64,000 bases of DNA from Streptomonospora salina (lineage in GTDB: Bacteria; Actinomycetota; Actinomycetes; Streptosporangiales; Streptosporangiaceae): the NCBI RefSeq assembly GCF_014204715.1, contig NZ_JACHLY010000002.1:124001-188000 (forward strand), read 5' to 3'. The notes under the pieces were generated by a model. That model searched no databases. It saw nothing but the letters and a program-made list of their open reading frames with translations, and was not told the DNA's origin. This document shows, piece after piece, positions 1 through 64,000 of the stretch. The position numbers and the translations under genes are program-made. Every line of letters starts with the position of its first letter. Positions within the stretch are counted from its first letter, which is position 1.

Positions 1-56
1 GCGCGGGTCGGGTGCGGGCGCCTCAGCCGGGTCGGCACCCGCAGAGTCGGTTTCAT
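1..56 (-). CDS. 5' end of a further tetronate-cassette gene (cut by window edge)
   Basis: An ATG at 56 overlaps the stop of the preceding acyltransferase gene as ATGA, the same coupling used throughout this operon. Only 18 codons (MKPTLRVPTRLRRPHPTR) lie in the window, too few to identify a fold. In the agglomerin and abyssomicin clusters the gene after the E2-type acyltransferase encodes the alpha/beta-hydrolase-like enzyme that eliminates acetate to form the exocyclic methylidene (Agg5/AbyA5). That identity is inferred here from position only. Confidence 0.4.
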   Translation of the reverse strand, partial: MKPTLRVPTRLRRPHPTR

Positions 57-823
57 ACCAGGTCACGACAGTCCTCCAGAGTGTGTGTGATATCGGCGAG
101 GACGTCGGCGGCTACCGCTCCGTCGATCACGCGGTGGTCGAAGGTGAGGCTCAGGCGCATGGTCGGCACGATCGCCACGGCGCCGTCCTCGGCGCGCGGC
201 AGGTCGCGGACGCGTCCCACACCCAGGGTCACCGCGGTGCCGCCGTAGGAGTGGAACCCGTCGACCGGGCGGTGGCCCAGGCTGGAGACGGCGAGTGTGC
301 CCATGAAGCGGGGCCGGGCTCGTAGCCGGGACAGCGCCAGGCGGAAACCGAGCGCGCCGAGGGCGAAGGGCGCGCGCATGAGCGCGCGCGCTGCCCCGGC
401 TTCGGGCAGGTCGGCGGCGTCGGTGTCGCGCAACCGGTCCACGGTCCGCTGAAGTTCGGGCAGCCGTTGGCTACCGACGTCGCGGACGGGGGCGGTGATC
501 ACCACGCGGGTGCCGTCCAGGCGTTTGTCCAGGGCGAGCTTGACGTCGACGGTGGGGTAGCGGGCGACGCGGGGGCGCAGCCGCCCGACGACGGCGGCGT
601 TGGCCTCGGGGTGGCGCGCCAGGGCGCGTGCTCCGGCGAGCATGACGTAGCTGACCACGGAGGTCCGGACCGGAGCTCTGTCGCGGTGGTCCAGCACGGC
701 GCGCATGTCGACCTCGGTGTCGATGTGGACGGGGCAGGCCTGGCGGGCGAACGACAGGAAGTGCAGGGTATGGCGCCGCTGCGGGTCGAGGGGCCCCACG
801 CGGGCCCGGGCGGGAAGCGCCAT
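53..823 (-). CDS. 2-oxoacid dehydrogenase E2-type acyltransferase, catalytic domain only (Agg4/AbyA4-like)
   Basis: A 256-residue protein made of the catalytic domain of dihydrolipoyl acyltransferases, without the lipoyl and E1/E3-binding domains of true E2 subunits. The C-terminal motif FDHRVIDGAVAADVL contains the catalytic His (about residue 230), Asp 234 and Gly 235. It lies directly after the FkbH/ACP pair, with its ATG at 823 two bases from the ACP stop. In agglomerin biosynthesis a protein of this kind (Agg4) acetylates the primary hydroxyl of the tetronate intermediate before elimination. The fold is clear from the motif; the acetyl-transfer role is inferred from operon order. Confidence 0.8.
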   Translation of the reverse strand: MALPARARVGPLDPQRRHTLHFLSFARQACPVHIDTEVDMRAVLDHRDRAPVRTSVVSYVMLAGARALARHPEANAAVVGRLRPRVARYPTVDVKLALDKRLDGTRVVITAPVRDVGSQRLPELQRTVDRLRDTDAADLPEAGAARALMRAPFALGALGFRLALSRLRARPRFMGTLAVSSLGHRPVDGFHSYGGTAVTLGVGRVRDLPRAEDGAVAIVPTMRLSLTFDHRVIDGAVAADVLADITHTLEDCRDLV

Positions 824-824
824 C

Positions 825-1064
825 TCAGGCGGCGCGGCCGTCGCCGGCCGCCAGGTCGAAGAAGTCGGCGAGGGTGCGGGCCTGCAGGGCAGCGGAGACG
901 TCGAGCGCCCGGCCGGTCTCGCGCTCCACCGCGGCGATGAGCCGTACCAGGTGGACCGAGTCCCAGCCGTCGAGGCGGTCGAACTCGACGTCGAGGTGCT
1001 CTGGCGCCAGGGCGAGCGCCAGTTCGGTGTCGATGAGCCGGAGCAGATCGTCGCGGGAGTTCAC
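825..1064 (-). CDS. Acyl carrier protein for the glyceryl unit (Agg2/AbyA3-like)
   Basis: A 79-residue stand-alone carrier protein. The phosphopantetheine site is the Ser in DGWDSVHLV (about residue 36). The GTG start at 1064 overlaps the stop of the FkbH-like gene as GTGA, so the two are translationally coupled. In tetronate clusters the FkbH-like enzyme loads a D-1,3-bisphosphoglycerate-derived glyceryl group onto this ACP, which then donates the C3 unit of the ring. The assignment rests on the DSV motif and strict cassette synteny. Confidence 0.85.
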   Translation of the reverse strand: MNSRDDLLRLIDTELALALAPEHLDVEFDRLDGWDSVHLVRLIAAVERETGRALDVSAALQARTLADFFDLAAGDGRAA

Positions 1065-3040
1065 GGTGCTGTGCCTTTCGCGAGGGACATGGTCAGCCGG
1101 ATGTGGTCGGGGTGGTCCGGCAGGGGATCCGGGGCGCCGCCGTCGGTTCCGCGCAGGCGGTGCAGGAAGGTCCGGGTGGCGGGAGCGCCGTCGGCGCTGT
1201 CCGGGGCGGCGAGGTCCTCCCGGGCGGTGAAGCCGTGGTCGGTGTAGAAAGACGCGAAGCGCCCGTTGCGGCCGCTGGGTCGGTAGCGTCCGGCGACCTC
1301 GGCGCATCCGTGTTCGCGGGCGTGAACGAGCAGATGCCGCAGGCATGCCGTTTCGATGCCGCGGTCGAACACCCGGCAGCTCAGCAGCATGTTGTCGACG
1401 GTGAGGCGTTCGCCCTCGACGCGGGCGAAGACGGCGCCGACCACACCGTGCTCGCCGAAGCGGTCGCGGGAGCGCACGGCCGCGACCAGTTGGGCGGGAT
1501 CGGCGATGCGGTCGCGGACTTCGGCGTCGCCGAGCCGCTCGGTGGTGAGGTTGAACTGGTTGGTGCGCTGGGTGAGCTGGGCCAGGCGCGGCACCGCTTC
1601 GTCGGCGGGGCGCACCAACTCGACCTGGACGCCGAGGTGGCGCAGGTAGTCGTCGGTGGATCCGGTCGACCGGCGCAGCTCCGCGCGGCGGGATTCGCTG
1701 CGGTAGCGTTCCCGGCGCGCTCGGTCGTCGTCGGTCGTCTCCAGAGTGCGGAACCAGGCTCCTTCCAGGAGCCGCCGCGGGTGCGTCGCCGGGTCGCCGC
1801 CGACGTCCACCACCTCGACGTCGGGTAGCAGGTCGCGCATCGCGCCGATCTCGGTGGCGGTGTCGTCGACGAACACGAAGGCGTCGCGGCCCAGGCCCAG
1901 CACGCGGGCGATCTCGGTGACGTTTTCGGGCTTGGGGCGGCGGTTGGCTGCTACGGCCACGAAGTCTTCGCGCCGCAGCACCATCTCGGGGTGCTCGGCC
2001 AGAACCTGTTCGACGGGCCCTGACTCGTTGCGACTGCACACGGTCAGCAGAACGCCCTGGGCGGAAATCTGGGCCAGGACCTGCTGAAACTCCTGGAAAG
2101 CGACGCCCCGCGACCCGCCGGCCGCTTCGATGCCTTCGGGGCCGTCCTCGCCGAGCACCCCGCCCCAGAGCGTTCCGTCCAGGTCCAGCGCGAGGGCCTT
2201 CTTGGCGCACCCGCTCAGCGCGCGCACGGTGGCGGCGACCTCACCCGCGTAGGCGGACAGGAACCCGGTTCCCAGGCGCACCTGGGCGTAGCAGGCGAGC
2301 CGGTCGTCGTGCAGCGGTCCGGTCTCGGCGAGGATGGGGTCGGTGTCGACGACGACGGTGGCGGGCCCTGCTTCGGCCAGGCGCAGCAGTTCGGTGTTGA
2401 ACTCGCGCCAGGCGATGCCGAGGCGGGTTCGGGAACGGATGTCGACGAGCTGGTCGGCCAGGCGCGCGGGCAACGGCAGCGTGTTCAGAACCAGCGTGGA
2501 GCCGGGGGCTTCGCGCTGGCGGGCCGCCAGGTCCCGGATGCGTCCGAGCAGGTCGCCGAGGGCGGCCTCGACGTCGGCGACACTCCAGGGCGCGGCCAGT
2601 TCTTCGGCTACGGCGTGAGCGTCGAGCAGCAGCAGGCGCAGCCGGGCGCTCGGGCCGGCCCCGTCGGGCGGTTGCGACCACGCCAGGCGGGAGTAGTCGC
2701 GGGTGTAGGGGATCGAGCGGGCCCGCATCGCCGTTCCGGAGCGGGCGAGGTGGGCGGCCAGCAGCGGCGGCAGCGCCGCCACGGTGCCGTTGGCGCACAC
2801 GTCGACGGACACGGCAGGGGTGTCGGGGTGGTGCTCGGCCACGTCGTCGGCGTCGATCCGGGCGAAGAGCTGGGCCACTCCGTCCAGCTCGCTCACGGGG
2901 ATGCGGCGCACCAGGTCGGTCGCGGTTGCGAACGAGCGCGCCAGGTCTCCTGCGCGGTGCAGCTCGCGCAGCCGCTCGGCGGGTCCGGCCGCGCTGGCGG
3001 TGTCGGCGGTTCCGATCGCGGTGTCGGCCACGGGGATCAC
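1061..3040 (-). CDS. FkbH-like HAD-superfamily glyceryl-ACP synthase
   Basis: About 659 residues starting at the GTG at 3040, which overlaps the FabH-like gene as GTGA; an in-frame GTG at 3031 is an alternative start. The HAD core begins near residue 280, with motif I ALDLDGTLWGGVLGEDG (Asp 286 and 288), then VCSRNES and a motif around FVDDTATE. The C-terminal third has a GNAT-like look (RTNQFNLTTERL). The long N-terminal part is usual for FkbH proteins of tetronate clusters (Agg1, AbyA2, RkE type). These convert 1,3-bisphosphoglycerate to glyceryl-S-ACP with loss of phosphate. The ACP partner lies immediately downstream. Confidence 0.88.
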   Translation of the reverse strand: MIPVADTAIGTADTASAAGPAERLRELHRAGDLARSFATATDLVRRIPVSELDGVAQLFARIDADDVAEHHPDTPAVSVDVCANGTVAALPPLLAAHLARSGTAMRARSIPYTRDYSRLAWSQPPDGAGPSARLRLLLLDAHAVAEELAAPWSVADVEAALGDLLGRIRDLAARQREAPGSTLVLNTLPLPARLADQLVDIRSRTRLGIAWREFNTELLRLAEAGPATVVVDTDPILAETGPLHDDRLACYAQVRLGTGFLSAYAGEVAATVRALSGCAKKALALDLDGTLWGGVLGEDGPEGIEAAGGSRGVAFQEFQQVLAQISAQGVLLTVCSRNESGPVEQVLAEHPEMVLRREDFVAVAANRRPKPENVTEIARVLGLGRDAFVFVDDTATEIGAMRDLLPDVEVVDVGGDPATHPRRLLEGAWFRTLETTDDDRARRERYRSESRRAELRRSTGSTDDYLRHLGVQVELVRPADEAVPRLAQLTQRTNQFNLTTERLGDAEVRDRIADPAQLVAAVRSRDRFGEHGVVGAVFARVEGERLTVDNMLLSCRVFDRGIETACLRHLLVHAREHGCAEVAGRYRPSGRNGRFASFYTDHGFTAREDLAAPDSADGAPATRTFLHRLRGTDGGAPDPLPDHPDHIRLTMSLAKGTAP

Positions 3041-4071
3041 TCCTCGCGTTCCAGCGCGAATCCGGCTTTGAGCCACTTGCTCGACTCCACCGCGATTCCC
3101 ACGACGGTGCCGACGGGCTCCTCCCGGCGCAGCATGTCGTCCAGTTGGAGGAAGGGCAGGGCGTTGGCGTTGTTTCCCGTCTGTGCGACGCAGCTGACCT
3201 CGCGTGCCGCAGGCAGGGCCAGGCGCCGGGTGATGCGGGGCGTCATGCTTCCCGACAGCTGCGGCGGCAGCAGGTGGCCGACGTCCTCGGCGCGCCAACC
3301 GGTGGAGTCCAGAAGCTGCCACAGGATCTCGGCGGCCATCTCGGGGACGCGCTCTTCGATGGCTTTGTAGTCCTCGGAGAACGCGGGCTCACCGGAGTCG
3401 CGGTCGGCCTGGCCGAACCAGCGCACCGTCTGGCCGGGCGGTTTGCCCGCCCCGGTGAACCGGTTGAGGATCGCGCGCATCCGCAGGTCGCCCGGTCGGG
3501 GGGCGGAGGTGAGCACTGCAGCGCCGGCGCCGTCGCCGAAGAGCATGTAGTTGACCAGTTCCGAGGAGCCGATCTCGCCGGGGGAACGGCCGGTGACGCA
3601 GTGCTTGACGCAGGTGTCGGCTCCGATCACCAGGCCGTTGGTGTGTTCGGGCAGCGTCAGCAGGCGCTCGGCCAGGCTCAGCGCCTGGACGGCTCCCGCA
3701 CAGCCCGACTGGACCTGGTAGGTGGGGATGTGCTCGGCCGCGAGGCGGTCGGCGACGTGGTTGACGGTGGCGGGCATGAGCTCGTCGGGCGTGGCGGTGC
3801 CCATCACGATGAAGTCCAGGTCGCCGGGGTCGGTATCGGCCGCCTGCAGTGCCTCCATCGCCGCGTCTGCAGCCATCTCGGCCAGGCTCTGAAACACCTC
3901 GCCGGTGGTGAGGTCCATGGCGAGGTAGCGCTGCTCGGTGCCGACGAACCGGGAGATCCACTCCGGAGCGACGCCGAGGAACTCCCCCAGCGCGGTGTTG
4001 TCGATCGGTTTCCCCGGAAGCGAGGACCCGGTGCCGGCGATCGCGGCGGCGTGTGGAGTCGCGTCAGCCAT
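3037..4071 (-). CDS. FabH-like ketosynthase III, putative tetronate-ring-forming enzyme (Agg3/AbyA1-like)
   Basis: A 344-residue KAS III homologue with ATG at 4071. The nucleophile is Cys 124 in QSGCAGAVQA, and the asparagine loop is TGNNANALPF (Asn about 300). Where typical FabH has PHQ with the catalytic His, this protein reads LLPPQLS, so the His position holds Pro (about residue 270). In RK-682 and agglomerin biosynthesis the FabH-like protein joins a beta-ketoacyl-ACP to glyceryl-ACP, forming the C-C and C-O bonds of the ring and releasing the chain. Its place as first gene of the KASIII-FkbH-ACP-E2 block supports that role. The PKS gene ends 152 bases upstream. Confidence 0.85.
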   Translation of the reverse strand: MADATPHAAAIAGTGSSLPGKPIDNTALGEFLGVAPEWISRFVGTEQRYLAMDLTTGEVFQSLAEMAADAAMEALQAADTDPGDLDFIVMGTATPDELMPATVNHVADRLAAEHIPTYQVQSGCAGAVQALSLAERLLTLPEHTNGLVIGADTCVKHCVTGRSPGEIGSSELVNYMLFGDGAGAAVLTSAPRPGDLRMRAILNRFTGAGKPPGQTVRWFGQADRDSGEPAFSEDYKAIEERVPEMAAEILWQLLDSTGWRAEDVGHLLPPQLSGSMTPRITRRLALPAAREVSCVAQTGNNANALPFLQLDDMLRREEPVGTVVGIAVESSKWLKAGFALEREE

Positions 4072-4223
4072 GTCTCGGTTCTCCAATGGTCGAGGGTGCT
4101 GAAATCCGGGCGCAGGAGCAGGCCGCGGAGTTCGGCCGCGGTCGGGGTGCGTGCTGCGACGGTGCCGCCCGGGCGGCTGCGGCCGCCGGGGTTGCGGTTT
4201 TGGCCGGGCGGGTCGTGGCCACC

Positions 4224-7200
4224 TCAGTCCCCCGCGCCGGTTCGGGGGCCGTCGAGACGGCCCTGCATGTACTCCGACAGCGTGCGCAGGCTGGCCGCGT
4301 TGGCCAGGATGTCCTCCACCGGCAGCGGACTCAGGTGCGGCCAGCGCCGCTCGACCTCGCCGAGTACGCGGGCCAGCACGATGGAGTCGAATCCCAGGTC
4401 TTCGAAGAGCAGGGCGTCCGGGTCGATGCCGTCGGCGGCGTAGCCGCCCGCGTCGGCCATCAGCTCGGCGATTTCGGCGTCCCGCGGTGCCGGTCCCGCG
4501 TGAGCACCGGTTTCGGGGACGCTCGGCGTGGCGGGCGGGGACGGCTCCGCCGGTCCGGGGCCGGTCCGGCGCGGCGCGGTTGCGGTCGACTGCACGGGCC
4601 CGTCGAACGCGGGGCGGTAGTCGTCGGCGACGGGGAAGCGGCGGTCGGTGGCGAACGCGTAGGGGAGCAGCCGCACCGTCCGGCGCTCGCGCGGCGGGGC
4701 GAGCTCCTCGGGGGCGACGGCGGCGCCGTCGGTGTAGAGGGCGGCCACGACCTCGGCGAACTCGGTGCCGTCGCTGCCCGGTCCCGGACACGGGCTGAGC
4801 GGTGCGGCTTCCAGGCCCGGCCGGATCCGTCGAAACAGGCCCGTCAGAACCGGTCGGGGGCCCGCCTCCACCAGGTGTGTGGGATCGGTTTCCAGCGCCG
4901 CCTCGGCTGCGTCGGCGAAGCGCACGGTGCTGCGGATCTGGTCGCGCCAGTAGGCGCCGTCGAGTTTGTCCTCGTCCAGGCGGCGTCCCAGCAGGGTGGA
5001 GTAGATCGGAATACTCGGCCGTGCGGGGACGACCTCGTCGGCGATGCGGCCGAACTCCTCCAGCACCGGGTCCGTGTGCGCGGAATGGAAGGCGTGGGAG
5101 ACCTCCAGCCACCGGTGTCCGATTCCCGCCGCGGCCAGGTCTGCGGCGTGACCGCGCAGGGCTTCGGGGTCGCCGGAGAGGACGCCGGAGCGAGGGGTGT
5201 TGACCGCGGCGACGTCGACGTGCGCGTCGTTCTCGGCGATACCGTCCAGTACGTCGGGCCCGGCGGAGACGTTGAGCATGGCGCCGCCGGGCAGGGAGCC
5301 GATGAGGCGCGCGCGGGCGGCGACGAGGCGGCACGCGTCGGGCAGGCTCAGCGCCTCGGCCACGCAGGCGGCGGCGTATTCGCCGATGCTGTGGCCGATC
5401 AGCCAGGCCGGTCGCATGCCGGTGCGCACGAGGGCGGCGGCCATGGCGTATTCGACGGCGAACAGCGCGGGCTGGGTGAGGGTGGTGTGGTGTACGTCGT
5501 CGCCGCCGTCAGCCAGCGCGGCCCGTACGGATCGGCCCAGGTGGGGGTGCAGGTGCGCGTCCGCCTCGTCGAGGGCCTCCCGGTAGGGCGGGCACGTTTC
5601 GTAGAGGCGGTGCGCCATACCCGGGTACTGCGCGCCTTGGCCGGAGAACAGCATTCCCACCCGGGGACCGCGGGCCGAGCGCCGCCCCGTGGGCCGCTCC
5701 CCGTTCGCGGCAGCGCGCAGGGACGCGGAAAGGCGGTGGCGGTCGGGAGCCGCGGCGGCGAATCGGTGGCGCAGGCCGGCCTTGACGCGGTTGCTGGTCC
5801 ACGCGAGTCGGGCGGGCCGCTCGCCGCTGCGCTGGACCCAGTCGGCCATTTCGCCCAGGTTGCGGCGCAGCCCTTCGGCCGAGTCGGCCGACACGGTGAA
5901 CACGCCCACAGCCCGATCCGCGCCGGGGGCGGGGCGGCTGCCGCGGCGGCGGGTCGCGGGGGCGGATTGCAGGAGGGCATGGGCGTTGGTACCGCCCAGA
6001 CCGAAGCTGCTGACCGCGGCGACGGTGTCGCCCGCGAGCCGCTGGGGGGCACGCAGCAACCGCAGTCCCGCGGCTTCCAAGTTCAGTTCCGGGTTCTGCG
6101 ATTCGGCGTAGCGGCTGGGCGGTACGACCCGGCGTCTCAGGGCCAGTGCCGCCTTGGCGACTCCGGCAAGACCCGCCGCGCCTTCGCAATGGCCGACGTT
6201 GCCCTTGACCGAGCCGAACGCGCAAGGGCTCGTGCGGCCGCCGTAGTGGGCGCCCAGCGCGCGCACCTCGATCATGTCGCCGAGCAGGGTTCCCGTGCCG
6301 TGGCCTTCGATGAAGCCGACCTCGTGCGGGTCGACGCCGGCGCGGCGGTACGTTTCGGCCAGGACCCGCTCCTGAGCCCACCGGTTGGGTGCCGTCAGCC
6401 CGTTGCTTCGGCCGTCGTGGTTGACCGCGCTGCCCCGCACGACCGCATAGATCGGCGCGTCCTCGGCCAGGGCGTCGGAGAGCCGGCGCAGCACGAGCAC
6501 GGCCACTCCTTCGGAGCGGCCGATGCCGTCGGCGTCGGCGCTGAAGGGTTTGCACCGCCCGTCCGGGGCGGAGAGGCCGGCTTGGGCGTAGAACAGGTGG
6601 GAGGTCGGCACCAGGATGATGTTCACGCCGGCGGCGACGGCCGTGTCGCATTCCCCCAGCCGCAGTGCGCCGCAGGCGGTGTGCAGCGCGACCAGTGAGG
6701 ACGAGCACGCGGTGTCGACGGCTTGGCTGGGTCCGGTGAAGTCGAACTGGTAGGAGAGGCGGTTGGCGGTCATGTAGTAGCCGTTGCCCGAGGCGGCCTG
6801 GGCGGTGATGTTGGGGTAGTCGGTCAGGTGCAGCTGGGCCCACTCGTTGCCCATCACTCCGACGTAGACGCCGGTGCGCGAGCCGGCCATCGCCCCCGGG
6901 TCGCGCCCGCTGTCTTCCAGGGCGCACCACGTGCTCTGCAGCAGCCGGCGCTGCTGCGGGTCGAGCTGTGCGGCTTCGGCGGGCGAAACGCCGAAGAAGG
7001 CGTTGTCGAAGGAGGAGATGTCGGCGAGGAACCCGCCTTCGGAGGTGTTCATCCGGGCCGCGTCGCCGCGCTCGCGGGTGAACTCCTCGGCCGGCCACCG
7101 ATCGGGCGGGACGGGGCCGATGCCGTCGCCCGAGGACATCAGCAGGTCGAAGAAGGCGTCCTTGCCTTCGGCTCCGGGAAAGCGGACGTCCATGCCCACG

Positions 7201-7226
7201 AGGGCGATCGGCTCCGGGGCGCTCAT
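4224..7226 (-). CDS. Single-module type I polyketide synthase, KS-AT-ACP
   Basis: A 1000-residue protein. The KS (about residues 5-430) has the active site DTACSSS (Cys 174) and histidines in EGHGTGT (309) and GNVGHCEG (346). The AT (about 520-830) has GQGAQYPGM, GHSIGEYAA (Ser 613) and HAFHS near 711, a malonyl-type signature. The C-terminal ACP has LGFDSIVLA (Ser about 948). There is no KR, DH, ER or TE, so a single pass would yield an unreduced beta-ketoacyl-ACP without hydrolytic release. That is the substrate a tetronate-forming FabH needs. The ATG at 7226 overlaps the upstream ACP stop (ATGA). Iterative use cannot be excluded. Confidence 0.92.
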   Translation of the reverse strand: MSAPEPIALVGMDVRFPGAEGKDAFFDLLMSSGDGIGPVPPDRWPAEEFTRERGDAARMNTSEGGFLADISSFDNAFFGVSPAEAAQLDPQQRRLLQSTWCALEDSGRDPGAMAGSRTGVYVGVMGNEWAQLHLTDYPNITAQAASGNGYYMTANRLSYQFDFTGPSQAVDTACSSSLVALHTACGALRLGECDTAVAAGVNIILVPTSHLFYAQAGLSAPDGRCKPFSADADGIGRSEGVAVLVLRRLSDALAEDAPIYAVVRGSAVNHDGRSNGLTAPNRWAQERVLAETYRRAGVDPHEVGFIEGHGTGTLLGDMIEVRALGAHYGGRTSPCAFGSVKGNVGHCEGAAGLAGVAKAALALRRRVVPPSRYAESQNPELNLEAAGLRLLRAPQRLAGDTVAAVSSFGLGGTNAHALLQSAPATRRRGSRPAPGADRAVGVFTVSADSAEGLRRNLGEMADWVQRSGERPARLAWTSNRVKAGLRHRFAAAAPDRHRLSASLRAAANGERPTGRRSARGPRVGMLFSGQGAQYPGMAHRLYETCPPYREALDEADAHLHPHLGRSVRAALADGGDDVHHTTLTQPALFAVEYAMAAALVRTGMRPAWLIGHSIGEYAAACVAEALSLPDACRLVAARARLIGSLPGGAMLNVSAGPDVLDGIAENDAHVDVAAVNTPRSGVLSGDPEALRGHAADLAAAGIGHRWLEVSHAFHSAHTDPVLEEFGRIADEVVPARPSIPIYSTLLGRRLDEDKLDGAYWRDQIRSTVRFADAAEAALETDPTHLVEAGPRPVLTGLFRRIRPGLEAAPLSPCPGPGSDGTEFAEVVAALYTDGAAVAPEELAPPRERRTVRLLPYAFATDRRFPVADDYRPAFDGPVQSTATAPRRTGPGPAEPSPPATPSVPETGAHAGPAPRDAEIAELMADAGGYAADGIDPDALLFEDLGFDSIVLARVLGEVERRWPHLSPLPVEDILANAASLRTLSEYMQGRLDGPRTGAGD

Positions 7227-7504
7227 CGGGCGTCCTCGGCCGGGGTGTCCAAGCACGCGTGCAGGTAGCCGGCAATGGCGCGCGCGGTCGGGTAGTCCCA
7301 GGCCAGGGTCGGGTCGACTTCGAGGTCGTAGACGTCCTCGATGTCGCCGACGAGGGTGACCGCGTAGACGGAGTCCATGCCCAGCTCGGCCAGGGGCGTT
7401 TCCGGGGCGATGTCGTCCTCGGTGCATCGGAGGTAGAACGCGAGGCGGCCTAGGAGCCACAACTCGATATCGGATATCTCGGGTACGCCCGAGTCAGCGG
7501 TCAT
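7223..7504 (-). CDS. Acyl carrier protein for the starter acyl chain
   Basis: A 93-residue ACP with LGMDSVYAVTLVGDI (Ser about 45). It overlaps the PKS start by 4 bases and follows the two dehydrogenase-like genes. In ramoplanin and enduracidin-type pathways a free ACP receives the acyl-adenylate from the fatty acyl-AMP ligase and carries it during dehydrogenation. The same role is inferred here, with the acyl chain then passed to the KS of the next gene product. Confidence 0.85.
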   Translation of the reverse strand: MTADSGVPEISDIELWLLGRLAFYLRCTEDDIAPETPLAELGMDSVYAVTLVGDIEDVYDLEVDPTLAWDYPTARAIAGYLHACLDTPAEDAR

Positions 7505-7543
7505 GATCCGGTTTCCTTCCTCGGCTTCGGGTCGCAGGTCTCA

Positions 7544-8632
7544 TCACAGCAGCGCGCCGCGCTCGGCGGTGAAGCTCCGGGCGCGGGTGAATCGATCGAC
7601 GAGCTCGGCGAAGAGCGCATCGCGCCGCTCCTCGGGAACGCCCGCCGCTACGGCGGTGTCGGATGCGGCGGCGGCACAGCCCTGTGCCAGCAGCTCGGCG
7701 CGGGCGCGCACGTCCCGGTCGGCCTGAGGGTCGCCGACCCACAGGGGGGCGTCGCCGGAGTCGTGCCGACGGTGCAAGAGAGCCCGACCGAACGCGGTGC
7801 CGCGCGCGGGGTCCAGGTCGGGGAGCTCGGTGTAGACGCGCGCGAAGGAGGCGTGGCGGCCCTCGGTGAGGTAGGAGCGCGCGCCCAGGACCACGCCGAG
7901 GTCCTCCACCACCGGCCACAGCGCGGTCGATGCCGCCGCCTGCGCGGCGTCGGCCAGGGCCGCCGCCTCGGCGCCGGGGGCACCGCCGGCCTGTTCGGTG
8001 CGGGCGCGTGCCGCCGCGCGGACCAGGGCGTCGGCGCGCAGCAGGCGGCCGAAGGCGTCGGCGAGGGTGGCGCGCGCGTGCGGCAGGTCGGTGACCGTGC
8101 CCTGGTAGAGGCGGCGGTCGAGCGCGAAGTCCAGGGTCAGGCGCAGGGCGGTGTCCACGGCGGCCAGGGTCATTCCGGCGCGCAGCAGCCCGGCGGCTCC
8201 CCCCGGAGGGTCGGGGGGAGCCGCCACCCGCGGAGGCCGGGCGGTGCGCAGGGTCCGCACCGCCTGCTCGCGACGCTCGCGGGGCGCGGTTTCGTCCCAC
8301 AGCACGGGGGCCAGCGCCAGCGCGGTTCCGGCGAACGCGCGGCCGGTGGCGGGGTCGCGGCGGTAGACGGGCCGCAGTTGCGTGATCAGCTCCTCCACCC
8401 CGTCGAATTCGCCGCCCAACACGCGGGGGGCGAACAGGGCGACGCGCTCGTCGGGGGTGAGCACGCCGTCCCAGCCCGGTGGCGGTGCGCCGGGCTCGGC
8501 GGAGGCGAGTGCGGCACGGCTCAACGGATGGTCCGGATCGCCCGGCGGGCCCAGCATGAGCTCCAGGCGCGGCGGTCCGGCTCCCGCGTCGGCAGCGGGC
8601 ACGGCGTGCGGATCGGTCGTCGGTGCGTTCAC
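7544..8632 (-). CDS. Acyl-CoA dehydrogenase-like protein, short divergent subunit
   Basis: A 362-residue protein starting at GTG 8632, coupled as GTGA to the longer dehydrogenase gene. Resemblance to acyl-CoA dehydrogenases is mostly in the C-terminal helical domain (RRLYQGTVTDLPHARATLAD, equivalent to the R-x-x-x-G...LAD helix). The N-terminal part is Pro/Ala-rich, and no IYEGT-type catalytic glutamate can be placed. It may be the non-catalytic partner in a heteromeric dehydrogenase, as in actinobacterial FadE pairs. This is inference from gene pairing and degeneracy. Substrate is presumably the acyl chain on the adjacent ACP. Confidence 0.65.
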   Translation of the reverse strand: MNAPTTDPHAVPAADAGAGPPRLELMLGPPGDPDHPLSRAALASAEPGAPPPGWDGVLTPDERVALFAPRVLGGEFDGVEELITQLRPVYRRDPATGRAFAGTALALAPVLWDETAPRERREQAVRTLRTARPPRVAAPPDPPGGAAGLLRAGMTLAAVDTALRLTLDFALDRRLYQGTVTDLPHARATLADAFGRLLRADALVRAAARARTEQAGGAPGAEAAALADAAQAAASTALWPVVEDLGVVLGARSYLTEGRHASFARVYTELPDLDPARGTAFGRALLHRRHDSGDAPLWVGDPQADRDVRARAELLAQGCAAAASDTAVAAGVPEERRDALFAELVDRFTRARSFTAERGALL

Positions 8633-10362
8633 TCGTCCTCCACTCGACAGTCCAGCAGCGAGAAGAGCCGGCCGCCGGCGAACTGGTCCCACATCGCGCC
8701 GAGGAGCGCGTCGTCGGCGCCCGTGTCGGCGGGCGCGGGGGCGCCGATCCGCTCCAGGACCCGGGCGAGGGCGGCGCGCACCCACAGCGCGTCGGCCCAC
8801 AGCGGCTCGGCGAGATCGACGCGGCCGCCCGCGCCCGCTGCCGCCCCGGACGCGTTGTCCAGCCACAGCCACAGGCACGCCGCGCCTGCGAAGCACAGCG
8901 CGTAGCGGCGGGCGAGGTCGAACGCCTCGGGCGGGGCGTGCAGCGCGACCGGGCGATAGGCGGCCAGCTCGGCGCGTACACGCTCGTGGACCCGCCCCAG
9001 ACGCCGCGCCGCGGGCGCGAGCGCGGCCGCCGCCCCGCCCCCGCCCGCGGCCCGTTCGACCAGCGTCGGCAGGGCCTGCACCACGCTACTGCCGTGCAGG
9101 GCGGCCAGGCTGATGCGCTCCCAGGAGATGGACGGGGCCTCGGTGCCCAGGTCGAATACCGCCTCGGCGTCGGGACTGACACGCCCTTTGCTCTCGGCGC
9201 GGGACAGCGTGGGGAACTGGTTGATCAGGGCGTGCCGGTTGATCACGCTGTTTCCGTCGAACAGTCCCACGATGCGGTTGTCGCGGCGGGCTTTGGCGAA
9301 GGCGCGGGCGGTGGGCTCGGACGGGGCGCACAGGTCGACGACCGGCTCCAGCGCGGCGACGGCCGCCTCGGTGGTGTGCGGAACCGCGAACTTCGCCACG
9401 GCGGAGGTGATGCTGGACTCGCCGGGCAGCACGGTGACGGCGCGCGCGGCGGCGATCGACACCGCTTCGCCGAGGAGGTGGTCGGCGTAGGAGCGGGCCA
9501 GTGCCCGGCGAGGCCCGGGGGCATCGGGCGGGCCCTGCGCGCGGGCGCTTTCGTGGACGGCGTGGGCGGCCGAACGCAGCGCGCCGTCTCCGGCACCCAG
9601 GGACAGCGCGGTGCACAGCGTCCGGGTCAGCTGCAGTCCTTTGAGTACGGTTTCCGCGCCGCGGTCGGGAGATCCGATCGCCGCGGCGGCGCCGAGGTGT
9701 GCGCCGTCGAAGGCGATACCGCTGATGTCGGCGCCGCGGATACCGTAGGTGCGCACCTTCGGCAGACATCGGAACGTTCCGGGGGCGAGATCGGCCTTGT
9801 CCACGAGGAAGACGCCGAAGCCGCGCGGTCCGGCTTCGGCCGCGGTGCGCGCCAGCACGCACACCAGACCGCTGTCCGTGGCGCCGTTGATGAGCCACTT
9901 CTCGCCGTGGAGGGTGTAGCCCGAGCCGTCCCCGACTGCGGAGAGCTCACCGCTGAGCAGGTCGCTGCCGTGGGCGCGCTCGGTCAGCGCCCAGCAGATC
10001 CGCTCGCCCGAGGTCAGCCGCCGGGCCAGGCTCTGCGCCTGCTCGGGGCTGCCCTCCAACCACACCGACACCGCGCCGAGGAAGGTGCGGCCGTGGCCGA
10101 TGGCCAGTGTCAGGTCGCGCCGAGCCACGGCCCGCATCAGGTGCACGGCCTGGTCGATGCTGGTCAGCCGCCCACCGTGGGCCGTGGGCACCGCGTAGTC
10201 GGCCAGTCCCCATTCATCCAGCACGGCCGACGCCTCCCACGGGTAGGCCGCACGGTCGTCGTTGCCGCAGGCCGCGGCGTGGGACAGGGGAAAGGCGGGG
10301 TCGCGGGCCGGTCCCATGCGTGTTTCGAGGTCCTCGGCCAGGGCCAGCGGCGGGTAGCGCAT
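8629..10362 (-). CDS. Acyl-CoA/acyl-ACP dehydrogenase
   Basis: About 577 residues. The ATG at 10362 was chosen because GGAGG stands 6 bases upstream; an in-frame start at 10380 lacks one. FAD/substrate-binding features include CWALTERAHGSD, LHGEKWLINGATDSGL and a C-terminal RRDNRIVGLFDGNS. The last corresponds to the RDxxIxxIYEGTS catalytic segment of the family, so the usual Glu is replaced by Asp. A C-terminal extension of about 150 residues follows. Together with the ligase and ACP it probably introduces one or more double bonds into the starter chain. Position and chemistry parallel the ACAD pairs of ramoplanin and enduracidin clusters. Confidence 0.8.
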   Translation of the reverse strand: MRYPPLALAEDLETRMGPARDPAFPLSHAAACGNDDRAAYPWEASAVLDEWGLADYAVPTAHGGRLTSIDQAVHLMRAVARRDLTLAIGHGRTFLGAVSVWLEGSPEQAQSLARRLTSGERICWALTERAHGSDLLSGELSAVGDGSGYTLHGEKWLINGATDSGLVCVLARTAAEAGPRGFGVFLVDKADLAPGTFRCLPKVRTYGIRGADISGIAFDGAHLGAAAAIGSPDRGAETVLKGLQLTRTLCTALSLGAGDGALRSAAHAVHESARAQGPPDAPGPRRALARSYADHLLGEAVSIAAARAVTVLPGESSITSAVAKFAVPHTTEAAVAALEPVVDLCAPSEPTARAFAKARRDNRIVGLFDGNSVINRHALINQFPTLSRAESKGRVSPDAEAVFDLGTEAPSISWERISLAALHGSSVVQALPTLVERAAGGGGAAAALAPAARRLGRVHERVRAELAAYRPVALHAPPEAFDLARRYALCFAGAACLWLWLDNASGAAAGAGGRVDLAEPLWADALWVRAALARVLERIGAPAPADTGADDALLGAMWDQFAGGRLFSLLDCRVEDE

Positions 10363-10363
10363 C

Positions 10364-12127
10364 TCAGGCCTCCACTGCACCGGCGCGGGCCGCGGGCTCG
10401 GAGGTCCCCTGCGACCAGGCGTGCAGCACGCTCAGCGCCCCGCTGTCGTGCAGAGAGCGCGCGGCGCCGCGGCGCACTTTGCCACTGGTCGTACGCGGAA
10501 CCTGGGAGAAGGGGACGAGCACGACCCGGGCCGGGGTCAAGCGGTGGGCGGCGGCCAGAGCCGAGCGGATGCGGCGCGACGCCTCGTCGAGGGACGTCTC
10601 CCCCAGTGCGGTGGCCCGCACCTCCTGTACCACGACGACATCGTCGCCGAAGGGGCCGGTGCCGAAGACTGCGGAGGTTCCGCAGGCCCGGTCGGGCAGC
10701 ACCCGGCGGACGTCGGCCTCCAGGTCCTGGGGGTAGAGGTTGCGCCCGTTGAGGACCACGACCTCCTTCGCACGTCCGGTGACGAACAGTTCGCCGCCGC
10801 GCTGGAATCCCAGGTCGCCGGTACGAAGGAAGGGGCCCTCCCCCGCACCGGTGTAGGCGTGGAAGGTCTCGGCGGTGGAGCTGGGACGGCCGCTGTAGCC
10901 GTCCGCGACGCTAGGGCCGCGCACCCAGATCTCGCCGACGGCGCCGTCGGACCGGGGGTCGCCGGAGTCAGCGTCGACCACGCGCACGTCCAGGGAATCG
11001 GCTGCGCCGCAGCCGACGAGCCTGCGGGCCCCGCCGGACCCGGGCGCCGGCCGGAACTCGTCGCGTTCCAGGGCGTCGGCGTCGGCGTCGACGACGGTGG
11101 GTTCGCGGTGCGGCGAGGCGCAGGTGACCAGCAGGGTCGTCTCGGCCATGCCGTAGCAGGGGGTGAAGGTCGCGGGGGCGAAACCCACGCGGCCGAAGCG
11201 CTCGGTGAAGCCGTCGACGACCTCGGCCCGCACGAACTCGGCGCCGTTGAGCGCGACGCGCCAACTGGAGAGGTCCAAACCGTCGAGGTCCCGCTCGCCG
11301 ACGCGCCGCAGGCACAGTTCGTAGCCGAAGTTGGGCGCCACTGTATGGGTGGCGCGGTGGCGGGTGATCAGCTCCAGCCACCGGCGGGGGCGTTTGAGAA
11401 AGGCCATCGGGTCCAGCACCACACAGGGGAATCCGTGCTGGAAGGGGGTCAGCAGCAGCCCGATCAGCCCCATGTCGTGGTAATAGGGCAGCCACCCCAC
11501 GCCTGTCGATTCGGGACCGACTCCGGTGTGCCGGACGATGTCGCGATGGTTGTGGAGCAGGTTGGCCTGGGTGATGCGCACGCCTTTGGGTTCGCTGGTC
11601 GAACCCGAGGTGTACTGCAGCAGGGCCACGTCGTCGGGTCCCACCTCGGCGAGTTCTGCAGCCGGGGGGACGCTTTCGGCGGCGGTGTCGGTGGCCAGGC
11701 ATTCCACTCCCCGGGGAAGGCGGCCGTCCCGGATCCAGGAACCGAAGAAGCCGGCGTTGGCGTCGTCGGTGAGCACCGCACCCAGGTCGGGGGCATCGGC
11801 CGCGATCCGGGCGATGCGGTCGAGACTGTCGGGAGAGCGGTCCGGAAGGGGGGTGGGGACCGCCACGGCACCGGCGAAGAGGCAGCCGATGAAGGCGGGG
11901 AGGAAGTCCTGCGCCCCCGGGTAACTGAGCAGGACCGACCTGCCGGTGAGCCGGCGCTCCAGCAGCAGGAGTGCGACCGCGCGCGCCTTGCGGTCCAGCG
12001 CGGCGTAGTCGAGGACCGTGTCGTCGCCACCGCCGCGGTCGCGCCCGGCGAATACGAACCGCCCCGAGTCGCCGAAGACCGCCAGGCGGTCCTGCAGCAG
12101 TGCCGAGAAAGTCAGCTCTTCAGCCAC
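10364..12127 (-). CDS. Fatty acyl-AMP ligase (FAAL)
   Basis: About 587 residues starting at GTG 12127 with an AAAGGGA ribosome site. Adenylation motifs are LLQYTSGSTSEPKGV, YGMAETTLLV, FLRTGDLGF and a C-terminal PRTTSGKVRRG lysine. The segment GRAKEVVVLNGRNLYPQDLE is typical of FAALs, which adenylate fatty acids and pass them to an ACP rather than to CoA. As first gene of the leftward operon it would supply the starter acyl chain. The next gene begins on its stop side with only one base between them. Confidence 0.9.
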   Translation of the reverse strand: MAEELTFSALLQDRLAVFGDSGRFVFAGRDRGGGDDTVLDYAALDRKARAVALLLLERRLTGRSVLLSYPGAQDFLPAFIGCLFAGAVAVPTPLPDRSPDSLDRIARIAADAPDLGAVLTDDANAGFFGSWIRDGRLPRGVECLATDTAAESVPPAAELAEVGPDDVALLQYTSGSTSEPKGVRITQANLLHNHRDIVRHTGVGPESTGVGWLPYYHDMGLIGLLLTPFQHGFPCVVLDPMAFLKRPRRWLELITRHRATHTVAPNFGYELCLRRVGERDLDGLDLSSWRVALNGAEFVRAEVVDGFTERFGRVGFAPATFTPCYGMAETTLLVTCASPHREPTVVDADADALERDEFRPAPGSGGARRLVGCGAADSLDVRVVDADSGDPRSDGAVGEIWVRGPSVADGYSGRPSSTAETFHAYTGAGEGPFLRTGDLGFQRGGELFVTGRAKEVVVLNGRNLYPQDLEADVRRVLPDRACGTSAVFGTGPFGDDVVVVQEVRATALGETSLDEASRRIRSALAAAHRLTPARVVLVPFSQVPRTTSGKVRRGAARSLHDSGALSVLHAWSQGTSEPAARAGAVEA

Positions 12128-12433
12128 CGATCGTCCCTTTCGCCAGGGTGCGCCGCCGCTCCGGCGGCGCGGGATCCGCATGCTCAACATCCGGGAAGAA
12201 CAATCCCAGAGGCGCCTGTAAATCGGCTTCCCGAGTCCGTATAATCCCGCTGAAGCCGACCTAAATCCGCAGCTCAGTGCTGGTTTTCCGGGAGATGCAC
12301 GACGCCGCTGATCCGACCCGACCGCCACCGTCGACGGAAATCCAAAAGCAGTTCCAAAACCAACCTTAAGTACACATACGAAAACCGGGCACCGACGTCG
12401 ACTTCCGCTCTCCGAGCGTGCAGAATCGTTCCC
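12128..12433. promoter_or_regulatory. Divergent promoter region between the cluster and the DedA gene
   Basis: About 306 bases, visibly richer in A/T than the flanking genes, separating the leftward cluster from rightward genes. A perfect TATAAT lies at 12240-12245 on the plus strand with a weak TGTAAA 17 bases upstream, suggesting a promoter for the DedA gene. The 8-base palindrome AGGCGCCT lies at 12210-12217. No clear operator for a pathway-specific regulator was recognised, and no regulator gene of the cluster is in the window. Confidence 0.5.
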
Positions 12434-13096
12434 ATGGACGTCGCTGGGACGATAAATCCGCTGTCTGGTTTCAACGACTTCGTGCTGGGGCTGGACATGG
12501 CCTACGGCTACCTGTGCGTGGGACTCATGACCTTGTCGGAGTCAGCGGTTCTGGTCGGGTTCGTACTTCCGGGGGAAGTCTCGGTCGTGCTCGGCGGGGT
12601 TCTCGTCCAGCTCGGATCGGGCAGCCTTCCGCTGATGGTCGCGGTCGCGTTCGCCGGATCGTTCACCGGTGACACGATCGGCTTCGCCATCGGCCGCGCC
12701 GTGGGTCCGAGAGTACTGCGTACACGATTCGCCCGGCGCCGCGCGGAACGCATCGAGGCGGCACAGGAATTCATAGACAGAAAAGGCGTATGGGCGATCT
12801 TCCTGCTGCGCTGGACGGCGTTCTTCCGTTCGGCGGTTCCGATGGTCGCGGGAATGTCGCGGATGAGTCCGGCGCGCTTCCTTCTCGCCAACGCCGCGGG
12901 CGCGCTCGTGTGGGCGGCCGCCCTGGCCACGGCCGGTTATCTGTCCGGCCTGTCCTACGCCCATGTCACCGAGTGGATCATGCTCGTCCCGCTGGCGATC
13001 GTGGCCGCGGTGATCGCGCTCGTGTGCCTGCGGTTGCGCGCAGCCGGCGCCCGGCGCCGCGCGCGAACGCCTGCGTCCACCCGGAAACCGACCTGA
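12434..13096 (+). CDS. DedA-family membrane protein
   Basis: 220 residues with several hydrophobic segments. FVLPGEVSVVLGG and RWTAFFRSAVPMVAGMSRM correspond to the two conserved DedA motifs (re-entrant glycine/glutamate segment, and arginine-rich segment with VAG). DedA proteins are membrane transporters or scramblases; undecaprenyl-phosphate or phospholipid translocation is known for some members. The specific substrate here is unknown. A sulfotransferase gene follows 17 bases later and is probably co-transcribed. The tail is very Arg-rich. Confidence 0.85.
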   Translation: MDVAGTINPLSGFNDFVLGLDMAYGYLCVGLMTLSESAVLVGFVLPGEVSVVLGGVLVQLGSGSLPLMVAVAFAGSFTGDTIGFAIGRAVGPRVLRTRFARRRAERIEAAQEFIDRKGVWAIFLLRWTAFFRSAVPMVAGMSRMSPARFLLANAAGALVWAAALATAGYLSGLSYAHVTEWIMLVPLAIVAAVIALVCLRLRAAGARRRARTPASTRKPT

Positions 13097-13113
13097 CAGA
13101 CAGGAGACCGACC

Positions 13114-14214
13114 GTGCCGGATACGACTCTCGTCTTGGGAACCGGACGCTGCGGCTCCACGATGCTTTCGCGCATCATGGTCCGCCACCCCGAGGTCCTC
13201 AGCCTCAGCGAGCTGTTCCGCTCGTTGGCACCCGACATCTTCCCGGAAGACACTCTGACCGGCGCCGAATTCTGGGAGCTGTTGAGTACGCCGCGCCCCA
13301 AGCCCAACGTCCTGGTACGCAACGGCATCCCGTCGCCGGAGTTCAGCTATCCTCTCGGCACCGGCGCCTTCACCGCCGATACGGGAATCCCGGCGATCTC
13401 TTTCATCACGCTGCCCCATCTCGGCGGCGACCCCGACCGGACGTACGAGCAGGTGCGCGAGCTCACCTGCGCCTGGCCGCGGCGCTCGGCCGCCGGGCAC
13501 TACCGCGCCCTGTTCGCCGCGCTGGCGCACCGGTGGCGGCGCACCGCGGTCTTCGAGCGGTCGGGGGCGTCGTTCATGTTCGCCGGCGACCTGGTCGCGG
13601 CTTTCCCCGACGCCCGGTTCATCCACCTCTACCGCGACGGTGTGGACTGCGCGCTGTCGATGAGCCGCCACCCCTCCTTCCGGCTCGTGTTCCGGACCCT
13701 TCAGATGCAGGGCGTCCTCGGGCACGATCCCTACGACGAGCCCGCGCCCGGCGACTCCGCGCGACTTCCGGAATCGCTGCGCCGCTACCTGCCCGCGGAG
13801 TTCGACGCCCGGGCGCTGATGGAGGAGCCCATCCCTCCCACGGTCTTCGCCGCCGCGTGGTCGTCGATGGTCGAGAACGCGGTCCCGCACCTGCGCGGGC
13901 TTGCCGCCGACCGGCTGCTGCACGTTCGCTACGAGGACGTGCTGAACGATCCCGACACCGAACTGGCGCGCATCGCCGGGTTCACCGGGATCGGCGCCGA
14001 CCCGCGATGGCTGGAGGGCGCGACCGCTCTCATCCGGCGCCGCGAGTCCGGCGCCGAAACGCTGGACCGGGCCGAACGCGACGAGCTGGAGCGCGCCTGC
14101 GAGCCCGGGCGCCGCGCCCTGGAGCAGATCGGGTTCGCCCCCGACGGCGGCACCGACCGCACCGGCGGGGATTCGGTACCCGCCCCGCCCTCCTCGGAGG
14201 TGCGGCCGAGCTGA
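13114..14214 (+). CDS. Sulfotransferase-family protein (PAPS-dependent type)
   Basis: 366 residues from a GTG with CAGGAG 7 bases upstream. The N-terminal LGTGRCGSTMLSRIM is the 5'-phosphosulfate-binding loop, and FIHLYRDGVDCALSMSRH is the 3'-phosphate-binding motif with Arg and Ser. RYEDVLNDPDTEL is another family-typical motif. It probably transfers sulfate from PAPS to a hydroxyl group of a small molecule or lipid. It lies beside the polyketide cluster but on the opposite strand, so a tailoring role is possible but unproven. Confidence 0.8.
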   Translation: MPDTTLVLGTGRCGSTMLSRIMVRHPEVLSLSELFRSLAPDIFPEDTLTGAEFWELLSTPRPKPNVLVRNGIPSPEFSYPLGTGAFTADTGIPAISFITLPHLGGDPDRTYEQVRELTCAWPRRSAAGHYRALFAALAHRWRRTAVFERSGASFMFAGDLVAAFPDARFIHLYRDGVDCALSMSRHPSFRLVFRTLQMQGVLGHDPYDEPAPGDSARLPESLRRYLPAEFDARALMEEPIPPTVFAAAWSSMVENAVPHLRGLAADRLLHVRYEDVLNDPDTELARIAGFTGIGADPRWLEGATALIRRRESGAETLDRAERDELERACEPGRRALEQIGFAPDGGTDRTGGDSVPAPPSSEVRPS

Positions 14215-14457
14215 GCCCACCCCCGATCACGGGCGCCCGCGACCGGAGGTAGCGTCGGCTCCGGACCGCGCGCATTTCGACACCGCGCGGCCGGACCGCG
14301 CTGCGCTGCGGGTACGGCGTTTCGACGGCGCCGTCTGCCGCCGCCCGGGCCCCCTGCGCCTCCGCCCGGCGGGAGCGTGGCCGGCGCGTCCGGACGCAGG
14401 CGTCCGCGCGGCCCGTTCGAACCCCGGGTCGGATGTGGTGAGGAGAGGCGCTCGACG

Positions 14458-15099
14458 ATGAGTGAGCAGCACAGCGGAGTCCTGCGCAGCAGGCTTCTGG
14501 CGGCGGGGGCCGCGGCTGCGGCCGCGGTCGCACTGGCGGGCTGCGGCGGCACCGGCGAGGCCCAGGAGCCCGGCCAGCGGGGGCCCTTCCTGGAGGTCGC
14601 GGAGACCGCTATGCCCGCGCCGTCCTACGAGTTCTCCACCACGGAGGGCGATCCGTGGTCCTTCGGCGATGTGGCCCAGGAAAAACTGACGCTGCTGTAC
14701 TTCGGTTACACGAGCTGCCCCGACGTGTGCCCCACCACCATGGCCGACGTGGCCGCCGCTCTGGAGGGCATGGGCCCGGCCGCCGACGGCTTCGACGTGG
14801 TCATGGTCAGCACCGACCCCGACCGCGACACCCCCGAGCAGCTGCGCGGCTGGCTCGATTCGTTCGACCCCGGGTTCACCGGCGTGCGCGGACCGATCGA
14901 CGACGTGGTCGATGCGGCCGAGGCCTACGGAATCCCGGTCGACAAGCCCGAGAAGACCGAGGGCGACTACCTCGTCAGCCACGGACAGCGGGTGGCCGTC
15001 CTCGACGGCGCGGGATCGGCCGTCGGGTTCTTCGACGAGGGGACCGCGCCGGACGACATGGGCGGGGTCCTCTCCGACCTGGCCCAGGAGCGGTTGTGA
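14458..15099 (+). CDS. sco: Sco1/SenC-type copper chaperone lipoprotein
   Basis: 213 residues. The ATG at 14458 has GGAGAGG upstream. A lipobox LAGC (Cys 29) follows a hydrophobic signal. The thioredoxin-like domain carries YTSCPDVCPTTM (copper-binding Cys 87 and Cys 91) and a downstream VSHGQ His (176), the complete CxxxC/His copper site. Sco proteins deliver copper outside the membrane to cytochrome oxidase and, in Streptomyces, to the GlxA radical oxidase. It overlaps the PCuAC-like gene and precedes a DyP peroxidase, the same trio as the Streptomyces Sco/ECuC/DtpA set. Confidence 0.9.
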   Translation: MSEQHSGVLRSRLLAAGAAAAAAVALAGCGGTGEAQEPGQRGPFLEVAETAMPAPSYEFSTTEGDPWSFGDVAQEKLTLLYFGYTSCPDVCPTTMADVAAALEGMGPAADGFDVVMVSTDPDRDTPEQLRGWLDSFDPGFTGVRGPIDDVVDAAEAYGIPVDKPEKTEGDYLVSHGQRVAVLDGAGSAVGFFDEGTAPDDMGGVLSDLAQERL

Positions 15100-15632
15100 G
15101 CGCGTCGGCGGCCGGGCGCCGCCTGACCGCGTTCGCCGCCGCCGCGCTGGCCGCCGGCGCCCTGGCCGGGTGCGGCTCCGGAGCCGGCTCCGGAGCCGCG
15201 GCCGCGCCCGACGCCACCGCCGAAAGCGCGGGCCCCGACAAGGGCGGCGCCTCCAGCGGCCCCATCAGCGTCACCGGCGCCTGGGTGCCCGAACCGGCCC
15301 GAGCCGACGTGGCCGCGGCCTACATGGCGCTGGGCAACGACGGCGAGCAGGACGACGCTCTGGTCTCGGCCTCCAGCAGCGCCGCGCCCGAAACCGAGAT
15401 CCACACCACCGAGACCGCCGATAGCGGTGCGCAGGTGATGACCGGCGCCGAGGAGGTCCCCGTGCCCGCCGGCGGCACGACGCACCTGGAGTCGGGCGGC
15501 TACCACCTGATGCTCATGGACCTGGCCGAAACTCCGGCCGTGGGCGACACGGTAGAGCTGACTCTGGAATTCGACGGCGGAACCGAGGTCGAGGTCCAGG
15601 CACCCGTCCTGGAGCGCGGCCGCACCGGCTGA
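15096..15632 (+). CDS. PCu(A)C/ECuC-type periplasmic copper chaperone lipoprotein
   Basis: 178 residues from a GTG overlapping the sco stop. The signal peptide ends in a lipobox LAGC (Cys 26). The DUF461 domain keeps the expected ligand pattern: EIHTTE, then QVM, then HLESGGYHLMLMDL. It likely hands Cu(I) to the neighbouring Sco protein at the outer face of the membrane. A low-complexity Ala/Gly linker separates the lipid anchor from the domain. Confidence 0.88.
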   Translation: MSASAAGRRLTAFAAAALAAGALAGCGSGAGSGAAAAPDATAESAGPDKGGASSGPISVTGAWVPEPARADVAAAYMALGNDGEQDDALVSASSSAAPETEIHTTETADSGAQVMTGAEEVPVPAGGTTHLESGGYHLMLMDLAETPAVGDTVELTLEFDGGTEVEVQAPVLERGRTG

Positions 15633-15711
15633 CCCCTCCGCGAGGGCGTCCGCACGGGGACGGGCCCGGGCGCGGGGCGGGTCGCAGCGCATCGAGGAGC
15701 AGGCACAGGCG

Positions 15712-17022
15712 ATGACCGAAAGCACGTCCGGTTCCCACGGCGGACCGGAGCAGGAGCGGCCCGCCGGCGGCGTGTCGCGCCGCGGGCTGCTGGCGCGGGT
15801 GGGCGCCGCCGCCCTCATCGGCGCGGGTACCGGCCTGGGAGCGGGCGAGGCGCTGTCGCCGGGTGCGGACCCCGCCGGCGGCGACGCCGCGCCGCCGCGT
15901 CTGCGGATGGCCGGATCGCGTGCGCGGCGGGGCGGCCTCGGACGGCTGCAGCCCGGCATCACCGGAACGCCGCCCGCCTTCGCCCACGTCCTCGCGCTCG
16001 ACCTCGCCGACGGCGGCGGGCCCGACCGCGCCCGCGAACGGGCCGCAGCCGTGCTGAAGGCGTGGTCGGCGGCAGCCGACCGGCTGCACGAGGAGGGGCC
16101 CGCCGCGGTCGCAGACGGCGCGGCCTCGGCCGATCTGCGGCCCGCGTCCCTGGCGGTCACCGTCGGCGTCGGCGCCTCGCTGCTGGCGGCGGCCGGCCGG
16201 GAGGACGCGCGCCCCGACGCCATGGCCGACCTTCCGGAGTTCGCCTCCGACGCGCTGCAGGAGCAGTGGTGCGGCGGCGACCTGCTGGTGCAGGTCGGCG
16301 CCGAGGACCCCGTGGTCGCCGCCGCGGCCGTGCAGCACCTGCTCGCCCGTGCGCGCGAGCACACGCGTGTGCGGTGGTCGGTGCGGGGGTTCAGGCGCAC
16401 GGCGGCCGCGGCCGAGGACCCCGCGGCCACGCCGCGCAACCTGATGGGCCAGATCGACGGTACGAACAACCCGGCGCAGGGCTCGTCGCTGCTGGAACGG
16501 ACCGTGCAGGTGCAGCCGGGCGCCGGGCCGGACCCGATGGCGGGCGGCAGCTACGTGGTCGTGCGCCGCATCCGGATGCTGCTGGAGGACTGGTTCGCCA
16601 CCGGTGTGGACCACCGCGAGCAGGTGATCGGCCGCGAGCTGGCCACCGGCGCCCCGCTGGGGCAGCGGGGCGCCGACGCCGAGGTCGACCTCACCGCCGA
16701 GAACGCCGACGGCAGCCCGGCCATCGGCGGCCACGCCCACATCCGTGCGGCGAGCCCGCAGAACAACCTCGGCGCCCGCATGCTGCGCCGCGGCTACAGC
16801 TTCGACGAGGGCTGGCGCGCCGACGGCACCCGCGACGCGGGCCTGCTGTTCATGGCCTGGCAGGCCGACCCGGCCCGGGGGTTCGTACCGGTGCAGCAGA
16901 ACCTGGCCGACTCCGGCGACGCGCTCAACGAGTACACCCGCCACGAGGGCAGTGCCCTGTTCGCGGTGCCGCCGGCTCCGTCCGGCGGCGGCTACATCGG
17001 CCGGGAACTGCTGGAGGGGTGA
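15712..17022 (+). CDS. Tat-exported DyP-type heme peroxidase (EfeB/DtpA-like)
   Basis: 436 residues. The twin-arginine signal VSRRGLLARVGAAALIG lies at residues 21-37. The DyP signature GQIDGTNNP (catalytic Asp about 249) and the heme-ligand region GHAHIRAASP (His about 343) are present. In Streptomyces the DtpA peroxidase is encoded with Sco and ECuC and takes part in copper trafficking and GlxA maturation; EfeB homologues act in iron uptake. No EfeU or EfeO gene is adjacent, so the copper-linked role is favoured. It converges with the XRE gene 13 bases away. Confidence 0.9.
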   Translation: MTESTSGSHGGPEQERPAGGVSRRGLLARVGAAALIGAGTGLGAGEALSPGADPAGGDAAPPRLRMAGSRARRGGLGRLQPGITGTPPAFAHVLALDLADGGGPDRARERAAAVLKAWSAAADRLHEEGPAAVADGAASADLRPASLAVTVGVGASLLAAAGREDARPDAMADLPEFASDALQEQWCGGDLLVQVGAEDPVVAAAAVQHLLARAREHTRVRWSVRGFRRTAAAAEDPAATPRNLMGQIDGTNNPAQGSSLLERTVQVQPGAGPDPMAGGSYVVVRRIRMLLEDWFATGVDHREQVIGRELATGAPLGQRGADAEVDLTAENADGSPAIGGHAHIRAASPQNNLGARMLRRGYSFDEGWRADGTRDAGLLFMAWQADPARGFVPVQQNLADSGDALNEYTRHEGSALFAVPPAPSGGGYIGRELLEG

Positions 17023-17035
17023 GCGCGCGGCGGAG

Positions 17036-17389
17036 TCAGCCGCCGATGCGGGGGAAGGGCTCGGTGGAGAAGACGACCTCGGCGGGGACGCCGAAGTACT
17101 TCGCGATGCGCAGAGCCAGATGCAGGCTGGGATTGTACTCGCCGCGCTCCAGGTAGCCCACGGTCTGGTAGTGCACCCCCAGCGCCTCGGCGAGCTGGCG
17201 GCGGGAGACCCCGCGTTCGGCGCGCAGCACGGCAATGCGGTTGTGGATGCGCTCGGCGTCGGCGCCGGCACCGCCGCGGGATCCGCCCTTGTGCCGGGTG
17301 CCGGTGCCGGATCCGTCGTCGCCGGCCTCCGACGGCCCGTTCCGGAGCGGCGGCGCCGTCGGCTCTTCGGTCTCATGCGCCTCAGCCAC
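17036..17389 (-). CDS. Small XRE-family HTH regulator of the ABC exporter operon
   Basis: 117 residues if the GTG at 17389, overlapping the permease end, is used; an ATG at 17422 is an alternative. The disordered Gly/Ser N-terminus is followed by a Cro/C1 HTH (LRAERGVSRRQLAEALGVHYQTVGYLERGEYNPSLHL, ending in KYFGVPAEVVFSTEPFP). It is last in a three-gene unit with the ABC ATPase and permease and is presumably its autoregulator. A near-palindrome upstream of the ATPase gene is a candidate site. Confidence 0.85.
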   Translation of the reverse strand: MAEAHETEEPTAPPLRNGPSEAGDDGSGTGTRHKGGSRGGAGADAERIHNRIAVLRAERGVSRRQLAEALGVHYQTVGYLERGEYNPSLHLALRIAKYFGVPAEVVFSTEPFPRIGG

Positions 17390-18236
17390 GCTGCATCGCC
17401 CTCCGGCGTCCGGCCTCGACACGGGATCCGGATTCGCGCCGGGCCATGCGGCGCAGGACGGGCACGGCCGCCAGGAAGCCGACGACCGCCCACGCGCCCA
17501 GGACCAGCGCGGCCTGGTCCAGACGCCAGGACTGGGCGATCTCCACGGCCAGCATGGAGTCGGGGAGGAACGCCGAGCGCATTCCCAGCGCGATCCAGTA
17601 CAGCGGCGTGGCCTGAGCGATCCATTGCAGCCACTCCGGGAATCCGCTGACCTGGTAGAAGACGCCCGATACGCCCATCATGGCCATGAACGGCACCATG
17701 AGCACGGTCATGACCACGCGCGGATTGGAGATGAGGGATCCGGCGATCGCCCCGAGCGGCGCCATCGCCATCAGCCCCAGGATCAGGACCCAGGCGAGGG
17801 TCGCCCACGCGGCCGGTCCGCCCACGCGGAAGCCGTCCATGAGCAGCAGGGCGACGACGAGCAGCACCGCGACGAGGGAGGCCGTGACGAGGGTGATGTG
17901 CACGGCCTTGCCCACGAGGTAGCCGACCGTCCCGTCGGGGATCGCTTTGGCCCGCAGCAGGGTTCCGTCCTCGCGCTCGGCGGTCAGCGTCTGCGCCACC
18001 CCCATGAGCCCTTGGGTGGCCACCACGAGGCCCATCATGCCCGCCATCCACATGCTGGCGATGGGCACGCCGGTGCCGTCCACGTTCTGACTGCGCATGA
18101 AGAGCGCGACGACCGTGAAGACGAGGGCCAGGCCGCCGTGGCTGACCAGGTCGTCGCGGGTGGTCACCGACTGCCGGAACTCGATCCACCCGCGGGAGAG
18201 CCCGGCGCGGACGGCGGTCAGGGCGGGGGGATTCAT
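17382..18236 (-). CDS. ABC-2-type exporter permease
   Basis: 284 residues with about six hydrophobic segments and no signal peptide. The ATG at 18236 overlaps the ATPase stop (ATGA). Topology and motifs (GTLLRAKAIPDG, SGVFYQVSGFPEWLQWIAQATPLYW) match DrrB/NodJ-like ABC-2 permeases that work as dimers with one ATPase. The substrate is unknown; the group often exports drugs, antibiotics or lipids. Confidence 0.88.
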   Translation of the reverse strand: MNPPALTAVRAGLSRGWIEFRQSVTTRDDLVSHGGLALVFTVVALFMRSQNVDGTGVPIASMWMAGMMGLVVATQGLMGVAQTLTAEREDGTLLRAKAIPDGTVGYLVGKAVHITLVTASLVAVLLVVALLLMDGFRVGGPAAWATLAWVLILGLMAMAPLGAIAGSLISNPRVVMTVLMVPFMAMMGVSGVFYQVSGFPEWLQWIAQATPLYWIALGMRSAFLPDSMLAVEIAQSWRLDQAALVLGAWAVVGFLAAVPVLRRMARRESGSRVEAGRRRAMQRG

Positions 18237-19204
18237 CGGACCTCCTCGGTGAAGGCGGCCGCGGCGTCGTGCGTGCCGCCGGCCTCGTGGCGCCGCACCA
18301 GGCTCATGTACGCGTCTTCCAGGGTGGCGCGGCGCACTTCCAGGTCGGTGACCTCGTCGCCGGCCTCCTCCAGGAGTTCCCGCAGGAACGCGGTGGCGTC
18401 GGGGGTGGAGTGCACGAACCGCTGGCCGTGGCGGGCCCATTTGACCTCGGCGTCGGCGGGCACGCGGTCGGCGAGTTCCGCGGCGGTGCCTTGGGCCGTG
18501 ACCCGGCCGCCGGCGAGGATGAGGATGCGGTCGGCGAGCTTTTCGGCTTCGTCCAGGTCGTGGGTGGTCAGCAGGATCGTGGTGTTCTCGTCGGCCAGGG
18601 CGTGGACGAGGTCGTGGAAGTCGCGGCGCGCCTCGGGGTCGAAGCCGGCCGTGGGCTCGTCCAGGAACAGCACCTCGGGCCGGCCGACGATACCGATGGC
18701 GACGTCGAGGCGGCGGCGCTGGCCGCCGGAGAGGGTGTTGATCCTGCGGTGGGCGTAACCGGTCAGCCCGACGGTCTCCAGCAGGTCGGCGACGGGCCGC
18801 GGTTCGGGCAGCCCCGGTTCGGCGTAGGGGGTGTAGTAGCGGGCGAGGTGGGACAGCAGTTGGCCCACGCGCCAGCGGCCGTGGTCGCGCCAGGACTGCA
18901 TGACCACGCCCAGGCGTGCGCGCCAGCGCTCGTCTCCCGTGGCGGGGTCGGCGCCCAGGACGCTGACGTCGCCGGCCGAGCGCGCCCGGAACCCTTCGAG
19001 GATCTCCACCGTGGTGGTCTTGCCGGCGCCGTTGGGCCCCAGCAGCACGACGACCTCCCCGGGTTGGGCGTGCAGGTCGATTCCGCGGAGCACGTCGGTG
19101 CTGCCGTAGCGCATGCGCAGCCCGGAGACCTCGACGGCGGCGCCGGGCCCGCCGGCGCCGCCCGGTGCGGCGGGCGCGTGGGCGCCCTCCTCCACCAAGG
19201 ACAT
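18233..19204 (-). CDS. ABC transporter ATPase, DrrA-like
   Basis: 323 residues. The ATG at 19204 is preceded by AGGTAGGAAGG; an upstream in-frame ATG lies inside the operator palindrome and is less likely. It has Walker A LLGPNGAGKTTT, signature LSGGQRRRLDVA, Walker B EVLFLDEPTAG and H-loop TTHDLDEAEKLADR. A C-terminal extension of about 90 residues follows, as in DrrA-type export ATPases. It pairs with the permease in an export complex. Confidence 0.92.
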   Translation of the reverse strand: MSLVEEGAHAPAAPGGAGGPGAAVEVSGLRMRYGSTDVLRGIDLHAQPGEVVVLLGPNGAGKTTTVEILEGFRARSAGDVSVLGADPATGDERWRARLGVVMQSWRDHGRWRVGQLLSHLARYYTPYAEPGLPEPRPVADLLETVGLTGYAHRRINTLSGGQRRRLDVAIGIVGRPEVLFLDEPTAGFDPEARRDFHDLVHALADENTTILLTTHDLDEAEKLADRILILAGGRVTAQGTAAELADRVPADAEVKWARHGQRFVHSTPDATAFLRELLEEAGDEVTDLEVRRATLEDAYMSLVRRHEAGGTHDAAAAFTEEVR

Positions 19205-19226
19205 AGCCTTCCTACCTTTCGTATTG

Positions 19227-19251
19227 TGAACGCTATTGTTTATAGCATTCA
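19227..19251. promoter_or_regulatory. Near-palindromic operator in the ABC exporter promoter
   Basis: A 25-base imperfect palindrome with arms TGAACGCTAT and ATAGCATTCA (9 of 10 matching) around TGTTT, 23 bases before the ATPase start. The centre also offers TATAAA on the minus strand as a possible -10 element. Position and symmetry suggest the binding site of the operon's XRE regulator. The P450 gene diverges from the other side and could share it. Confidence 0.55.
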
Positions 19252-19430
19252 TATTACATATGGGCCAACATGTGCGATGACCTGCAGGTGACGGGGGTCC
19301 TGTTCGGCGGTCGGCGGTGCGCGCACCGGCCGCACGCTGGGGCGCGCCTTGCCGCGCCCGCGCCGCTGAGCCATCATCGCCGCAGGCACGCTACCCACCC
19401 CCGCCCGCCGCCGCACCAGCAGGGAGCCGC

Positions 19431-20663
19431 ATGGACTTCGCCGCGCTCGACGCCGTGCAGCGCGACCCCTACCCCCACTACGCGCGGGCCCGCCGGCAGC
19501 TGGGCCTGACGTTCGCCACCGAACTGGACGCGTGGCTGGTGACCCGCTACGCCGACGTGCGCGAGGCGCTGGCCCGCCCCGAGGACTTCTCCTCCGCAGG
19601 CGCGCTGCGGCCCGACGCCGTCCCCGGGCCCCGCGCCCGGGCGGAGCTGGCCGCGGGCATCGGCGCCGGCGGAGTCGCCCTCTCCTCCGACGGTGCAGCC
19701 CATCGCCGCTACCGCGAGCCGCACACGCGCGGCCTGTCGGCGGCCCGGTTCGCGTCGGTGCAGGACGCGATCAGCGAGCGCACGGCCCGCATCGTCGACG
19801 GCCTCGCCGCCGAGGACGGCGCCGACCTGGTGGAACGGCTCGCACGGCGGCTGCCCGGCGAGGTGATCGGACACGTGCTGGGGCTGGATCCCCAGGACGT
19901 CCCGGCCGCCGTACGCGGCGGCTACCTCGCGACGGAACTGGCGTTTCGGCCTCTGGAGGAGGACGACCAGGCCGCGGCCGCACGGGAGATCGCGCAGCAG
20001 CAGCACCGGATGGACGACTACGTGCGCAGCCGCCGCGCCGAACCGCGCGACGACCTGGTCACCGGGTTCGTACACGCGCTCGCCCCCGGGGAAGGCGGAC
20101 TCACCCGTGAGCAGCGCGGCGAGTGCGTGTCGTCGCTGCAGAACCTGCTGCTCGCCGGGCACCTGACCACCAGCGCGCTCATGGCGTCGACGCTGCTGCA
20201 CCTGCTGCGCCACCGGGAGCAATGGGAGGCGCTGTGCGCGCACCCCGAGCTGATCCCCGACGCGGTGGAGGAATGCGCCCGGTTCGACGCGCCCATCCAG
20301 GGGTTCCGCCGCCGGGCCGTCCGCGACACCGCTCTGGGCGGCACCGCGCTACCGGAGGGCGCCGTCGTGTTCGTCTCCTTCGGCGCGGCCAACCGCGACC
20401 CGGCGCGGTTCTCCCGGCCCGACCGCCTCGACGTGACGCGGCGACCGCAGGGCCACGTGGGGTTCGGCCACGGTGTCCACGCCTGCCCGGGGGCGCGCCT
20501 GGCCCGCGCACAGCTGACGACCGTGCTGGACGAACTGACCCGGCGCCTTCCCAACGCACGGTTGGACCCCGGTTCCCGGATCCGGATGCTGCCCACCATG
20601 ATCCACCGCTCCCCCGAGCGGCTGGACGTGCGATGGCAGCGGCGCCGACCCGGGCTGCCCTGA
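19431..20663 (+). CDS. Cytochrome P450
   Basis: 410 residues; ATG at 19431 with AGGGAG upstream. The I-helix motif is LAGHLTTS (242-248), the K-helix ExxR is EECAR (281-284), and the heme loop is VGFGHGVHACPGARLA with Cys 352. Length and sequence fit soluble bacterial class I P450s of secondary metabolism, using ferredoxin partners not encoded nearby. The substrate is unknown. The upstream ABC exporter is divergent. Confidence 0.92.
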   Translation: MDFAALDAVQRDPYPHYARARRQLGLTFATELDAWLVTRYADVREALARPEDFSSAGALRPDAVPGPRARAELAAGIGAGGVALSSDGAAHRRYREPHTRGLSAARFASVQDAISERTARIVDGLAAEDGADLVERLARRLPGEVIGHVLGLDPQDVPAAVRGGYLATELAFRPLEEDDQAAAAREIAQQQHRMDDYVRSRRAEPRDDLVTGFVHALAPGEGGLTREQRGECVSSLQNLLLAGHLTTSALMASTLLHLLRHREQWEALCAHPELIPDAVEECARFDAPIQGFRRRAVRDTALGGTALPEGAVVFVSFGAANRDPARFSRPDRLDVTRRPQGHVGFGHGVHACPGARLARAQLTTVLDELTRRLPNARLDPGSRIRMLPTMIHRSPERLDVRWQRRRPGLP

Positions 20664-20677
20664 AGGCCGCCGGCGGG

Positions 20678-20962
20678 TCAGGAGGGCGCGGCCGCGTCCT
20701 CGTCGCGCCGGCCAGCACGCTCCTTCGCGCGGGCGGCGTCCTGGTCGCGCGAACGCGGCGGCGCCGAGGTGACCAGGGAGTCCAGCAGCTCGCCGGTCGC
20801 GGCGGCCACCGCGTCGACCGCGCGGTCGAAGGCCGCGCCGTTCGCGGCCGAGGGGCGCGTACTTCCGCTCACCTTGCGGACGTACTGCAGGGCGGCCTCG
20901 CGGACCTCGGCCTCGGTGGCGGGCGGCTCGCAATTGTGCAGGCGGCGGATGTTTCGGCACAT
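20678..20962 (-). CDS. DUF2277 family protein
   Basis: 94 residues starting MCRNIRRLHNCEPPATEAE, the family signature, followed by AALQYVRKVSGSTRPS and FDRAVDAVAAATGELLDSLV. It is a small actinobacterial protein of unknown function. The charged tail (RSRDQDAARAKERAGRRDEDAA) looks disordered. In related genomes it is often beside an endonuclease III-like gene; here that neighbour is the broken gene directly upstream. Confidence 0.85.
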   Translation of the reverse strand: MCRNIRRLHNCEPPATEAEVREAALQYVRKVSGSTRPSAANGAAFDRAVDAVAAATGELLDSLVTSAPPRSRDQDAARAKERAGRRDEDAAAPS

Positions 20963-20984
20963 ACCTGCACCGTACTGCGCGCCG

Positions 20985-21297
20985 CCGACATCCGCGTGGG
21001 GTCGCGGTGCTCTCGTCGTAACGGACGCAGTGGCCGCGCCCCAGCGCGTCCACGCGCTGCTGCCAGGTCAGTTCGGCCATGCTGGCGGGCGCGGTGCCGC
21101 CGGCCTCGGTTCAGCTCGCGGGCCGCGGCCACGGCGATGTCGGCGGAGATGCGTGTCGAGACCAGGTTGACCAGGACCAGCAGCTGCCACACGGGCGCGG
21201 AGCGGTCGGCCAGGTCGATGCCCGCCTCCCGGGCCATCGTGCCCCCGGCCTCGTCGAGCACCTGCTGTACGACGTGCTTCTCGCGTTCGGCGGCCAT
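20985..21297 (-). pseudogene. Decayed HhH-GPD/endonuclease III-like gene
   Basis: From ATG 21297 the reading frame encodes EREKHVVQQVLDEAGG...SAPVWQLLVLVNLVSTRISADIAVAAAREL, typical of a small endonuclease III-like actinobacterial protein. Near 21112 a one-base frameshift occurs. The continuation EAGGTAPASMAELTWQQRV then DALGRGHCVRYDESTAT lies in the next frame until about 20985. The remaining C-terminal half of the family (about 120 residues) is missing, because DUF2277 begins right after. Frameshift plus truncation make it a pseudogene. Confidence 0.7.
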
Positions 21298-21330
21298 CGC
21301 GGCCTCCTCCCTCTCCTGCTGTGCTGCGGA

Positions 21331-21978
21331 CTACTCCCCTACGGTGAAGCGCTCGTTGCGGTGGCGGGGCGACTCGATCTCGTCGACCAGGGCCACCGCG
21401 TAGTCCTCGGCGCTGATACGGCTGTTGCCCCGGGCGTCGGCGACGAGCCGGCGGGTGTCGGTGCGGTAGGCCCCGGTACGCTCGCCCGGCTCGATCACCG
21501 CGGGCGGGCTGAGGCTGGTCCATTCGACGTCGGTGACGCTGCGCAGGAACTCCAGCGCCTCACCGTGGGCGTGCATGGTCGCGAGGATGTCCCCGGTCAG
21601 CCCGGGAGTGTCCCACACCCGCGTGTCCGGTCCCGTCTCCAGGCTTCCCGCGCCGCCGACCATGATGAAGCGGGGCGGGTCCGCCAACCGCCGCAGAGCT
21701 TCCACGATCGTGCGGGCCGAAGGCTCGACGAGCGCGCGGTGGCCGGCGCCGTCGCCGCCGCCGACCGCGCTGACCAGCACGTCGCGGCCGCGGGCGGCCC
21801 GGGTGACGGCGTCGGGATCGAGCACGTCGGCGACGCCGGCGCCGAGCCGCTCGTCCTCGCGGGGCAGCCGGGTGCGGTCGCGGGCCAGGGCGGTGACGGT
21901 GTGCCCGCGGGAGAGCGCTTCGTCGACGACGCGGGACCCGATCATCCCGCTGCCGCCGAAGACGGCGATGTCGGCCAT
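21331..21978 (-). CDS. NAD(P)H-binding protein (atypical SDR, NmrA/YwnB-like)
   Basis: 215 residues with the N-terminal Rossmann motif VFGGSGMIGSRVVDEAL. The body resembles NAD(P)-binding proteins of the NmrA/BVR-B type (RFIMVGGAGSLE, SDVEW-like VTDVEWTSLSPPA). It has no YxxxK catalytic pair, so an oxidoreductase or sensor role is equally possible. AAAGGCAGG precedes the ATG. It appears monocistronic. Confidence 0.8.
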   Translation of the reverse strand: MADIAVFGGSGMIGSRVVDEALSRGHTVTALARDRTRLPREDERLGAGVADVLDPDAVTRAARGRDVLVSAVGGGDGAGHRALVEPSARTIVEALRRLADPPRFIMVGGAGSLETGPDTRVWDTPGLTGDILATMHAHGEALEFLRSVTDVEWTSLSPPAVIEPGERTGAYRTDTRRLVADARGNSRISAEDYAVALVDEIESPRHRNERFTVGE

Positions 21979-22301
21979 GGCGGACCTGCCTTTCCGTGTG
22001 GTCGTCCGCCGCCGGAGGGGCGGGGACGCGCCGGGGCGCGGCACCTCGGCTCCCGTCGTCGGCGAGCGGGCGGTGCCGCCGGTGGCACTCCCCCGCTACC
22101 CATGCGCGCGTCCGTGTCGCGTACGCGCCCCGGATCGCCTGATCCGGTCCGCCGCCGGACGAGGGGTGCGACGCGGTGCGCGCGGGTGGCCCGATCCGGT
22201 GATGCGGCAGCTCTGGCCGGGCGCGCCGCAGGGGGTGGGAATCGCGGGCGGCGCGGGCCGAGGGGGCCGCGGGTCCGAGGAGTCGGCGGAAGGCGGATCG
22301 C
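21979..22301. other. Spacer without recognisable gene
   Basis: About 320 bases between the NAD(P)-binding protein and a truncated sulfotransferase reading frame. GC-rich; no supported ORF or clear operator seen. An AAGGCGG ribosome-binding site for the broken sulfotransferase lies at its right end. Confidence 0.6.
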
Positions 22302-22395
22302 ATGGTCGAGGTGATCGGCACGGGACTGCCGCGCACCGGCACGAGTTCGATGAAGGCGGCCCTGGAGCGGCTGGGCTACTCCCCCTGTTACCGGG
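22302..22395 (+). pseudogene. 5' fragment of a P-loop sulfotransferase-family gene
   Basis: The first about 30 codons encode EVIGTGLPRTGTSS, the nucleotide-binding start of a sulfotransferase-family protein. The similarity then continues as MKAALERLGYSPCY and stops. The matching C-terminal part is found 1.7 kb downstream beyond a tnpB unit. About 100 central residues are missing, so the gene was destroyed by insertion plus deletion. Confidence 0.7.
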
Positions 22396-22675
22396 ATCGC
22401 CCGTTCACGGCGGAACTGACGCCGACTTCCCCGCGTAGCTTCGGGCGGGAGGTGCACCGGCGGGTGCATGTGCTCGCCCGCGCCGTCGGACTCCACCGGC
22501 TCGGCCTCGGAGTCCGCGCACCGCGTGCATGGTCTCCTCCATATGGTGCAGGCGGACGTCGGAGAAACCGCATGCGGTCATCGGTGGGGAAAGCCGAGTG
22601 CGCATGGGGAACGAACACGCGGTGCCTGCCGGTTCCGGCGTTTTCGTGCGCGCCCATGACCAACTATCGTACGCT
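22396..22675. other. Unassigned segment between sulfotransferase fragment and tnpA remnant
   Basis: No frame shows a convincing family. The central sulfotransferase sequence is not here, nor the HUH half of a Y1 transposase. A LexA-like box overlaps its right end. It may be residual left-end DNA of the insertion element or a deletion by-product. Confidence 0.4.
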
Positions 22676-22682
22676 TGTTCGC
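22667..22682. promoter_or_regulatory. LexA (SOS) box-like sequence
   Basis: TCGTACGCTTGTTCGC matches the actinobacterial LexA palindrome TCGAAC-N4-GTTCGA at 10 of 12 defined positions. It stands at the 5' side of the tnpA remnant. Chance occurrence in GC-rich DNA is possible. Confidence 0.3.
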
Positions 22683-22852
22683 ATGCGGCTTCGGTGCTGC
22701 GTGAGGAGTTCCCGCATCCGACGTCGCGACTTCCGACGCTGTGGTCGGCGTCGTACTTCGCCGCGTCAGTAGGCGCCGTCAGCGCCGACACCGTCCAGCG
22801 CCACATCGACACCCAATGGCAGCGCCCGCGGAAGAAGGGAGGGGAACAGTGA
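22676..22852 (+). pseudogene. tnpA: 3' remnant of an IS200-type (Y1) transposase gene
   Basis: The frame ending at 22852 encodes VLREEFPHPTSRLPTLW followed by SASYFAASVGAVSADTVQ and RHIDTQ. This is the C-terminal pattern of IS200 TnpA proteins (LREEFP...LWSxSYFxxSxG...VxxYIExQ). The HUH motif and preceding two thirds are absent. Its TGA overlaps the tnpB ATG (TGATG), as in intact elements. Confidence 0.65.
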
Positions 22853-24063
22853 TGTACCGCGCCTACAAGTTCCTGCTGCGGCCCACCTCGCGCCAGTGCG
22901 CCGCGCTGGAGCAGATGCTGGCCGACCACCGCCGCCTGTACAACGCCGCTTTGCAGGAACGCCGCGACGCCTACACCCACCCCTCCCGCACCCGCATCCG
23001 CTACGGCGGCCAGTCCGCGCAGCTCAAAGACATCCGCACTACCGACCCCGACGGGCAGGGCCGGTGGTCGTTCTCCTCCCAGCAGGCCACCCTGCGCCGG
23101 TCGGACCAGGCGTTCCAGGCGTTCTTCCGCCGGAAGAAGAACGGCGACACCCCCGGCTACCCCCGGTTCAAAGGCGCGGGCCGGTTCGACACCGTCGACT
23201 TCCCCAAGGACGGCGACGGGTGCCGGTGGGACTCCGCCCCCCACGAGCGCGTCACCCGAGTGCGGTTGCAGGGGGTGGGCCACGTACGGGTCCACCGCCA
23301 CCACGAGGTCGAGGGCCGCGTGAAGACCGTCAGCGTCAAACGCGACCGGTTCTACCTGATCCTGGCCTGCGACCGAGTTCCCGCCCAACCGCTGGAACCC
23401 ACAGGGGCGGTGGCCGGGATCGACATGGGCGTGGCCTCCTTCGCCACCACCTCCGAAGGCGAGCACGTCCCCAACCCCCGGTTCCTCCAGGCGGCGGCCG
23501 ACGAACTCGGCGCCGCCCAGCGGCACCTGGCCCGGTTCCCCAAGAAGACCGGACACGCCAACCGCACCCGCAAACACCGCACCGCCCGGGACAAGGTGTC
23601 GCGACTACACGCCAAAGTAGCGCGCCAGCGCCGCGACCACCACCACAAGACCGCCCTGGACCTCATCCGCCGGTTCGACGTGATCGGCTACGAAAGCCTC
23701 AATACCGCGGGTATGGCCAAGAAGCCCGCACCCCGGCCCGCCCCCGAACGGCCGAGTGCCTTCCTGCCCAACGGGGCCGCCGCCAAGGCCGGACTGAACA
23801 AGAGCGTCCTGGACGCGGGTTGGGGGGTGTTCCTGGGGATCCTCGTGTACAAGGCTGAGAGCGCCGGTCGCGGACTGGTCCCGGTGAGTGCCCGCAACAC
23901 GTCGCGCACCTGTCCCCGCGAAGACTGCGGGCACGCACACGCCGACAACCGCCCGACGCAAGCCGAGTTCCGCTGCACCCGGTGCGGTCATACCGACCAC
24001 GCCGACCGGGTGGGCGCGCTGAACGCCGCAATCAGGGCCGGGCTGGTCCTTCCCCTCGCCTGA
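22852..24063 (+). CDS. tnpB: TnpB RNA-guided nuclease of an IS200/IS605 element
   Basis: 403 residues, close to the usual 400. An N-terminal helical/wedge region begins YRAYKFLLRPTSRQ. The RuvC triad is complete: Asp 191 (AGIDMGVASFATT), Glu 281 (VIGYESLNTAGM) and Asp 385 (HADRVGALNAA). The zinc ribbon is CPREDCG...FRCTRCG (Cys 354, 359, 375, 378), with the first pair spaced by four residues. TnpB proteins such as that of ISDra2 cut DNA guided by an omega RNA from the element's right end, helping the element persist. Catalytic residues suggest it is active. Confidence 0.92.
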   Translation: MYRAYKFLLRPTSRQCAALEQMLADHRRLYNAALQERRDAYTHPSRTRIRYGGQSAQLKDIRTTDPDGQGRWSFSSQQATLRRSDQAFQAFFRRKKNGDTPGYPRFKGAGRFDTVDFPKDGDGCRWDSAPHERVTRVRLQGVGHVRVHRHHEVEGRVKTVSVKRDRFYLILACDRVPAQPLEPTGAVAGIDMGVASFATTSEGEHVPNPRFLQAAADELGAAQRHLARFPKKTGHANRTRKHRTARDKVSRLHAKVARQRRDHHHKTALDLIRRFDVIGYESLNTAGMAKKPAPRPAPERPSAFLPNGAAAKAGLNKSVLDAGWGVFLGILVYKAESAGRGLVPVSARNTSRTCPREDCGHAHADNRPTQAEFRCTRCGHTDHADRVGALNAAIRAGLVLPLA

Positions 24064-24076
24064 ACGGCGAGGGGAG

Positions 24077-24108
24077 AAGCCCGCGGCTTCAGCCGCGGGA
24101 GGAGTCAC
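24077..24108 (+). ncRNA. Right-end hairpin / predicted omega RNA scaffold of the tnpB element
   Basis: A perfect stem CCCGCGGC (24080-24087), loop TTCA, stem GCCGCGGG (24092-24099), then AGGAGTCAC, directly after tnpB. This is the form of IS200/IS605 right ends. In studied TnpB systems the omega RNA spans the 3' end of tnpB and this hairpin, and the bases just beyond act as guide. Here these begin near 24109 in the disrupted sulfotransferase. The 5' limit of the RNA cannot be set from sequence. Confidence 0.6.
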
Positions 24109-24109
24109 G

Positions 24110-24391
24110 ATGCGCCTGCTGTGGACGTCGCTGTTCGGCCAGTGCGACCGCGTGCCCGACGAGGGGGAGGCGGTGGCGGCGTTCGAGCGGCACCGGGCCG
24201 CGGTCGTGGAGGCCGGGCCGGCCGAGCGGCTGCTGGTCTATGAGCTCGGCCAGGGCTGGGGGCCGCTGTGCGCGTTCGTGGGCGCCGGGGAACCCGAAAC
24301 GCCGTTTCCGCACCTCAACGACACCGAGGCGATGCACGGGGTCACGGCCGACATGGCGGCGGGGCGGGAGGTGACGTCGCCGTTCTCCTGA
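24110..24391 (+). pseudogene. 3' fragment of the interrupted sulfotransferase-family gene
   Basis: A 93-codon frame reading LLWTSLFGQCDRVPDEGEAV, AAFERHRAAV, then RLLVYELGQGWGPLCAFVGA and PFPHLNDTEAM. This matches the C-terminal half of the same P-loop sulfotransferase family whose start lies at 22302. An ATG happens to open the frame, but as a stand-alone protein it lacks the PAPS-binding loop. Read as the distal half of the gene broken by the tnpB element. Confidence 0.75.
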
Positions 24392-24401
24392 GGAGGCGGC
24401 G

Positions 24402-25304
24402 TCAGTCCAGGTGGTCCCGGATCCGGCGGATGTGGTCGGGGGTGGTGCGGCAGCAGCCGCCGATCAGGCGGGCGCCCGCCTGCCGCCACCTCCGCGCGGC
24501 CGCGCCGAAGGCCTCAGGGTCGCGGGTGCCTGCCCAGGTGCCTGATGCGGCGTCCCAGGTCTCGCCGGAGTCGGGGTAGACGACCGCGGGTGCGCCCCGC
24601 ACCCGGGCGATCAGTCCGTCGATGCGGTCCGGGGCGGTGCAGTTGGCACCCACGGCCACCACCTGTTCGCGGTCCGCAAGCAGCTCGGCGCAGCGGGCCA
24701 GCGGGGTGCCGTCGCTGATGTGTGCGGCGTCGGCGCAGCTGAAGCTGAACCAGGCGCGCACGCCCGGGGTCTCCGCCAGGAGCCGGGCCAGGGCGCGGGC
24801 CTCGGTGTAGGACGGGAGGGTTTCGCAGGCCAGCAGGTCGGCGCCGCTGTCGGCGAGCAGGTGCCAGCGTTCGCGGTGCCAGTCGGCCAGGGTGTCGACC
24901 GCGATGTCGGGGTCGGGGTCCAGGCCGTAGTCGCCGGTGTATTCCGAGCCGTCGGCCCGAGCGGCACCGTAGGGGCCGACACTGGCGGCGACGAGCCCTC
25001 CGCCGGCCGCGTCGCGGGCCTGGGCCGCCAGGTCGACCGAGCGGGTGATCAGGGCGCGGGCCTCGCGGCGGGTCGGGCCGCGGGCGGTGAACCCGGCGAT
25101 GGAGGCCTGGTAGGAGGCGGTGATGGCGACGTCGGCGCCGGCGTCGAAGAAGTCGCGGTGGGCCCGGCGGATCGTGTCGGGGGCGTCGCGCAGCAGCCGC
25201 GCCGACCAGAGCTCGTCGCCGAGGTCGCAGCCGAGGTCCTCCAGGCGGGTGGCGAGCCCGCCGTCCACGACGAGCGTGCGGCCTTCCTCCGGCGCGGGGT
25301 TCAT
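24402..25304 (-). CDS. mmuM: Homocysteine S-methyltransferase (MmuM-like)
   Basis: 300 residues, the usual length. The N-terminal VVDGGLATRLEDLG and ELWSARLL are family-typical. Zinc-binding cysteines are in VGANCTAP and the paired Cys of IGGCCRTTP. It transfers a methyl group from S-methylmethionine or SAM to homocysteine, making methionine without cobalamin. Monocistronic; 10 bases separate its stop from the sulfotransferase remnant on the other strand. Confidence 0.9.
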   Translation of the reverse strand: MNPAPEEGRTLVVDGGLATRLEDLGCDLGDELWSARLLRDAPDTIRRAHRDFFDAGADVAITASYQASIAGFTARGPTRREARALITRSVDLAAQARDAAGGGLVAASVGPYGAARADGSEYTGDYGLDPDPDIAVDTLADWHRERWHLLADSGADLLACETLPSYTEARALARLLAETPGVRAWFSFSCADAAHISDGTPLARCAELLADREQVVAVGANCTAPDRIDGLIARVRGAPAVVYPDSGETWDAASGTWAGTRDPEAFGAAARRWRQAGARLIGGCCRTTPDHIRRIRDHLD

Positions 25305-25474
25305 ACCGCCAGCTTAGCGGGCGGGCCGGTGGGTGCGGTTCGGGCGATCCGGGGCCGTGCGCTCGGCGGTGCGCCGGCGCCGGGCGCTCCGCGAACGCGG
25401 GCCGGGTGCCGCGGCTCCGCGCGCCCGCGGCGGGGTCCGCCCGTCCTGCGGGCGGGGCGTGCGGCCGGCGGCGG

Positions 25475-26131
25475 CTACCACCCGGCGGCGTAGCGCAGCC
25501 CGCCGAGCAGGTGGGAGCGGAAGGCGGGCTCGGCGTAGGCGGAGGAGGGGTGGCCCAGGGCGGTGTAGAAGGAGCGGCCGGCACCGACGCCGCGGCACCA
25601 GGCGATGGGGTGTCCCGGACCCATGCCGCCTCCGCGGTAGGTGTCCTCCTCGACCGAGAGCAGGACGCGGGTTGTGCCGTCGGCACGGGGGTCGCGGTCG
25701 AAGTCGTACCACTCGTCGGTGAGCGTCCAGGTCGCGCCGAGGTGGGCGGTAGCGGGGTGGGTGCGGTCCTCGGTGCGCACCCGGGCGGGCTGGACTTCGG
25801 GGTGGCGGGTGAAGCGGGCGCCGACCAGGTCGGCGTAGAAGGGCCAGCCGGGTTCGGCGGTGGAGGCGGCGTGGACGCCGCAGAAGCCGCCGCCGGAGGC
25901 GACGTAGTCGGCCAGGGCGGCGCGTGCGGGGTCGTCGAGGACCGCGCCGGAGGGGCTGAGGAAGACCACGGCGCTGTAGCCGGCGAGTCCGCTGCCGAGG
26001 GCGGCGGGGTCTTCGGTGGCGTCGGTTTCGAACCCGTGGCGGCGGCCCAGTTCCTCCAGCGCCGCGGTGCCGGCGGGGATGGAGTCGTGCCGGTATCCGG
26101 TGGTGCGGCTGAATACGAGTACACGTTCCAT
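25475..26131 (-). CDS. ThuA-like domain protein
   Basis: 218 residues with a class I glutamine-amidotransferase-like fold: VLVFSRTTGYRHDSIPAG, VVFLSPSGAVLDD, GGGFCGVHAAS, and the late GRSFYTALGHPSSAYAEP. The ThuA family is linked to trehalose or other sugar utilisation, and some members act on ketosides. No sugar operon adjoins this gene, so the exact role is open. The ATG at 26131 opens the conserved domain directly. Confidence 0.85.
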   Translation of the reverse strand: MERVLVFSRTTGYRHDSIPAGTAALEELGRRHGFETDATEDPAALGSGLAGYSAVVFLSPSGAVLDDPARAALADYVASGGGFCGVHAASTAEPGWPFYADLVGARFTRHPEVQPARVRTEDRTHPATAHLGATWTLTDEWYDFDRDPRADGTTRVLLSVEEDTYRGGGMGPGHPIAWCRGVGAGRSFYTALGHPSSAYAEPAFRSHLLGGLRYAAGW

Positions 26132-26195
26132 GCGACCGCACTCTAACCGGGGGCCGTATCCGGCCGGAGGGGGCGGGTCCGGGTTCCGGTACGGG

Positions 26196-26740
26196 TCAGG
26201 CGGTGCGGTGGGCGGTGCCGGCGCCGGGTTCGGGCAGGTCCCGGTCGGCCGGGCCGGTCCGGGTGGTCTGGTCGGACTGGGCGAGGTGGGTGGCCAGGGT
26301 GTCGGCGACCAGGCGGGTGACGGCGGCCATGTCCACGGCGTCGGGGTCGAGCAGCCACTGCACTTGCAGGCCGTCCATGACGGCCAGGATCGCCGCCGCG
26401 GCTTCGCGGGTGGGGCGGGCGGTGTCGGGGCCGGATTCGCCGCCGGGGTGCAGGCGGTCGAGCACGGCCTGTTCGACGTCGGCGCGCAGTTCGGCGTAGC
26501 GGTTGCGGAACCAGTCCTGGGCGGGTGGCCTTCGGTGACGCTTTCGGCGGAGAGGACGGCGTAGAGCCGGGTGGTTCCGGGGTGAGCGGCGTTGCGCTGG
26601 GCGGTGGAGACGAGGTGGTCCAGGAAGCGCTGCCACTTGGGCGGGGGGCGTCGTTGTCGCGCAGTTCCAGGACGGCGGTGAGCAACTCGGTCTTGGAGCC
26701 GAAGTGGTGGAGCACGCCGGCCGGAGTGATGCCGAGGGTT
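26196..26740 (-). pseudogene. TetR-family regulator gene, 5'-truncated and twice frameshifted
   Basis: Reading leftward, TLGITPAGVLHHFGSKTELL (recognition helix region) begins abruptly at about 26740. After LELRDND a one-base shift in a C-run near 26645 moves the frame to PPKWQRFLDHLV and VTEGHPP. A second one-base shift near 26520 leads to AQDWFRNRYAELRADVEQAV and AILAVMDGLQVQWLLDP. The start codon and first HTH helix are missing. A functional TetR protein cannot be made. Confidence 0.8.
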
Positions 26741-26978
26741 CCTGTTCCAGCTGGTGGCCGTCTGGAACACCTACCTGCTGCCGCTGGTGATGCCGGCCGA
26801 CGGGAAGCTCTACCCGATCACGCTGGGGTTGGCGACCTGGCAGTCGTACCAGGGCAGCGACCCGGACATGTACATGCGGGTGGTCACCGGCTCGCTGCTG
26901 CCCATCGTCCCCCTGATCATCGCCATGATCGTGCTGCAGCGCTTCTGGCGCGGCGGCCCGACCGGAGGCGCGGTCAAG
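26736..26978 (+). pseudogene. 3' fragment of a MalG-type sugar ABC permease
   Basis: The frame FLFQLVAVWNTYLLPLVM, then LYPITLGLATWQ, VTGSLLPIVPLIIAMIVLQR and GGPTGGAVK is the C-terminal quarter of a carbohydrate ABC permease. There is no 5' part: the fragment starts where the TetR pseudogene is cut. The family usually stops just after GAVK, but here the frame reads on. A scar of deletion or rearrangement. Confidence 0.8.
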
Positions 26979-27028
26979 CACCGAGCCGACGGCCCCACCC
27001 CCGGCCTGTCGCGACCGCGTCTTGCGGA

Positions 27029-27059
27029 GGGGAGGGCGGGGCACTGTCCCGTCCTCCCC
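27029..27059. terminator. Hairpin between permease remnant and CoA-transferase
   Basis: Arms GGGGAGGGCGGG (27029-27040) and CCCGTCCTCCCC (27048-27059), one G-U pair, loop of 7. Lies 7 bases after the CoA-transferase stop on the minus strand. No U-tract follows, as is common in actinomycetes. Confidence 0.55.
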
Positions 27060-27065
27060 CGTTGC

Positions 27066-28349
27066 TTACGGTCCCGCCCCGTCCCGTTCCGCGGTCGCCG
27101 AGGTCGCGGAGCCGGGCTCGTCGAGGGTCTCCAGCCAGGCGCGGACGGTGTCGTTGTGCTCGCCGAGGCGGGGCGGGGGGCGGTGGCCGGGCGGGGTTTC
27201 GGCGGCGGTCGCGGCGGCATCGCTGAAGCGCACGGCCGATCCGGGCAGCTCGACGGGCCCCAGGACGGGGTGGTCGACCTCGGCGATCAGACCTTGGGAA
27301 CGGACCTGGTCCCACTCGTAGACCTGGTCGAGGGTGCGGACGGCGCCGCAGGGGACGCCGATCGCGCCGATGCGCTCCAGCCAGGTGTCGCGTCCGCTCT
27401 CGGCCAGGGCCGTTTCGACGGCCGCGTCGAGCGCGGGCCGGTTGGCGACGCGCGCGGCGTTGTCGGCGAAGCGGGGGTCGTCGGCGTCGATGCCCAGCAG
27501 GCCGGCGAACCTCTGCCATTGGCCCCGGCTGGCGACGGCGACCTGCAGCATGCCGTCGGCGCAGGTGTAGGCGCCGTAGGGGGCGATGGAGGGGTGGTGG
27601 TTGCCGATCGCACGGGGGGCCTGCCCGGCAACGGTCCAGCGGGTGCCCTGGAAGGCGTGCACCCCCACGATGGACGACAGCAGCGAGGTGCGCACCACCC
27701 GGCCGCGACCGGTGGTGTGGCGCTCGTAGAGGGCGCTGAGCACGCCGTAGGCGGCGTTCATCCCGGCCAGGAGGTCGCCGATGGGCACACCGACCTTGGT
27801 GGGGGTTTCGGGGTCGGGGCCGGTGAGGCTCATCAGCCCGGCCTCGCCCTGGGCGATCTGGTCGTAGCCGGCGCGGCCGCCTTCGGGGCCGTCGTGGCCG
27901 AATCCGCTGATGGAGCACTGCACCAGGCGCGGGTTGAGTGCGGCCGTGCGCTCGGCGGAGAAACCGAGGCGGTCCAGCACGCCGGGGCGGAAGTTCTCCA
28001 CGAGCACGTCGGCGGCGCGCACCAGGCGGGTGAGCAGCGCGGCGCCGTCCGGGGACTTCAGGTCGAGTTCGAGAGACTCTTTGTTGCGGTTGCAGGCGAG
28101 GAAGTAGGTGCTGATCCGCTCGTCGTCGGGACCGACGAACGGCGGACCCCAGCTGCGGGTTTCGTCGCCGGTGCCGGGCTGCTCGACCTTGATCACCCGC
28201 GCGCCGAGGTCGCCCAGCAGCATGGCCGCGTGCGGCCCGGACAGCGCCCGCGACAGGTCGAGGACCACGGTGCCGCTCAGCGGCCCTTCGGAACCGCTCG
28301 CTTGCTCCGCCACGTGAGGAGCCTCCTTGGCTGGATCGTCGCCGGTCAT
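27066..28349 (-). CDS. CaiB/BaiF-type (family III) CoA-transferase
   Basis: 427 residues as annotated from ATG 28349. Family III features: LDLSRALSGPHAAMLLGDLGA, VIKVEQPGTGDETR, VLVENFRPGVLDRLG, GYDQIAQGEAG, and GVPIGDLLAGM with the catalytic Asp. It would move CoA between carboxylic acids, with succinyl-CoA or acetyl-CoA as typical donors; the substrate is unknown. The ATG lacks a ribosome site and is preceded in the other frame by a small coupled ORF, so the true start may be upstream (see 28346-28498). Confidence 0.85.
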   Translation of the reverse strand: MTGDDPAKEAPHVAEQASGSEGPLSGTVVLDLSRALSGPHAAMLLGDLGARVIKVEQPGTGDETRSWGPPFVGPDDERISTYFLACNRNKESLELDLKSPDGAALLTRLVRAADVLVENFRPGVLDRLGFSAERTAALNPRLVQCSISGFGHDGPEGGRAGYDQIAQGEAGLMSLTGPDPETPTKVGVPIGDLLAGMNAAYGVLSALYERHTTGRGRVVRTSLLSSIVGVHAFQGTRWTVAGQAPRAIGNHHPSIAPYGAYTCADGMLQVAVASRGQWQRFAGLLGIDADDPRFADNAARVANRPALDAAVETALAESGRDTWLERIGAIGVPCGAVRTLDQVYEWDQVRSQGLIAEVDHPVLGPVELPGSAVRFSDAAATAAETPPGHRPPPRLGEHNDTVRAWLETLDEPGSATSATAERDGAGP

Positions 28350-28498
28350 GCCGTCGGTTCCGGTGCCGGTCCGGTCCCCGGCGCGTCCGGCGCGTCCGGG
28401 GGCGGCCGCGGCATCGATCGGCTCGGTGTCGCCGGAGCGGAACGAGCCGGTCTCGGGGGGCGGTCCAGGAGGCCGTGCTCACCGTAGTCGCGAGCCAT
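28346..28498 (-). CDS. Small ORF upstream of, or frameshifted N-terminus of, the CoA-transferase
   Basis: ATG at 28498 follows an excellent GGGAGGTGGT ribosome site. In its own frame it gives 50 residues (MARDYGEHGLLDRPPRPARS...) ending on an ATGA overlap with the CoA-transferase start. Shifting one base in the six-base G/C run at 28455-28460 gives RPPETGSFRSGDTEPIDAA, which reads straight into the transferase frame. Either this is a leader-type ORF that couples translation, or the transferase really starts here and the run holds an indel. Confidence 0.4.
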   Translation of the reverse strand: MARDYGEHGLLDRPPRPARSAPATPSRSMPRPPPDAPDAPGTGPAPEPTA

Positions 28499-28614
28499 CG
28501 CACCACCTCCCTCGGCAGCCGCCCCGGCCGCGCCGCTCGGCCCGGCCGGGGCACCGACCCTAGCCTGCCGCCGCGCCGGACGTCAGTGCCCGGGCCGGGG
28601 GCGCGGCGGGTCCG

Positions 28615-29622
28615 TCAGCCCAGCAGCTCCGTGGCCGTGGCGGCGTCGGTGACCAGGGTGGAGATCAGGCCGCTGCGCAGGACCACGCCGATGGCCTCGG
28701 ATTTTCCGGGGCCGCCGGCCACCGCGATCACGTCGGGCACGCGCGCCAGTTGGGCGTCGGTGATGGCCAGCACCCGTTCGTCGAGTTCGCTGTGCACGCG
28801 GGTGCCCGCGGAGTCGAACAGTTGGGCCGAGATCTCGGCGCGTACGCCGGCGCCGCTCAGGTGCGCGCGTGCCCGGGCGTCCAGGCAGGCGTAGACGGTG
28901 GAGCTCTGCTCGTCCCAGCCGCCGATGGAGACCACCGCCTTGGTCAGCCGGTCGAAACGCTCCAGGGCGCCGGCGATGCCGGGGTCGCCGCGCAGGGCGC
29001 GGGCGGTGGTGGCGTCGGGCAGGATCAGCGGCGCGTAGACGGGATAGGCGGGGCCGCCGGAGAGCTGGGCGGCGCGCTGCACCGACTCCACCGATCCCTC
29101 GCTGGCGTCTTCTCCGTAGGTGCGGTGGGATACCACGCCGCCCAGTTGCACGGTGGTGCAGCGGGCCAGCCGGGTCAGCTCGGCGCCCACGGCGTTGACG
29201 GTGCGGCCCCAGGCCAGACCGAGCACGTCGCCGTCCTCGACGACTTCGGCGAGCAGGTCGGCGGCCACCGACCCGAGTTGGCGGTGGGTCTGGGCGGGGT
29301 CCTCGGAGCCGTCGACGACGATGGCGCGCTGGAGTCCGAAGGCGGCGCGCAGCCGGTCGGAGAGGTCGGGGTCGATGCGTGCGGGCACCCGGATGGAGAT
29401 CCGCACGATTCCGTGGTCGCGCGCGGTCTCCAGCGCCCTGGCGACTTTGAAGCGGCTGATGCCGAACTCGTCGGCGATCTCCACCTTGGAGCGCCCGTCC
29501 AGGTAGAACCGGCGCGCGACCGTGGAGACCAGCACCAGTTCCGCGGGGCCTTTGAAGGGGGCTTTGGGCTGTGCCGCGGCTGGGGCGGCGTCGCTCTGCG
29601 GGGCGCGCTCACTGCTGCTCAC
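28615..29622 (-). CDS. SorC/DeoR-type sugar-responsive transcriptional regulator
   Basis: 335 residues, GTG start at 29622. The N-terminal HTH (RRFYLDGRSKVEIADEFGISRFKVARALETARDHGIVRI) is followed by a SorC sugar-binding domain (VAADLLAEVVEDGDVLGLAWGRTVNAV, TTVQLGGV, AVAGGPGKSEAI). SorC regulators respond to phosphorylated sugars or polyols. It is divergent from the polyol dehydrogenase/ABC operon, with strong palindromes between them, and is presumably its repressor or activator. Confidence 0.9.
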   Translation of the reverse strand: MSSSERAPQSDAAPAAAQPKAPFKGPAELVLVSTVARRFYLDGRSKVEIADEFGISRFKVARALETARDHGIVRISIRVPARIDPDLSDRLRAAFGLQRAIVVDGSEDPAQTHRQLGSVAADLLAEVVEDGDVLGLAWGRTVNAVGAELTRLARCTTVQLGGVVSHRTYGEDASEGSVESVQRAAQLSGGPAYPVYAPLILPDATTARALRGDPGIAGALERFDRLTKAVVSIGGWDEQSSTVYACLDARARAHLSGAGVRAEISAQLFDSAGTRVHSELDERVLAITDAQLARVPDVIAVAGGPGKSEAIGVVLRSGLISTLVTDAATATELLG

Positions 29623-29656
29623 CTGATCACCGTTCCGCTCATACGTGAATCATACG

Positions 29657-29724
29657 TTGACAGCGCGTTTCCCGCGGGGTTTGAATGTTGCACATCACAT
29701 GAGCGAAAAACCGCTCATATGAGC
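29657..29724 (+). promoter_or_regulatory. Polyol operon promoter with SorC operators
   Basis: A perfect -35 TTGACA (29657-29662) and -10-like TTGAAT (29681-29686), 18 bases apart, face the dehydrogenase gene. Just downstream are an inverted repeat ATGAGCG...CGCTCAT (29699-29718) and an overlapping perfect 12-base palindrome GCTCATATGAGC (29713-29724). A related GCTCATACG lies at about 29638-29646. Sites at the start of the transcript suit repression by the divergent SorC protein. Confidence 0.65.
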
Positions 29725-29782
29725 AACCCGTGTCCGTGTTTCCGACGGCCGGGGACCACCCGTCCAGCAGCGAGGAGCGGCC

Positions 29783-30784
29783 GTGCGCGCAGCCATCATC
29801 GAACGTCCCGGGACCGTCACCGTGGGAGACCGGCCCGATCCCGCGCCCGCCGACGACGGCGTGGTGGTGCGCGTAGGCGCCTGCGGCGTCTGCGGCACCG
29901 ACCTGCACATCGCCGACGGCGAGTTCCCGCCCAGCCCCTACCCGCTGGTTCCCGGCCACGAATTCGCCGGAGAGGTGGTGGCCGTGGGCGCACGCGCCCC
30001 CGGCGGGCTGCGCGCGGGCGACCGGGTAGCCGTAGACCCCTCCCTGTTCTGCGGGCACTGCACCTACTGCCGCGCGGGCCGCGGCAACCTGTGCGCCAAC
30101 TGGGGCGCCATCGGCGACACCGTCGACGGCGCCTTCGCCGAATACGTCGCCGCCCCCGCCGTCAACTGCCACCGCCTGCCCGACCACGTCGGCTACCGCG
30201 CGGCCGCCGTGATCGAACCGCTCTCCTGCGCGGTGCACGGCGTACGCCGCATCGGCGTGCACGCCGCCGAACGCTTCCTGCTCATGGGGGCCGGGACCAT
30301 GGGGCTGCTGCTGCAGCAGCTGCTGCAGAACAACGGCGCCGAGGTCACCGTCGTCGACCGCAACACCGAGCGCCTGGAGCTGGCCGCGGCCATGGGCGCC
30401 GCCGCCACCGCCGCCGACGCCGCCGACCTCGACGACGAGCGCTTCGACGCCGCCGCCGACGCCACCGGCGCGCCCGCGGCCATCGAGGCGGCCTTCGGCG
30501 CGCTGCGCCGCGGCGGGCGGCTGCTGGTCTTCGGCGTCGCCCCCGACGACGCCCGCGTCGCGCTGTCGCCGTTTCGGATCTACAACGACGAGATCACCGT
30601 CGTGGGCTCCATGGCCGTGCTGAACAGCTACGGCGCCGCCGTGGACCTGCTGGCCGCCGACCGGGTGCGCACCGAGGAGCTGCTCACCCACGCCCTTCCC
30701 CTCGCGGACTTCCCGGGCGCCCTGGAGGCGATGCGCGCCGGATCCGGTGTGAAGGTGCAGGTTCTGCCCACCGGCACGGCCTGA
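29783..30784 (+). CDS. Zinc-dependent polyol/alcohol dehydrogenase (MDR family)
   Basis: 333 residues from GTG 29783 with GAGGAG upstream. Zinc ligands: catalytic CGVCGTDLH and GHEFAGE, and the structural four-Cys lobe FCGHCTYCRAGRGNLC. The Rossmann motif is GAGTMGLLLQQLL. It resembles sorbitol/threonine dehydrogenase-type enzymes that oxidise polyols with NAD. It is first in an operon with a sugar/polyol ABC importer, consistent with polyol catabolism. Confidence 0.88.
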   Translation: MRAAIIERPGTVTVGDRPDPAPADDGVVVRVGACGVCGTDLHIADGEFPPSPYPLVPGHEFAGEVVAVGARAPGGLRAGDRVAVDPSLFCGHCTYCRAGRGNLCANWGAIGDTVDGAFAEYVAAPAVNCHRLPDHVGYRAAAVIEPLSCAVHGVRRIGVHAAERFLLMGAGTMGLLLQQLLQNNGAEVTVVDRNTERLELAAAMGAAATAADAADLDDERFDAAADATGAPAAIEAAFGALRRGGRLLVFGVAPDDARVALSPFRIYNDEITVVGSMAVLNSYGAAVDLLAADRVRTEELLTHALPLADFPGALEAMRAGSGVKVQVLPTGTA

Positions 30785-30821
30785 ATCCCCGCAGAGCGAC
30801 CGTCGAGGAGGAGATTTCCCG

Positions 30822-32192
30822 TTGCCGAGGACGAAAGGCCGCCCCGGGCGGCTCGCCGCACTGGGCGCAGTGGGCGCCGCGGTGTCACTGGTGTCGGGCT
30901 GTGCGGGCGCCGGCGGTGTCGCCGCCGGCGGCGACGGCACGACGCTGGTGGTCGCCATCGTGTCCAATCCGCAGATGGAGGACGCCATCTCGCTGCGATC
31001 GGACTTCGAGAAGGAGAACCCGGGCGTGGACCTGCGGTTCGTCACCCTGCCCGAGAACGAGGCCCGCGCCAAGATCACCACGTCGGTCGCCACCGGCGGC
31101 GGCGAGTTCGACGCGGTCATGATCAGCAATTACGAAACCCGGATGTGGGCCGAGAACGGGTGGCTGGAGAATCTGCAGCCCCACATCGACGCCTCCGAGG
31201 GCTACGACGCCGGCGACTTCCTGCAGCCCATCCGCGAGTCCCTCTCCTACCGAGGCGACATGTACTCGGTGCCGTTCTACGGGGAGTCGTCGTTCCTGGC
31301 CTATCGCACGGACCTGTTCGAGGAGGCCGGTCTGGAGATGCCGGCCGACCCCACCTGGGCCGAGGTCGCCGACCTCGCGGCCCGACTCCACGACCCCGAG
31401 TCGGGCACGGCCGGGATCTGCCTGCGCGGTCTTCCGGGCTGGGGCGAGCTGCTGGCCCCCTTCAACAGCATGCTCAACACCTTCGGCGGGCGCTGGTACG
31501 ACGAGGACTGGAACGCCCAGCTCACCTCGCCCGAGTTCCGCCGTGCCGCCGAGTTCTACGTGGACCTGGTGCGCAAGCACGGCCAGCCCGGCGCCGCCGG
31601 CAGCGGTTTCGGGGACTGCCTGACCCATTACAGCCAGGGGCGCGCCGCCATGTTCTACGACGCCACGGCGATGGTCAGCACCGTGGAGGACCCCGACTCC
31701 AGCAAGATCGCCGGCAGGAGCGGCTATGCGCCCGCGCCGGTGTCCGAGACCGACTACGGCGGCTGGCTCTACACCTGGTCGCTGGCCATCCCGACGACCT
31801 CCGAGCACACGGACGCCGCCTGGCGGTTCCTGTCGTGGATGACCGATAAGCAGTACACGAAGACGGTCGCCGACGAGTACGGCTGGGAACGCGTACCGCC
31901 CGGAAGCCGCGTCTCCACCTTCGAGAACCCGCAGTACCAGGAGGTCGCCGGGGCCTACGCCGAGCCGATGCGCGAGGGCATCGCCGACGCAGACCCGAAG
32001 GACCCGGGCATACGTCCCGTCCCCTACACCGGCGTCCAGTTCCTGGCCATCCCCGAGTTCCAGGACCTGGGCACCCGGGTCAGCCAGCAGCTCAGCGCCG
32101 CCGTCGCCGGGCAGATCAGCGTCGACCAGGCCCTGGAGCAGAGCCAGCAGTACGCGCAGTCGGTGGGCGACAGCTACAAGGAGGCGCAATGA
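30822..32192 (+). CDS. ABC transporter sugar/polyol-binding lipoprotein
   Basis: 456 residues starting at TTG 30822 with GAGGAGGAG ahead. A lipobox SLVSGC (Cys about 27) follows the signal. The body is a cluster D-type extracellular solute-binding protein (NPQMEDAISLRSDFEKENPG, SVPFYGESSFLAYRTDLF, GRAAMFYDATAM), like mannitol/sorbitol-binding SmoE. It captures the substrate for the two downstream permeases. Confidence 0.9.
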   Translation: MPRTKGRPGRLAALGAVGAAVSLVSGCAGAGGVAAGGDGTTLVVAIVSNPQMEDAISLRSDFEKENPGVDLRFVTLPENEARAKITTSVATGGGEFDAVMISNYETRMWAENGWLENLQPHIDASEGYDAGDFLQPIRESLSYRGDMYSVPFYGESSFLAYRTDLFEEAGLEMPADPTWAEVADLAARLHDPESGTAGICLRGLPGWGELLAPFNSMLNTFGGRWYDEDWNAQLTSPEFRRAAEFYVDLVRKHGQPGAAGSGFGDCLTHYSQGRAAMFYDATAMVSTVEDPDSSKIAGRSGYAPAPVSETDYGGWLYTWSLAIPTTSEHTDAAWRFLSWMTDKQYTKTVADEYGWERVPPGSRVSTFENPQYQEVAGAYAEPMREGIADADPKDPGIRPVPYTGVQFLAIPEFQDLGTRVSQQLSAAVAGQISVDQALEQSQQYAQSVGDSYKEAQ

Positions 32193-32250
32193 GTACTCGG
32201 CGACGCGGCCGCCACCGCACCACCGGCCCCGCGGTGGGGAGGGTGCCGCG

Positions 32251-33201
32251 ATGAGCGCGACCGCCACCGCACCCGCGCAGCGCCCGGCGGCTCCCGCCCC
32301 CACGCCGCGGGCCCGAAGGCGCGCCCGCGGCTGGTCCCTGCGCGCCCCGCTGCTGCCGGCGCTGATCTTCACGATCCTGGTCACGCAGCTGCCGTTCCTC
32401 TTCACGATCTTCTACTCGCTGCGGTCGTGGAACCTGCTGCGCCCGGATTCGGGCGCCTTCGCCGGGCTGGACAACTACGCCTACGTGCTCACCGACGCCC
32501 AGTTCCTGGGGGCGGCGCTGAACACCGTCGTCATCACGGCCTCCTGCGTGCTGATCTCGATGGCGGTCGGAATCGGGCTCGCGATGCTGCTCGACCGCAG
32601 ATTCGCGGGGCGCGGCGTGGTGCGCACCCTGCTGATCACGCCGTTTCTGATCATCCCGGTGGCCACCGCGCTGCTGTGGAAGACGACCATGTTCGACCCG
32701 GTCTTCGGGCTGGTCGGGTTCGTGCTCACACCGTTGGGGCTGGGTGAGGTGAACTGGGTCGCGCAGTACCCGGTCGTCTCGGTGGTGACCGCGCTGGTGT
32801 GGCAGTGGAGCCCGTTCATGATGCTGCTGGTGCTGGCCGGGCTGCAGAGCCAGAGCCGTGATGTGGTCGAGGCCGGCCAGGTCGACGGCGCCAACCGGTG
32901 GCAGATGTTCACCAACGTCACGCTGCCCCACTTGCGCCGCTACATCGAGCTGGGCGTGCTGCTGGGCTCGATCTACGTGGTCAACACCTTCGACACGATC
33001 TACATGATGACCCAGGGCGGGCCCGGCACGGCCAGTTCCAACCTGCCGTTCTACATCTACCAGCGGACCTTCCTCGGGTTCGACATCGGCCAGTCGGCGG
33101 CCATGGGCGTCATCGTGGTCATCGGCACCATCGTCGTGGCGACGCTGGCGCTGCGGCTGATCTTCCGCACGTTCATGTCCGACCAGGAGGCGAAGTCGTG
33201 A
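32251..33201 (+). CDS. Sugar/polyol ABC permease, MalF-type
   Basis: 316 residues with six hydrophobic segments and the EAA loop VVEAGQVDGANRWQMFTNVTLP. An Ala/Pro-rich N-terminus precedes the first helix. It forms the membrane channel with the next gene product, whose GTG overlaps its stop. There is no ATPase gene in the operon. Confidence 0.92.
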   Translation: MSATATAPAQRPAAPAPTPRARRRARGWSLRAPLLPALIFTILVTQLPFLFTIFYSLRSWNLLRPDSGAFAGLDNYAYVLTDAQFLGAALNTVVITASCVLISMAVGIGLAMLLDRRFAGRGVVRTLLITPFLIIPVATALLWKTTMFDPVFGLVGFVLTPLGLGEVNWVAQYPVVSVVTALVWQWSPFMMLLVLAGLQSQSRDVVEAGQVDGANRWQMFTNVTLPHLRRYIELGVLLGSIYVVNTFDTIYMMTQGGPGTASSNLPFYIYQRTFLGFDIGQSAAMGVIVVIGTIVVATLALRLIFRTFMSDQEAKS

Positions 33202-34082
33202 CCGCCACCGCCACCGCCCCTGCCCCCCGCACACGCCCCGCCGCGGCCCCCGCCCCGCGCCGACGCTCCCGCGGCACCGTGGGCGGGACCGCTCTCACCG
33301 TTCTGACCTGGGCGATCGCGCTGGTGTTCGTGTCGCCGGCGCTGTGGATGGTGCTGACGGCCTTCAAAACCGAGGGCATCGCCCAGACCGATCCGCCCAC
33401 GCTGCTGTTCCAACCGACACTGGAGCAGTTCCGCGACGTCGTCGGCGCGGACTTCACGCCCTATGTCGGCAACTCCCTGATCGCCACCCTGGCCTCCACC
33501 GCCCTGGTGCTGGTGCTGGCCACCCCGGCCGCTTACGCGCTGTCGATCAGGCCCGTCAAGCGAACCAAGGACGTGCTGTTCTTCTTCATCTCCACCAAGA
33601 TGCTGCCGCTGGTGGCGGTGGTCGTGCCGATCTACGTCGCCGCGGCCGAGGTGGGCATGCTGGACAACATCTGGACCCTGGTGGTGCTCTACACGGCGAT
33701 GAACCTGCCGATCGCGGTGTGGATGCTGCGCTCGTTCTTCCTGGAGGTTCCCGCGGGCGTCGTCGAGGCCGCGCAGATGGAGGGCGCGAGCCTGCCGCGG
33801 GTGCTGTGGTCGGTCATGCTGCCGATCATGGCGCCCGGCGTCGCCGCGACGGCGCTGATCTGCATGATCTTCTCGTGGAACGAGTTCTTCTTCGCGGTGA
33901 ACCTGACGGCGTCGCAGGCGGCCACCGTGCCGGTGTACCTGGTCGGGTTCATCACCAGCGAAGGGCTGTACTGGGCGCAACTGGCCGCCGCGGCCACGAT
34001 GGCGTCGCTGCCGATCGTGGTCATCGGCTGGATGGCCCAGCGCCAGCTGGTGCGCGGACTGTCGATGGGCGCGGTCAAGTAG
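33198..34082 (+). CDS. Sugar/polyol ABC permease, MalG-type
   Basis: 294 residues from GTG 33198. EAA loop VVEAAQMEGASLPRVLWSVMLP; C-terminal RQLVRGLSMGAVK is typical of MalG partners. It completes the importer with the MalF-type protein and the binding protein. Energising ATPase presumably supplied in trans by an MsiK-like protein. Confidence 0.92.
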   Translation: MTATATAPAPRTRPAAAPAPRRRSRGTVGGTALTVLTWAIALVFVSPALWMVLTAFKTEGIAQTDPPTLLFQPTLEQFRDVVGADFTPYVGNSLIATLASTALVLVLATPAAYALSIRPVKRTKDVLFFFISTKMLPLVAVVVPIYVAAAEVGMLDNIWTLVVLYTAMNLPIAVWMLRSFFLEVPAGVVEAAQMEGASLPRVLWSVMLPIMAPGVAATALICMIFSWNEFFFAVNLTASQAATVPVYLVGFITSEGLYWAQLAAAATMASLPIVVIGWMAQRQLVRGLSMGAVK

Positions 34083-34111
34083 GTCCGGGGGCGATTCGCC
34101 CGGCCCGAGAG

Positions 34112-34166
34112 GCGGGGGCGGGACGGCGCGCGGCCGGTGGGCGGTCGCGCGCCGTCCCTCCCCCGC
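34112..34166 (+). terminator. Strong hairpin after the polyol transporter genes
   Basis: Two 21-base arms (34112-34132 and 34146-34166) pair with one mismatch around a 13-base loop, 30 bases after the permease stop. No U-tract follows. It may end or attenuate transcription before the oxidoreductase gene. Confidence 0.7.
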
Positions 34167-34295
34167 ATGCAGGCGGACCGGAACGGGCAAGGCCCCTGGG
34201 ACGCGTGTTCACCCCCGCCGCGCGCCCGGACGGCGCCGACCGGAACAATGGCCGTTGGTGCACGCAGGCGGAGATCGGCGGAGAGGAGCAGCGGC

Positions 34296-35219
34296 ATGGG
34301 CTTGAGGATCGGACTGCTGGGGACGGGCTACTGGGCGCGCGAGACCCAGGGCGCGGCGCTGGCCGCCCACCCCGACGCCGAATTCGTCGGCGTATGGGGA
34401 CGCAACGCCGAGCGGACCCGGGCGCTGGCCGACCTCTACGGAGTGGCCGCCTATTCCGACTCCGACGCGCTGATCGCCGACGTCGACGCCGTGGCGATCG
34501 CGCTGCCGCCCGACGTGCAGGCCGAAGCCGCGCTGCGCGCCGCGCAGGCCGGGCGCCACCTGCTGCTGGACAAGCCGGTGGCCTTCACCACCGAGGCCTC
34601 CGGCGCCGTCGACGCCGAGGTCCGCCGGCGCGGCCTGGCCGGCACCGTCTTCTTCACCATGCGCTTCTCCCCGCGCATCCGGGAGTTCCTGCGCGAGACC
34701 GCTGCGGCCGGAGGCTGGGACGGCGCGCAGGCGGCCATGCTCGGTTCGGCGCTGGTCACCGACAGCCCGTTCGCCGAGTCGCCGTGGCGCCGCGAGCGGG
34801 GCGGGCTGTGGGACATCGGACCGCACGCCCTGTCGGTGCTGCTTCCGGTGCTGGGTCCGGTCGGCGAGGTCACCGCGATGGCGGGACCGCACACGACCAC
34901 CCACTTGCTGCTGGGCCACAGCACGGGGGCCGTCAGCTCGCTGTCGCTGAGCCTGGAGCACCCGCCCGCGGGATCGCGCCGCGAGTTCCTCTTCCACGGC
35001 GAGAACGGGGTGGTCCGGCTGCCCGAGGGCGACCAGGACGCCGTGACCGCGTTCTCGGCGGCGATCGACGGGCTGCTGGCCCGGGCCGGGAAGGGCGGCG
35101 ACACCGCCGACGACGAGTGCGGCACCGGATTCGGGCACGAGGTCGTCGCGGTGCTGGAGGCCGCGGACCTCGCACTCCGGCGCCGCGCGACAGTGCCCGT
35201 GGACACCGCCGGCGGCTGA
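34296..35219 (+). CDS. Gfo/Idh/MocA-family oxidoreductase
   Basis: 307 residues; ATG at 34296 preceded by GGAGAGGAG. The N-terminal Rossmann motif GLLGTGYWARETQGAAL is followed by HLLLDKPVAF, with the family's catalytic Lys in DKP. The C-terminal half resembles sugar-dehydrogenase-type members. It probably acts on a product of the imported polyol. The same-strand position after the transporter genes suggests a shared regulon, though a hairpin lies between. Confidence 0.88.
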   Translation: MGLRIGLLGTGYWARETQGAALAAHPDAEFVGVWGRNAERTRALADLYGVAAYSDSDALIADVDAVAIALPPDVQAEAALRAAQAGRHLLLDKPVAFTTEASGAVDAEVRRRGLAGTVFFTMRFSPRIREFLRETAAAGGWDGAQAAMLGSALVTDSPFAESPWRRERGGLWDIGPHALSVLLPVLGPVGEVTAMAGPHTTTHLLLGHSTGAVSSLSLSLEHPPAGSRREFLFHGENGVVRLPEGDQDAVTAFSAAIDGLLARAGKGGDTADDECGTGFGHEVVAVLEAADLALRRRATVPVDTAGG

Positions 35220-35231
35220 GGCGCCGCCGGC
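35208..35231. terminator. Hairpin at convergent gene ends
   Basis: Arms GCCGGCGGC (35208-35216) and GCCGCCGGC (35223-35231), loop TGAGGC containing the oxidoreductase stop codon. It lies between convergent stops of that gene and the LysR gene and could serve both. Confidence 0.5.
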
Positions 35232-35233
35232 CG

Positions 35234-36139
35234 TCACCGCTGACCGGGGCGCCGGGCGGAGCGGCGCAGCATGTCGACCATCGCCGGAACCGGGGCGGGG
35301 GGCCGGCGCCGGTGCACGACCGAGATCTCGCGCGCCGGCGCCGCTCCGCCGGGCGGCTCGGCCACCCAGCCGTCGGCGGGCGCGGCGTCCAGGATCATCC
35401 GCGGAACGAGTCCGATGCCCACGCCGGCGCGGATCAGCGCCAGCATCACCTCGTAGTCGCGGGTCTCGTAGGCGACCGGAAGCCGCACCCCCTCGGCGGC
35501 CGCGGCCGAATCCAGCGCGATGCGGTTGGAGATGCCCGCGGCGCCGCAGATCCACTCCTGATCGGCGAGGTCGGCCAGGCGGGGCGCGGTGCCGGCGGCC
35601 GGGTGGCCCTCGGGCAGCACCAGCAGCAGCGGATCGACCAGGATGCGCTCGCGGTGCAGACCGGTGGCGGCCGGCACCTGCACACCCGGGTAGCGGTGCG
35701 TGATGAGCAGGTCCAGCTCTCCGGCGGTGACCTGCCCGTAGCCGTCGGGCGGCTCGACGTCCGACAGCGACAGCCGCACTTGCGGGTAGGCCTGTCCGAA
35801 CGCGGCCAGCGCACCGGGGACGAGGAGCTTGCCGGCGCTGGCGAAGGCGCCCAGCGACAGCCGCACCGGCGCCTCGCCCGCGGCGGCGCGCACCGCCGAC
35901 TCCGCGTCGTGCAACTCGCCCACGACCCGTTCGCCGTAGGCCAGCAGCACCCGGCCCGCCCGCGTCAGCCGCACCCCGGTGCGCGAGCGCTCCACCAGGG
36001 CACAGCCCAGTTCCCGCTCCAGCTTGGTCAGCTGCTGCGACAGCGCGGGGGCGGTGAAGGCCATGTTCTCGGCGGCCGCGGCGATCGACCCGGCGTGGGC
36101 GACCTCCACCAGCACGCGCACCCGGTCGGCATCGAGCAT
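35234..36139 (-). CDS. LysR-family transcriptional regulator
   Basis: 301 residues; ATG 36139 opens the HTH directly (DADRVRVLVEVAHAGSIAAAAENMAFTAPALSQQLTKLERELGCALVER). The effector domain ends EISVVHRRRPPAP. Divergent from the PLP dehydratase, with inverted repeats between; by family rule it likely controls that gene with an amino-acid effector. Confidence 0.9.
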   Translation of the reverse strand: MLDADRVRVLVEVAHAGSIAAAAENMAFTAPALSQQLTKLERELGCALVERSRTGVRLTRAGRVLLAYGERVVGELHDAESAVRAAAGEAPVRLSLGAFASAGKLLVPGALAAFGQAYPQVRLSLSDVEPPDGYGQVTAGELDLLITHRYPGVQVPAATGLHRERILVDPLLLVLPEGHPAAGTAPRLADLADQEWICGAAGISNRIALDSAAAAEGVRLPVAYETRDYEVMLALIRAGVGIGLVPRMILDAAPADGWVAEPPGGAAPAREISVVHRRRPPAPVPAMVDMLRRSARRPGQR

Positions 36140-36169
36140 CCGGCCTCCCGCATCCGCAGAACCAAAGCT

Positions 36170-36190
36170 TTGCTTAATCATCTTAAGCAA
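36170..36190. promoter_or_regulatory. LysR-type operator in the dehydratase promoter
   Basis: A perfect inverted repeat TTGCTTAA / TTAAGCAA with a 5-base centre. A further half-site TTAAGCA lies at 36204-36210, nearer the dehydratase start. This two-site layout (recognition site plus activation half-site) is usual for LysR regulators. The spot is markedly A/T-rich. Confidence 0.7.
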
Positions 36191-36232
36191 CCGCAACTTT
36201 AACTTAAGCATCGCAGGGGGCACTGTGGAGGC

Positions 36233-37162
36233 ATGACACCCGCGCCCACAGCCACGACCTCCCTGCCCACGCCCGCCGACGTGGCGGCCGCCGCCGAGCG
36301 CATCGCCCCTTACACCCGGCGCACCCCGGTACTGACCGTGCGCGTGGACGGGCACCCGCTGACCCTGAAGCTGGAGCACCTGCAGACCACGGGCGCCTTC
36401 AAACTGCGCGGCGCACTGAACGCGATGGCCGCAGCGGGCGCGCCGCCGCAAGTGGTGACCGCATCGGGCGGCAACCACGGCCTGGGGGTGGCCGCGGCGG
36501 CGCGGATGCTGGGCACCGAAGCGCTGGTCTACGTTCCCGAGACGGTGCCCGAGGTCAAGGCGCGCCGGCTGGAGCAGTCGGGGGCCGGGCTGATCCGCAC
36601 CGGCGCGCACTACGCCGAAGCGGCCGCTGCCGCCCGCACGCGCGCCGACGGCGAAGGACTGCGCTACCTGCACGCCTACGACGACCGCGACGTGGTGGCC
36701 GGCCAGGGCACCGTCGGCCGCGAAATCGCCGAGGACGCCCCCGACTGCGACAGCGTCGCCGTGGCCGTGGGCGGCGGCGGCCTGGCGGCCGGGGTGCGGC
36801 TGGGCGCGGGCGCACGCCGGGTCGTGGGCGTGGAACCCGAGGGCTGCCAGAGCCTGCACGCCGCCCTGGCCGCGGGCGGTCCGGTGGACGCGCCGGTGGA
36901 CTCGGTGGCGTCCTCGGCGCTGGGTGCGGCGCGCGTGGGCGAGGTGCCCTTCGGAGTGCTGCGCGAGCGCCCCGTCGAGACCGCGCTGGTCACCGACGCG
37001 GAGATCACCGCGGCCCGCGACCGGTTGTGGGAGGAGTTCCGCATCGCGGCCGAGCCCGCGGCCGCCGTCCCGTTCGCGGCCTGGCTGGCCGGCCGGGTCC
37101 CCGGCGCACACCCCTGCCTGGTCGTCTGCGGAGCCAACGCCTCCTGGACCCCCGACGGCTAG
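36233..37162 (+). CDS. PLP-dependent serine/threonine dehydratase family enzyme
   Basis: 309 residues of the fold II PLP family. PLP lysine is in TTGAFKLRGALNA, the substrate loop is ASGGNHGLG, and the phosphate-binding glycine loop is VGGGGLAAGV. Without an ACT domain it resembles catabolic TdcB/SdaA-like or hydroxyaspartate lyase enzymes. It would deaminate Thr, Ser or a relative to a 2-oxoacid. Expression is probably governed by the divergent LysR protein. Confidence 0.88.
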   Translation: MTPAPTATTSLPTPADVAAAAERIAPYTRRTPVLTVRVDGHPLTLKLEHLQTTGAFKLRGALNAMAAAGAPPQVVTASGGNHGLGVAAAARMLGTEALVYVPETVPEVKARRLEQSGAGLIRTGAHYAEAAAAARTRADGEGLRYLHAYDDRDVVAGQGTVGREIAEDAPDCDSVAVAVGGGGLAAGVRLGAGARRVVGVEPEGCQSLHAALAAGGPVDAPVDSVASSALGAARVGEVPFGVLRERPVETALVTDAEITAARDRLWEEFRIAAEPAAAVPFAAWLAGRVPGAHPCLVVCGANASWTPDG

Positions 37163-37270
37163 GCCCTCCATCCCGCCTTTCCGGTCACAGCGTGGGCCCG
37201 GCCACACGGCCGGCGGGACCGGGCGCTAGATTGGCCGCCGTCATGACGTCGGCGCGCAGGTGGGGGGATC

Positions 37271-37936
37271 ATGCTCTACGACGCAGTGCGCACGCTCGGC
37301 AGGCACCTGGGGCGGGCCCTGTACCGGCCCCGCGTCGAAGGGCTGGAGCACATCCCCGCGTCGGGTCCGGTCGTCCTCGCCGCCAACCACCTGTCCTTCT
37401 GCGACAGCGTGGTGATCCCGCTGGTGGTACCGCGCCGCATCCGGTTCCTGGCCAAGGCCGAGTACTTCACCGGATCGGGCCCCAAGGGCCGGATCTCGCG
37501 TGCGACCTTCACCGCGCTCGGCGCGGTCCCGGTGGAGCGCGGCAGCGGCGGCGGCGCGCTGGAGGCGCTCGACGTCGGGCTGCGCCGGCTCAAGGACGGC
37601 GGCGTGTTCTCCCTCTACCCCGAGGGCACCCGGTCACCGGACGGGCGGCTCTACCGCGGACGCACCGGCGTGGCCCACCTCGCCCTGACCTCGGGCGCGC
37701 CCGTGGTTCCGGTAGGGCTCTGCGGTACCGAGCGCATCCAGCCCATCGGCACCCGCGTGCCGCGCATCGCCCCCGTCACGGTGCGTTTCGGCGCTCCGCT
37801 GGACTTCTCCTCGGGCTACGGCCACCTCAAGACCGGCCGCGCCCGCCGGATGGTCACCGACGAGGTCATGGCCGCCATCCAGCGCCTGACGGGCCAGGAG
37901 CAGGCCGGGGTCTACAACGACCGCAACGGCGAGTGA
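37271..37936 (+). CDS. plsC: 1-acylglycerol-3-phosphate O-acyltransferase-like protein
   Basis: 221 residues. The acyltransferase motifs NHLSFCD (HxxxxD) and YPEGTRS are present, with GRTGVAHLAL between them. It acylates lysophosphatidic acid or a related lipid at the inner membrane face. GGGGGGAT precedes the ATG at 37271. Length fits single-domain actinobacterial PlsC paralogues. Confidence 0.88.
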   Translation: MLYDAVRTLGRHLGRALYRPRVEGLEHIPASGPVVLAANHLSFCDSVVIPLVVPRRIRFLAKAEYFTGSGPKGRISRATFTALGAVPVERGSGGGALEALDVGLRRLKDGGVFSLYPEGTRSPDGRLYRGRTGVAHLALTSGAPVVPVGLCGTERIQPIGTRVPRIAPVTVRFGAPLDFSSGYGHLKTGRARRMVTDEVMAAIQRLTGQEQAGVYNDRNGE

Positions 37937-38158
37937 TCCGCGGGTCCCGGTCCGGCCGGGCCGGACCGGGTGCCGACACCGCCGCGGCCGCGGTCGGAGG
38001 CCGGCCACGGGCCGCCGCCGGGCCGATCGGTCACGGCCCGCGTTGCGCCGCCGGAACAGTACGACCCCCGCCAGGCCGCCCCGGCCCGGCACCCGCCCGG
38101 TACGGCGCGCCCCGACGCTCGGCCCTCGGAGCGGCCGGGCCGAGCGGGTACCGGCGGC

Positions 38159-39664
38159 TCAGGCGCGCGGCAGGCGCTCGGCCAGCCACGCCTCGACGTC
38201 GTCGGCGGTGCGCGGCAGGCCCGCCGACAGCACACGGTTGCCCTCGGAGGTGACGAGGACGTCGTCCTCGATGCGCACCCCGATGCCGCGCAGCTCCTCG
38301 GGGACGGTGAGGTCGTCGGGCTGGAAGTACAGGCCGGGCTCGACGGTCAGCACCATGCCCGGCTGCAGGTCGCCGTAGAGGTGGGCCTCGGTGCGCGCTT
38401 TGGCGCAGTCGTGGACGTCCAGGCCCAGCATGTGCCCGGTGCCGTGCAGCGTGTAGCGGCGCTGCAGGCCGAGCTCGACGACCCGGTCGGCCGGCCCCTC
38501 CAGCAGGCCCCACTCCACCAGCCCTTCGGCCAGCGCCCGCTGGGCGACCCGGTGGTACTCGGTGAAGGGCCGCCCCGGTGCGACCGCGGCGATCGCGGCC
38601 TCCTGGGCGGCGTAGACCAGCTCGTAGACGCGGCGCTGGAGCGGGGTGAATCGGCCCGAGACCGGCAGGGTGCGGGTGACGTCGGCGGTGTAGAGGGTCG
38701 TGGTCTCGACGCCGGCGTCCAGCAGCAGCAGCTCGCCCTCGCGCACCGGGCCGTCGTTGCTCATCCAGTGCAGGGTGGTGGCGTTGGGCCCGGACGCGGC
38801 GATGGTGCCGTATCCGACGTCGTTGCCCTCGACGCGGGCGCGCAGGAAGAACGTGCCCTCGATGTAGCGCTCGGAGGTGGCCCGGGCCCGGGGCAGCGCT
38901 TCGGCGACGTCGCCGAAGCCCAGCACCGTGGCGTCGACGGCGCGCTGCAGCTGGGCGACCTCCCATTCGTCCTTGACCAGCCGCTGATCGTGCAGGGCCA
39001 CGGCCAGCTCCTCGTCGCGCTCGGCGGCGGTCCCGGCGCTCTCCCCCGCCTGGCTGCGCACTCCGGCGACCGCTTCGTCCAGGCCGGCGTCGTGGCCGCG
39101 CAGGATGCGCACCGGAGCCGCCGGCACCGCGCCGAGGATCCGGGGCAGCCGGCGCACGTCGTGGGCCGGCAGGCCCAGCCGTCGAGCGGACTCCGCGAGG
39201 CTGTGGCGCCGCCCGCTCCACAGCTCGCCGTGGGAGTCCAGCCAGAACTCGCCGTCGTCGCGGTTGGAGCGGGGGCGCAGGTAGACGGCGGCGTCGTGGC
39301 CGCCGCCGGCGCGCGGTTCCAGCACCAGGCACCCGTCGTCGGAGCGGTCGCCGCTGAGGTAGACGTAGTCGCAGGTGGGTCGGAACGGGTACTCGGTGTC
39401 GTTGGAGCGGGTCGTGAGGCCGCCGGCCGGCACGACCAGGCGCTCGCCCGGGAAGCGCGCGCTCAGCGCCTCGCGGCGCTTGGCGGTGTAGGCGGCCTGC
39501 TCGACGGGCTCGGGGTCGCGGTCCTCCGTGTCGGCCCAGCCGGTGCGCATCCAGGCGGCCAGCTCGTCGGAGACGGTCTGGGCCTGGCCGTTCTTGCGGG
39601 CGGTGAACACCGGCGCATCGGCGGCGCCGTCCTGCTCGGGTGTGCTGCTGTGGTGCTCACTCAC
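38159..39664 (-). CDS. pepP: Xaa-Pro aminopeptidase (aminopeptidase P)
   Basis: 501 residues from GTG 39664 with GGGAGGAACC ahead. An N-terminal AMP_N domain (FPGERLVVPAGGLTTRSND, FRPTCDYVYLSG) is followed by a pita-bread metallopeptidase. Metal ligands can be seen in LLLDAGVETTTLYTADVTRT (Asp, Asp), HGTGHMLGLDVHD (His), LTVEPGLY (Glu) and GIRIED-like GVRIEDD (Glu). It removes the N-terminal residue before proline. Confidence 0.92.
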   Translation of the reverse strand: MSEHHSSTPEQDGAADAPVFTARKNGQAQTVSDELAAWMRTGWADTEDRDPEPVEQAAYTAKRREALSARFPGERLVVPAGGLTTRSNDTEYPFRPTCDYVYLSGDRSDDGCLVLEPRAGGGHDAAVYLRPRSNRDDGEFWLDSHGELWSGRRHSLAESARRLGLPAHDVRRLPRILGAVPAAPVRILRGHDAGLDEAVAGVRSQAGESAGTAAERDEELAVALHDQRLVKDEWEVAQLQRAVDATVLGFGDVAEALPRARATSERYIEGTFFLRARVEGNDVGYGTIAASGPNATTLHWMSNDGPVREGELLLLDAGVETTTLYTADVTRTLPVSGRFTPLQRRVYELVYAAQEAAIAAVAPGRPFTEYHRVAQRALAEGLVEWGLLEGPADRVVELGLQRRYTLHGTGHMLGLDVHDCAKARTEAHLYGDLQPGMVLTVEPGLYFQPDDLTVPEELRGIGVRIEDDVLVTSEGNRVLSAGLPRTADDVEAWLAERLPRA

Positions 39665-40010
39665 GGTGGTTCCTCCCGGACGCGGCTCGACGCTGGTGAG
39701 CCGCTTGTGGCGGCCCGATCCCATCCTACGGGCGCGCGGCGTCGCCCACAGGCGCGCCTGCGCCCGGCCTGCGCGCCGCGGACGGGACCGCGCGGGGCGC
39801 CGGTCACGAACGGGCCCGCCGGTCAGCAGTCCGGGTCCGCGCCGCGGGGCCGCGGCCGGGTGGCGGGATCGCCCCGCGACGCGAGTCCGCCCCCTGTGTC
39901 GTGACGTGCGCTCCCCGGGCCGGCCTTGGAGTCCGACCACCGCCCCGCTGCCGCACCGCGGTCGGAGTAGCCTTGTCCGGTCGGCACCGACGTAGCAGCT
40001 GGAGGCAGAC
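39665..40010. other. Intergenic region, no gene seen
   Basis: About 346 bases between divergent genes. No convincing ORF. CTGGAGGCAG just before 40011 is the ribosome site of the hydrolase gene. No clear palindromic operator noticed. Confidence 0.6.
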
Positions 40011-40883
<873 letters not shown>

Positions 40884-40915
40884 GGCGCGTCGGCGCGGCG
40901 TAACCGCGCCTGCCG

Positions 40916-41932
40916 CTAGAGGTCCGCGGCGATGCCCGCGACGATCTCGGCGGCCGGGCGCTCCCGGGCCGAGCGGAAGCCGGTTCCGGCCCACAGGTGC
41001 AGCGTGTCGGCGTCGCCGGCGCGGGCGGCCGCCGCCCGGACCGGGGCGGTCATGTGGTGGACGTGCGGATAGGCGCCGGGCGCCGCCCCGCCGTGCTCGG
41101 CGACGAACCGGTTCGCCAGGGCGCGCGCCCGGCGCCCGCTGAAGGCGCGCGTGACCGCCGTACGGTCGAACCGCTGCCGCAGGAGGGCGTCCTTGTGGGT
41201 TCGTGCGGCACCGCTTTCGGGTGTGCACAGCAGCGCGGTGCCCAGCTGCACGGCCACCGCCCCGCCCGTCAGGGCGCGGCGCGCCTGGGCCGCGTCGCCG
41301 ATCCCGCCGGCGGCCACCACGGGCAGGCGGACCCGGGCACGCACGTCGGCCAGCAGGCGGGCCAGCGGGACGGTGCGCTCGCAGGCGTCTTCGAAGGAGG
41401 CCTGGTGGCCCCCCGCCTCGGCACCCTGGACGCACAGCGCGTCCGCGCCGGCCTCGGCTGCGGCCTCGGCCTCGGCGGAGGTGGTCACGGTGACCACGAC
41501 CTCGCTGCCCGCCCGCCGAAGCGACGCGATGTCGCCGGGGGCGGGGCAGCCGAAGGTGAAGCTCACCAGCGGAACGGGGTCGGCGCGCAGCGCGGCGAGC
41601 TTGGCCGGGTAGTCGTCGTCTCCCCACACGGCCGCTCCGGGCTCGGTGCCCAGGCGCGCGGCCTCGGGTCCGAGCCGCTCGCGGTAGGCGGCCAGCGCTT
41701 CGGGATCGGCCGTGTCGCGGTCGGGGACGAAGACGTTGACGCCGAATGGGCGGTCGGTGAGTGCACGCAGCCGGCCGATCCGCTCGCTCATCGCCGCCGC
41801 CGTGAGGTAGCCGGCCGCCAAGAAGCCGAGTCCTCCTGCGGAACCGACGGCCGCGGCGAGTTCGGGGGTGCTCGCTCCCCCGGCCATCGGCGCCGCGACC
41901 ACTCCGCTGTCGAGCTCCCGAAGTATCCCCAA
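40916..41932 (-). CDS. Nitronate monooxygenase / 2-nitropropane dioxygenase-like FMN enzyme
   Basis: About 338 residues if the TTG at 41932 (AAAGGA 7 bases upstream) is the start; there is no ATG or GTG nearer the conserved LRELDSGVVAAPMAGGAS. The TIM-barrel FMN features are AAPMAGG, QGAEAGGHQ and VVAAGGIGDAAQARRALTGGAVAVQLGT. It oxidises nitronates or acts as a related FMN enoyl reductase. The catalytic His is in GGHQAS. Confidence 0.85.
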   Translation of the reverse strand: MGILRELDSGVVAAPMAGGASTPELAAAVGSAGGLGFLAAGYLTAAAMSERIGRLRALTDRPFGVNVFVPDRDTADPEALAAYRERLGPEAARLGTEPGAAVWGDDDYPAKLAALRADPVPLVSFTFGCPAPGDIASLRRAGSEVVVTVTTSAEAEAAAEAGADALCVQGAEAGGHQASFEDACERTVPLARLLADVRARVRLPVVAAGGIGDAAQARRALTGGAVAVQLGTALLCTPESGAARTHKDALLRQRFDRTAVTRAFSGRRARALANRFVAEHGGAAPGAYPHVHHMTAPVRAAAARAGDADTLHLWAGTGFRSARERPAAEIVAGIAADL

Positions 41933-42246
41933 TCCGCATCCTTTCGACGAGTGCGCCGCAACGGATACCAGCTTCGCACGCCGCCGCGCACCGCCGGGCG
42001 GCCGGGCGCGGCCGCGGCCCCCGGGGCCGCGCCTTCCCTCCCGAGCACGCCCCGGCGCCGCTGAACGGGTGCGGGGCACGGCGGGCACACGTCCCCGGCG
42101 GCCCCTCGCCCCGGAAGCGGTGGGACCGCGGCGGGCGGCTCTATGGCCGGGATCACGTTCGGGAACGCGAATCACTTCGGTGAACAGTGATTACGATCGA
42201 CGCAGATAGCGGTCCGCGCCCCGATCCGCAGCGGAAGGTGATCCGG
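41933..42246. other. Intergenic region, no gene seen
   Basis: About 314 bases between divergent genes. An in-frame GTG at 42187 could extend the next small protein by 20 residues, but AAGGTGAT before 42247 favours the later start. Confidence 0.6.
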
Positions 42247-42501
42247 ATGGTCGACACCGGACTGATGGCGACCGGGCTCCTGGTCGTGCTCGGCGGGATC
42301 GCGCTGGTCCTGCTCGGCGGAGCCGTCTACATCGCCTACCAGGCGGTCGAAGACCGCTTGGACGAGCGGGCCGGGATCCCCGCGCCCCACGGGGCGCCGC
42401 GGCCCGCGGCCGCACCCGGCACCTGCGCGGACGGCGCGGACGGCGCGGGGTGCGACACCGACGCGTCCGCCGGACGGCGCCGCGAGCACGAGCCCGTGTG
42501 A
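42247..42501 (+). CDS. Small single-pass membrane protein
   Basis: 84 residues from ATG 42247. One strong transmembrane segment GLLVVLGGIALVLLGGAVYIAY sits at residues about 9-31, then a charged, Pro/Ala-rich tail with two cysteines. Not recognised. It converges with the dehydratase gene 18 bases away. Confidence 0.55.
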   Translation: MVDTGLMATGLLVVLGGIALVLLGGAVYIAYQAVEDRLDERAGIPAPHGAPRPAAAPGTCADGADGAGCDTDASAGRRREHEPV

Positions 42502-42519
42502 ACCGCCCGGCGCCGGGCC

Positions 42520-43467
42520 TCATCCGGCGGCGGTGACCGCCCGCGCCAGCAGGTCGGCGTCGACGTTGCCGCCCGAGACCACCGCGACCGTGCGCCCGCC
42601 GGGGCCGCGCCCGGCGAGGTGGGCCGCGGCGGCCACCGCACCGCTGGGCTCGGCGACCAGGTGGGCGCGGCGCGCCAGGGCACCCACGGCCGCGAAGATC
42701 TCCTCCTCGCCGACCGTCACGATGCCGTCGAGCCGCGCCTTCAGATGCGCGAACGTCAGCTGGGAGGGCCCCACCCGCACACCGTCGGCCATGGTGCGCC
42801 GGGTGAGCTCGTCGGGCCAGGGGGTGAGTCGGCCGCGTTGCAGGCTCTGCTTGGCGTCGGCGGCGAGTTCGGGTTCGACGCCGACCACACGGGCCCGCGG
42901 GCACCGGGCCCCGATCGCCGTGGCCACGCCCGCGGCCAGCCCTCCCCCGCCCACCGGGACCAGCACCGTCTCGACCCCGGGGAGGTCCGCGGCGATCTCG
43001 GTGCCCACGGTCGCCTGCCCGGCGATGACGTCGCGGTGATCGAAGGGCGGCACCAGGGTGAGCCCGTGCTTGCCGGCGAGCTCGCGGGCCGTCTCGGCGC
43101 GGCGATCGCCGGCGACGGTCACGGTCTCGGCGCCGAATCCGTGCATGGCGGCCACTTTGACGCGGGGAGCCCCTTCGGGAACCACCACCGTGCAGGCGAC
43201 GCCGTAGGAGCGGGCGGCATAGGCCAGAGCCTGGCCGTGGTTGCCCGAGGAATGCGTGATCACCCCGGCGCTGCGCAGCTGCGGGTCGAGGCGGGCGAGC
43301 GCGTTGCCCGCTCCGCGGATCTTGAAGGCGCCCACCGGCTGCAGGTTCTCCGGTTTGAGCCACAGCTCGCCCGGCGCCCATTCGCACGGGACCGACGCGG
43401 TGCGCAGGGCGAGTCCGGCCAGGCGCGCTTCGGCGGCGGCGGCGTCGGCATCGGTGATCAGCTCCAT
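42520..43467 (-). CDS. PLP-dependent threonine/serine dehydratase family enzyme
   Basis: 315 residues. PLP lysine in VGAFKIRGAGNAL, substrate loop SSGNHGQALAYAAR, glycine loop VGGGGLAAG, and late VAVVSGGNVDADLL. No ACT domain. A second fold II dehydratase about 6 kb from the LysR-linked one and clearly a different paralogue. It may be a serine racemase/dehydratase or threonine dehydratase. Monocistronic. Confidence 0.88.
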   Translation of the reverse strand: MELITDADAAAAEARLAGLALRTASVPCEWAPGELWLKPENLQPVGAFKIRGAGNALARLDPQLRSAGVITHSSGNHGQALAYAARSYGVACTVVVPEGAPRVKVAAMHGFGAETVTVAGDRRAETARELAGKHGLTLVPPFDHRDVIAGQATVGTEIAADLPGVETVLVPVGGGGLAAGVATAIGARCPRARVVGVEPELAADAKQSLQRGRLTPWPDELTRRTMADGVRVGPSQLTFAHLKARLDGIVTVGEEEIFAAVGALARRAHLVAEPSGAVAAAAHLAGRGPGGRTVAVVSGGNVDADLLARAVTAAG

Positions 43468-43637
43468 ACCGGGATTGTTCCTCCCGGCGGGCGCCGCGAC
43501 GCCTGCGCCCGAAGGGGCATCCGCACCCGTGTAGCCCGCCCGCGGGCCGAGGGGCCGGCTCCGGGCGGCCCGTCGGGGCGGGGCGGGCCGCACCCGCCGG
43601 ATCCCCGCCGGGCCGCACCGCCCGTCGGGGCGGGCTC

Positions 43638-43775
43638 CTACCCGGCCACGCTGAAGCAGCCCACCGCGTGGTCCCCGCCCGCGTCGACCAGGCCGTGCTC
43701 GGTTTCCCTGCCGTCCTCGGCGCAGCCGGGGCAGGTCCGCTCCCCGGCGCCCGCGGCCCCAGCGCTCCGAGCACG
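43638..43775 (-). pseudogene. Possible C-terminal remnant of an oligopeptide ABC ATPase
   Basis: A frame right after the bxl terminator reads ERTCPGCAEDGRETEHGLVD, then AGGDHAVGCFSVAG and a TAG stop. The Cys-rich tail with ...GxHxVxC resembles the C-terminus of OppD/DppD ATPases, but the match is short and nothing upstream belongs to such a gene. Confidence 0.3.
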
Positions 43776-43826
43776 AAAAAGGCCGGATCCGCAGCGGCGG
43801 TTGCGACCGCCGCTGCGGATCCGGCC
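43776..43826 (-). terminator. Intrinsic terminator of the bxl operon
   Basis: Perfect 21-base arms (43781-43801 and 43806-43826) around a TGCG loop, followed on the minus strand by five U residues (AAAAA at 43776-43780 on the plus strand). It starts 25 bases after the beta-xylosidase stop. The clearest rho-independent terminator in the window. Confidence 0.92.
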
Positions 43827-43850
43827 GGGGCCCGCCGGGTCTGCGCGGGC

Positions 43851-46223
43851 CTAATCGCCCATCGCAGCCTCGCTCACCAGGTGGCGAGTGTGGTCCACCT
43901 CCCGGGTCGGGCCTTCCAGACGCACCCGCGCGGTGTGGCGGATGTCCTCGCTCGAAGCGGCCAGGGAGAGGTCGAGGTCGCCGGCCTCGACCACGCGGCG
44001 CCCGTCGGGCCCGGTGTAGGCCGCCAGATCGGCCGCCACCGCGAACTCCACCCGCCGTTCCTGGCCCGGCTGCAGCTCCACCCGCGCGTAGCCGATGAGG
44101 CTGCGCACCGGCCGGCTCACCCGGGCGACCGGATCGCCCAGGTAGACCTGGACGACCTCGGCGCCGGCGCGCGCTCCCGTATTGCGCACCGTGCAGCCCA
44201 CGGTGAAGGAGCCGTCGGTGGCGGTGGCGGCCGGGTCGCCCGCGGCCGCGGGGCGGGCCTGGGCCCGGAAGTCCGTCCACGCGAAGGAGGTGTAGGACAG
44301 GCCGTGGCCGAAGGGGTAGAGCGCCGTCGGGTCGACCGAGCTGACCTCGCTGCGCCGCCCCAGGGCGGGAGCCAGGTAGGACACGGGCTGGGCACCGACC
44401 TCCCGCGGCACCCCCACGGGCAGCCGCCCGCTGGGATTGACCCGCCCGGCCAGCACGCCGGCGACCGCCCGGCCGCCCTCTTCGCCGGGGAAGAACGCCT
44501 GCACCGCGGCCGCCGACCGCTCGGCCAGGTCCTCCAGCCCGTAGGGGCGCCCGCTCATCACGACCAGCACCACCGGGGTGCCGGTCTCCAGCAGCGCCTC
44601 CACCAGCTGCCGCTGGACCCCGGGCAGCCGCAGATCGGCGACGTCGCAGCCCTCGCCGGAGGTGCCCCGGCCGAAGAGCCCGGCCCGGTCGCCCACCACC
44701 GCCACGCACACGTCGGCGGCCTCGGCGGCGGCGACGGCGTCGGCGATGCCGGAGGTGTCGGGATCGTCGACGCCGCACCCGCCCCGGTGGTCGAGTTCGG
44801 TTCCGGGAAGCTCGGCGCGCAGCGCCTCCAGCAGCGTGGGCACCTCGATGCCGATCCCGGTGTCGGGATGGGAGGGGCCGACGTGGGCGGGGAAGGAGTA
44901 GCAGCCCAACATGCCCTCGGTGGATCCGGCGAGCGGCCCCACCACGGCCGTGCGGGCCGCGCCCGCCAGCGGCAGCGCACCGGCGGGATTGGCCAGCAGC
45001 ACCACCGACTCCTCGGCGAGGCGGCGAGCCAGGTCGCGGTGCTCGGGCGGGTCCAGGTCGATGTCGACGTCGGCCCCCGCCCCGGTCCCGCCGGCGCCTT
45101 CGGCGGGGAACGGCGACCAGTCGGCGTCGAGCAGCCCCAGTTCGCACTTCTGGGTGAGCACCCGCAGCGCGGCGCGGTCCACGGCTTCTTCGGACACCCG
45201 CCCCCGGCGCACCTCTTCGGCCAGCGGCGCGCCGTAGCAGCGCAGTGTCGGCAGCTCGATGTCGACGCCGGCGTCCAGCGCCGCTGCGGCGGCGTCGCCG
45301 GCCGAGCCGGCGGTGCCGTGCAGCGTCTCCAGGAACGTCACCGCGAAGTAGTCCGAGACCACGGTTCCGGAGAATCCCCAGTCCTCGCGCAGCAGGCGGG
45401 TGAGCAGTCCGGGGTCGGCCGTGGCGGGGACGCCGTCGTTGGCCGTGTAGGAGGGCATGACCGACCTGGCGCCGCCCAGCGCCACCGCCATCTCGAACGG
45501 CGGCAGCAGCAGGTCGGCGAACTCCCGCGTGCCCGCCGAGACCGGGGCGAGGTTGCGCCCGGCCCGCGAGGCCGAGTACCCGGCGAAGTGCTTGAGGGTG
45601 GCGACGACGCCGGAGGACTGCAGTCCGCGCACATAGGCGGTGGCCACGGTGCCGACGAGGTAGGGGTCCTCGCCGATCGTCTCCTCGGTGCGGCCCCAGC
45701 GGGAGTCGCGCGAGACGTCCAGGACCGGGGACAGCCCCTGGTGCACGCCGACGCGCCGCATCGAAGAGCCGATCTGGGCGGCCATCTCCTCGACGAGGTC
45801 GGGGTCGAATGCGGCGCCCCAGGCCAGCGGTGTCGGGTAGACGGTGGCCTGCCATGCGGCGAAGCCCGAGAGGCACTCCTCGTGGGCGATCGCGGGGATG
45901 GCGAACCGGTTGGCGGCGGCGATCTCCTTCTGGGAGTTGGCCAGCGCCTGCACCCCCATGGCCGGGTCGACGGGGGCGGTGCCGAACGGGCGGGTGAGGT
46001 GGCCGAGCCCGCGGGAGATGACGCCCTCCCAGTCGGGCGGCTCCTCGGCCAGGTCGTGCTGGTGGGGGGCGACCCCCTCACCGGATCCGTCGGCGCCCAC
46101 CCAGACCCCGTAGAGCTGGGCGATCTTCTCCTCTAAGGACATGAGGCGGAGAACCTCGCCCGCCCGTTCGGCGGCCGGACGCGCGGCGTCCTGCCAGGGG
46201 GCGGGGTTGGAATGGGGCGACAT
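43851..46223 (-). CDS. bxlA: GH3 beta-xylosidase/beta-glucosidase
   Basis: 790 residues. GH3 N-terminal barrel with SRWGRTEETIGEDPYLVG, KHF (211-213) and the nucleophile in VVSDYFAVT (Asp 291). The C-terminal domain has GEGCDVADLRLPG, then a fibronectin-III-like end. No signal peptide, so it acts inside the cell on imported oligosaccharides. As last gene after a binding protein and two permeases it matches BxlA of the Streptomyces bxlEFGA xylobiose operon; activity on cellobiose is not excluded. Confidence 0.85.
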   Translation of the reverse strand: MSPHSNPAPWQDAARPAAERAGEVLRLMSLEEKIAQLYGVWVGADGSGEGVAPHQHDLAEEPPDWEGVISRGLGHLTRPFGTAPVDPAMGVQALANSQKEIAAANRFAIPAIAHEECLSGFAAWQATVYPTPLAWGAAFDPDLVEEMAAQIGSSMRRVGVHQGLSPVLDVSRDSRWGRTEETIGEDPYLVGTVATAYVRGLQSSGVVATLKHFAGYSASRAGRNLAPVSAGTREFADLLLPPFEMAVALGGARSVMPSYTANDGVPATADPGLLTRLLREDWGFSGTVVSDYFAVTFLETLHGTAGSAGDAAAAALDAGVDIELPTLRCYGAPLAEEVRRGRVSEEAVDRAALRVLTQKCELGLLDADWSPFPAEGAGGTGAGADVDIDLDPPEHRDLARRLAEESVVLLANPAGALPLAGAARTAVVGPLAGSTEGMLGCYSFPAHVGPSHPDTGIGIEVPTLLEALRAELPGTELDHRGGCGVDDPDTSGIADAVAAAEAADVCVAVVGDRAGLFGRGTSGEGCDVADLRLPGVQRQLVEALLETGTPVVLVVMSGRPYGLEDLAERSAAAVQAFFPGEEGGRAVAGVLAGRVNPSGRLPVGVPREVGAQPVSYLAPALGRRSEVSSVDPTALYPFGHGLSYTSFAWTDFRAQARPAAAGDPAATATDGSFTVGCTVRNTGARAGAEVVQVYLGDPVARVSRPVRSLIGYARVELQPGQERRVEFAVAADLAAYTGPDGRRVVEAGDLDLSLAASSEDIRHTARVRLEGPTREVDHTRHLVSEAAMGD

Positions 46224-46243
46224 ATACCGTCCTTCTTCATTGT

Positions 46244-46267
46244 GGAGCCCCGCGCACGCGGGGCTCC
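46244..46267 (-). terminator. Intercistronic hairpin between permease and GH3 genes
   Basis: Perfect arms GGAGCCCCGCG / CGCGGGGCTCC with a two-base gap, in the 81-base spacer before the GH3 gene. No U-tract follows, so partial termination or mRNA-end protection of the transporter message is more likely than full stop. Confidence 0.6.
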
Positions 46268-46304
46268 AGTGGCTGTCGGTTCCGGTGGGGGGCAGGCGCG
46301 CCGG

Positions 46305-47216
46305 CTACTTTCCGCCGACGCCCATCATTCCGCTGACCAGGGATCGGCGAGCGATCAGGTAGACGATGAACAGGGGGACCGTCGCCAGCACGACGGCGGC
46401 CAGCAGCCCCGGGATGTCGACCCGGTACTGCCCCTGGAACTCGAACAGGCCCAGCGTGATCACCCGCTTCTCCGGGGACTGGGTCATGATCAGCGGGAAC
46501 AGGAACCCGTTCCAGGCCTGCAGCGCGGCGTAGATCGCGATGGTGCTGATGCCGGACCGGGAGAGCGGGACGACCAGGCGGAAGAACATGCGTACCGACC
46601 CGGCGCCGTCCAGCTCCATGGCCTCGTAGAGGTCGTCGGAGATGTCGCGCATGGATCCGGTCAGGATCAGGATGCACACCGGCAGTGCGAAAGCCGCGGT
46701 CGGCAGCATGATGGCCAGCAGCGAGTCGTACAGGCCCATCTCGATGATGATCAGATAGACCGGGATGATCACCGCCTGGTTGGGGATGGCCAGCCCCAGC
46801 AGGAACGCCCGGAACAGCGTGTTGGTCAGCAGGGAGCGGGTGCGCACGATGGCGTAGCCGGCCGTGACCGCGAGGGCGACCACGATGGCGACCACCACCG
46901 CGGTCACGATGGCCGTGTTGAGCACGAAACCGAGCAGACCGTTGTCGATGGCCCGGGCGTAGTTGTCCAGGGTCGGATCGGTCGGGATGCTCAGCGGCCC
47001 TGCGGACCGGTATTCCGAGGTCTGCTGGAACGTGGCCGCCAGCAGGGCGTACAGCGGCACGCCCACCACCAGCAGCCAGGCGAACGCGCCCAGCCCGGCG
47101 ACCGGGTTGGGGCGCTGGCGCCAGCTGCGCAGGCGCCTGCGGCGGCCCGGTGCGCCCGGGCCGGAGCCCGTGCTCGGTGTCTTCTGGCCGGCGGGTGCCG
47201 GAGAGGTCGCGGTCAC
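46305..47216 (-). CDS. bxlG: Sugar ABC permease, MalG-type
   Basis: 303 residues from GTG 47216, overlapping the MalF-type gene's stop. Six hydrophobic segments and EAA loop LYEAMELDGAGSVRMFFRLVVP. N-terminal about 35 residues are Pro/Gly/Arg-rich and cytosolic. Partner of the MalF-type protein in a xylo-oligosaccharide importer by operon context. Confidence 0.9.
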   Translation of the reverse strand: MTATSPAPAGQKTPSTGSGPGAPGRRRRLRSWRQRPNPVAGLGAFAWLLVVGVPLYALLAATFQQTSEYRSAGPLSIPTDPTLDNYARAIDNGLLGFVLNTAIVTAVVVAIVVALAVTAGYAIVRTRSLLTNTLFRAFLLGLAIPNQAVIIPVYLIIIEMGLYDSLLAIMLPTAAFALPVCILILTGSMRDISDDLYEAMELDGAGSVRMFFRLVVPLSRSGISTIAIYAALQAWNGFLFPLIMTQSPEKRVITLGLFEFQGQYRVDIPGLLAAVVLATVPLFIVYLIARRSLVSGMMGVGGK

Positions 47217-48181
47217 ATCCCCTCCCGGGTACTGCGCATCGAGCCGAATCCGGTGAAGCGCACCATCAGCAGCGAGGCGAGGGTGGCCACGGCGACGAGC
47301 ACGCACGCGACGGCGCTCGCGTAGCCGTACTGGTAGTTCTCGAATCCGGCTTCATACATCAGGAACGGCACGATCGTCGTGGCGTGGCCGGGGCCGCCGC
47401 CGGTGATGATCAGGACCGTGTCGAAGTAGGTCAGCGACCCCACGAGCATCAGCACCGACGACGTCGTGACCGTGTTGCGCAGCTGGGGCAGGGTGATGTG
47501 CCAGAACGAGCGGTAGCGGCCGGCGCCGTCGATCTCGGCGGCCTGGTACAGCGACTCGGGGATCTGGCGGGCTCCGCCCTGGTACAGCAGGGTGTGCAGC
47601 GGAATGAACTGCCAGCCGCTCACGAACAGGATCACGAGGAAGGCCCCGGACTCGCTGCTGAGGACGTCCAGACCGGGTATCCCGATCATGGGACCGATCT
47701 GGGCGAGTGGACCGAAGTTGGGGTCCAGCAGCGCCCGCCAGATGATGGCGATGGCGGCCGAGGACAGCAGCAGCGGCACGAAGAAGATCGCCGAGAGCAC
47801 CGCCCGGTTGCGCTGGCGGCCTGCGGCCCACACACCCAGCAGCATCGCGACCGGCGTCTGCGTGGCCCAGCTGCCGAAGGTCAGCAGCAGGGTCAGCATG
47901 ATCGCCTGGTGCATCACGGGATCGCCCGCGAGGCGGGCCCAGTTCTCGAACCCGATGAACTCGGGCGATCCCAGGCCGCCCCAGCTGGTCAGCGACAGGT
48001 AGACGACCAGCACCATGGGCAGCACGGCGAACAGCGAGAAGAACAGCAGCGCGGGAAGCCCCCACCAGGCGCTGGGGCGCCCGGCCTTCGGCGCGCCCGG
48101 GCGCGCGCCGCCGGCGGCGGCGCGCGCCCGGGACCGAGTCGACGCGGGGCGTCCGTCCCGGTTCGGCGAAACGACACTCAC
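47213..48181 (-). CDS. bxlF: Sugar ABC permease, MalF-type
   Basis: 322 residues from GTG 48181, coupled to the binding-protein stop (GTGA). EAA loop LYQAAEIDGAGRYRSFWHITLP and GGGPGHATTIVPFLMYEAGF are family features. Six membrane segments follow a cytosolic basic N-terminus. Confidence 0.9.
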   Translation of the reverse strand: MSVVSPNRDGRPASTRSRARAAAGGARPGAPKAGRPSAWWGLPALLFFSLFAVLPMVLVVYLSLTSWGGLGSPEFIGFENWARLAGDPVMHQAIMLTLLLTFGSWATQTPVAMLLGVWAAGRQRNRAVLSAIFFVPLLLSSAAIAIIWRALLDPNFGPLAQIGPMIGIPGLDVLSSESGAFLVILFVSGWQFIPLHTLLYQGGARQIPESLYQAAEIDGAGRYRSFWHITLPQLRNTVTTSSVLMLVGSLTYFDTVLIITGGGPGHATTIVPFLMYEAGFENYQYGYASAVACVLVAVATLASLLMVRFTGFGSMRSTREGM

Positions 48182-49473
48182 TGCAGGGCCGCCACGTTGT
48201 CGACGAACTCCTCGGGGGTGACCTGCTTGTTGAAGAGCCTCTCGATCTCGGTCACCATCGGCTCGGCCACCGACCGGTCCAGCGCCTGGTCCCAGGAGAG
48301 CTGGAAGGTGGGCGCGTCGCGGACCATCCGGTACTGGAAGGTGGCGAAGTCGGGGTTGGGCGAGTGCTCCTCGATCATCTCCTCGGAGTTGTCGGTGGTG
48401 GGAACCTCGCCGTTTTCGACCATGTCCTGGACGTACTCGTCGGTGTAGGTCTGCTTGAGGAAGTCGACCTCGGCTTCGCTGTCGCCGTCGTCGGTGACGG
48501 AGAAGAAGTTGGTCGGGTTGCCCACGACGGCCTGGGGGGCGCCGTCGCCGTCGGGCATGGCGGGGAAGGCGGCGTAGCCCAGGTCCTCCTTGGCGAACTC
48601 CTCGGCGTCGGCCAGCTGGGTGGAGTACTCCCAGGAGCCCATGAGGTGCATGGCGGCCTTGCCCTCGGACAGCAGGGCCGATGCCCCGCCTTCCTCATAG
48701 CTCACCGAGGCGTAGTTGTCGCCGAAGGCGCCGCGGTCGACCAGGTCCTGCACCGTCTCGGCGGCTTCGAGCACGGCCGGGTCGCGCCAGCCCTCCGAGT
48801 CGCCGTTCTGAATGCGCTGGAAGACCTCGTAGCCGCCCTGGCGGTCGACCAGGTACTGCATCCACATCTGCTCGGTCCAGGGGGTGGCTCCGCCGAGCGC
48901 GAAGGGCGTCACGCCCTCGTCCTTGAAGGTGTCGACGAGGTCGAGCAGGTCCTGCCACGTCTCGGGCGGCTCGGCGCCGGCGTCCTCGAACACCTGCTCG
49001 TTGAAGAAGAGCATGACCGGCTGGGTCCCGCGCAGCGGGATGCCGTACTGGGTGTCGTTGACCTTGCCCGCCTCGAGGATGGAGGGGATGAAGGCCTCTT
49101 CCATCTCGGGGTTCTCCTGGAGCGTGGCACCCAGGGGCAGGAGCATCTCCTGGTCGACGTAGGCCTCGATGCTGCCGCCGCCCCAGTTGAAGAACATGTC
49201 GGGGGACTGGCCCGATCCCATGACCGTGCGCAGCTTGTCCTCGTACCCGTCGCCGGGCACCTCGTTGACCACGGCCTCGACGTCCTCGTGGTTCTCGTTG
49301 AACCGCTCGGCGGCGTTCTTCTGCACCACCGCGAGCGAGTCCTGGTACATCATCACGTTCAGCTCACCGTCGCCGCCGGATCCTCCGGAATCGCCGGAGC
49401 CTCCTCCGCAGGCGGTAGTGGCGAACAGGAGCAGCGCGAAAGCGCCAGCGGCGCCGGCCCTGTGGGGAATCAT
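48178..49473 (-). CDS. bxlE: Sugar-binding lipoprotein of the ABC importer
   Basis: 431 residues from ATG 49473 with AAGGACG ahead. The signal LLLFATTACGGG carries a lipidation Cys near 22, followed by a Gly/Ser linker. The domain (MYQDSLAVVQKNAAERFNEN, PDMFFNWGGGSIEAYVD, GKAAMHLMGSWEYSTQL) is a family 1 solute-binding protein like BxlE/CebE. First gene of the operon; its expression is usually highest. Confidence 0.9.
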   Translation of the reverse strand: MIPHRAGAAGAFALLLFATTACGGGSGDSGGSGGDGELNVMMYQDSLAVVQKNAAERFNENHEDVEAVVNEVPGDGYEDKLRTVMGSGQSPDMFFNWGGGSIEAYVDQEMLLPLGATLQENPEMEEAFIPSILEAGKVNDTQYGIPLRGTQPVMLFFNEQVFEDAGAEPPETWQDLLDLVDTFKDEGVTPFALGGATPWTEQMWMQYLVDRQGGYEVFQRIQNGDSEGWRDPAVLEAAETVQDLVDRGAFGDNYASVSYEEGGASALLSEGKAAMHLMGSWEYSTQLADAEEFAKEDLGYAAFPAMPDGDGAPQAVVGNPTNFFSVTDDGDSEAEVDFLKQTYTDEYVQDMVENGEVPTTDNSEEMIEEHSPNPDFATFQYRMVRDAPTFQLSWDQALDRSVAEPMVTEIERLFNKQVTPEEFVDNVAALQ

Positions 49474-49484
49474 GGCCACGTCCT

Positions 49485-49510
49485 TATCGAAACTATCGGA
49501 TACGTTATCG
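49485..49510. promoter_or_regulatory. TATCG repeats between bxlE and its LacI regulator
   Basis: Three direct TATCG copies (49485, 49494, 49506) in an A/T-rich patch 12-38 bases before bxlE. The third forms GATACGTTATC, a near-palindrome. Likely promoter/operator of the bxl operon for the divergent LacI protein. The CGAA-N-TTCG motif described for Streptomyces BxlR was not found exactly. Confidence 0.4.
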
Positions 49511-49611
49511 CAACGCGTGCTGCCAGAATTTACGGCCCTGCCACAAAGACCGTCAATACTCCACGAGAAGTTCATCACCCTCCCCCCGCGTCACCGCCGC
49601 CCGACGCCCAG

Positions 49612-49617
49612 TAAAAT
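49612..49617 (+). promoter_or_regulatory. -10 element for a leaderless LacI regulator transcript
   Basis: TAAAAT (5 of 6 to consensus) ends 8 bases before GTG 49626. With no ribosome-binding site in front of that GTG, this spacing suggests the transcript starts at or next to the start codon. Confidence 0.5.
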
Positions 49618-49625
49618 GCGTGCTT

Positions 49626-50675
49626 GTGACAGCAGAACCCGCACCGCCGCCCCACGGCCCCGCCGGATCCGAACCCGTGACGATCTCGAAAATTGCGGAG
49701 GCTGCGGGGGTGTCCGTGCCGACGGTCTCCAAGGTCCTCAACGGACGCGCCGACGTCGCGCCCGAAACCCGCGCGCGCGTCGAGGAGCTGATCCACCGGC
49801 ACGGCTACCGCCGGCGGCGCGGCCCCGGCGCGGGCCGTTCACCCACCATCGATCTGGTCTTCCACGAGCTGGACAGCGCGTGGGCCATAGAGGTCATCCG
49901 CGGTGTGGAGCGCATCGCCCGCTCCGAAGGCCTCAGCGTCGTGCTGTCGGAGTCCGGCGGCGAGCAGACTCCGCGCGACGCGTGGGTCGAGGCGGTGCTG
50001 GGCCGCCAGTCCACGGCCGCGATCCTGGTCTTCTCCGATCTGGCGCCCGACCAGCAGGCGCGGCTGACCGCGCGCAGCATCCCGTTCGTGGTGGTCGACC
50101 CCACGGGCGACACCGAGGAGGACGTCCCCTCGATCGGCTCGGCCAACTGGAACGGCGGCCTGGTGGCCACCCGGCACCTCATCGAGCTCGGCCACGAGCG
50201 CATCGCCGTGATCGGCGGCCCCACCGACGTGCTGTGCAGCCGGGCGCGCATCGACGGCTACCGCTCGGCGCTGGACTCGGCCGGGCTGCCGGTGGACCAC
50301 GATCTGATCCGCTCGGGCGACTTCCACATCGAGGGCGGCCACAGCCACGGCCGCGACCTGCTGACCTCTCCGGATCCGCCCACGGCCGTCTTCGCCGGCA
50401 GCGACCTGCAGGCGATGGGGCTGTACGAGGCGGCGCGCGAGCTGGGCGTGCGCATCCCCGAGGACCTCAGCGTCGTGGGCTACGACGACCTTCCCGTGGC
50501 GCGCTGGGTGGGGCCGCCGCTGACGACGGTGCGCCAGCCCCTCACCGAGATGGCCGAAGAGGCCACCCGGTTGGCGCTGCTGCTCAGCCGCGGCCAGCAG
50601 CCGCCCAACCTGCGCCTGGACCTGGCCACCAACCTCGTGGTCCGCCAAAGCACGGCTGGGTCCCGGCCCCGCTGA
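49626..50675 (+). CDS. bxlR: LacI-family regulator of the bxl operon
   Basis: 349 residues from GTG 49626; GTG 49677 is an alternative. HTH TISKIAEAAGVSVPTVSKVLNGRADVAPETRARV, then a periplasmic-binding-like effector domain (ASTVYD-like DVPSIGSANWNGGLVATRHLIELGHERIAVIGG, SVVGYDDLPVARWVGPPLTTVRQP). Divergent from bxlEFGA and by synteny the BxlR counterpart, relieved by xylose or xylobiose. Confidence 0.85.
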   Translation: MTAEPAPPPHGPAGSEPVTISKIAEAAGVSVPTVSKVLNGRADVAPETRARVEELIHRHGYRRRRGPGAGRSPTIDLVFHELDSAWAIEVIRGVERIARSEGLSVVLSESGGEQTPRDAWVEAVLGRQSTAAILVFSDLAPDQQARLTARSIPFVVVDPTGDTEEDVPSIGSANWNGGLVATRHLIELGHERIAVIGGPTDVLCSRARIDGYRSALDSAGLPVDHDLIRSGDFHIEGGHSHGRDLLTSPDPPTAVFAGSDLQAMGLYEAARELGVRIPEDLSVVGYDDLPVARWVGPPLTTVRQPLTEMAEEATRLALLLSRGQQPPNLRLDLATNLVVRQSTAGSRPR

Positions 50676-50757
50676 CGCCCCGGGGCGGGCCGCGCACGGG
50701 CGGAGCCGGTACGCCCGCCGCGGGCCCGGACTCGGGGCGGCGGTTCCGGTACGCGAA

Positions 50758-50790
50758 CGAGGGGCGGGGCCGCAGCCGCCCCGCCCCTCG
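50758..50790 (+). terminator. Hairpin after the LacI gene
   Basis: Perfect 13-base arms CGAGGGGCGGGGC (50758-50770) and GCCCCGCCCCTCG (50778-50790), loop of 7, 82 bases after the stop. No U-tract. Confidence 0.65.
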
Positions 50791-51496
50791 TCGCGGCGGC
50801 GCCCTCAAGGGGCGGAAGGGCGCCGTATCCGGGGAGGACCGTGTCGCGGCGGCTGCGGGGCCGCCGCCGGATGCAGGCCTGGAACCGGCCGCACGAGGCC
50901 GCAGTGGTAGTGATGCGGCCGGTCCCAGGGATCGGGGGGACGCGCCGGGGCGCGGAGGCGCGAGCGTGTCCGGGCGCAGGGGATCCGCCCGGAACCGCCC
51001 GGCGGCGGCGCCGGGCGCCGGCGCGGGGCCGGCGCCGATTGCGCCCGCCGCCCCCGCGCCCCCGGCGCGCCGTCAGGGGGGCGGCAGCGGGGAGCTGCAC
51101 CGCCGGATCGGACCGGTCGGCGCAGCCGGGCGCGGCGCGCGTTCGGCATGGCTCGTCCTCCCAGTCGCGATTCGGTCCGGTGGCGGATCGGTGGCCGGGG
51201 CGTGTCCGCCCGGCTCCGGGGCCGGGCGGTGCTCGGACACCGTCGGCGGCGTAGCGGGAATCGGCGGCGGCGCGGCGGTGCGCCCCGCCGGTGCGGCGGT
51301 CGGGGAGGCCTACCGGTGCCGCGGCGGACCGGCGCCGCGCGGTATCGGCGGCGCGGCTGCGGAACCCGGGCGGGGAACCGCTCCGGGGGATGCGGCCGGA
51401 GCGGCCCGGCGGCTACTCAGACGAGGTCCTCGGCCCACGGGGTGTACTCCCTTCGGGTCGTGCGCGTCCACGGTCGGCCACCCGCACTCCCCGGAT

Positions 51497-51510
51497 TGGG
51501 AGCGCTCCCA
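51497..51510. promoter_or_regulatory. Perfect CebR-type operator with upstream minus-strand promoter
   Basis: TGGGAGCGCTCCCA is identical to the CebR box of Streptomyces, which controls cellobiose/cellulose genes. On the minus strand TTGGTG (51549-51544) and TTACAT (51527-51522) with a 16-base spacer form a promoter whose transcript would start next to this box and run leftward. No intact gene follows. The LacI gene at 51633 converges on it from the right. Confidence 0.75.
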
Positions 51511-51632
51511 TGCAGTGACGAATGTAACACGATCGCCATGAGACACCAAGAGGTCACATACCGAAACAAACGCGAAAAGCAGAAACCGCAGGTCGCATCA
51601 CCCGGTCGAGGGGCGCACACCGGCCCGGGTCC

Positions 51633-52652
51633 TCAGCCCGGTGGCGGCGGCGCCGTGCTGGCGCGGAGAACCAGCTCGCCCGGCGACGTCGGAACCCGGC
51701 GCGAGGCGCCTGAGGCGATCGCCTCCAGCAGCAGCGAGGCCGCCAGCCGGCCGTACTCGGGCAGGTCCCGGCGGATCGCCGTGAGCGCGGGCCGCACCGC
51801 CTGGCACAGCGGCGAGTCGTCCCCGGCCACGACCGACAACCCGTCCGGAACGGAGAAGCCCAGCTCCTGGGCGGCCCCCAGCCCCGCGACCGCCATGAGG
51901 TCGTTGTCGTAGATCAGCGCGGTCGGCGGCGCGGGGCCGTCGAGGAGCGCGCGGGCGGTGCGGGCCCCGCTCTCGCCGCTGTAGTCGGAGTGCAGGACCG
52001 GGGGCGGCTCCAGTCCGCGCTCGCGCGCGGCCTGGACCAGCGCCGCGGTGCGCACGCCGGTGTGTACGAGGTCCTGCGGCCCGGCCACGCGCCCGATCCG
52101 CCGGTGGCCCAGGCCCGCGAGGTACTCCACCGCCCGGCGCATGCTCCCGCCGTCGTCGGACCATACGCACGGCAGGCCTCCGGTGCCCTCGGGGCCGCCC
52201 ACGACCACCGCCGGCAGTCCCATCTCGGGCAGGGCGCCCACGCGCGGGGCGCCGCGGCGCAGGTCGACCATCAGCGCCCCGTCCACGCGGCGCTCGGCGT
52301 GCCACCGCTTGTAGGTGGTCAGCTCCGGCGCGGTCGCTTCGACCGACTGCAGCATGAGCGCAGTCTCACCCTCGGCCGGTTCCTCCTGGATACCGGCGAT
52401 GAAGCGCATGAAGAACGTTTCGACGCCCAGCCCCAGGGCGGGTCTGTCGATGACGAGGCCGATGGCGCCGCCGCGGCCGTCGGACAGGGCGCGGGCGGCG
52501 CTGCTGGGCACCCGGCCCAGCTGCCCGGCGAGCTGCAGGATTCGGCCGCGCGTCGTGTCGGACACCCCGGGCCGACCGTTGAGCGCGGCCGATACCGCGC
52601 CTTCGGACACCCCCGCCGCCCTCGCGATGTCGTTGATCGTCGGGCGCCTCAT
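51633..52652 (-). CDS. LacI-family transcriptional regulator
   Basis: 339 residues; ATG 52652 opens the HTH (RPTINDIARAAGVSEGAVSAALNGRPGVSDTTRGRI). Effector domain with GAIGLVIDRPAL, GLPAVVVGGPEG, AVEYLAGLGHRRIGRVAGP and LSVVAGDDSPLCQAVRPALTAIRRD. Divergent from the GH10 xylanase, which it probably controls. The helix differs from CebR, so its site cannot be named. Confidence 0.85.
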   Translation of the reverse strand: MRRPTINDIARAAGVSEGAVSAALNGRPGVSDTTRGRILQLAGQLGRVPSSAARALSDGRGGAIGLVIDRPALGLGVETFFMRFIAGIQEEPAEGETALMLQSVEATAPELTTYKRWHAERRVDGALMVDLRRGAPRVGALPEMGLPAVVVGGPEGTGGLPCVWSDDGGSMRRAVEYLAGLGHRRIGRVAGPQDLVHTGVRTAALVQAARERGLEPPPVLHSDYSGESGARTARALLDGPAPPTALIYDNDLMAVAGLGAAQELGFSVPDGLSVVAGDDSPLCQAVRPALTAIRRDLPEYGRLAASLLLEAIASGASRRVPTSPGELVLRASTAPPPPG

Positions 52653-52914
52653 CGTCTGGTCCCCCCGCCTGTGAGCGCGCCGCCGCATCCTGAAACCAAC
52701 AGCTCGCCCGGGCACGGGCCGCGGCGAGCGGGCACGGGCGCCCCCGCCGCGGCGCCGCCGCGCACGGCGCGGAGCGGCGGCCGCAACCGGCCACGGCGGC
52801 TACCGTGGCAGAACCCGGCTGGGACCATGGGGCCACGCGCCGAGGACGCGGCGCCCGTGGCGCGCCCGGCCCGGACGCGCCGGCGGCATGTATCGGACCG
52901 AAAGAGGCGGCACC

Positions 52915-53988
52915 ATGGCGAAGTCGCGCCCCCGCAAGCGGCACGCCGCGGCCATCGGCGCCGCCGCGCTGCTGGTCGCCGTACTGGGTGTCGCCGCCGT
53001 ACGGGCGGCCGCCGGACCCACCGAGGCGGGCGGCGTCCCGCTGCGCGACCTCGCCGCCGAGCAGGGCGTCCGCATCGGCGCCGCCGTCAACCCGTACCTG
53101 CTGGAAGACGCCCCCGACTACCGGGCGCTGGTCGCCGAGCAGTACGGATCCGTGACGGCGCAGAACGTGATGAAGTGGAACACGCTGCAGCCCGAGCGCG
53201 GCGAGTACGACTTCTCCACCGCCGACACCCTGACCGCGTTCGCCGACGAGCACGACCAGGCGATGCGCGGACACACGCTGCTGTGGCACCAGCAGAACCC
53301 CGAGTGGCTGGCCGAGGGCGACTTCGGCCCCGAGGAACTGCGCTCGATCATGCGCGACCACATCGACACGGTGGTCGGCGAGCACTTCGCGGGTCGCGTC
53401 TACGCCTGGGACGTCATCAACGAACCCTTCCGCGACAGCGGCGGCGAGCTGCGCCCCAACCTGTGGCTGGACACCCTGGGCGCGGACTACATCGCCGAGG
53501 CGCTGCACACGGCCCATGAAGCCGACCCCGACGCCCGGCTCTACATCAACGAGTTCAACGTCGAAGGGCGCAACCCCAAGAGCGACGCGCTGTACGAGCT
53601 GGCCGCGTCGCTGCTGGAGCAGGGCGCACCGCTGCACGGCATCGGGCTGCAGAGCCATTTCCACGCCGGAACCGTGCCCGAGGACATGGTCGCCAACATG
53701 CGCCGCTTCACCGACCTGGGCCTGGAGGTCACCGTCACCGAGCTGGACATCAGTGTCGAGGTGCCGGCCGACGAGGAGGAGCTGCGCGTCCAGGCCCGCG
53801 ACTACCGCACGGTGGTGGAGAACTGCCTGCGGGTCAGCGGCTGCACAGGGATCACCGTGTGGGGCATCGGCGACGCCGACTCCTGGATCCCGTCGTGGTT
53901 CCCGGGCCGGGGGGCGGCGCTGCCCTTCGACGAGGACTACGCGCCCAAGCCCGCCTACGGGTCCCTGCAGGAGGCCCTGGGCGGCTGA
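52915..53988 (+). CDS. GH10 endo-1,4-beta-xylanase, exported
   Basis: 357 residues from ATG 52915 with AAAGAGG 8 bases before; ATG 52888 is an alternative. The basic N-terminus and hydrophobic AAAIGAAALLVAVLGVAAV form a signal or anchor. GH10 residues: acid/base Glu 170 in WDVINEPF and nucleophile Glu 276 in VTVTELDIS, plus GHTLLWHQQNPEW and GIGLQSHFH. No carbohydrate-binding module. It would release xylo-oligosaccharides for the bxl importer 4 kb away. Confidence 0.92.
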   Translation: MAKSRPRKRHAAAIGAAALLVAVLGVAAVRAAAGPTEAGGVPLRDLAAEQGVRIGAAVNPYLLEDAPDYRALVAEQYGSVTAQNVMKWNTLQPERGEYDFSTADTLTAFADEHDQAMRGHTLLWHQQNPEWLAEGDFGPEELRSIMRDHIDTVVGEHFAGRVYAWDVINEPFRDSGGELRPNLWLDTLGADYIAEALHTAHEADPDARLYINEFNVEGRNPKSDALYELAASLLEQGAPLHGIGLQSHFHAGTVPEDMVANMRRFTDLGLEVTVTELDISVEVPADEEELRVQARDYRTVVENCLRVSGCTGITVWGIGDADSWIPSWFPGRGAALPFDEDYAPKPAYGSLQEALGG

Positions 53989-54041
53989 GACCGCTCCCGG
54001 TTCCGGCATGTCCGGTCGGCGCCGTCCTGCATACTCGGGGC

Positions 54042-55046
54042 ATGCGTGCGAGCCGACTCGTCACGCTGGTGCTGCTGCTGCAGAACCGCGGGCGGATGAC
54101 AGCGGCGGAGCTGGCGTCGGCACTGGAGGTCTCCGAGCGGACGGTCTACCGCGACACCGAGGCGCTCAGCGCCGCCGGCATCCCGCTATACGCCGACCGC
54201 GGCTCCGGCGGCGGCTACCGGCTCGTCGACGGCTACCGCACCCGGCTGACCGGGCTGACATCCGGGGAGGCCGGGTCGCTGTTCCTGTCCGGCGTGCCCG
54301 ATGCCGCCGCGCAGTTGGGACTGGGCGCCGAGATGGCGGCGGCCGACCTCAAACTGCTGGCCGCGCTCCCCCAGGAGCTGCGCGAGCGCGCCGAACGCGT
54401 CCGGTCGCGCTTCCACCTGGACGCCCCGGGCTGGTGGCGCACCGCCGAGGACGTCCCGCACCTGAGCGCGATCGCCGGGGCCGTGTGGGACCAGCACACC
54501 GTCGACGTCGACTACCGCCGCTGGGACCGGACCGAGGTGCGGCGCCGGCTCGACCCGCTGGGCCTCGTACTCAAAGGCGGTACCTGGTACTTCCTGGCGC
54601 TGGCCCACCCCGGTCCGGAGGAGCGCTCCCGCCGGCCGTCCGCGCCGCGCCCGCGCACGTTCCGCGTCTCGCGGGTACGCGGGGTGCAGGTGCGCGCGGA
54701 GGTCTTCGAGCGGCCGGCGGACTTCGACCTCGCCTCCAGCTGGGCGGAGTGGTCGCGCGAGTTCGAGCAGAGCCGGCACCGGCTGCGCACCCGCGTCCGG
54801 CTGAGCCGGCGCGGCCTGGAACTGGTGCAGGCACTGTCCTCCCCCATTACCGCCGCGGGCGCCGAGGGCGCCCGGCCCGGACCCGACGGCTGGTGCGAGG
54901 CCGAGCTCTACGTCGAGTCGGTGGCCGTGGCCACCACGGAGTTCGCCGCCTACGGCCCCGAGATCGAGGTGCTGGAACCCGCCGAGCTGCGTACGTCGCT
55001 GGCCGACTACCTGCACGCGGCCGCGGCGCGCTACGGTCCCCGGTGA
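54042..55046 (+). CDS. WYL-domain (YafY-type) transcriptional regulator
   Basis: 334 residues with an HTH_11 N-terminus (LLLQNRGRMTAAELASALEVSERTVYRDTEALSAAGIPLYADRG) and a WYL domain (RRLDPLGLVLKGGTWYFLALA). CATACT at 54030-54035 lies 6 bases before ATG 54042, so the mRNA may be leaderless. WYL proteins bind ligands or nucleic acids; the effector and target are unknown, and no gene shares its operon. Confidence 0.88.
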   Translation: MRASRLVTLVLLLQNRGRMTAAELASALEVSERTVYRDTEALSAAGIPLYADRGSGGGYRLVDGYRTRLTGLTSGEAGSLFLSGVPDAAAQLGLGAEMAAADLKLLAALPQELRERAERVRSRFHLDAPGWWRTAEDVPHLSAIAGAVWDQHTVDVDYRRWDRTEVRRRLDPLGLVLKGGTWYFLALAHPGPEERSRRPSAPRPRTFRVSRVRGVQVRAEVFERPADFDLASSWAEWSREFEQSRHRLRTRVRLSRRGLELVQALSSPITAAGAEGARPGPDGWCEAELYVESVAVATTEFAAYGPEIEVLEPAELRTSLADYLHAAAARYGPR

Positions 55047-55095
55047 CCGGGGACCGTAGCGCCGCGCGGAACCGACGCCGCGCGCCCTGCGCGGA

Positions 55096-56859
55096 TCAGC
55101 CCCAGAAGCCGTAGTAGAAGAGCATCCCGTTCGTGCCGGCGATGACCGCGACGGCCAGCATCGCACCGACCACGTAGCCGGTGCGCAGCGAGCGGATCAG
55201 AAACTCCGCGCCCACGACGTTGTTCAGCAGGAAATAGCCCAGGAACAGCGCGTGGAAGAACCCGTCGACGGTGAAGATCCCGGGGTAGAGCCAGGCGGTG
55301 CCGTTCCACATTCCCGACTCGGTGGTGAACCACTGCCAGGCATAGGACACACCGGTACCCAACGGGATCTGGATGATCGGGATGATCAGCAGCGGCAGCA
55401 GCTTGGCGAAGCCCCACAGGCCGGGCTGCTCGGCCTGGCGGGCGCCGGCCTGGGCGCGCCGGGCCGCCTCCTGCTCGGCGCGTACCCGCTCGCGGTGCGC
55501 GCGCTCGGCCTCCTGCCGGCGGCGCTGCTCCTCGCGCTGCTGCTGCTCCTCCTGCCGGCGCTGCTCTTCCCGCCGGCGCTGCTCCTCCTGGCGGTGCCGG
55601 TCGGCCTCGCCCGAACCCCCGGATCCCCGGTACATGCTGTCGTAGGAGTCGTCGCGCGCCGGAGGCATCGCGGCGGTGGGCGGCGCCTGCCGGGATCCGG
55701 ATCCGTAAGCGGCGGTGGGCGGCGCCTGCCCCCCGTAGGCCCGAGTCGCCCCGGCCGGATCGGCCTGCCCGCCCTCGGGGTGATAGGGCGGCGGGGTCGG
55801 GGACGTGCGCGGGTCCGTACCGGTACCGGCCCCCATGACCGAGGTGGCGTCGGCGCCGCCCTGGCCGGCGGCCCGCGTGGGGTCCTGGTCGCCGGGCGCG
55901 ACACCCGCGGCGGCCCCGGCCGCGGCCCCGCCCAGCACCGACGTCGCGCCGCTCGCGTCAGCGCCCCCGGCGGTGGTGTCCGTGCCGCTGAGGGCGGCGT
56001 TGGTCCTGGCGACCTCGTCGCGCACGCCGCGCATGACATCGGCGGGCAGCCAGGACTCACCGACGGGGATGTCGCCGAGCGCGTCGAGGAGCTGGCCGGG
56101 TGCGGGCCGGTACTGCGCGTCCTTGGCCAGGCAGGCCGACACGAGGCGCTGCAGCCGGGCGGGGACGGCCGACAGGTCGGGATCGTGCTGCATGACGCGC
56201 ATGACCAGGGTGGGCATGGCGCCCTCGCCGAACGGTCCGACACCGCCGGCCGCATAGACCAGTACGGCGCCGAAGGCGAACACGTCGCTTCCCGTGGTGA
56301 GGTGGTCGCCCTGGATCTGCTCGGGGGACATGAACCCCGGCGTGCCGATGACGGACTGGGTCGCGGAGGTGCCTTCGCTGGCGCGGGCGATCCCGAAGTC
56401 GATGACGCGGGGCCCGTCCTCGGCCAGCAGCACGTTTCCGGGCTTGAGGTCGCGGTGGATCAGCCCCACGCGGTGGATCTCGCCCAGGGCCTCGGCCAGG
56501 CCGGCGGCCAGCACGCGCAGCGTGTGCTCGGGCAGGCCGCCGTGCGTGCGCACGGCGGCGTCCAGGGGCAGCGACGGTACATAGGACGTGACCAGCCACG
56601 GCACCCCGTCGTCGGGGGCGGCGTCGATGACCGGCGCGGTGAAGGCGCCGCTGACCTGGCGTGCGGCGGTGACTTCCCGGGCGAAGCGCTCGCGGAAGGA
56701 GGTGTCGGTGGCCAAGTGGGGATGGATGCGCTTCACCGCGACCGGTCGGCCTCCCGCCGAGCGCCCGAAGTACACCTGACCCATGCCTCCGGCGCCCAAC
56801 CGCCCGATCAGCCGGTACCGGCCGATGCGCTCGGGATCGCCGTGCTCCAACGGACCCAC
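55096..56859 (-). CDS. Membrane-anchored PASTA-less Ser/Thr protein kinase
   Basis: 587 residues from GTG 56859 with GGAGGT. The kinase domain (about 15-270) shows GRLGAGGMGQVYFG, AVKRIHP, IHRDLKPGNVLL, VIDFGIARASEG and TPGFMSPEQ. A Pro/Gly/Ala-rich linker, then a Gln/Glu/Arg-rich coiled-coil (RHRQEEQRRREEQRRQEEQ), lead to about three C-terminal membrane helices (LLPLLIIPIIQIPLG, DGFFHALFLGYFLL, GAMLAVAVIAGTNGMLFYY). Unlike PknB it has no extracellular sensor domain. Confidence 0.9.
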   Translation of the reverse strand: MGPLEHGDPERIGRYRLIGRLGAGGMGQVYFGRSAGGRPVAVKRIHPHLATDTSFRERFAREVTAARQVSGAFTAPVIDAAPDDGVPWLVTSYVPSLPLDAAVRTHGGLPEHTLRVLAAGLAEALGEIHRVGLIHRDLKPGNVLLAEDGPRVIDFGIARASEGTSATQSVIGTPGFMSPEQIQGDHLTTGSDVFAFGAVLVYAAGGVGPFGEGAMPTLVMRVMQHDPDLSAVPARLQRLVSACLAKDAQYRPAPGQLLDALGDIPVGESWLPADVMRGVRDEVARTNAALSGTDTTAGGADASGATSVLGGAAAGAAAGVAPGDQDPTRAAGQGGADATSVMGAGTGTDPRTSPTPPPYHPEGGQADPAGATRAYGGQAPPTAAYGSGSRQAPPTAAMPPARDDSYDSMYRGSGGSGEADRHRQEEQRRREEQRRQEEQQQREEQRRRQEAERAHRERVRAEQEAARRAQAGARQAEQPGLWGFAKLLPLLIIPIIQIPLGTGVSYAWQWFTTESGMWNGTAWLYPGIFTVDGFFHALFLGYFLLNNVVGAEFLIRSLRTGYVVGAMLAVAVIAGTNGMLFYYGFWG

Positions 56860-57312
56860 GTCCGTACCTCCGCATTCCCGCTGTCGATGGGTTCCCACTA
56901 GCGATCGTAGCGGCACCGGGGCGGCCCTCGGCCGCCTCGGAGGCCGTGCTCCGCGGGCGCGCCGCCGATCGCGCCGCCGTCGGACCGACGGGGCGGCCGG
57001 TGCGGGGGCGGGTCCGCGCCCGCACCGCGCGTTCAGTCTGATGGGGCGAGGAACCCCGGTCCTTCAGGGCCGGGAGGAAGCATTCCCGCAGCCGGGGGAG
57101 GACGCCGCTCCGGGACAGCGGGGTCGGGAATGCTCCGGTTGCCACCGCGGCGGCACGGATCCAGTGCACGTTCTTGTTGCCTGAGAACCTGACATCTTTA
57201 CAACGTAGATCAAATAGTTCGGGAGTGGAAGCCTCCGGGGCCGGCCGAGAGTCCGGAGCCCGCCGCGGGGGCGGCTCCGCCCGCTGCGCCGCCGCGGCCT
57301 AGGCTGCGGGGC
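56860..57312. other. Intergenic region with an orphan IS605-type right end
   Basis: 453 bases between divergent kinase and Nudix genes. Besides the hairpin unit at 57048-57085 it contains the inverted repeat AGCATTCCCG (57079-57088) / CGGGAATGCT (57125-57134) and an A/T-rich patch around 57182-57220. No ORF is supported. Confidence 0.6.
57048..57085 (+). ncRNA. Orphan IS200/IS605 right-end / omega-RNA-like hairpin
   Basis: GAGGAAC, then stem CCCGGTCC (57055-57062), loop TTCA, stem GGGCCGGG (57067-57074), then AGGAAGC. It has the layout of the tnpB element's right end at 24077-24108 (GAGAAG, stem-TTCA-stem, AGGAG) but no tnpB or tnpA beside it. Probably a solo right end left by deletion or an independent reRNA-like gene. 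Confidence 0.5.
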
Positions 57313-57780
57313 ATGGCGCGATTCCTTCCTCCCGAGCAGTGGTTCGCCACGTTGCCCACGGCCTACCTGGCCGCTTTCGGACTGATCACCGACGAGTCCG
57401 GACGCGTGTTGATGGTCGATCCCAACTACCGCGACCACTGGACGCTGCCCGGCGGCATCGTCGAAGACGGCGAGGCGCCGCACCTGGCCTGCGAGCGCGA
57501 GGTCGCCGAGGAGGTGGGGCTGGACCGCACCGCCGGCACGTTACTGGCACTGCAGTGGAGCGCGCCGCGCGGCGCACGGCCCAAGCCGTTCCTGTCGTTC
57601 GTCTTCGACTGCGGCACGGTCGGCTCGGACGTGCCGGTCACCCTGCAGGAGGAGGAACTCGACGACTACGCGTTCGTCGAGCCCGACGCGGCTCCCGGAA
57701 TGCTGCATCCCGCGCTGGCGCCCCGGCTCACGGGCGCGCTCCGGGCCCGTCGCGAAGGCGCCGCGGTCTACATCGCCTGA
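57313..57780 (+). CDS. Nudix hydrolase
   Basis: 155 residues with the Nudix box [24 protein letters not shown], matching Gx5Ex7REUxEExGU except for the inserted spacing at APHLAC. It hydrolyses a nucleoside diphosphate-linked compound, substrate unknown. Monocistronic; converges with the SMR genes. Confidence 0.9.
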
Positions 57781-57831
57781 CCGGTGCGGACCGCCGTCGC
57801 CGCTGCGGCCGGCGCCGCGATCGCAGCGGCC

Positions 57832-58170
57832 TCACCCGTCCCCGGCGAGGCTCAACCCCACCACGCCGGCGACGATCATCCCCAAACACGCCAGCCGGCG
57901 CCGCGAGACGGGCTCGCCGAGGAAGACCATCCCGCTTGCGGCCACGCTCAGGGCGCCGATACCGACCCACACCGCATAGGCGGTCCCCACGGGCAGCGTG
58001 CGCAACGCATGGCTCAGCAACCCCAGGCTGAGCGCCGCCACCGCGATGCCCGCCACCGCCCACAGCGGCCGCGTGCACCCCTGGGCCCTCGTGAGCGCCA
58101 GTGCCCAGACCGTCTCCAGCAGGCCGGCGGCGACGAGCACGGCCCACGCCGCCGACACCTCCGGGCTCAC
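57832..58170 (-). CDS. Small multidrug resistance (SMR) protein, second of pair
   Basis: 112 residues, GTG 58170 coupled to the stop of the first SMR gene. Four membrane helices; conserved Glu in AAGLLETVWALAL and GTAYAVWVGIGALS. Sug/Ebr-type SMR pairs form heterodimers in the membrane that export guanidinium or cationic drugs with protons. Confidence 0.88.
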   Translation of the reverse strand: MSPEVSAAWAVLVAAGLLETVWALALTRAQGCTRPLWAVAGIAVAALSLGLLSHALRTLPVGTAYAVWVGIGALSVAASGMVFLGEPVSRRRLACLGMIVAGVVGLSLAGDG

Positions 58171-58532
58171 GCGGCCCGCCCCGCCTCGCCGCCGGCCCGA
58201 TCGGGCCGCGGCGACGCCCCGTCTTCGGCGTTCAGCCCGACCACACCCGCGATGATGAGGCCGATACAGACCGCTCTGGTCCAGGTGAACGGCTCCCCCA
58301 ACACGAGCGTGCCCACCGCCGCCACGCCGACCGCGCCGATACCCACCCACGCGGCGTAGGCCGTGCCCATCGGAAGGCTGCGCAGCGCGCGGCTCAGCAG
58401 CGCGAGACTGAGCAGCGCGGTGCCGATACCGATCACCGACGGCCACAGTTCGGTCAACCCGTGCGCCTCGTCGAGCGCGACCGACCACACGATCTCCAGC
58501 AGACCGGCCGCGATCAGGACTGCCCAGGCCAT
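58167..58532 (-). CDS. Small multidrug resistance (SMR) protein, first of pair
   Basis: 121 residues, four helices. Glu in IAAGLLEIVWSVALDEAHG, and GTAYAAWVGIGAVG. The C-terminal tail (ASPRPDRAGGEAGRAA) is longer than usual. It lies 93 bases after the SDR gene and overlaps its partner, so the trio likely forms one operon under the divergent TetR. Confidence 0.88.
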   Translation of the reverse strand: MAWAVLIAAGLLEIVWSVALDEAHGLTELWPSVIGIGTALLSLALLSRALRSLPMGTAYAAWVGIGAVGVAAVGTLVLGEPFTWTRAVCIGLIIAGVVGLNAEDGASPRPDRAGGEAGRAA

Positions 58533-58625
58533 ATCCGTCCTCTCCTGCGGGGCCGCCGCACGGTCCCGCCTGTCGCTGGGCGTGTCGCGGCCTCGTCCTC
58601 CACGGGCACCAGGCGCTCGGGAGCG

Positions 58626-59366
58626 CTAGGAGTTGGCGCCGCCGTCCACGGTGACCGCGGTGCCGGTGACGAATCCCGATTCCGGGGCTGCCACGTGTGC
58701 GACGGCGGCGGCGATCTCGGTGGCATCGCCGTATCTGCCCAGCGCCGTCTGCGCACGCTGCTCCTCGGCACCCTCGCCGTCGGCAGGGTTCATATCCGTG
58801 TCGGTCGAACCGGGATGCACGACGTTGGCGGTGATGCCCCGCGGGCCGAGGTCGCGGGCGAGGCCCTTGGTGAAGCCGATCAGTCCGGACTTGCTGAGCG
58901 AATAGAGGCTGATCCCCGGGCCGGGAACGTGCTCGGCGAGGTTGCTGCCGATGCTGACGATCCGGCCGCCGTCGGGCATGTGCCCCAGTACCCGTTTGAC
59001 CGCGATGAAGACGGCGCGCAGGTGGAGGGCCGTGGTGGCCTCGTAGTCGTCCAGCGTCAGCTCGTCGATCCGGCCGTAGGGGAAGACGCCGGCGTTGTTG
59101 ACCAGGATGTCGATGCGGCCGAGGGTCGCGGCCGCCCGGTCGACGACGGCGCCGGCGGCGGAGGGATCGGCCATATCCGCCTGGAGGGCCGCGCCCGTGC
59201 GGCCCGCCGCCTCGATACGGGCGACCACCTGCTTCGCGGGATGTTCCGAGGTGTTGAAGGTGAGCGCCACGTCGGCGCCCTCGTGCGCCAGACGCTCGGC
59301 GATCGCCGCACCGATGCCTTTGCCGCCTCCGGTGACCAGCGCTGCTTTTCCGTCCAGGACGCCCAT
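58626..59366 (-). CDS. Short-chain dehydrogenase/reductase
   Basis: 246 residues; ATG 59366 with AAAAAGGAG. Classical SDR motifs: TGGGKGIGAAIAERL, NNAGVFPYG, IVSIGSN and the YSLSK catalytic pair, C-terminal TGTAVTVDGGANS. FabG-like NADP enzyme of unknown substrate. First gene of a unit with two SMR exporters, divergent from TetR. Confidence 0.9.
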   Translation of the reverse strand: MGVLDGKAALVTGGGKGIGAAIAERLAHEGADVALTFNTSEHPAKQVVARIEAAGRTGAALQADMADPSAAGAVVDRAAATLGRIDILVNNAGVFPYGRIDELTLDDYEATTALHLRAVFIAVKRVLGHMPDGGRIVSIGSNLAEHVPGPGISLYSLSKSGLIGFTKGLARDLGPRGITANVVHPGSTDTDMNPADGEGAEEQRAQTALGRYGDATEIAAAVAHVAAPESGFVTGTAVTVDGGANS

Positions 59367-59390
59367 GGTCGCTCCTTTTTCTGCATCGAT

Positions 59391-59409
59391 TGCTACATAA
59401 TTGGTAGCA
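59391..59409. promoter_or_regulatory. TetR operator between SDR and tetR genes
   Basis: Perfect inverted repeat TGCTAC / GTAGCA with a 7-base A/T-rich centre, 24 bases before the SDR start and 40 before the TetR start. Position and form fit the operator of the divergent TetR regulator for both directions. Confidence 0.75.
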
Positions 59410-59449
59410 TGGGGGCGCGAGGGCGTCAACGGAGCGCGAAAGGAGCGCC

Positions 59450-60088
59450 ATGCCGGCACGGGGACGGCCACGCCGGTTCGACAGGACCGCCGCGCTGCGC
59501 ACGGCGATGGTGCTGTTCTGGGAACACGGCTACGAGGGGACCTCGCTCAGCGCGCTCACCTCGGCGATGGGGATCACCGCGACGAGCCTGTACGCGGCCT
59601 TCGGCTCCAAGGAGCAGGTCTTCCGCGAGGCCGTGGAGCTCTACAACTCCGACAGCGCGGCGAGCGAAGAGGCCTTGGCCGCCGGCCCCACCGCGCGGGA
59701 GGCGATCGAGACGATGCTGCGGGAGAACGCCGCCGCCTACGTCGACCCGTCCACACCGCGCGGATGCATGGTGGTCCTGGCCGGCATGAACCTCACGGCC
59801 GCCAACGAGGGGGTCGGCCGCTACCTCGCGGCATGCCGGGCGGGCGACCGCGCCAACGTCGTAGCCCGGCTCCGCCGCGGTGTGCGGGAAGGAGAGCTGT
59901 CGTCGTCGGCCGATCCGGAGGATGTGGCCGACTATTACCTGACCGTGCTGCACGGACTGTCGATCCAGGCACGCGACGGGTTCACGCTGGAGCAGGCAGA
60001 TGCGGTCGTCGACACGGCGATGGCCGCCTGGGACGGCTTCGCCCGCGGCTCCGGAGGCGGGGCGGCCTCCGCGCACGAGCGGGCGTGA
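59450..60088 (+). CDS. TetR-family transcriptional repressor
   Basis: 212 residues. HTH: TAALRTAMVLFWEHGYEGTSLSALTSAMGITATSLYAAFGSKEQVFREAVELY. C-terminal domain of AcrR/TetR_C_11-like type (PRGCMVVLAGMNL). Most likely represses the SDR-SMR operon and itself through the palindrome between them, relieved by a toxic ligand. Confidence 0.9.
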   Translation: MPARGRPRRFDRTAALRTAMVLFWEHGYEGTSLSALTSAMGITATSLYAAFGSKEQVFREAVELYNSDSAASEEALAAGPTAREAIETMLRENAAAYVDPSTPRGCMVVLAGMNLTAANEGVGRYLAACRAGDRANVVARLRRGVREGELSSSADPEDVADYYLTVLHGLSIQARDGFTLEQADAVVDTAMAAWDGFARGSGGGAASAHERA

Positions 60089-60157
60089 CGGTTCGCGCGC
60101 GGCGGCGGACGTCGGTTCCCCGACCGCAGCCGCCGCGCGCCGAGAACGCTTCCGTGC

Positions 60158-60508
60158 TCAGCCGCCGGCGACCGAGGGCAGGATGCGGACTTCGGCTCCG
60201 TCGGGAACCGGCGTGTCGAGGCCGCCGACGGCGCGGCACTCGTCGGAGCCCACGAAGACGTTGACGTAGCGGCGCAACCGCCCCCGCTCGTCGCGGAGGC
60301 GGCGGTCGAGGCCGGGATGGCGGCGGGCGAGTTCGTCGAGGACGGCGCGCAGGGTGGCCGGCTCCCCGCCGGCGCCCGCGGGTGGGGCCGGGGGTTCCGG
60401 GGCCGGCGCCGTCCCCGCGGGAACCCCGGCAGCGGGGGCGATGTCGACCCGGGCGGCTCCCCCGGCGTCGGACTGCAGGACGTGCGGCAACAGGACGGTC
60501 ACAGCCAT
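60158..60508 (-). CDS. MoaD/ThiS-family sulfur-carrier-like protein
   Basis: 116 residues ending in VAGG, the C-terminal Gly-Gly of beta-grasp sulfur carriers. The C-terminal part (LRAVLDELARRHPGLDRRLRDERGRLRRYVNVFVGSDECRAVGGLDTPVPDGAEVRILPSVAGG) is clearly the MoaD/ThiS fold. A Pro/Ala-rich insert follows the first strand. Four bases after the BNR-repeat gene; such pairing is common in actinobacteria but unexplained. Confidence 0.88.
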   Translation of the reverse strand: MAVTVLLPHVLQSDAGGAARVDIAPAAGVPAGTAPAPEPPAPPAGAGGEPATLRAVLDELARRHPGLDRRLRDERGRLRRYVNVFVGSDECRAVGGLDTPVPDGAEVRILPSVAGG

Positions 60509-60512
60509 CGGT

Positions 60513-61616
60513 TCAGACCTCCACTGCGCGCAGGGACAGGACGTCGGGCAGGTGGGCGGCCACCCGGGACCACTCGCCGCTGGAGTCGACGGTGCAGAAG
60601 ACGTCGCCGCTGCGGGTGCCGAAGTAGAAGCCGGGGTCGTCGGCGCCGTCGGTACAGGCGCCGTCGCGCAACACGATCCCGTAATAGGGGTCCGCGGGCA
60701 GCCCTTCGACGGAGGGCCGCCACGTCGCGCCCGCGTCCTCGGTGCGGTAGACCGCGAGGTGACCGTCGGGCGGCAGGTGGCAGACCTGGCTGACGACCGG
60801 GAACACGTAGCCGGTCCCGGGCACGTGCGGGTGGGTCACATAGGAGAACCCGAAGTCGGTGGGCAGCCCGTCGGCGATGGAGGTCCATCCCGCGGCGGGG
60901 TCGCTGCTGCGGAAGACGCCGTGGTGGTTCTGGGCGTAGAACTCGCCGTCGCTGCCGACGGCGACCTTGTGCACGCACTGGCCGTATTCGGGGGCGTCCT
61001 CAGGCAGGAAGACCGCGCTGATGCCGCGGTTGGCCGGGGTCCAGGCGGCTCCGCCGTCGCGGGTCTGGTAGACGCCGCCGGTGGACATGGCCACGGTCAT
61101 GGCGCGGGGGTCGGTGCCCTCGGCGCTGACCCGGCCGGGGATCACCGTGTGGATCGCGGCGCCGCCCGCGCCGGGCCACCAGTCGCCGCGGTGGGGGTGG
61201 TCCCACAGCCCGCGCACGAGCTCGAAACTCTCGCCGCCGTCGCCGGAGCGGAACAGGGCGCTGGGTTCGACGCCGGCGTAGACGGTACCGGGATCGTCGC
61301 CGAAGGCGAACTGCCAGGCACGGGCGAAGGAGGCGTCGGTGTCCTCCGGGAAGGCGATCGGCGCCCGCTCGGGCTCGTTCCAGCTCTCCCCCAGGTCGTC
61401 GCTGTACCACACGCTGGGCCCGAAGTGGGAGCTTTCGGCGCCGGCGAGGATCCGGCGCGTGCGGGGGTCGACGCCGACCGCGTAGACGCCGGCGGTGTTG
61501 GCGTAGTCCTCGCTGTCCAGGCGGTGCGGACCGCGCACGTGCCACGTGCGGCGGTCGCCGTCGGCGGCGGTCGCGGTGAACAGTCCTTTTCGAGTCCCGA
61601 TGACCAGGAGGTACAT
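60513..61616 (-). CDS. BNR/WD40-like beta-propeller protein (exo-sialidase-like)
   Basis: 367 residues with Asp-box repeats: YSDDLGESWN, RSGDGGESF, QTRDGGAAWT, RSSDPAAGWT, RTEDAGATWR. Such propellers are annotated as sialidase-like but the catalytic Arg triad and Tyr are not recognisable, and there is no signal peptide. Cytosolic; probably acts with the MoaD-like partner in an unknown process. Confidence 0.8.
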   Translation of the reverse strand: MYLLVIGTRKGLFTATAADGDRRTWHVRGPHRLDSEDYANTAGVYAVGVDPRTRRILAGAESSHFGPSVWYSDDLGESWNEPERAPIAFPEDTDASFARAWQFAFGDDPGTVYAGVEPSALFRSGDGGESFELVRGLWDHPHRGDWWPGAGGAAIHTVIPGRVSAEGTDPRAMTVAMSTGGVYQTRDGGAAWTPANRGISAVFLPEDAPEYGQCVHKVAVGSDGEFYAQNHHGVFRSSDPAAGWTSIADGLPTDFGFSYVTHPHVPGTGYVFPVVSQVCHLPPDGHLAVYRTEDAGATWRPSVEGLPADPYYGIVLRDGACTDGADDPGFYFGTRSGDVFCTVDSSGEWSRVAAHLPDVLSLRAVEV

Positions 61617-62050
61617 AGTGATCGCCCCGTGAAGTAAGTGCTGTGGCACGCCGATGGCCGCCGGGCGGGCGCTTCCGGACGGGGCACCCGCACGCGGTGT
61701 CGCGGTGTGCGCCGCGGGACTGCCCCGGGGCGGCCGGTGTGATGTACAGCATACCCGAATCGCGCCGAAAATCGAACACGTATTCGGGTGCGGATCCCCG
61801 TGCGAGCGTACCCCCGCCCGAAGGGCCGCGGTCACCCGCGGAGACCGACCGTTCGGTTTGTACGCTGCGCGGATGGGCACCCACCGCGGGGGCCCGGACC
61901 CCGCACCCGCCCGCCACACCGCCGCCGCGCGCACGGGCCCCCTCTGCCACCAGCGCCGCCGCGCGCATCACGCGGCGGGGTATCAGGGAAATCACCAGTG
62001 TGTCCCGCACCACCTGTCGGCGTGATCCACGTCCTGTGTACGTTGAGTGC
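61617..62050. other. Divergent promoter region, BNR and LuxR genes
   Basis: 434 bases with no supported ORF. The notable element is the inverted repeat and LexA-like box at 61753-61789. The LuxR-type gene at 62051 has no ribosome site. Confidence 0.6.
61753..61789. promoter_or_regulatory. Inverted repeat with LexA-like box before the BNR-MoaD operon
   Basis: ACCCGAAT (61753-61760) and ATTCGGGT (61782-61789) are perfect inverted repeats. Inside, TCGAACACGTATTCGG (61772-61787) agrees with the actinobacterial LexA consensus TCGAAC-N4-GTTCGA at 10 of 12 positions. It lies about 140-165 bases before the BNR gene. SOS control or another palindrome-binding regulator is possible. Confidence 0.45.
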
Positions 62051-64000
62051 GTGCCCAGTGGAAACCACCCGCCGCCCCCCGGAACGCGCCTCCGGGGCCG
62101 CGAGGCGGAACAGCGGATGCTCACCGACGCCCTGGACGGCGCGCGCTCCGGTCAGGGCGCCGCGCTGCTGGTCGGCGGCGGCCCCGGAATCGGCAAGACC
62201 GCGCTGCTGGACCACGCGTGCGAGGTCGCGCGCACCCCGCAGGCCCACCACTCCCGGCCGCCGCAGGAGTCCGTGGTCCTCAAGGGCGCGACGGTCCTCG
62301 GCTCCGCCGGCGCCGAATCCGAGGCCGCCATGCCCTACGCCGGACTGCAGCGGCTGCTGCGCCCGGTCGCCGAGCGCATCGGCGAACTGCCCGCGCAGCA
62401 GGCCGCGGCCCTCGAACAGGCGCTGGAGAGCGGCCACGTCGCCGAGAGCGACCGCTTCCCCCTGTCCATCGGCGTGCTGCGGCTGCTGTGCCTGCTGGGC
62501 CACTCCGCTCCCCTGCTGGTCTGCGTCGACGACGCGCATCTGATGGACCCGGCCTCGCTGGACGCGCTGTCCTTCGCCGCGCGCCGGCTGGGCACCGACC
62601 CGGTGGCGATGGTCTTCGCCGCCCGCGACGACGCGCCCAAGCCCGCCGTGCCCGGTATCCCGGCCGTGACGCTGAGCCCGCTTCCCGACACCGCCATCAG
62701 CGAGGTACTCGGCGACGCCGCGCCCGGGGGGATCGCCGCAGGCGTGCGCGCCGATCTGGTGCGCGCCGGCCACGGCAACCCCCTGGCCGTGCGCGGTTTC
62801 GCCGCGGGGCTGTCCCGCGACCAGCTGTCGGGCGCCCGGCCGCTGCCGCGCACCCTCGCGCTGCCCACCCGACTGCGCGGCGCCTACGCCGCGCGCCTGG
62901 AGGCTCTGCCCGAACCCACGCGCCACCTGCTGCTGCTGGCCGCGGCCGATCCCCACTCCGGTGCCGACGATCTGGTGCGCGCGGCGGGGCGGGCGGAAAC
63001 GACCGTGGGCGACCTCGAACCGGCCGAGAACGCGGGCCTGGTGCGCGTCGACGGCGCACAGGTGCTTTTCGCCGACCCGCTGCTGCGCACCGCCGTCTAC
63101 CAGGCCGCGCCGGTCGTGCGCCGGCGCGCCGCCCACGCCCGGCTGGCGCGCGCGATCGACCCCGAGCGCGAGCCCTCCCGCTATGCCGACCACCGCGCCG
63201 CGGCGGCCGAAGGCCCCGACTCCGAGTTGGCGGCCGAACTGGCCGCGGCCGCCGACACCGCCAAGGAGCTCAACGGACACTCGGTGGCCTCGGCCGCGCT
63301 GGAGCAGGCGGCCGAGCTCACCCCGATCCCCCGGCTGCGGGCCTGCCGGCTGTCCACGGCCGCCCAGGACGCGTGGCTGTCGGGCATGCCCGGGCGCGCC
63401 TCGGAACTGCTGGAGCGCGCCGAGCCCGACGCGGTGACCCCGCGCCAGGCCGGCGTTCTGGAGCTGATCCGCGGACAGATCCGGCTGCGCGAGGGCAACG
63501 CGATCGACACCGCGGACACGCTGCTGGCCACCGCCGAGCATCTCGTGCCCCACGACCGCGAGCTGGCCGTACGTTCGCTGATGCGCGCCGCCGACGCGGC
63601 GTCCTTCGCCGGCGACCCGGTGCGCCACGCCGCGGCCGCCCGCCGGCTGGCCCCGCTGGCCCGCGACAACGACCCGCCGGCCATGCGGCTAGCGTTCGCG
63701 TTCATGGAGGGCTGCGCGCTCTCCTTCGCCGGCGATTACGCGGCCGCGGAGGGCCCGCTGCGCCAGGCCGTCGACCTGGCAGAGGAGGTCGACACTCCGA
63801 CCGAGCTGATCTGGGCGAGCATCGCCGGCCTGCGGCTGGGCGACGCCCCGCTGGTGCACGCGCTGGCCACCCGTGCGGTGTCGGTCGCGCGGCGGCGCGG
63901 CGCGCTGGCGGCGGTGCCCCAGGCGTTGGAGTTCCTGGTCTACTCGGAGTTCTGGAGCGGCCGGTTCCCCTCGGGCATCGGCAACTGCATGACGGGCCTG
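62051..64000 (+). CDS. LuxR-type AAA/LAL regulator (5' part, runs off the window)
   Basis: 650 codons without stop from GTG 62051 to the window edge. Walker A VGGGPGIGKTALLDHA (about 35-50) and Walker B LVCVDDAHLMDPASLDALSF are present. A long helical TPR-like region follows (AALEQAAELTPIPRLRACRL, MEGCALSFAGDYAAAEGP). This is the layout of large LAL activators, whose LuxR HTH lies at the C-terminus outside this window. These often act as activators of secondary metabolism or sugar genes; the target here is unknown. Confidence 0.88.
   Translation, partial: MPSGNHPPPPGTRLRGREAEQRMLTDALDGARSGQGAALLVGGGPGIGKTALLDHACEVARTPQAHHSRPPQESVVLKGATVLGSAGAESEAAMPYAGLQRLLRPVAERIGELPAQQAAALEQALESGHVAESDRFPLSIGVLRLLCLLGHSAPLLVCVDDAHLMDPASLDALSFAARRLGTDPVAMVFAARDDAPKPAVPGIPAVTLSPLPDTAISEVLGDAAPGGIAAGVRADLVRAGHGNPLAVRGFAAGLSRDQLSGARPLPRTLALPTRLRGAYAARLEALPEPTRHLLLLAAADPHSGADDLVRAAGRAETTVGDLEPAENAGLVRVDGAQVLFADPLLRTAVYQAAPVVRRRAAHARLARAIDPEREPSRYADHRAAAAEGPDSELAAELAAAADTAKELNGHSVASAALEQAAELTPIPRLRACRLSTAAQDAWLSGMPGRASELLERAEPDAVTPRQAGVLELIRGQIRLREGNAIDTADTLLATAEHLVPHDRELAVRSLMRAADAASFAGDPVRHAAAARRLAPLARDNDPPAMRLAFAFMEGCALSFAGDYAAAEGPLRQAVDLAEEVDTPTELIWASIAGLRLGDAPLVHALATRAVSVARRRGALAAVPQALEFLVYSEFWSGRFPSGIGNCMTGL

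What the first reader, a model, noticed from the sequence alone, without database searches (positions are those of the whole stretch)
1..12127. Nearly complete tetronate biosynthetic cluster of an unusual make-up
The minus-strand block KASIII - FkbH - ACP - E2 acyltransferase - (next gene) has the content and order of the tetronate cassette of agglomerin (Agg1-5) and abyssomicin (AbyA1-A5). It is joined to FAAL - ACAD - ACAD - ACP - KS-AT-ACP. The PKS has no reductive or release domain, so the logical product is a beta-ketoacyl-ACP. FabH-like chemistry would release this as a 3-acyl tetronate, with acetylation and elimination giving a 5-methylidene. The combination with a dehydrogenase-bearing acyl-adenylate loading set suggests an unsaturated agglomerin-type product that I do not recognise as described.
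Basis: partly seen in the sequence, partly recalled or inferred. Interest (0 to 1): 0.85.

Follow-up and report, generated by a model that had tools for sequence, protein, structure and literature searches.

The report
Fatty-acid-loaded tetronate biosynthesis gene island
A 20-kb block of genes on a second, smaller replicon of an actinobacterium very probably builds an acyl tetronate (the ring of several antibiotics) from a partly desaturated fatty acid; the ring-making part is of a known kind, while the fatty-acid-loaded version is shared by many bacteria and I found no product described for it.

Summary
KASIII matches AbyA1, the tetronic acid condensing enzyme. The gene beyond the left edge is an AbyA5/Agg5-type dehydratase. 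FkbH groups with tetronate FkbHs, apart from checked methoxymalonyl-type controls. The cluster is complete and lies in an island of about 20.4 kb (about window -6228 to 14210), inserted between two genes that are neighbours in a same-genus genome; one other species has it nearly colinear. The island adds thioesterase, P450, flavin monooxygenase, SARP, sulfotransferase and DedA-like genes. Likely work: FAAL loads a fatty acid, ACAD1 makes it 2-enoyl, KS-AT-ACP adds one malonyl unit, KASIII joins it to glyceryl-ACP, A4/A5 make the 5-methylidene, the oxidases (perhaps the sulfotransferase) finish it. The make-up is not rare: 28 of 80 named KASIII loci carry FAAL plus ACAD, and the 38 FAAL-labelled KASIIIs placed in a tree fall in one clade. 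Peculiar to this lineage is an ACAD2 without middle domain and active-site segment, seen in the window and in 1 of 36 other tetronate-linked ACAD2s. No product was shown.

The parts
1..66 (-). 5' end of the A5 (AbyA5/Agg5-type) alpha/beta-hydrolase-fold dehydratase; the gene continues left of the window to -1067 (L006:16933-18066 -)
   Evidence: best PDB matches AbyA5 4ywf 8.5e-70 and 5no5 3.4e-69; GMSFG nucleophile motif
53..823 (-). A4: E2-type O-acyltransferase (Agg4/AbyA4-like), predicted to acetylate the 5-hydroxymethyl
   Evidence: PF00198 2.1e-21; HRVIDG motif at 230
825..1064 (-). A3: discrete ACP, predicted carrier of the glyceryl unit
   Evidence: PF00550 2.2e-5, above cut-off; GWDS site
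1061..3040 (-). A2: FkbH-type glyceryl-ACP synthase, 659 aa
   Evidence: TIGR01686 3.1e-85, above cut-off; groups with long tetronate FkbHs, apart from the 375-aa FkbHs of methoxymalonyl-type operons; DLDGT at 286
3037..4071 (-). A1: KASIII, tetronate condensing/releasing enzyme
   Evidence: 5by7 2.4e-93 by sequence; model pLDDT 89, Foldseek first hit 5by7 'AbyA1 - tetronic acid condensing enzyme', 46% identity; SGCAG and PPQL motifs, PPQL in 85 of 86 other tetronate KASIIIs
4224..7226 (-). single-module PKS KS-AT-ACP; AT of malonyl type by its HAFH motif (reading of the motif recalled)
   Evidence: PF00109, PF02801, PF00698, PF00550; ACSSS, EGHGTGT, GHSIGE, HAFH, FDSI
7223..7504 (-). discrete ACP, predicted carrier of the starter acyl chain
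   Evidence: PF00550 6.8e-14; LGMDS
7544..8632 (-). ACAD2: shortened type-2 acyl-ACP dehydrogenase homologue without middle domain and without the GHAG segment; probably not a catalyst on its own
   Evidence: PF00441 only; alignment; GHA segment in 35 of 36 other tetronate-linked type-2 ACADs, missing in G002; all-helical model, mean pLDDT 68; dN/dS 0.55
8629..10362 (-). ACAD1: type-1 acyl-ACP dehydrogenase with Asp at the usual catalytic Glu position
   Evidence: PF02770/PF02771; FDG aligned with YEG of 3pfd; Asp in that column in 37 of 37 other type-1 ACADs
10364..12127 (-). FAAL: fatty acyl-AMP ligase, predicted to load the starter
   Evidence: PF00501 5.1e-54, PF23024 1.3e-6; fatty-acid--AMP ligase models among the best NCBIfam matches, none reaching its cut-off
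12434..13096 (+). VTT/DedA-like membrane protein inside the island (role unknown)
   Evidence: PF09335 1e-23; lies within the insertion absent from G005
13177..14214 (+). Sulfotransfer_3 family sulfotransferase inside the island (possible tailoring enzyme)
   Evidence: PF13469 3.9e-16; among 5 same-genus genomes found only in G002, the one with the cluster; last gene before the right border

Best explanation
The block is a complete cluster for a 3-acyl-5-methylidene tetronate made from a fatty acid. Steps: (1) FAAL 10364-12127 adenylates a fatty acid and loads ACP 7223-7504; (2) ACAD1 8629-10362 desaturates the ACP-bound chain, most likely to the 2-enoyl level, while the shortened ACAD2 is at most a non-catalytic partner; (3) the KS-AT-ACP adds one malonyl unit without reduction, giving a 3-oxo-4-enoyl-ACP; (4) FkbH puts a glyceryl unit from 1,3-bisphosphoglycerate on ACP 825-1064; (5) KASIII makes the C-C and C-O bonds between the two and releases a 3-(2-enoyl)-5-hydroxymethyl tetronate; (6) A4 acetylates the primary hydroxyl and A5 eliminates acetate to the 5-methylidene; (7) the conserved FAD monooxygenase and P450, perhaps also the sulfotransferase, decorate it; TEII edits the carriers and the SARP regulates. 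Gene content and family membership are shown; the chemistry of steps 1-6 is carried over from characterised relatives; chain length, position of the double bond, step 7, regulation and any bioactivity are inferred.
For: KASIII to AbyA1; next gene to AbyA5; FkbH tree with checked controls; FAAL-type KASIII clade of 42 rows, SH-aLRT 98; the same core in G002, G322 and 28 of 80 named loci; motifs; steps 4-6 described for tetronomycin, RK-682, agglomerin and tetromadurin in PMC4979870 and PMC7489565 (passages); rotihibin, with FAAL-ACAD-ACAD-ACP, proposed to carry cis-2-decenoic acid (PMC8552735 passages), in a species whose genome holds a second FAAL/type-1/type-2/ACP set before a condensation domain; the insertion contains this set plus tailoring genes.
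Against: No metabolite or expression data. ACAD2 is degenerate, so desaturation may be less than in relatives. Type-2 ACADs occur without a type-1 ACAD in four other tetronate loci (L122, L135, L187, L188), so the division of labour between the types is unknown. FMO and P450 substrates are unknown. No sulfotransferase or VTT homologue was found among my gene calls of the 80 named loci, so these two may not belong to the pathway. Window KASIII has Ser where 70 of 85 relatives with the motif have Arg (PPQLSGRM); the effect is unknown.
Confidence: 0.75

Rival explanations
1. The cluster makes a saturated or little altered RK-682/agglomerin-like acyl tetronate: the ACADs are vestigial (ACAD2 already degenerating) and the oxidases act little or not at all.
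For: ACAD2 shortened and under weaker constraint; related FAAL loci without ACAD exist (L114, L120, L125, L133, L137).
Against: ACAD1 keeps its Asp and its LTERAHGSD segment and has dN/dS 0.28; P450 (0.15) and FMO (0.17) are among the most constrained genes.
Confidence: 0.15
2. Spirotetronate- or abyssomicin-like end product: the FAD enzyme is a PyrE3-type cyclase and the unsaturated chain reacts with the 5-methylidene in a [4+2] cycloaddition.
For: 5-methylidene genes present; the FAD enzyme has a weak match to PyrE3, 8.1e-12.
Against: Its best match by far is another flavin monooxygenase, 8uiu, 1.7e-40; one elongation module only; KASIII lies in the FAAL clade, apart from the rows of loci without FAAL; only one ACAD with its active-site segment; a double bond next to the ketone is badly placed to reach the exocyclic alkene (inference).
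Confidence: 0.05
3. FkbH and ACP supply methoxymalonyl-ACP, so the product is not a tetronate.
For: FkbH is shared by both kinds of pathway (PMC7489565 passages).
Against: FkbHs of methoxymalonyl-type operons (L138, L140; 375 aa; in L138 flanked by hydroxyacyl dehydrogenase, ACP, ACAD and O-methyltransferase) branch apart with full support; no hydroxyacyl dehydrogenase or O-methyltransferase match in the island; AbyA1- and AbyA5-type enzymes present.
Confidence: 0.01

Closest known systems
Agglomerin (Agg1-5, Pantoea agglomerans) and abyssomicin (AbyA1-A5) tetronate cassettes
   Same: KASIII, FkbH, ACP, E2 acyltransferase, hydrolase-fold dehydratase in the order of abyA1-A5 (PMC3625739 passages); AbyA1 and AbyA5 are the best solved-structure matches
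   Different: Abyssomicin is fed by a seven-module PKS. The agglomerin cluster has seven ORFs in 8,009 bp (PMC11350110 passages), too small for this loading set (inference). Here the chain comes from FAAL, ACADs, ACP and one PKS module, with P450, FMO and sulfotransferase genes added
RK-682 cluster of Streptomyces sp. 88-682, and the RK-682-like cluster 10 of Streptomyces sp. HM190
   Same: acyl tetronate pathway; the HM190 genome holds a FAAL-ACAD-ACAD-ACP-KS-AT-ACP-KASIII cluster of this family (L177; PMC7333363 passages)
   Different: RK-682 keeps the 5-hydroxymethyl (recalled; fits Agg4/Agg5 accepting it as substrate, PMC4979870 passage). Whether its cluster holds FAAL or ACADs could not be checked (paper not held)
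Rotihibin (RthH-I-J-K) FAAL-ACAD-ACAD-ACP acyl-loading set; ramoplanin's two ACADs by the rotihibin paper
   Same: same gene order (PMC8552735 passages); same type-1 (Asp) and type-2 (His) ACADs at about 361-364 kb of S. scabiei 87.22, which I take for RthI/J by gene order
   Different: those feed an NRPS; here the set feeds a PKS-tetronate line and ACAD2 is shortened
FAAL-loaded tetronate clusters of Prauserella endophytica (L127), Streptomyces sp. BK340 (L102), S. scabiei 87.22 (L112) and others
   Same: same core; L127 also has SARP, TEII, FMO and P450
   Different: full-length ACAD2; phosphopantetheinyl transferase gene in L112 and L127; no sulfotransferase or VTT homologue among the gene calls within the flanks held

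Membership tests
Five-gene tetronate (glycerate-utilisation) cassette, AbyA1-A5/Agg1-5 | AbyA1/RkD-type KASIII | tested here: met
   (AbyA1); RkD itself not available
Five-gene tetronate (glycerate-utilisation) cassette, AbyA1-A5/Agg1-5 | long FkbH of the tetronate group plus discrete ACP | tested here: met
Five-gene tetronate (glycerate-utilisation) cassette, AbyA1-A5/Agg1-5 | Agg4-type E2 acyltransferase with catalytic His motif | tested here: met
   57% identity to the homologue in Streptomyces abyssomicinicus L123; the PDB matches are ordinary E2 proteins, so no solved Agg4 relative was found
Five-gene tetronate (glycerate-utilisation) cassette, AbyA1-A5/Agg1-5 | Agg5/AbyA5-type dehydratase | tested here: met
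Five-gene tetronate (glycerate-utilisation) cassette, AbyA1-A5/Agg1-5 | tetronate formed in vitro or in vivo | not testable with these tools
   no wet-lab data
Rotihibin-type FAAL-ACAD-ACAD-ACP loading set | FAAL, type-1 ACAD and ACP in order | tested here: met
Rotihibin-type FAAL-ACAD-ACAD-ACP loading set | full-length type-2 ACAD with the His column | tested here: not met
   362 aa, no middle domain, no GHAG segment
Spirotetronate | multimodular type I PKS | tested here: not met
   one KS-AT-ACP only
Spirotetronate | [4+2] cyclase (AbyU, VstJ or PyrE3 type) | tested here: inconclusive
   FAD enzyme nearer to 8uiu than to PyrE3; AbyU and VstJ homologues were not searched for by sequence
Methoxymalonyl-ACP cassette | FkbH of that group with hydroxyacyl dehydrogenase, ACP, ACAD and O-methyltransferase | tested here: not met

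The most novel reading that the evidence does not exclude
The island makes an oxidised and sulfated 2-enoyl-5-methylidene tetronate, a structural class not known to me, and its desaturase is a complex in which ACAD1 works with a partner subunit that has lost the flavin-binding middle domain and the active-site segment. The Fic32-33 complex (8hk0, 346-aa chain), among the weak structural matches of ACAD2, might be the nearest precedent; I saw only its title.
Probability: 0.15. Interest if true: 0.65.

Novelty: new variant of a known kind. Interest (0 to 1): 0.45.

Why it matters
Spirotetronates and polyether tetronates need large modular PKSs. Here is a compact line (10 core genes, A5 to FAAL, about 13.2 kb) predicted to turn a fatty acid into a reactive enoyl-methylidene tetronate. 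It occurs from actinobacteria to Rouxiella, so the class can be tested by expressing one small cluster. The series of relatives (no ACAD, type 2 only, both types, both with a shortened type 2) makes the role of each ACAD directly testable, a point the rotihibin paper left as a suggestion (PMC8552735 passages).

Tried and rejected
Methoxymalonyl reading: rejected by the FkbH tree, whose control rows I first labelled by length and identity and later checked by Pfam for L138 (L140 by gene sizes only). Spirotetronate/[4+2] reading: not supported. 'Two active ACADs, hence a diene': weakened. I first took type-2 ACADs to be catalytically dead in general; the type-2-only tetronate loci (L122, L135, L187, L188) argue against that, so I claim it only for the shortened protein here. 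A first count of the GHA segment took in chance matches elsewhere in the chain; replace it. PDB look-up of window ACAD2 gave one weak match (E 0.52); its structure search gave only weak matches (best E 1.2e-3). Ten paper searches: no listed title or abstract start describes a FAAL-ACAD tetronate cluster; two searches returned no paper, (two PDB codes) only irrelevant ones, and only 30 of 131 papers were listed. Passages of six papers were read and of PMC6835275 (a sugar-pathway ACAD of lobophorin, not this kind). The library holds open-licence papers only; RK-682 (PMC2811812) was not held and the agglomerin paper (Kanchanabanca 2013) was seen only as a citation and through reviews. Megablast in plasmid records found only short pieces; one record with a good KASIII match has no annotation. 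Gene calls are from my own script, not a standard caller; its starts for FMO and SARP were too short and were corrected by eye, and it misses genes in lower-GC loci such as L156, which is therefore absent from the trees.
Full report
Place. The window is G000:C2:124001-188000; C2 is 510,128 bases, in a genome of 5.6 Mb in 3 contigs. I read 38 kb to its left and called genes with a codon-usage script. Positions left of the window are given as negative window coordinates (genome position = 124000 + window position).

Observation. Pfam and NCBIfam support FAAL, ACAD1, ACAD2, ACP, KS-AT-ACP, KASIII, FkbH, ACP and E2 acyltransferase on the minus strand from 12127 down to 53. The next gene (-1067 to 66) has AbyA5 as its best PDB match (8.5e-70). 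Further left lie a type II thioesterase (-1855 to -1064, minus) and, on the plus strand, a P450 (-3098 to -1902), an FAD monooxygenase (corrected start about -4344, end -3112) and a SARP regulator (corrected start about -5253, end -4507). To the right are a VTT/DedA-like protein (12434-13096) and a sulfotransferase (13177-14214). Active-site motifs looked for in FAAL, ACAD1, ACPs, KS, AT, KASIII, FkbH, A4, A5, TEII and P450 are present; how to read them is partly recalled.

Island. In same-genus genome G005 the LtrA gene and the SCO1 gene are neighbours, about 490 bases apart; here the same two genes flank 20.7 kb. Homology to G005 stops at about -6229 and resumes at about 14210, so the island is about 20.4 kb, from a 135-aa protein without Pfam match to the sulfotransferase. 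G002 holds the island in nearly the same order; it has an extra 109-aa ACP-like ORF between PKS and KASIII. Of 5 same-genus genomes searched, only G002 had the KASIII (E <= 1e-40), the A5 gene and the sulfotransferase (both E <= 1e-30). dN/dS between window and G002 is 0.15-0.39 for 14 of 16 island genes; the small ACP (0.73) and ACAD2 (0.55) are higher.

Tetronate test. KASIII: 5by7 by sequence (2.4e-93); the AlphaFold2 model (mean pLDDT 89) finds 5by7, titled 'AbyA1 - tetronic acid condensing enzyme', first at 44-46% identity, with FabH-type synthases next at 18-27% in the 50 rows listed. PPQL stands in 85 of 86 other tetronate KASIIIs (not matched in L172), where 2 of the 4 FabH-like outgroup rows show PHQAN and the other 2 matched neither. 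FkbH: in a tree of 53 rows the two 375-aa FkbHs (L138, L140) split off with full support. They lie in operons of methoxymalonyl type: in L138 hydroxyacyl dehydrogenase, ACP, ACAD, FkbH, O-methyltransferase, the set described in PMC7489565 (passages). Window and G002 sit in an 8-row set (SH-aLRT 96) of 7 FAAL+ACAD clusters and L128, which lies on a 9.7-kb contig. The FkbH tree does not make all FAAL+ACAD rows one clade (at least 4 changes are forced), and several rows have long branches.

Relatives. By tblastn, 28 of 80 hold FAAL and ACAD1 beside KASIII, 8 FAAL without ACAD1 (two of these, L122 and L135, have a type-2 ACAD) and 44 neither (two of these, L109 and L116, show a type-2 ACAD on short contigs). 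Flanks end at 10 kb, so these are lower bounds. Hosts of the 28 include Streptomyces, Kitasatospora, Streptacidiphilus, Prauserella, Actinokineospora and Rouxiella badensis. In a KASIII tree of 91 rows, 42 form one set (SH-aLRT 98; part of the printed tree was cut): all 31 FAAL+ACAD rows (28 loci plus window, G002, G322), 7 FAAL-only rows and 4 rows labelled 'neither' (L109, L116, L121, L128), none of which has its whole cluster on the DNA held. L156, an eighth FAAL-only locus, is not in the tree. FMO was found in 11 of the 28 loci, FMO with P450 in 6 of 28 (counted). No sulfotransferase or VTT homologue was hit by the called genes of the 80 loci.

ACADs. Two types recur. Type 1 has Asp where the solved relative 3pfd has the Glu of YEG: Asp in 37 of 37 other type-1 proteins (one unrelated 388-aa ACAD in L098 left out). 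Type 2 has His in that column in 39 of 42; the exceptions are G002 (Arg), L095 (Asp) and L101 (Cys). The GHA segment stands in 35 of the 36 type-2 proteins beside a tetronate KASIII, all but G002, and in none of the 6 others. Window ACAD2 lacks that segment and a middle domain of roughly 110 aa. L101, not beside a tetronate cassette, also has a short type 2 (375 aa). The window ACAD2 model is all-helical, mean pLDDT 68; its structural matches are weak (best 1.2e-3), mostly acyl-CoA dehydrogenases and relatives, with the 346-aa chain of the Fic32-33 complex second. S. scabiei 87.22 has two FAAL/type-1/type-2/ACP sets: the tetronate one (L112) and one at about 361-364 kb, followed by a condensation domain. 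By gene order I take the latter for RthH-K of rotihibin (PMC8552735, passages); locus tags were not checked. That paper proposes cis-2-decenoic acid as the acyl chain and a possibly non-essential second dehydrogenation. Hence my prediction of a 2-enoyl chain.

Mechanism. Glyceryl-ACP formation, KASIII-type acylation-Dieckmann ring closure and Agg4/Agg5 acetylation-elimination are described for other tetronates in PMC4979870, PMC7489565 and in part PMC3625739 (passages). I transfer them here by family membership. The FAD enzyme is nearest to 8uiu 'Flavin monooxygenase' (1.7e-40) and far from PyrE3 (8.1e-12); its substrate is open.

Novelty. Cassette: known. FAAL-ACAD loading joined to it: not found described in the ten paper searches, but the library is partial, and a cluster of HM190, whose genome has this type, was already linked to RK-682. 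I rate it a new variant of a known kind. The shortened ACAD2 and the sulfotransferase are the parts peculiar to this lineage among the loci examined.

Noticed in passing
L156 (Mycobacterium montefiorense, NZ_BFCH01000002.1): Tblastn matches to FAAL, KASIII, FkbH, ACP, A4, A5, FMO and TEII: a tetronate-type cluster in a mycobacterium. My gene caller failed there.
   Followed up: no
L185 (Methylosinus trichosporium OB3b plasmid pOB3b3): Annotated KASIII, HAD-IIIC, ACP, E2, FAD monooxygenase, alpha/beta hydrolase and type I PKS genes, near RHS and transposase genes: a tetronate-like cluster in a methanotroph.
   Followed up: partly
L186 (Pseudalkalibacillus hwajinpoensis plasmid unnamed1): Tetronate-like KASIII, HAD-IIIC, ACP, E2 genes in a Bacillota plasmid with discrete KS, SDR and dehydratase genes.
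   Followed up: partly
L187, L188 (Streptomyces plasmids): FAAL, one type-2 ACAD, ACP, PKS, KASIII, HAD-IIIC, ACP, phosphopantetheinyl transferase; no A4/A5 annotated nearby: a simpler relative, perhaps keeping the 5-hydroxymethyl.
   Followed up: partly
L084/L085 (G322): Same core with FMO fused to an SDR-like part, and at its right genes that look like nucleotide-sugar and glycosyltransferase genes (by eye) with two P450 matches: possibly a glycosylated relative.
   Followed up: partly
L082:15291-15620 (G002): Extra 109-aa ACP-like ORF between PKS and KASIII; in the window only 152 bases lie between these genes.
   Followed up: no
window 22852-24063: ORF whose start looks like a TnpB/IS605-type protein (by eye; no search run).
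   Followed up: no
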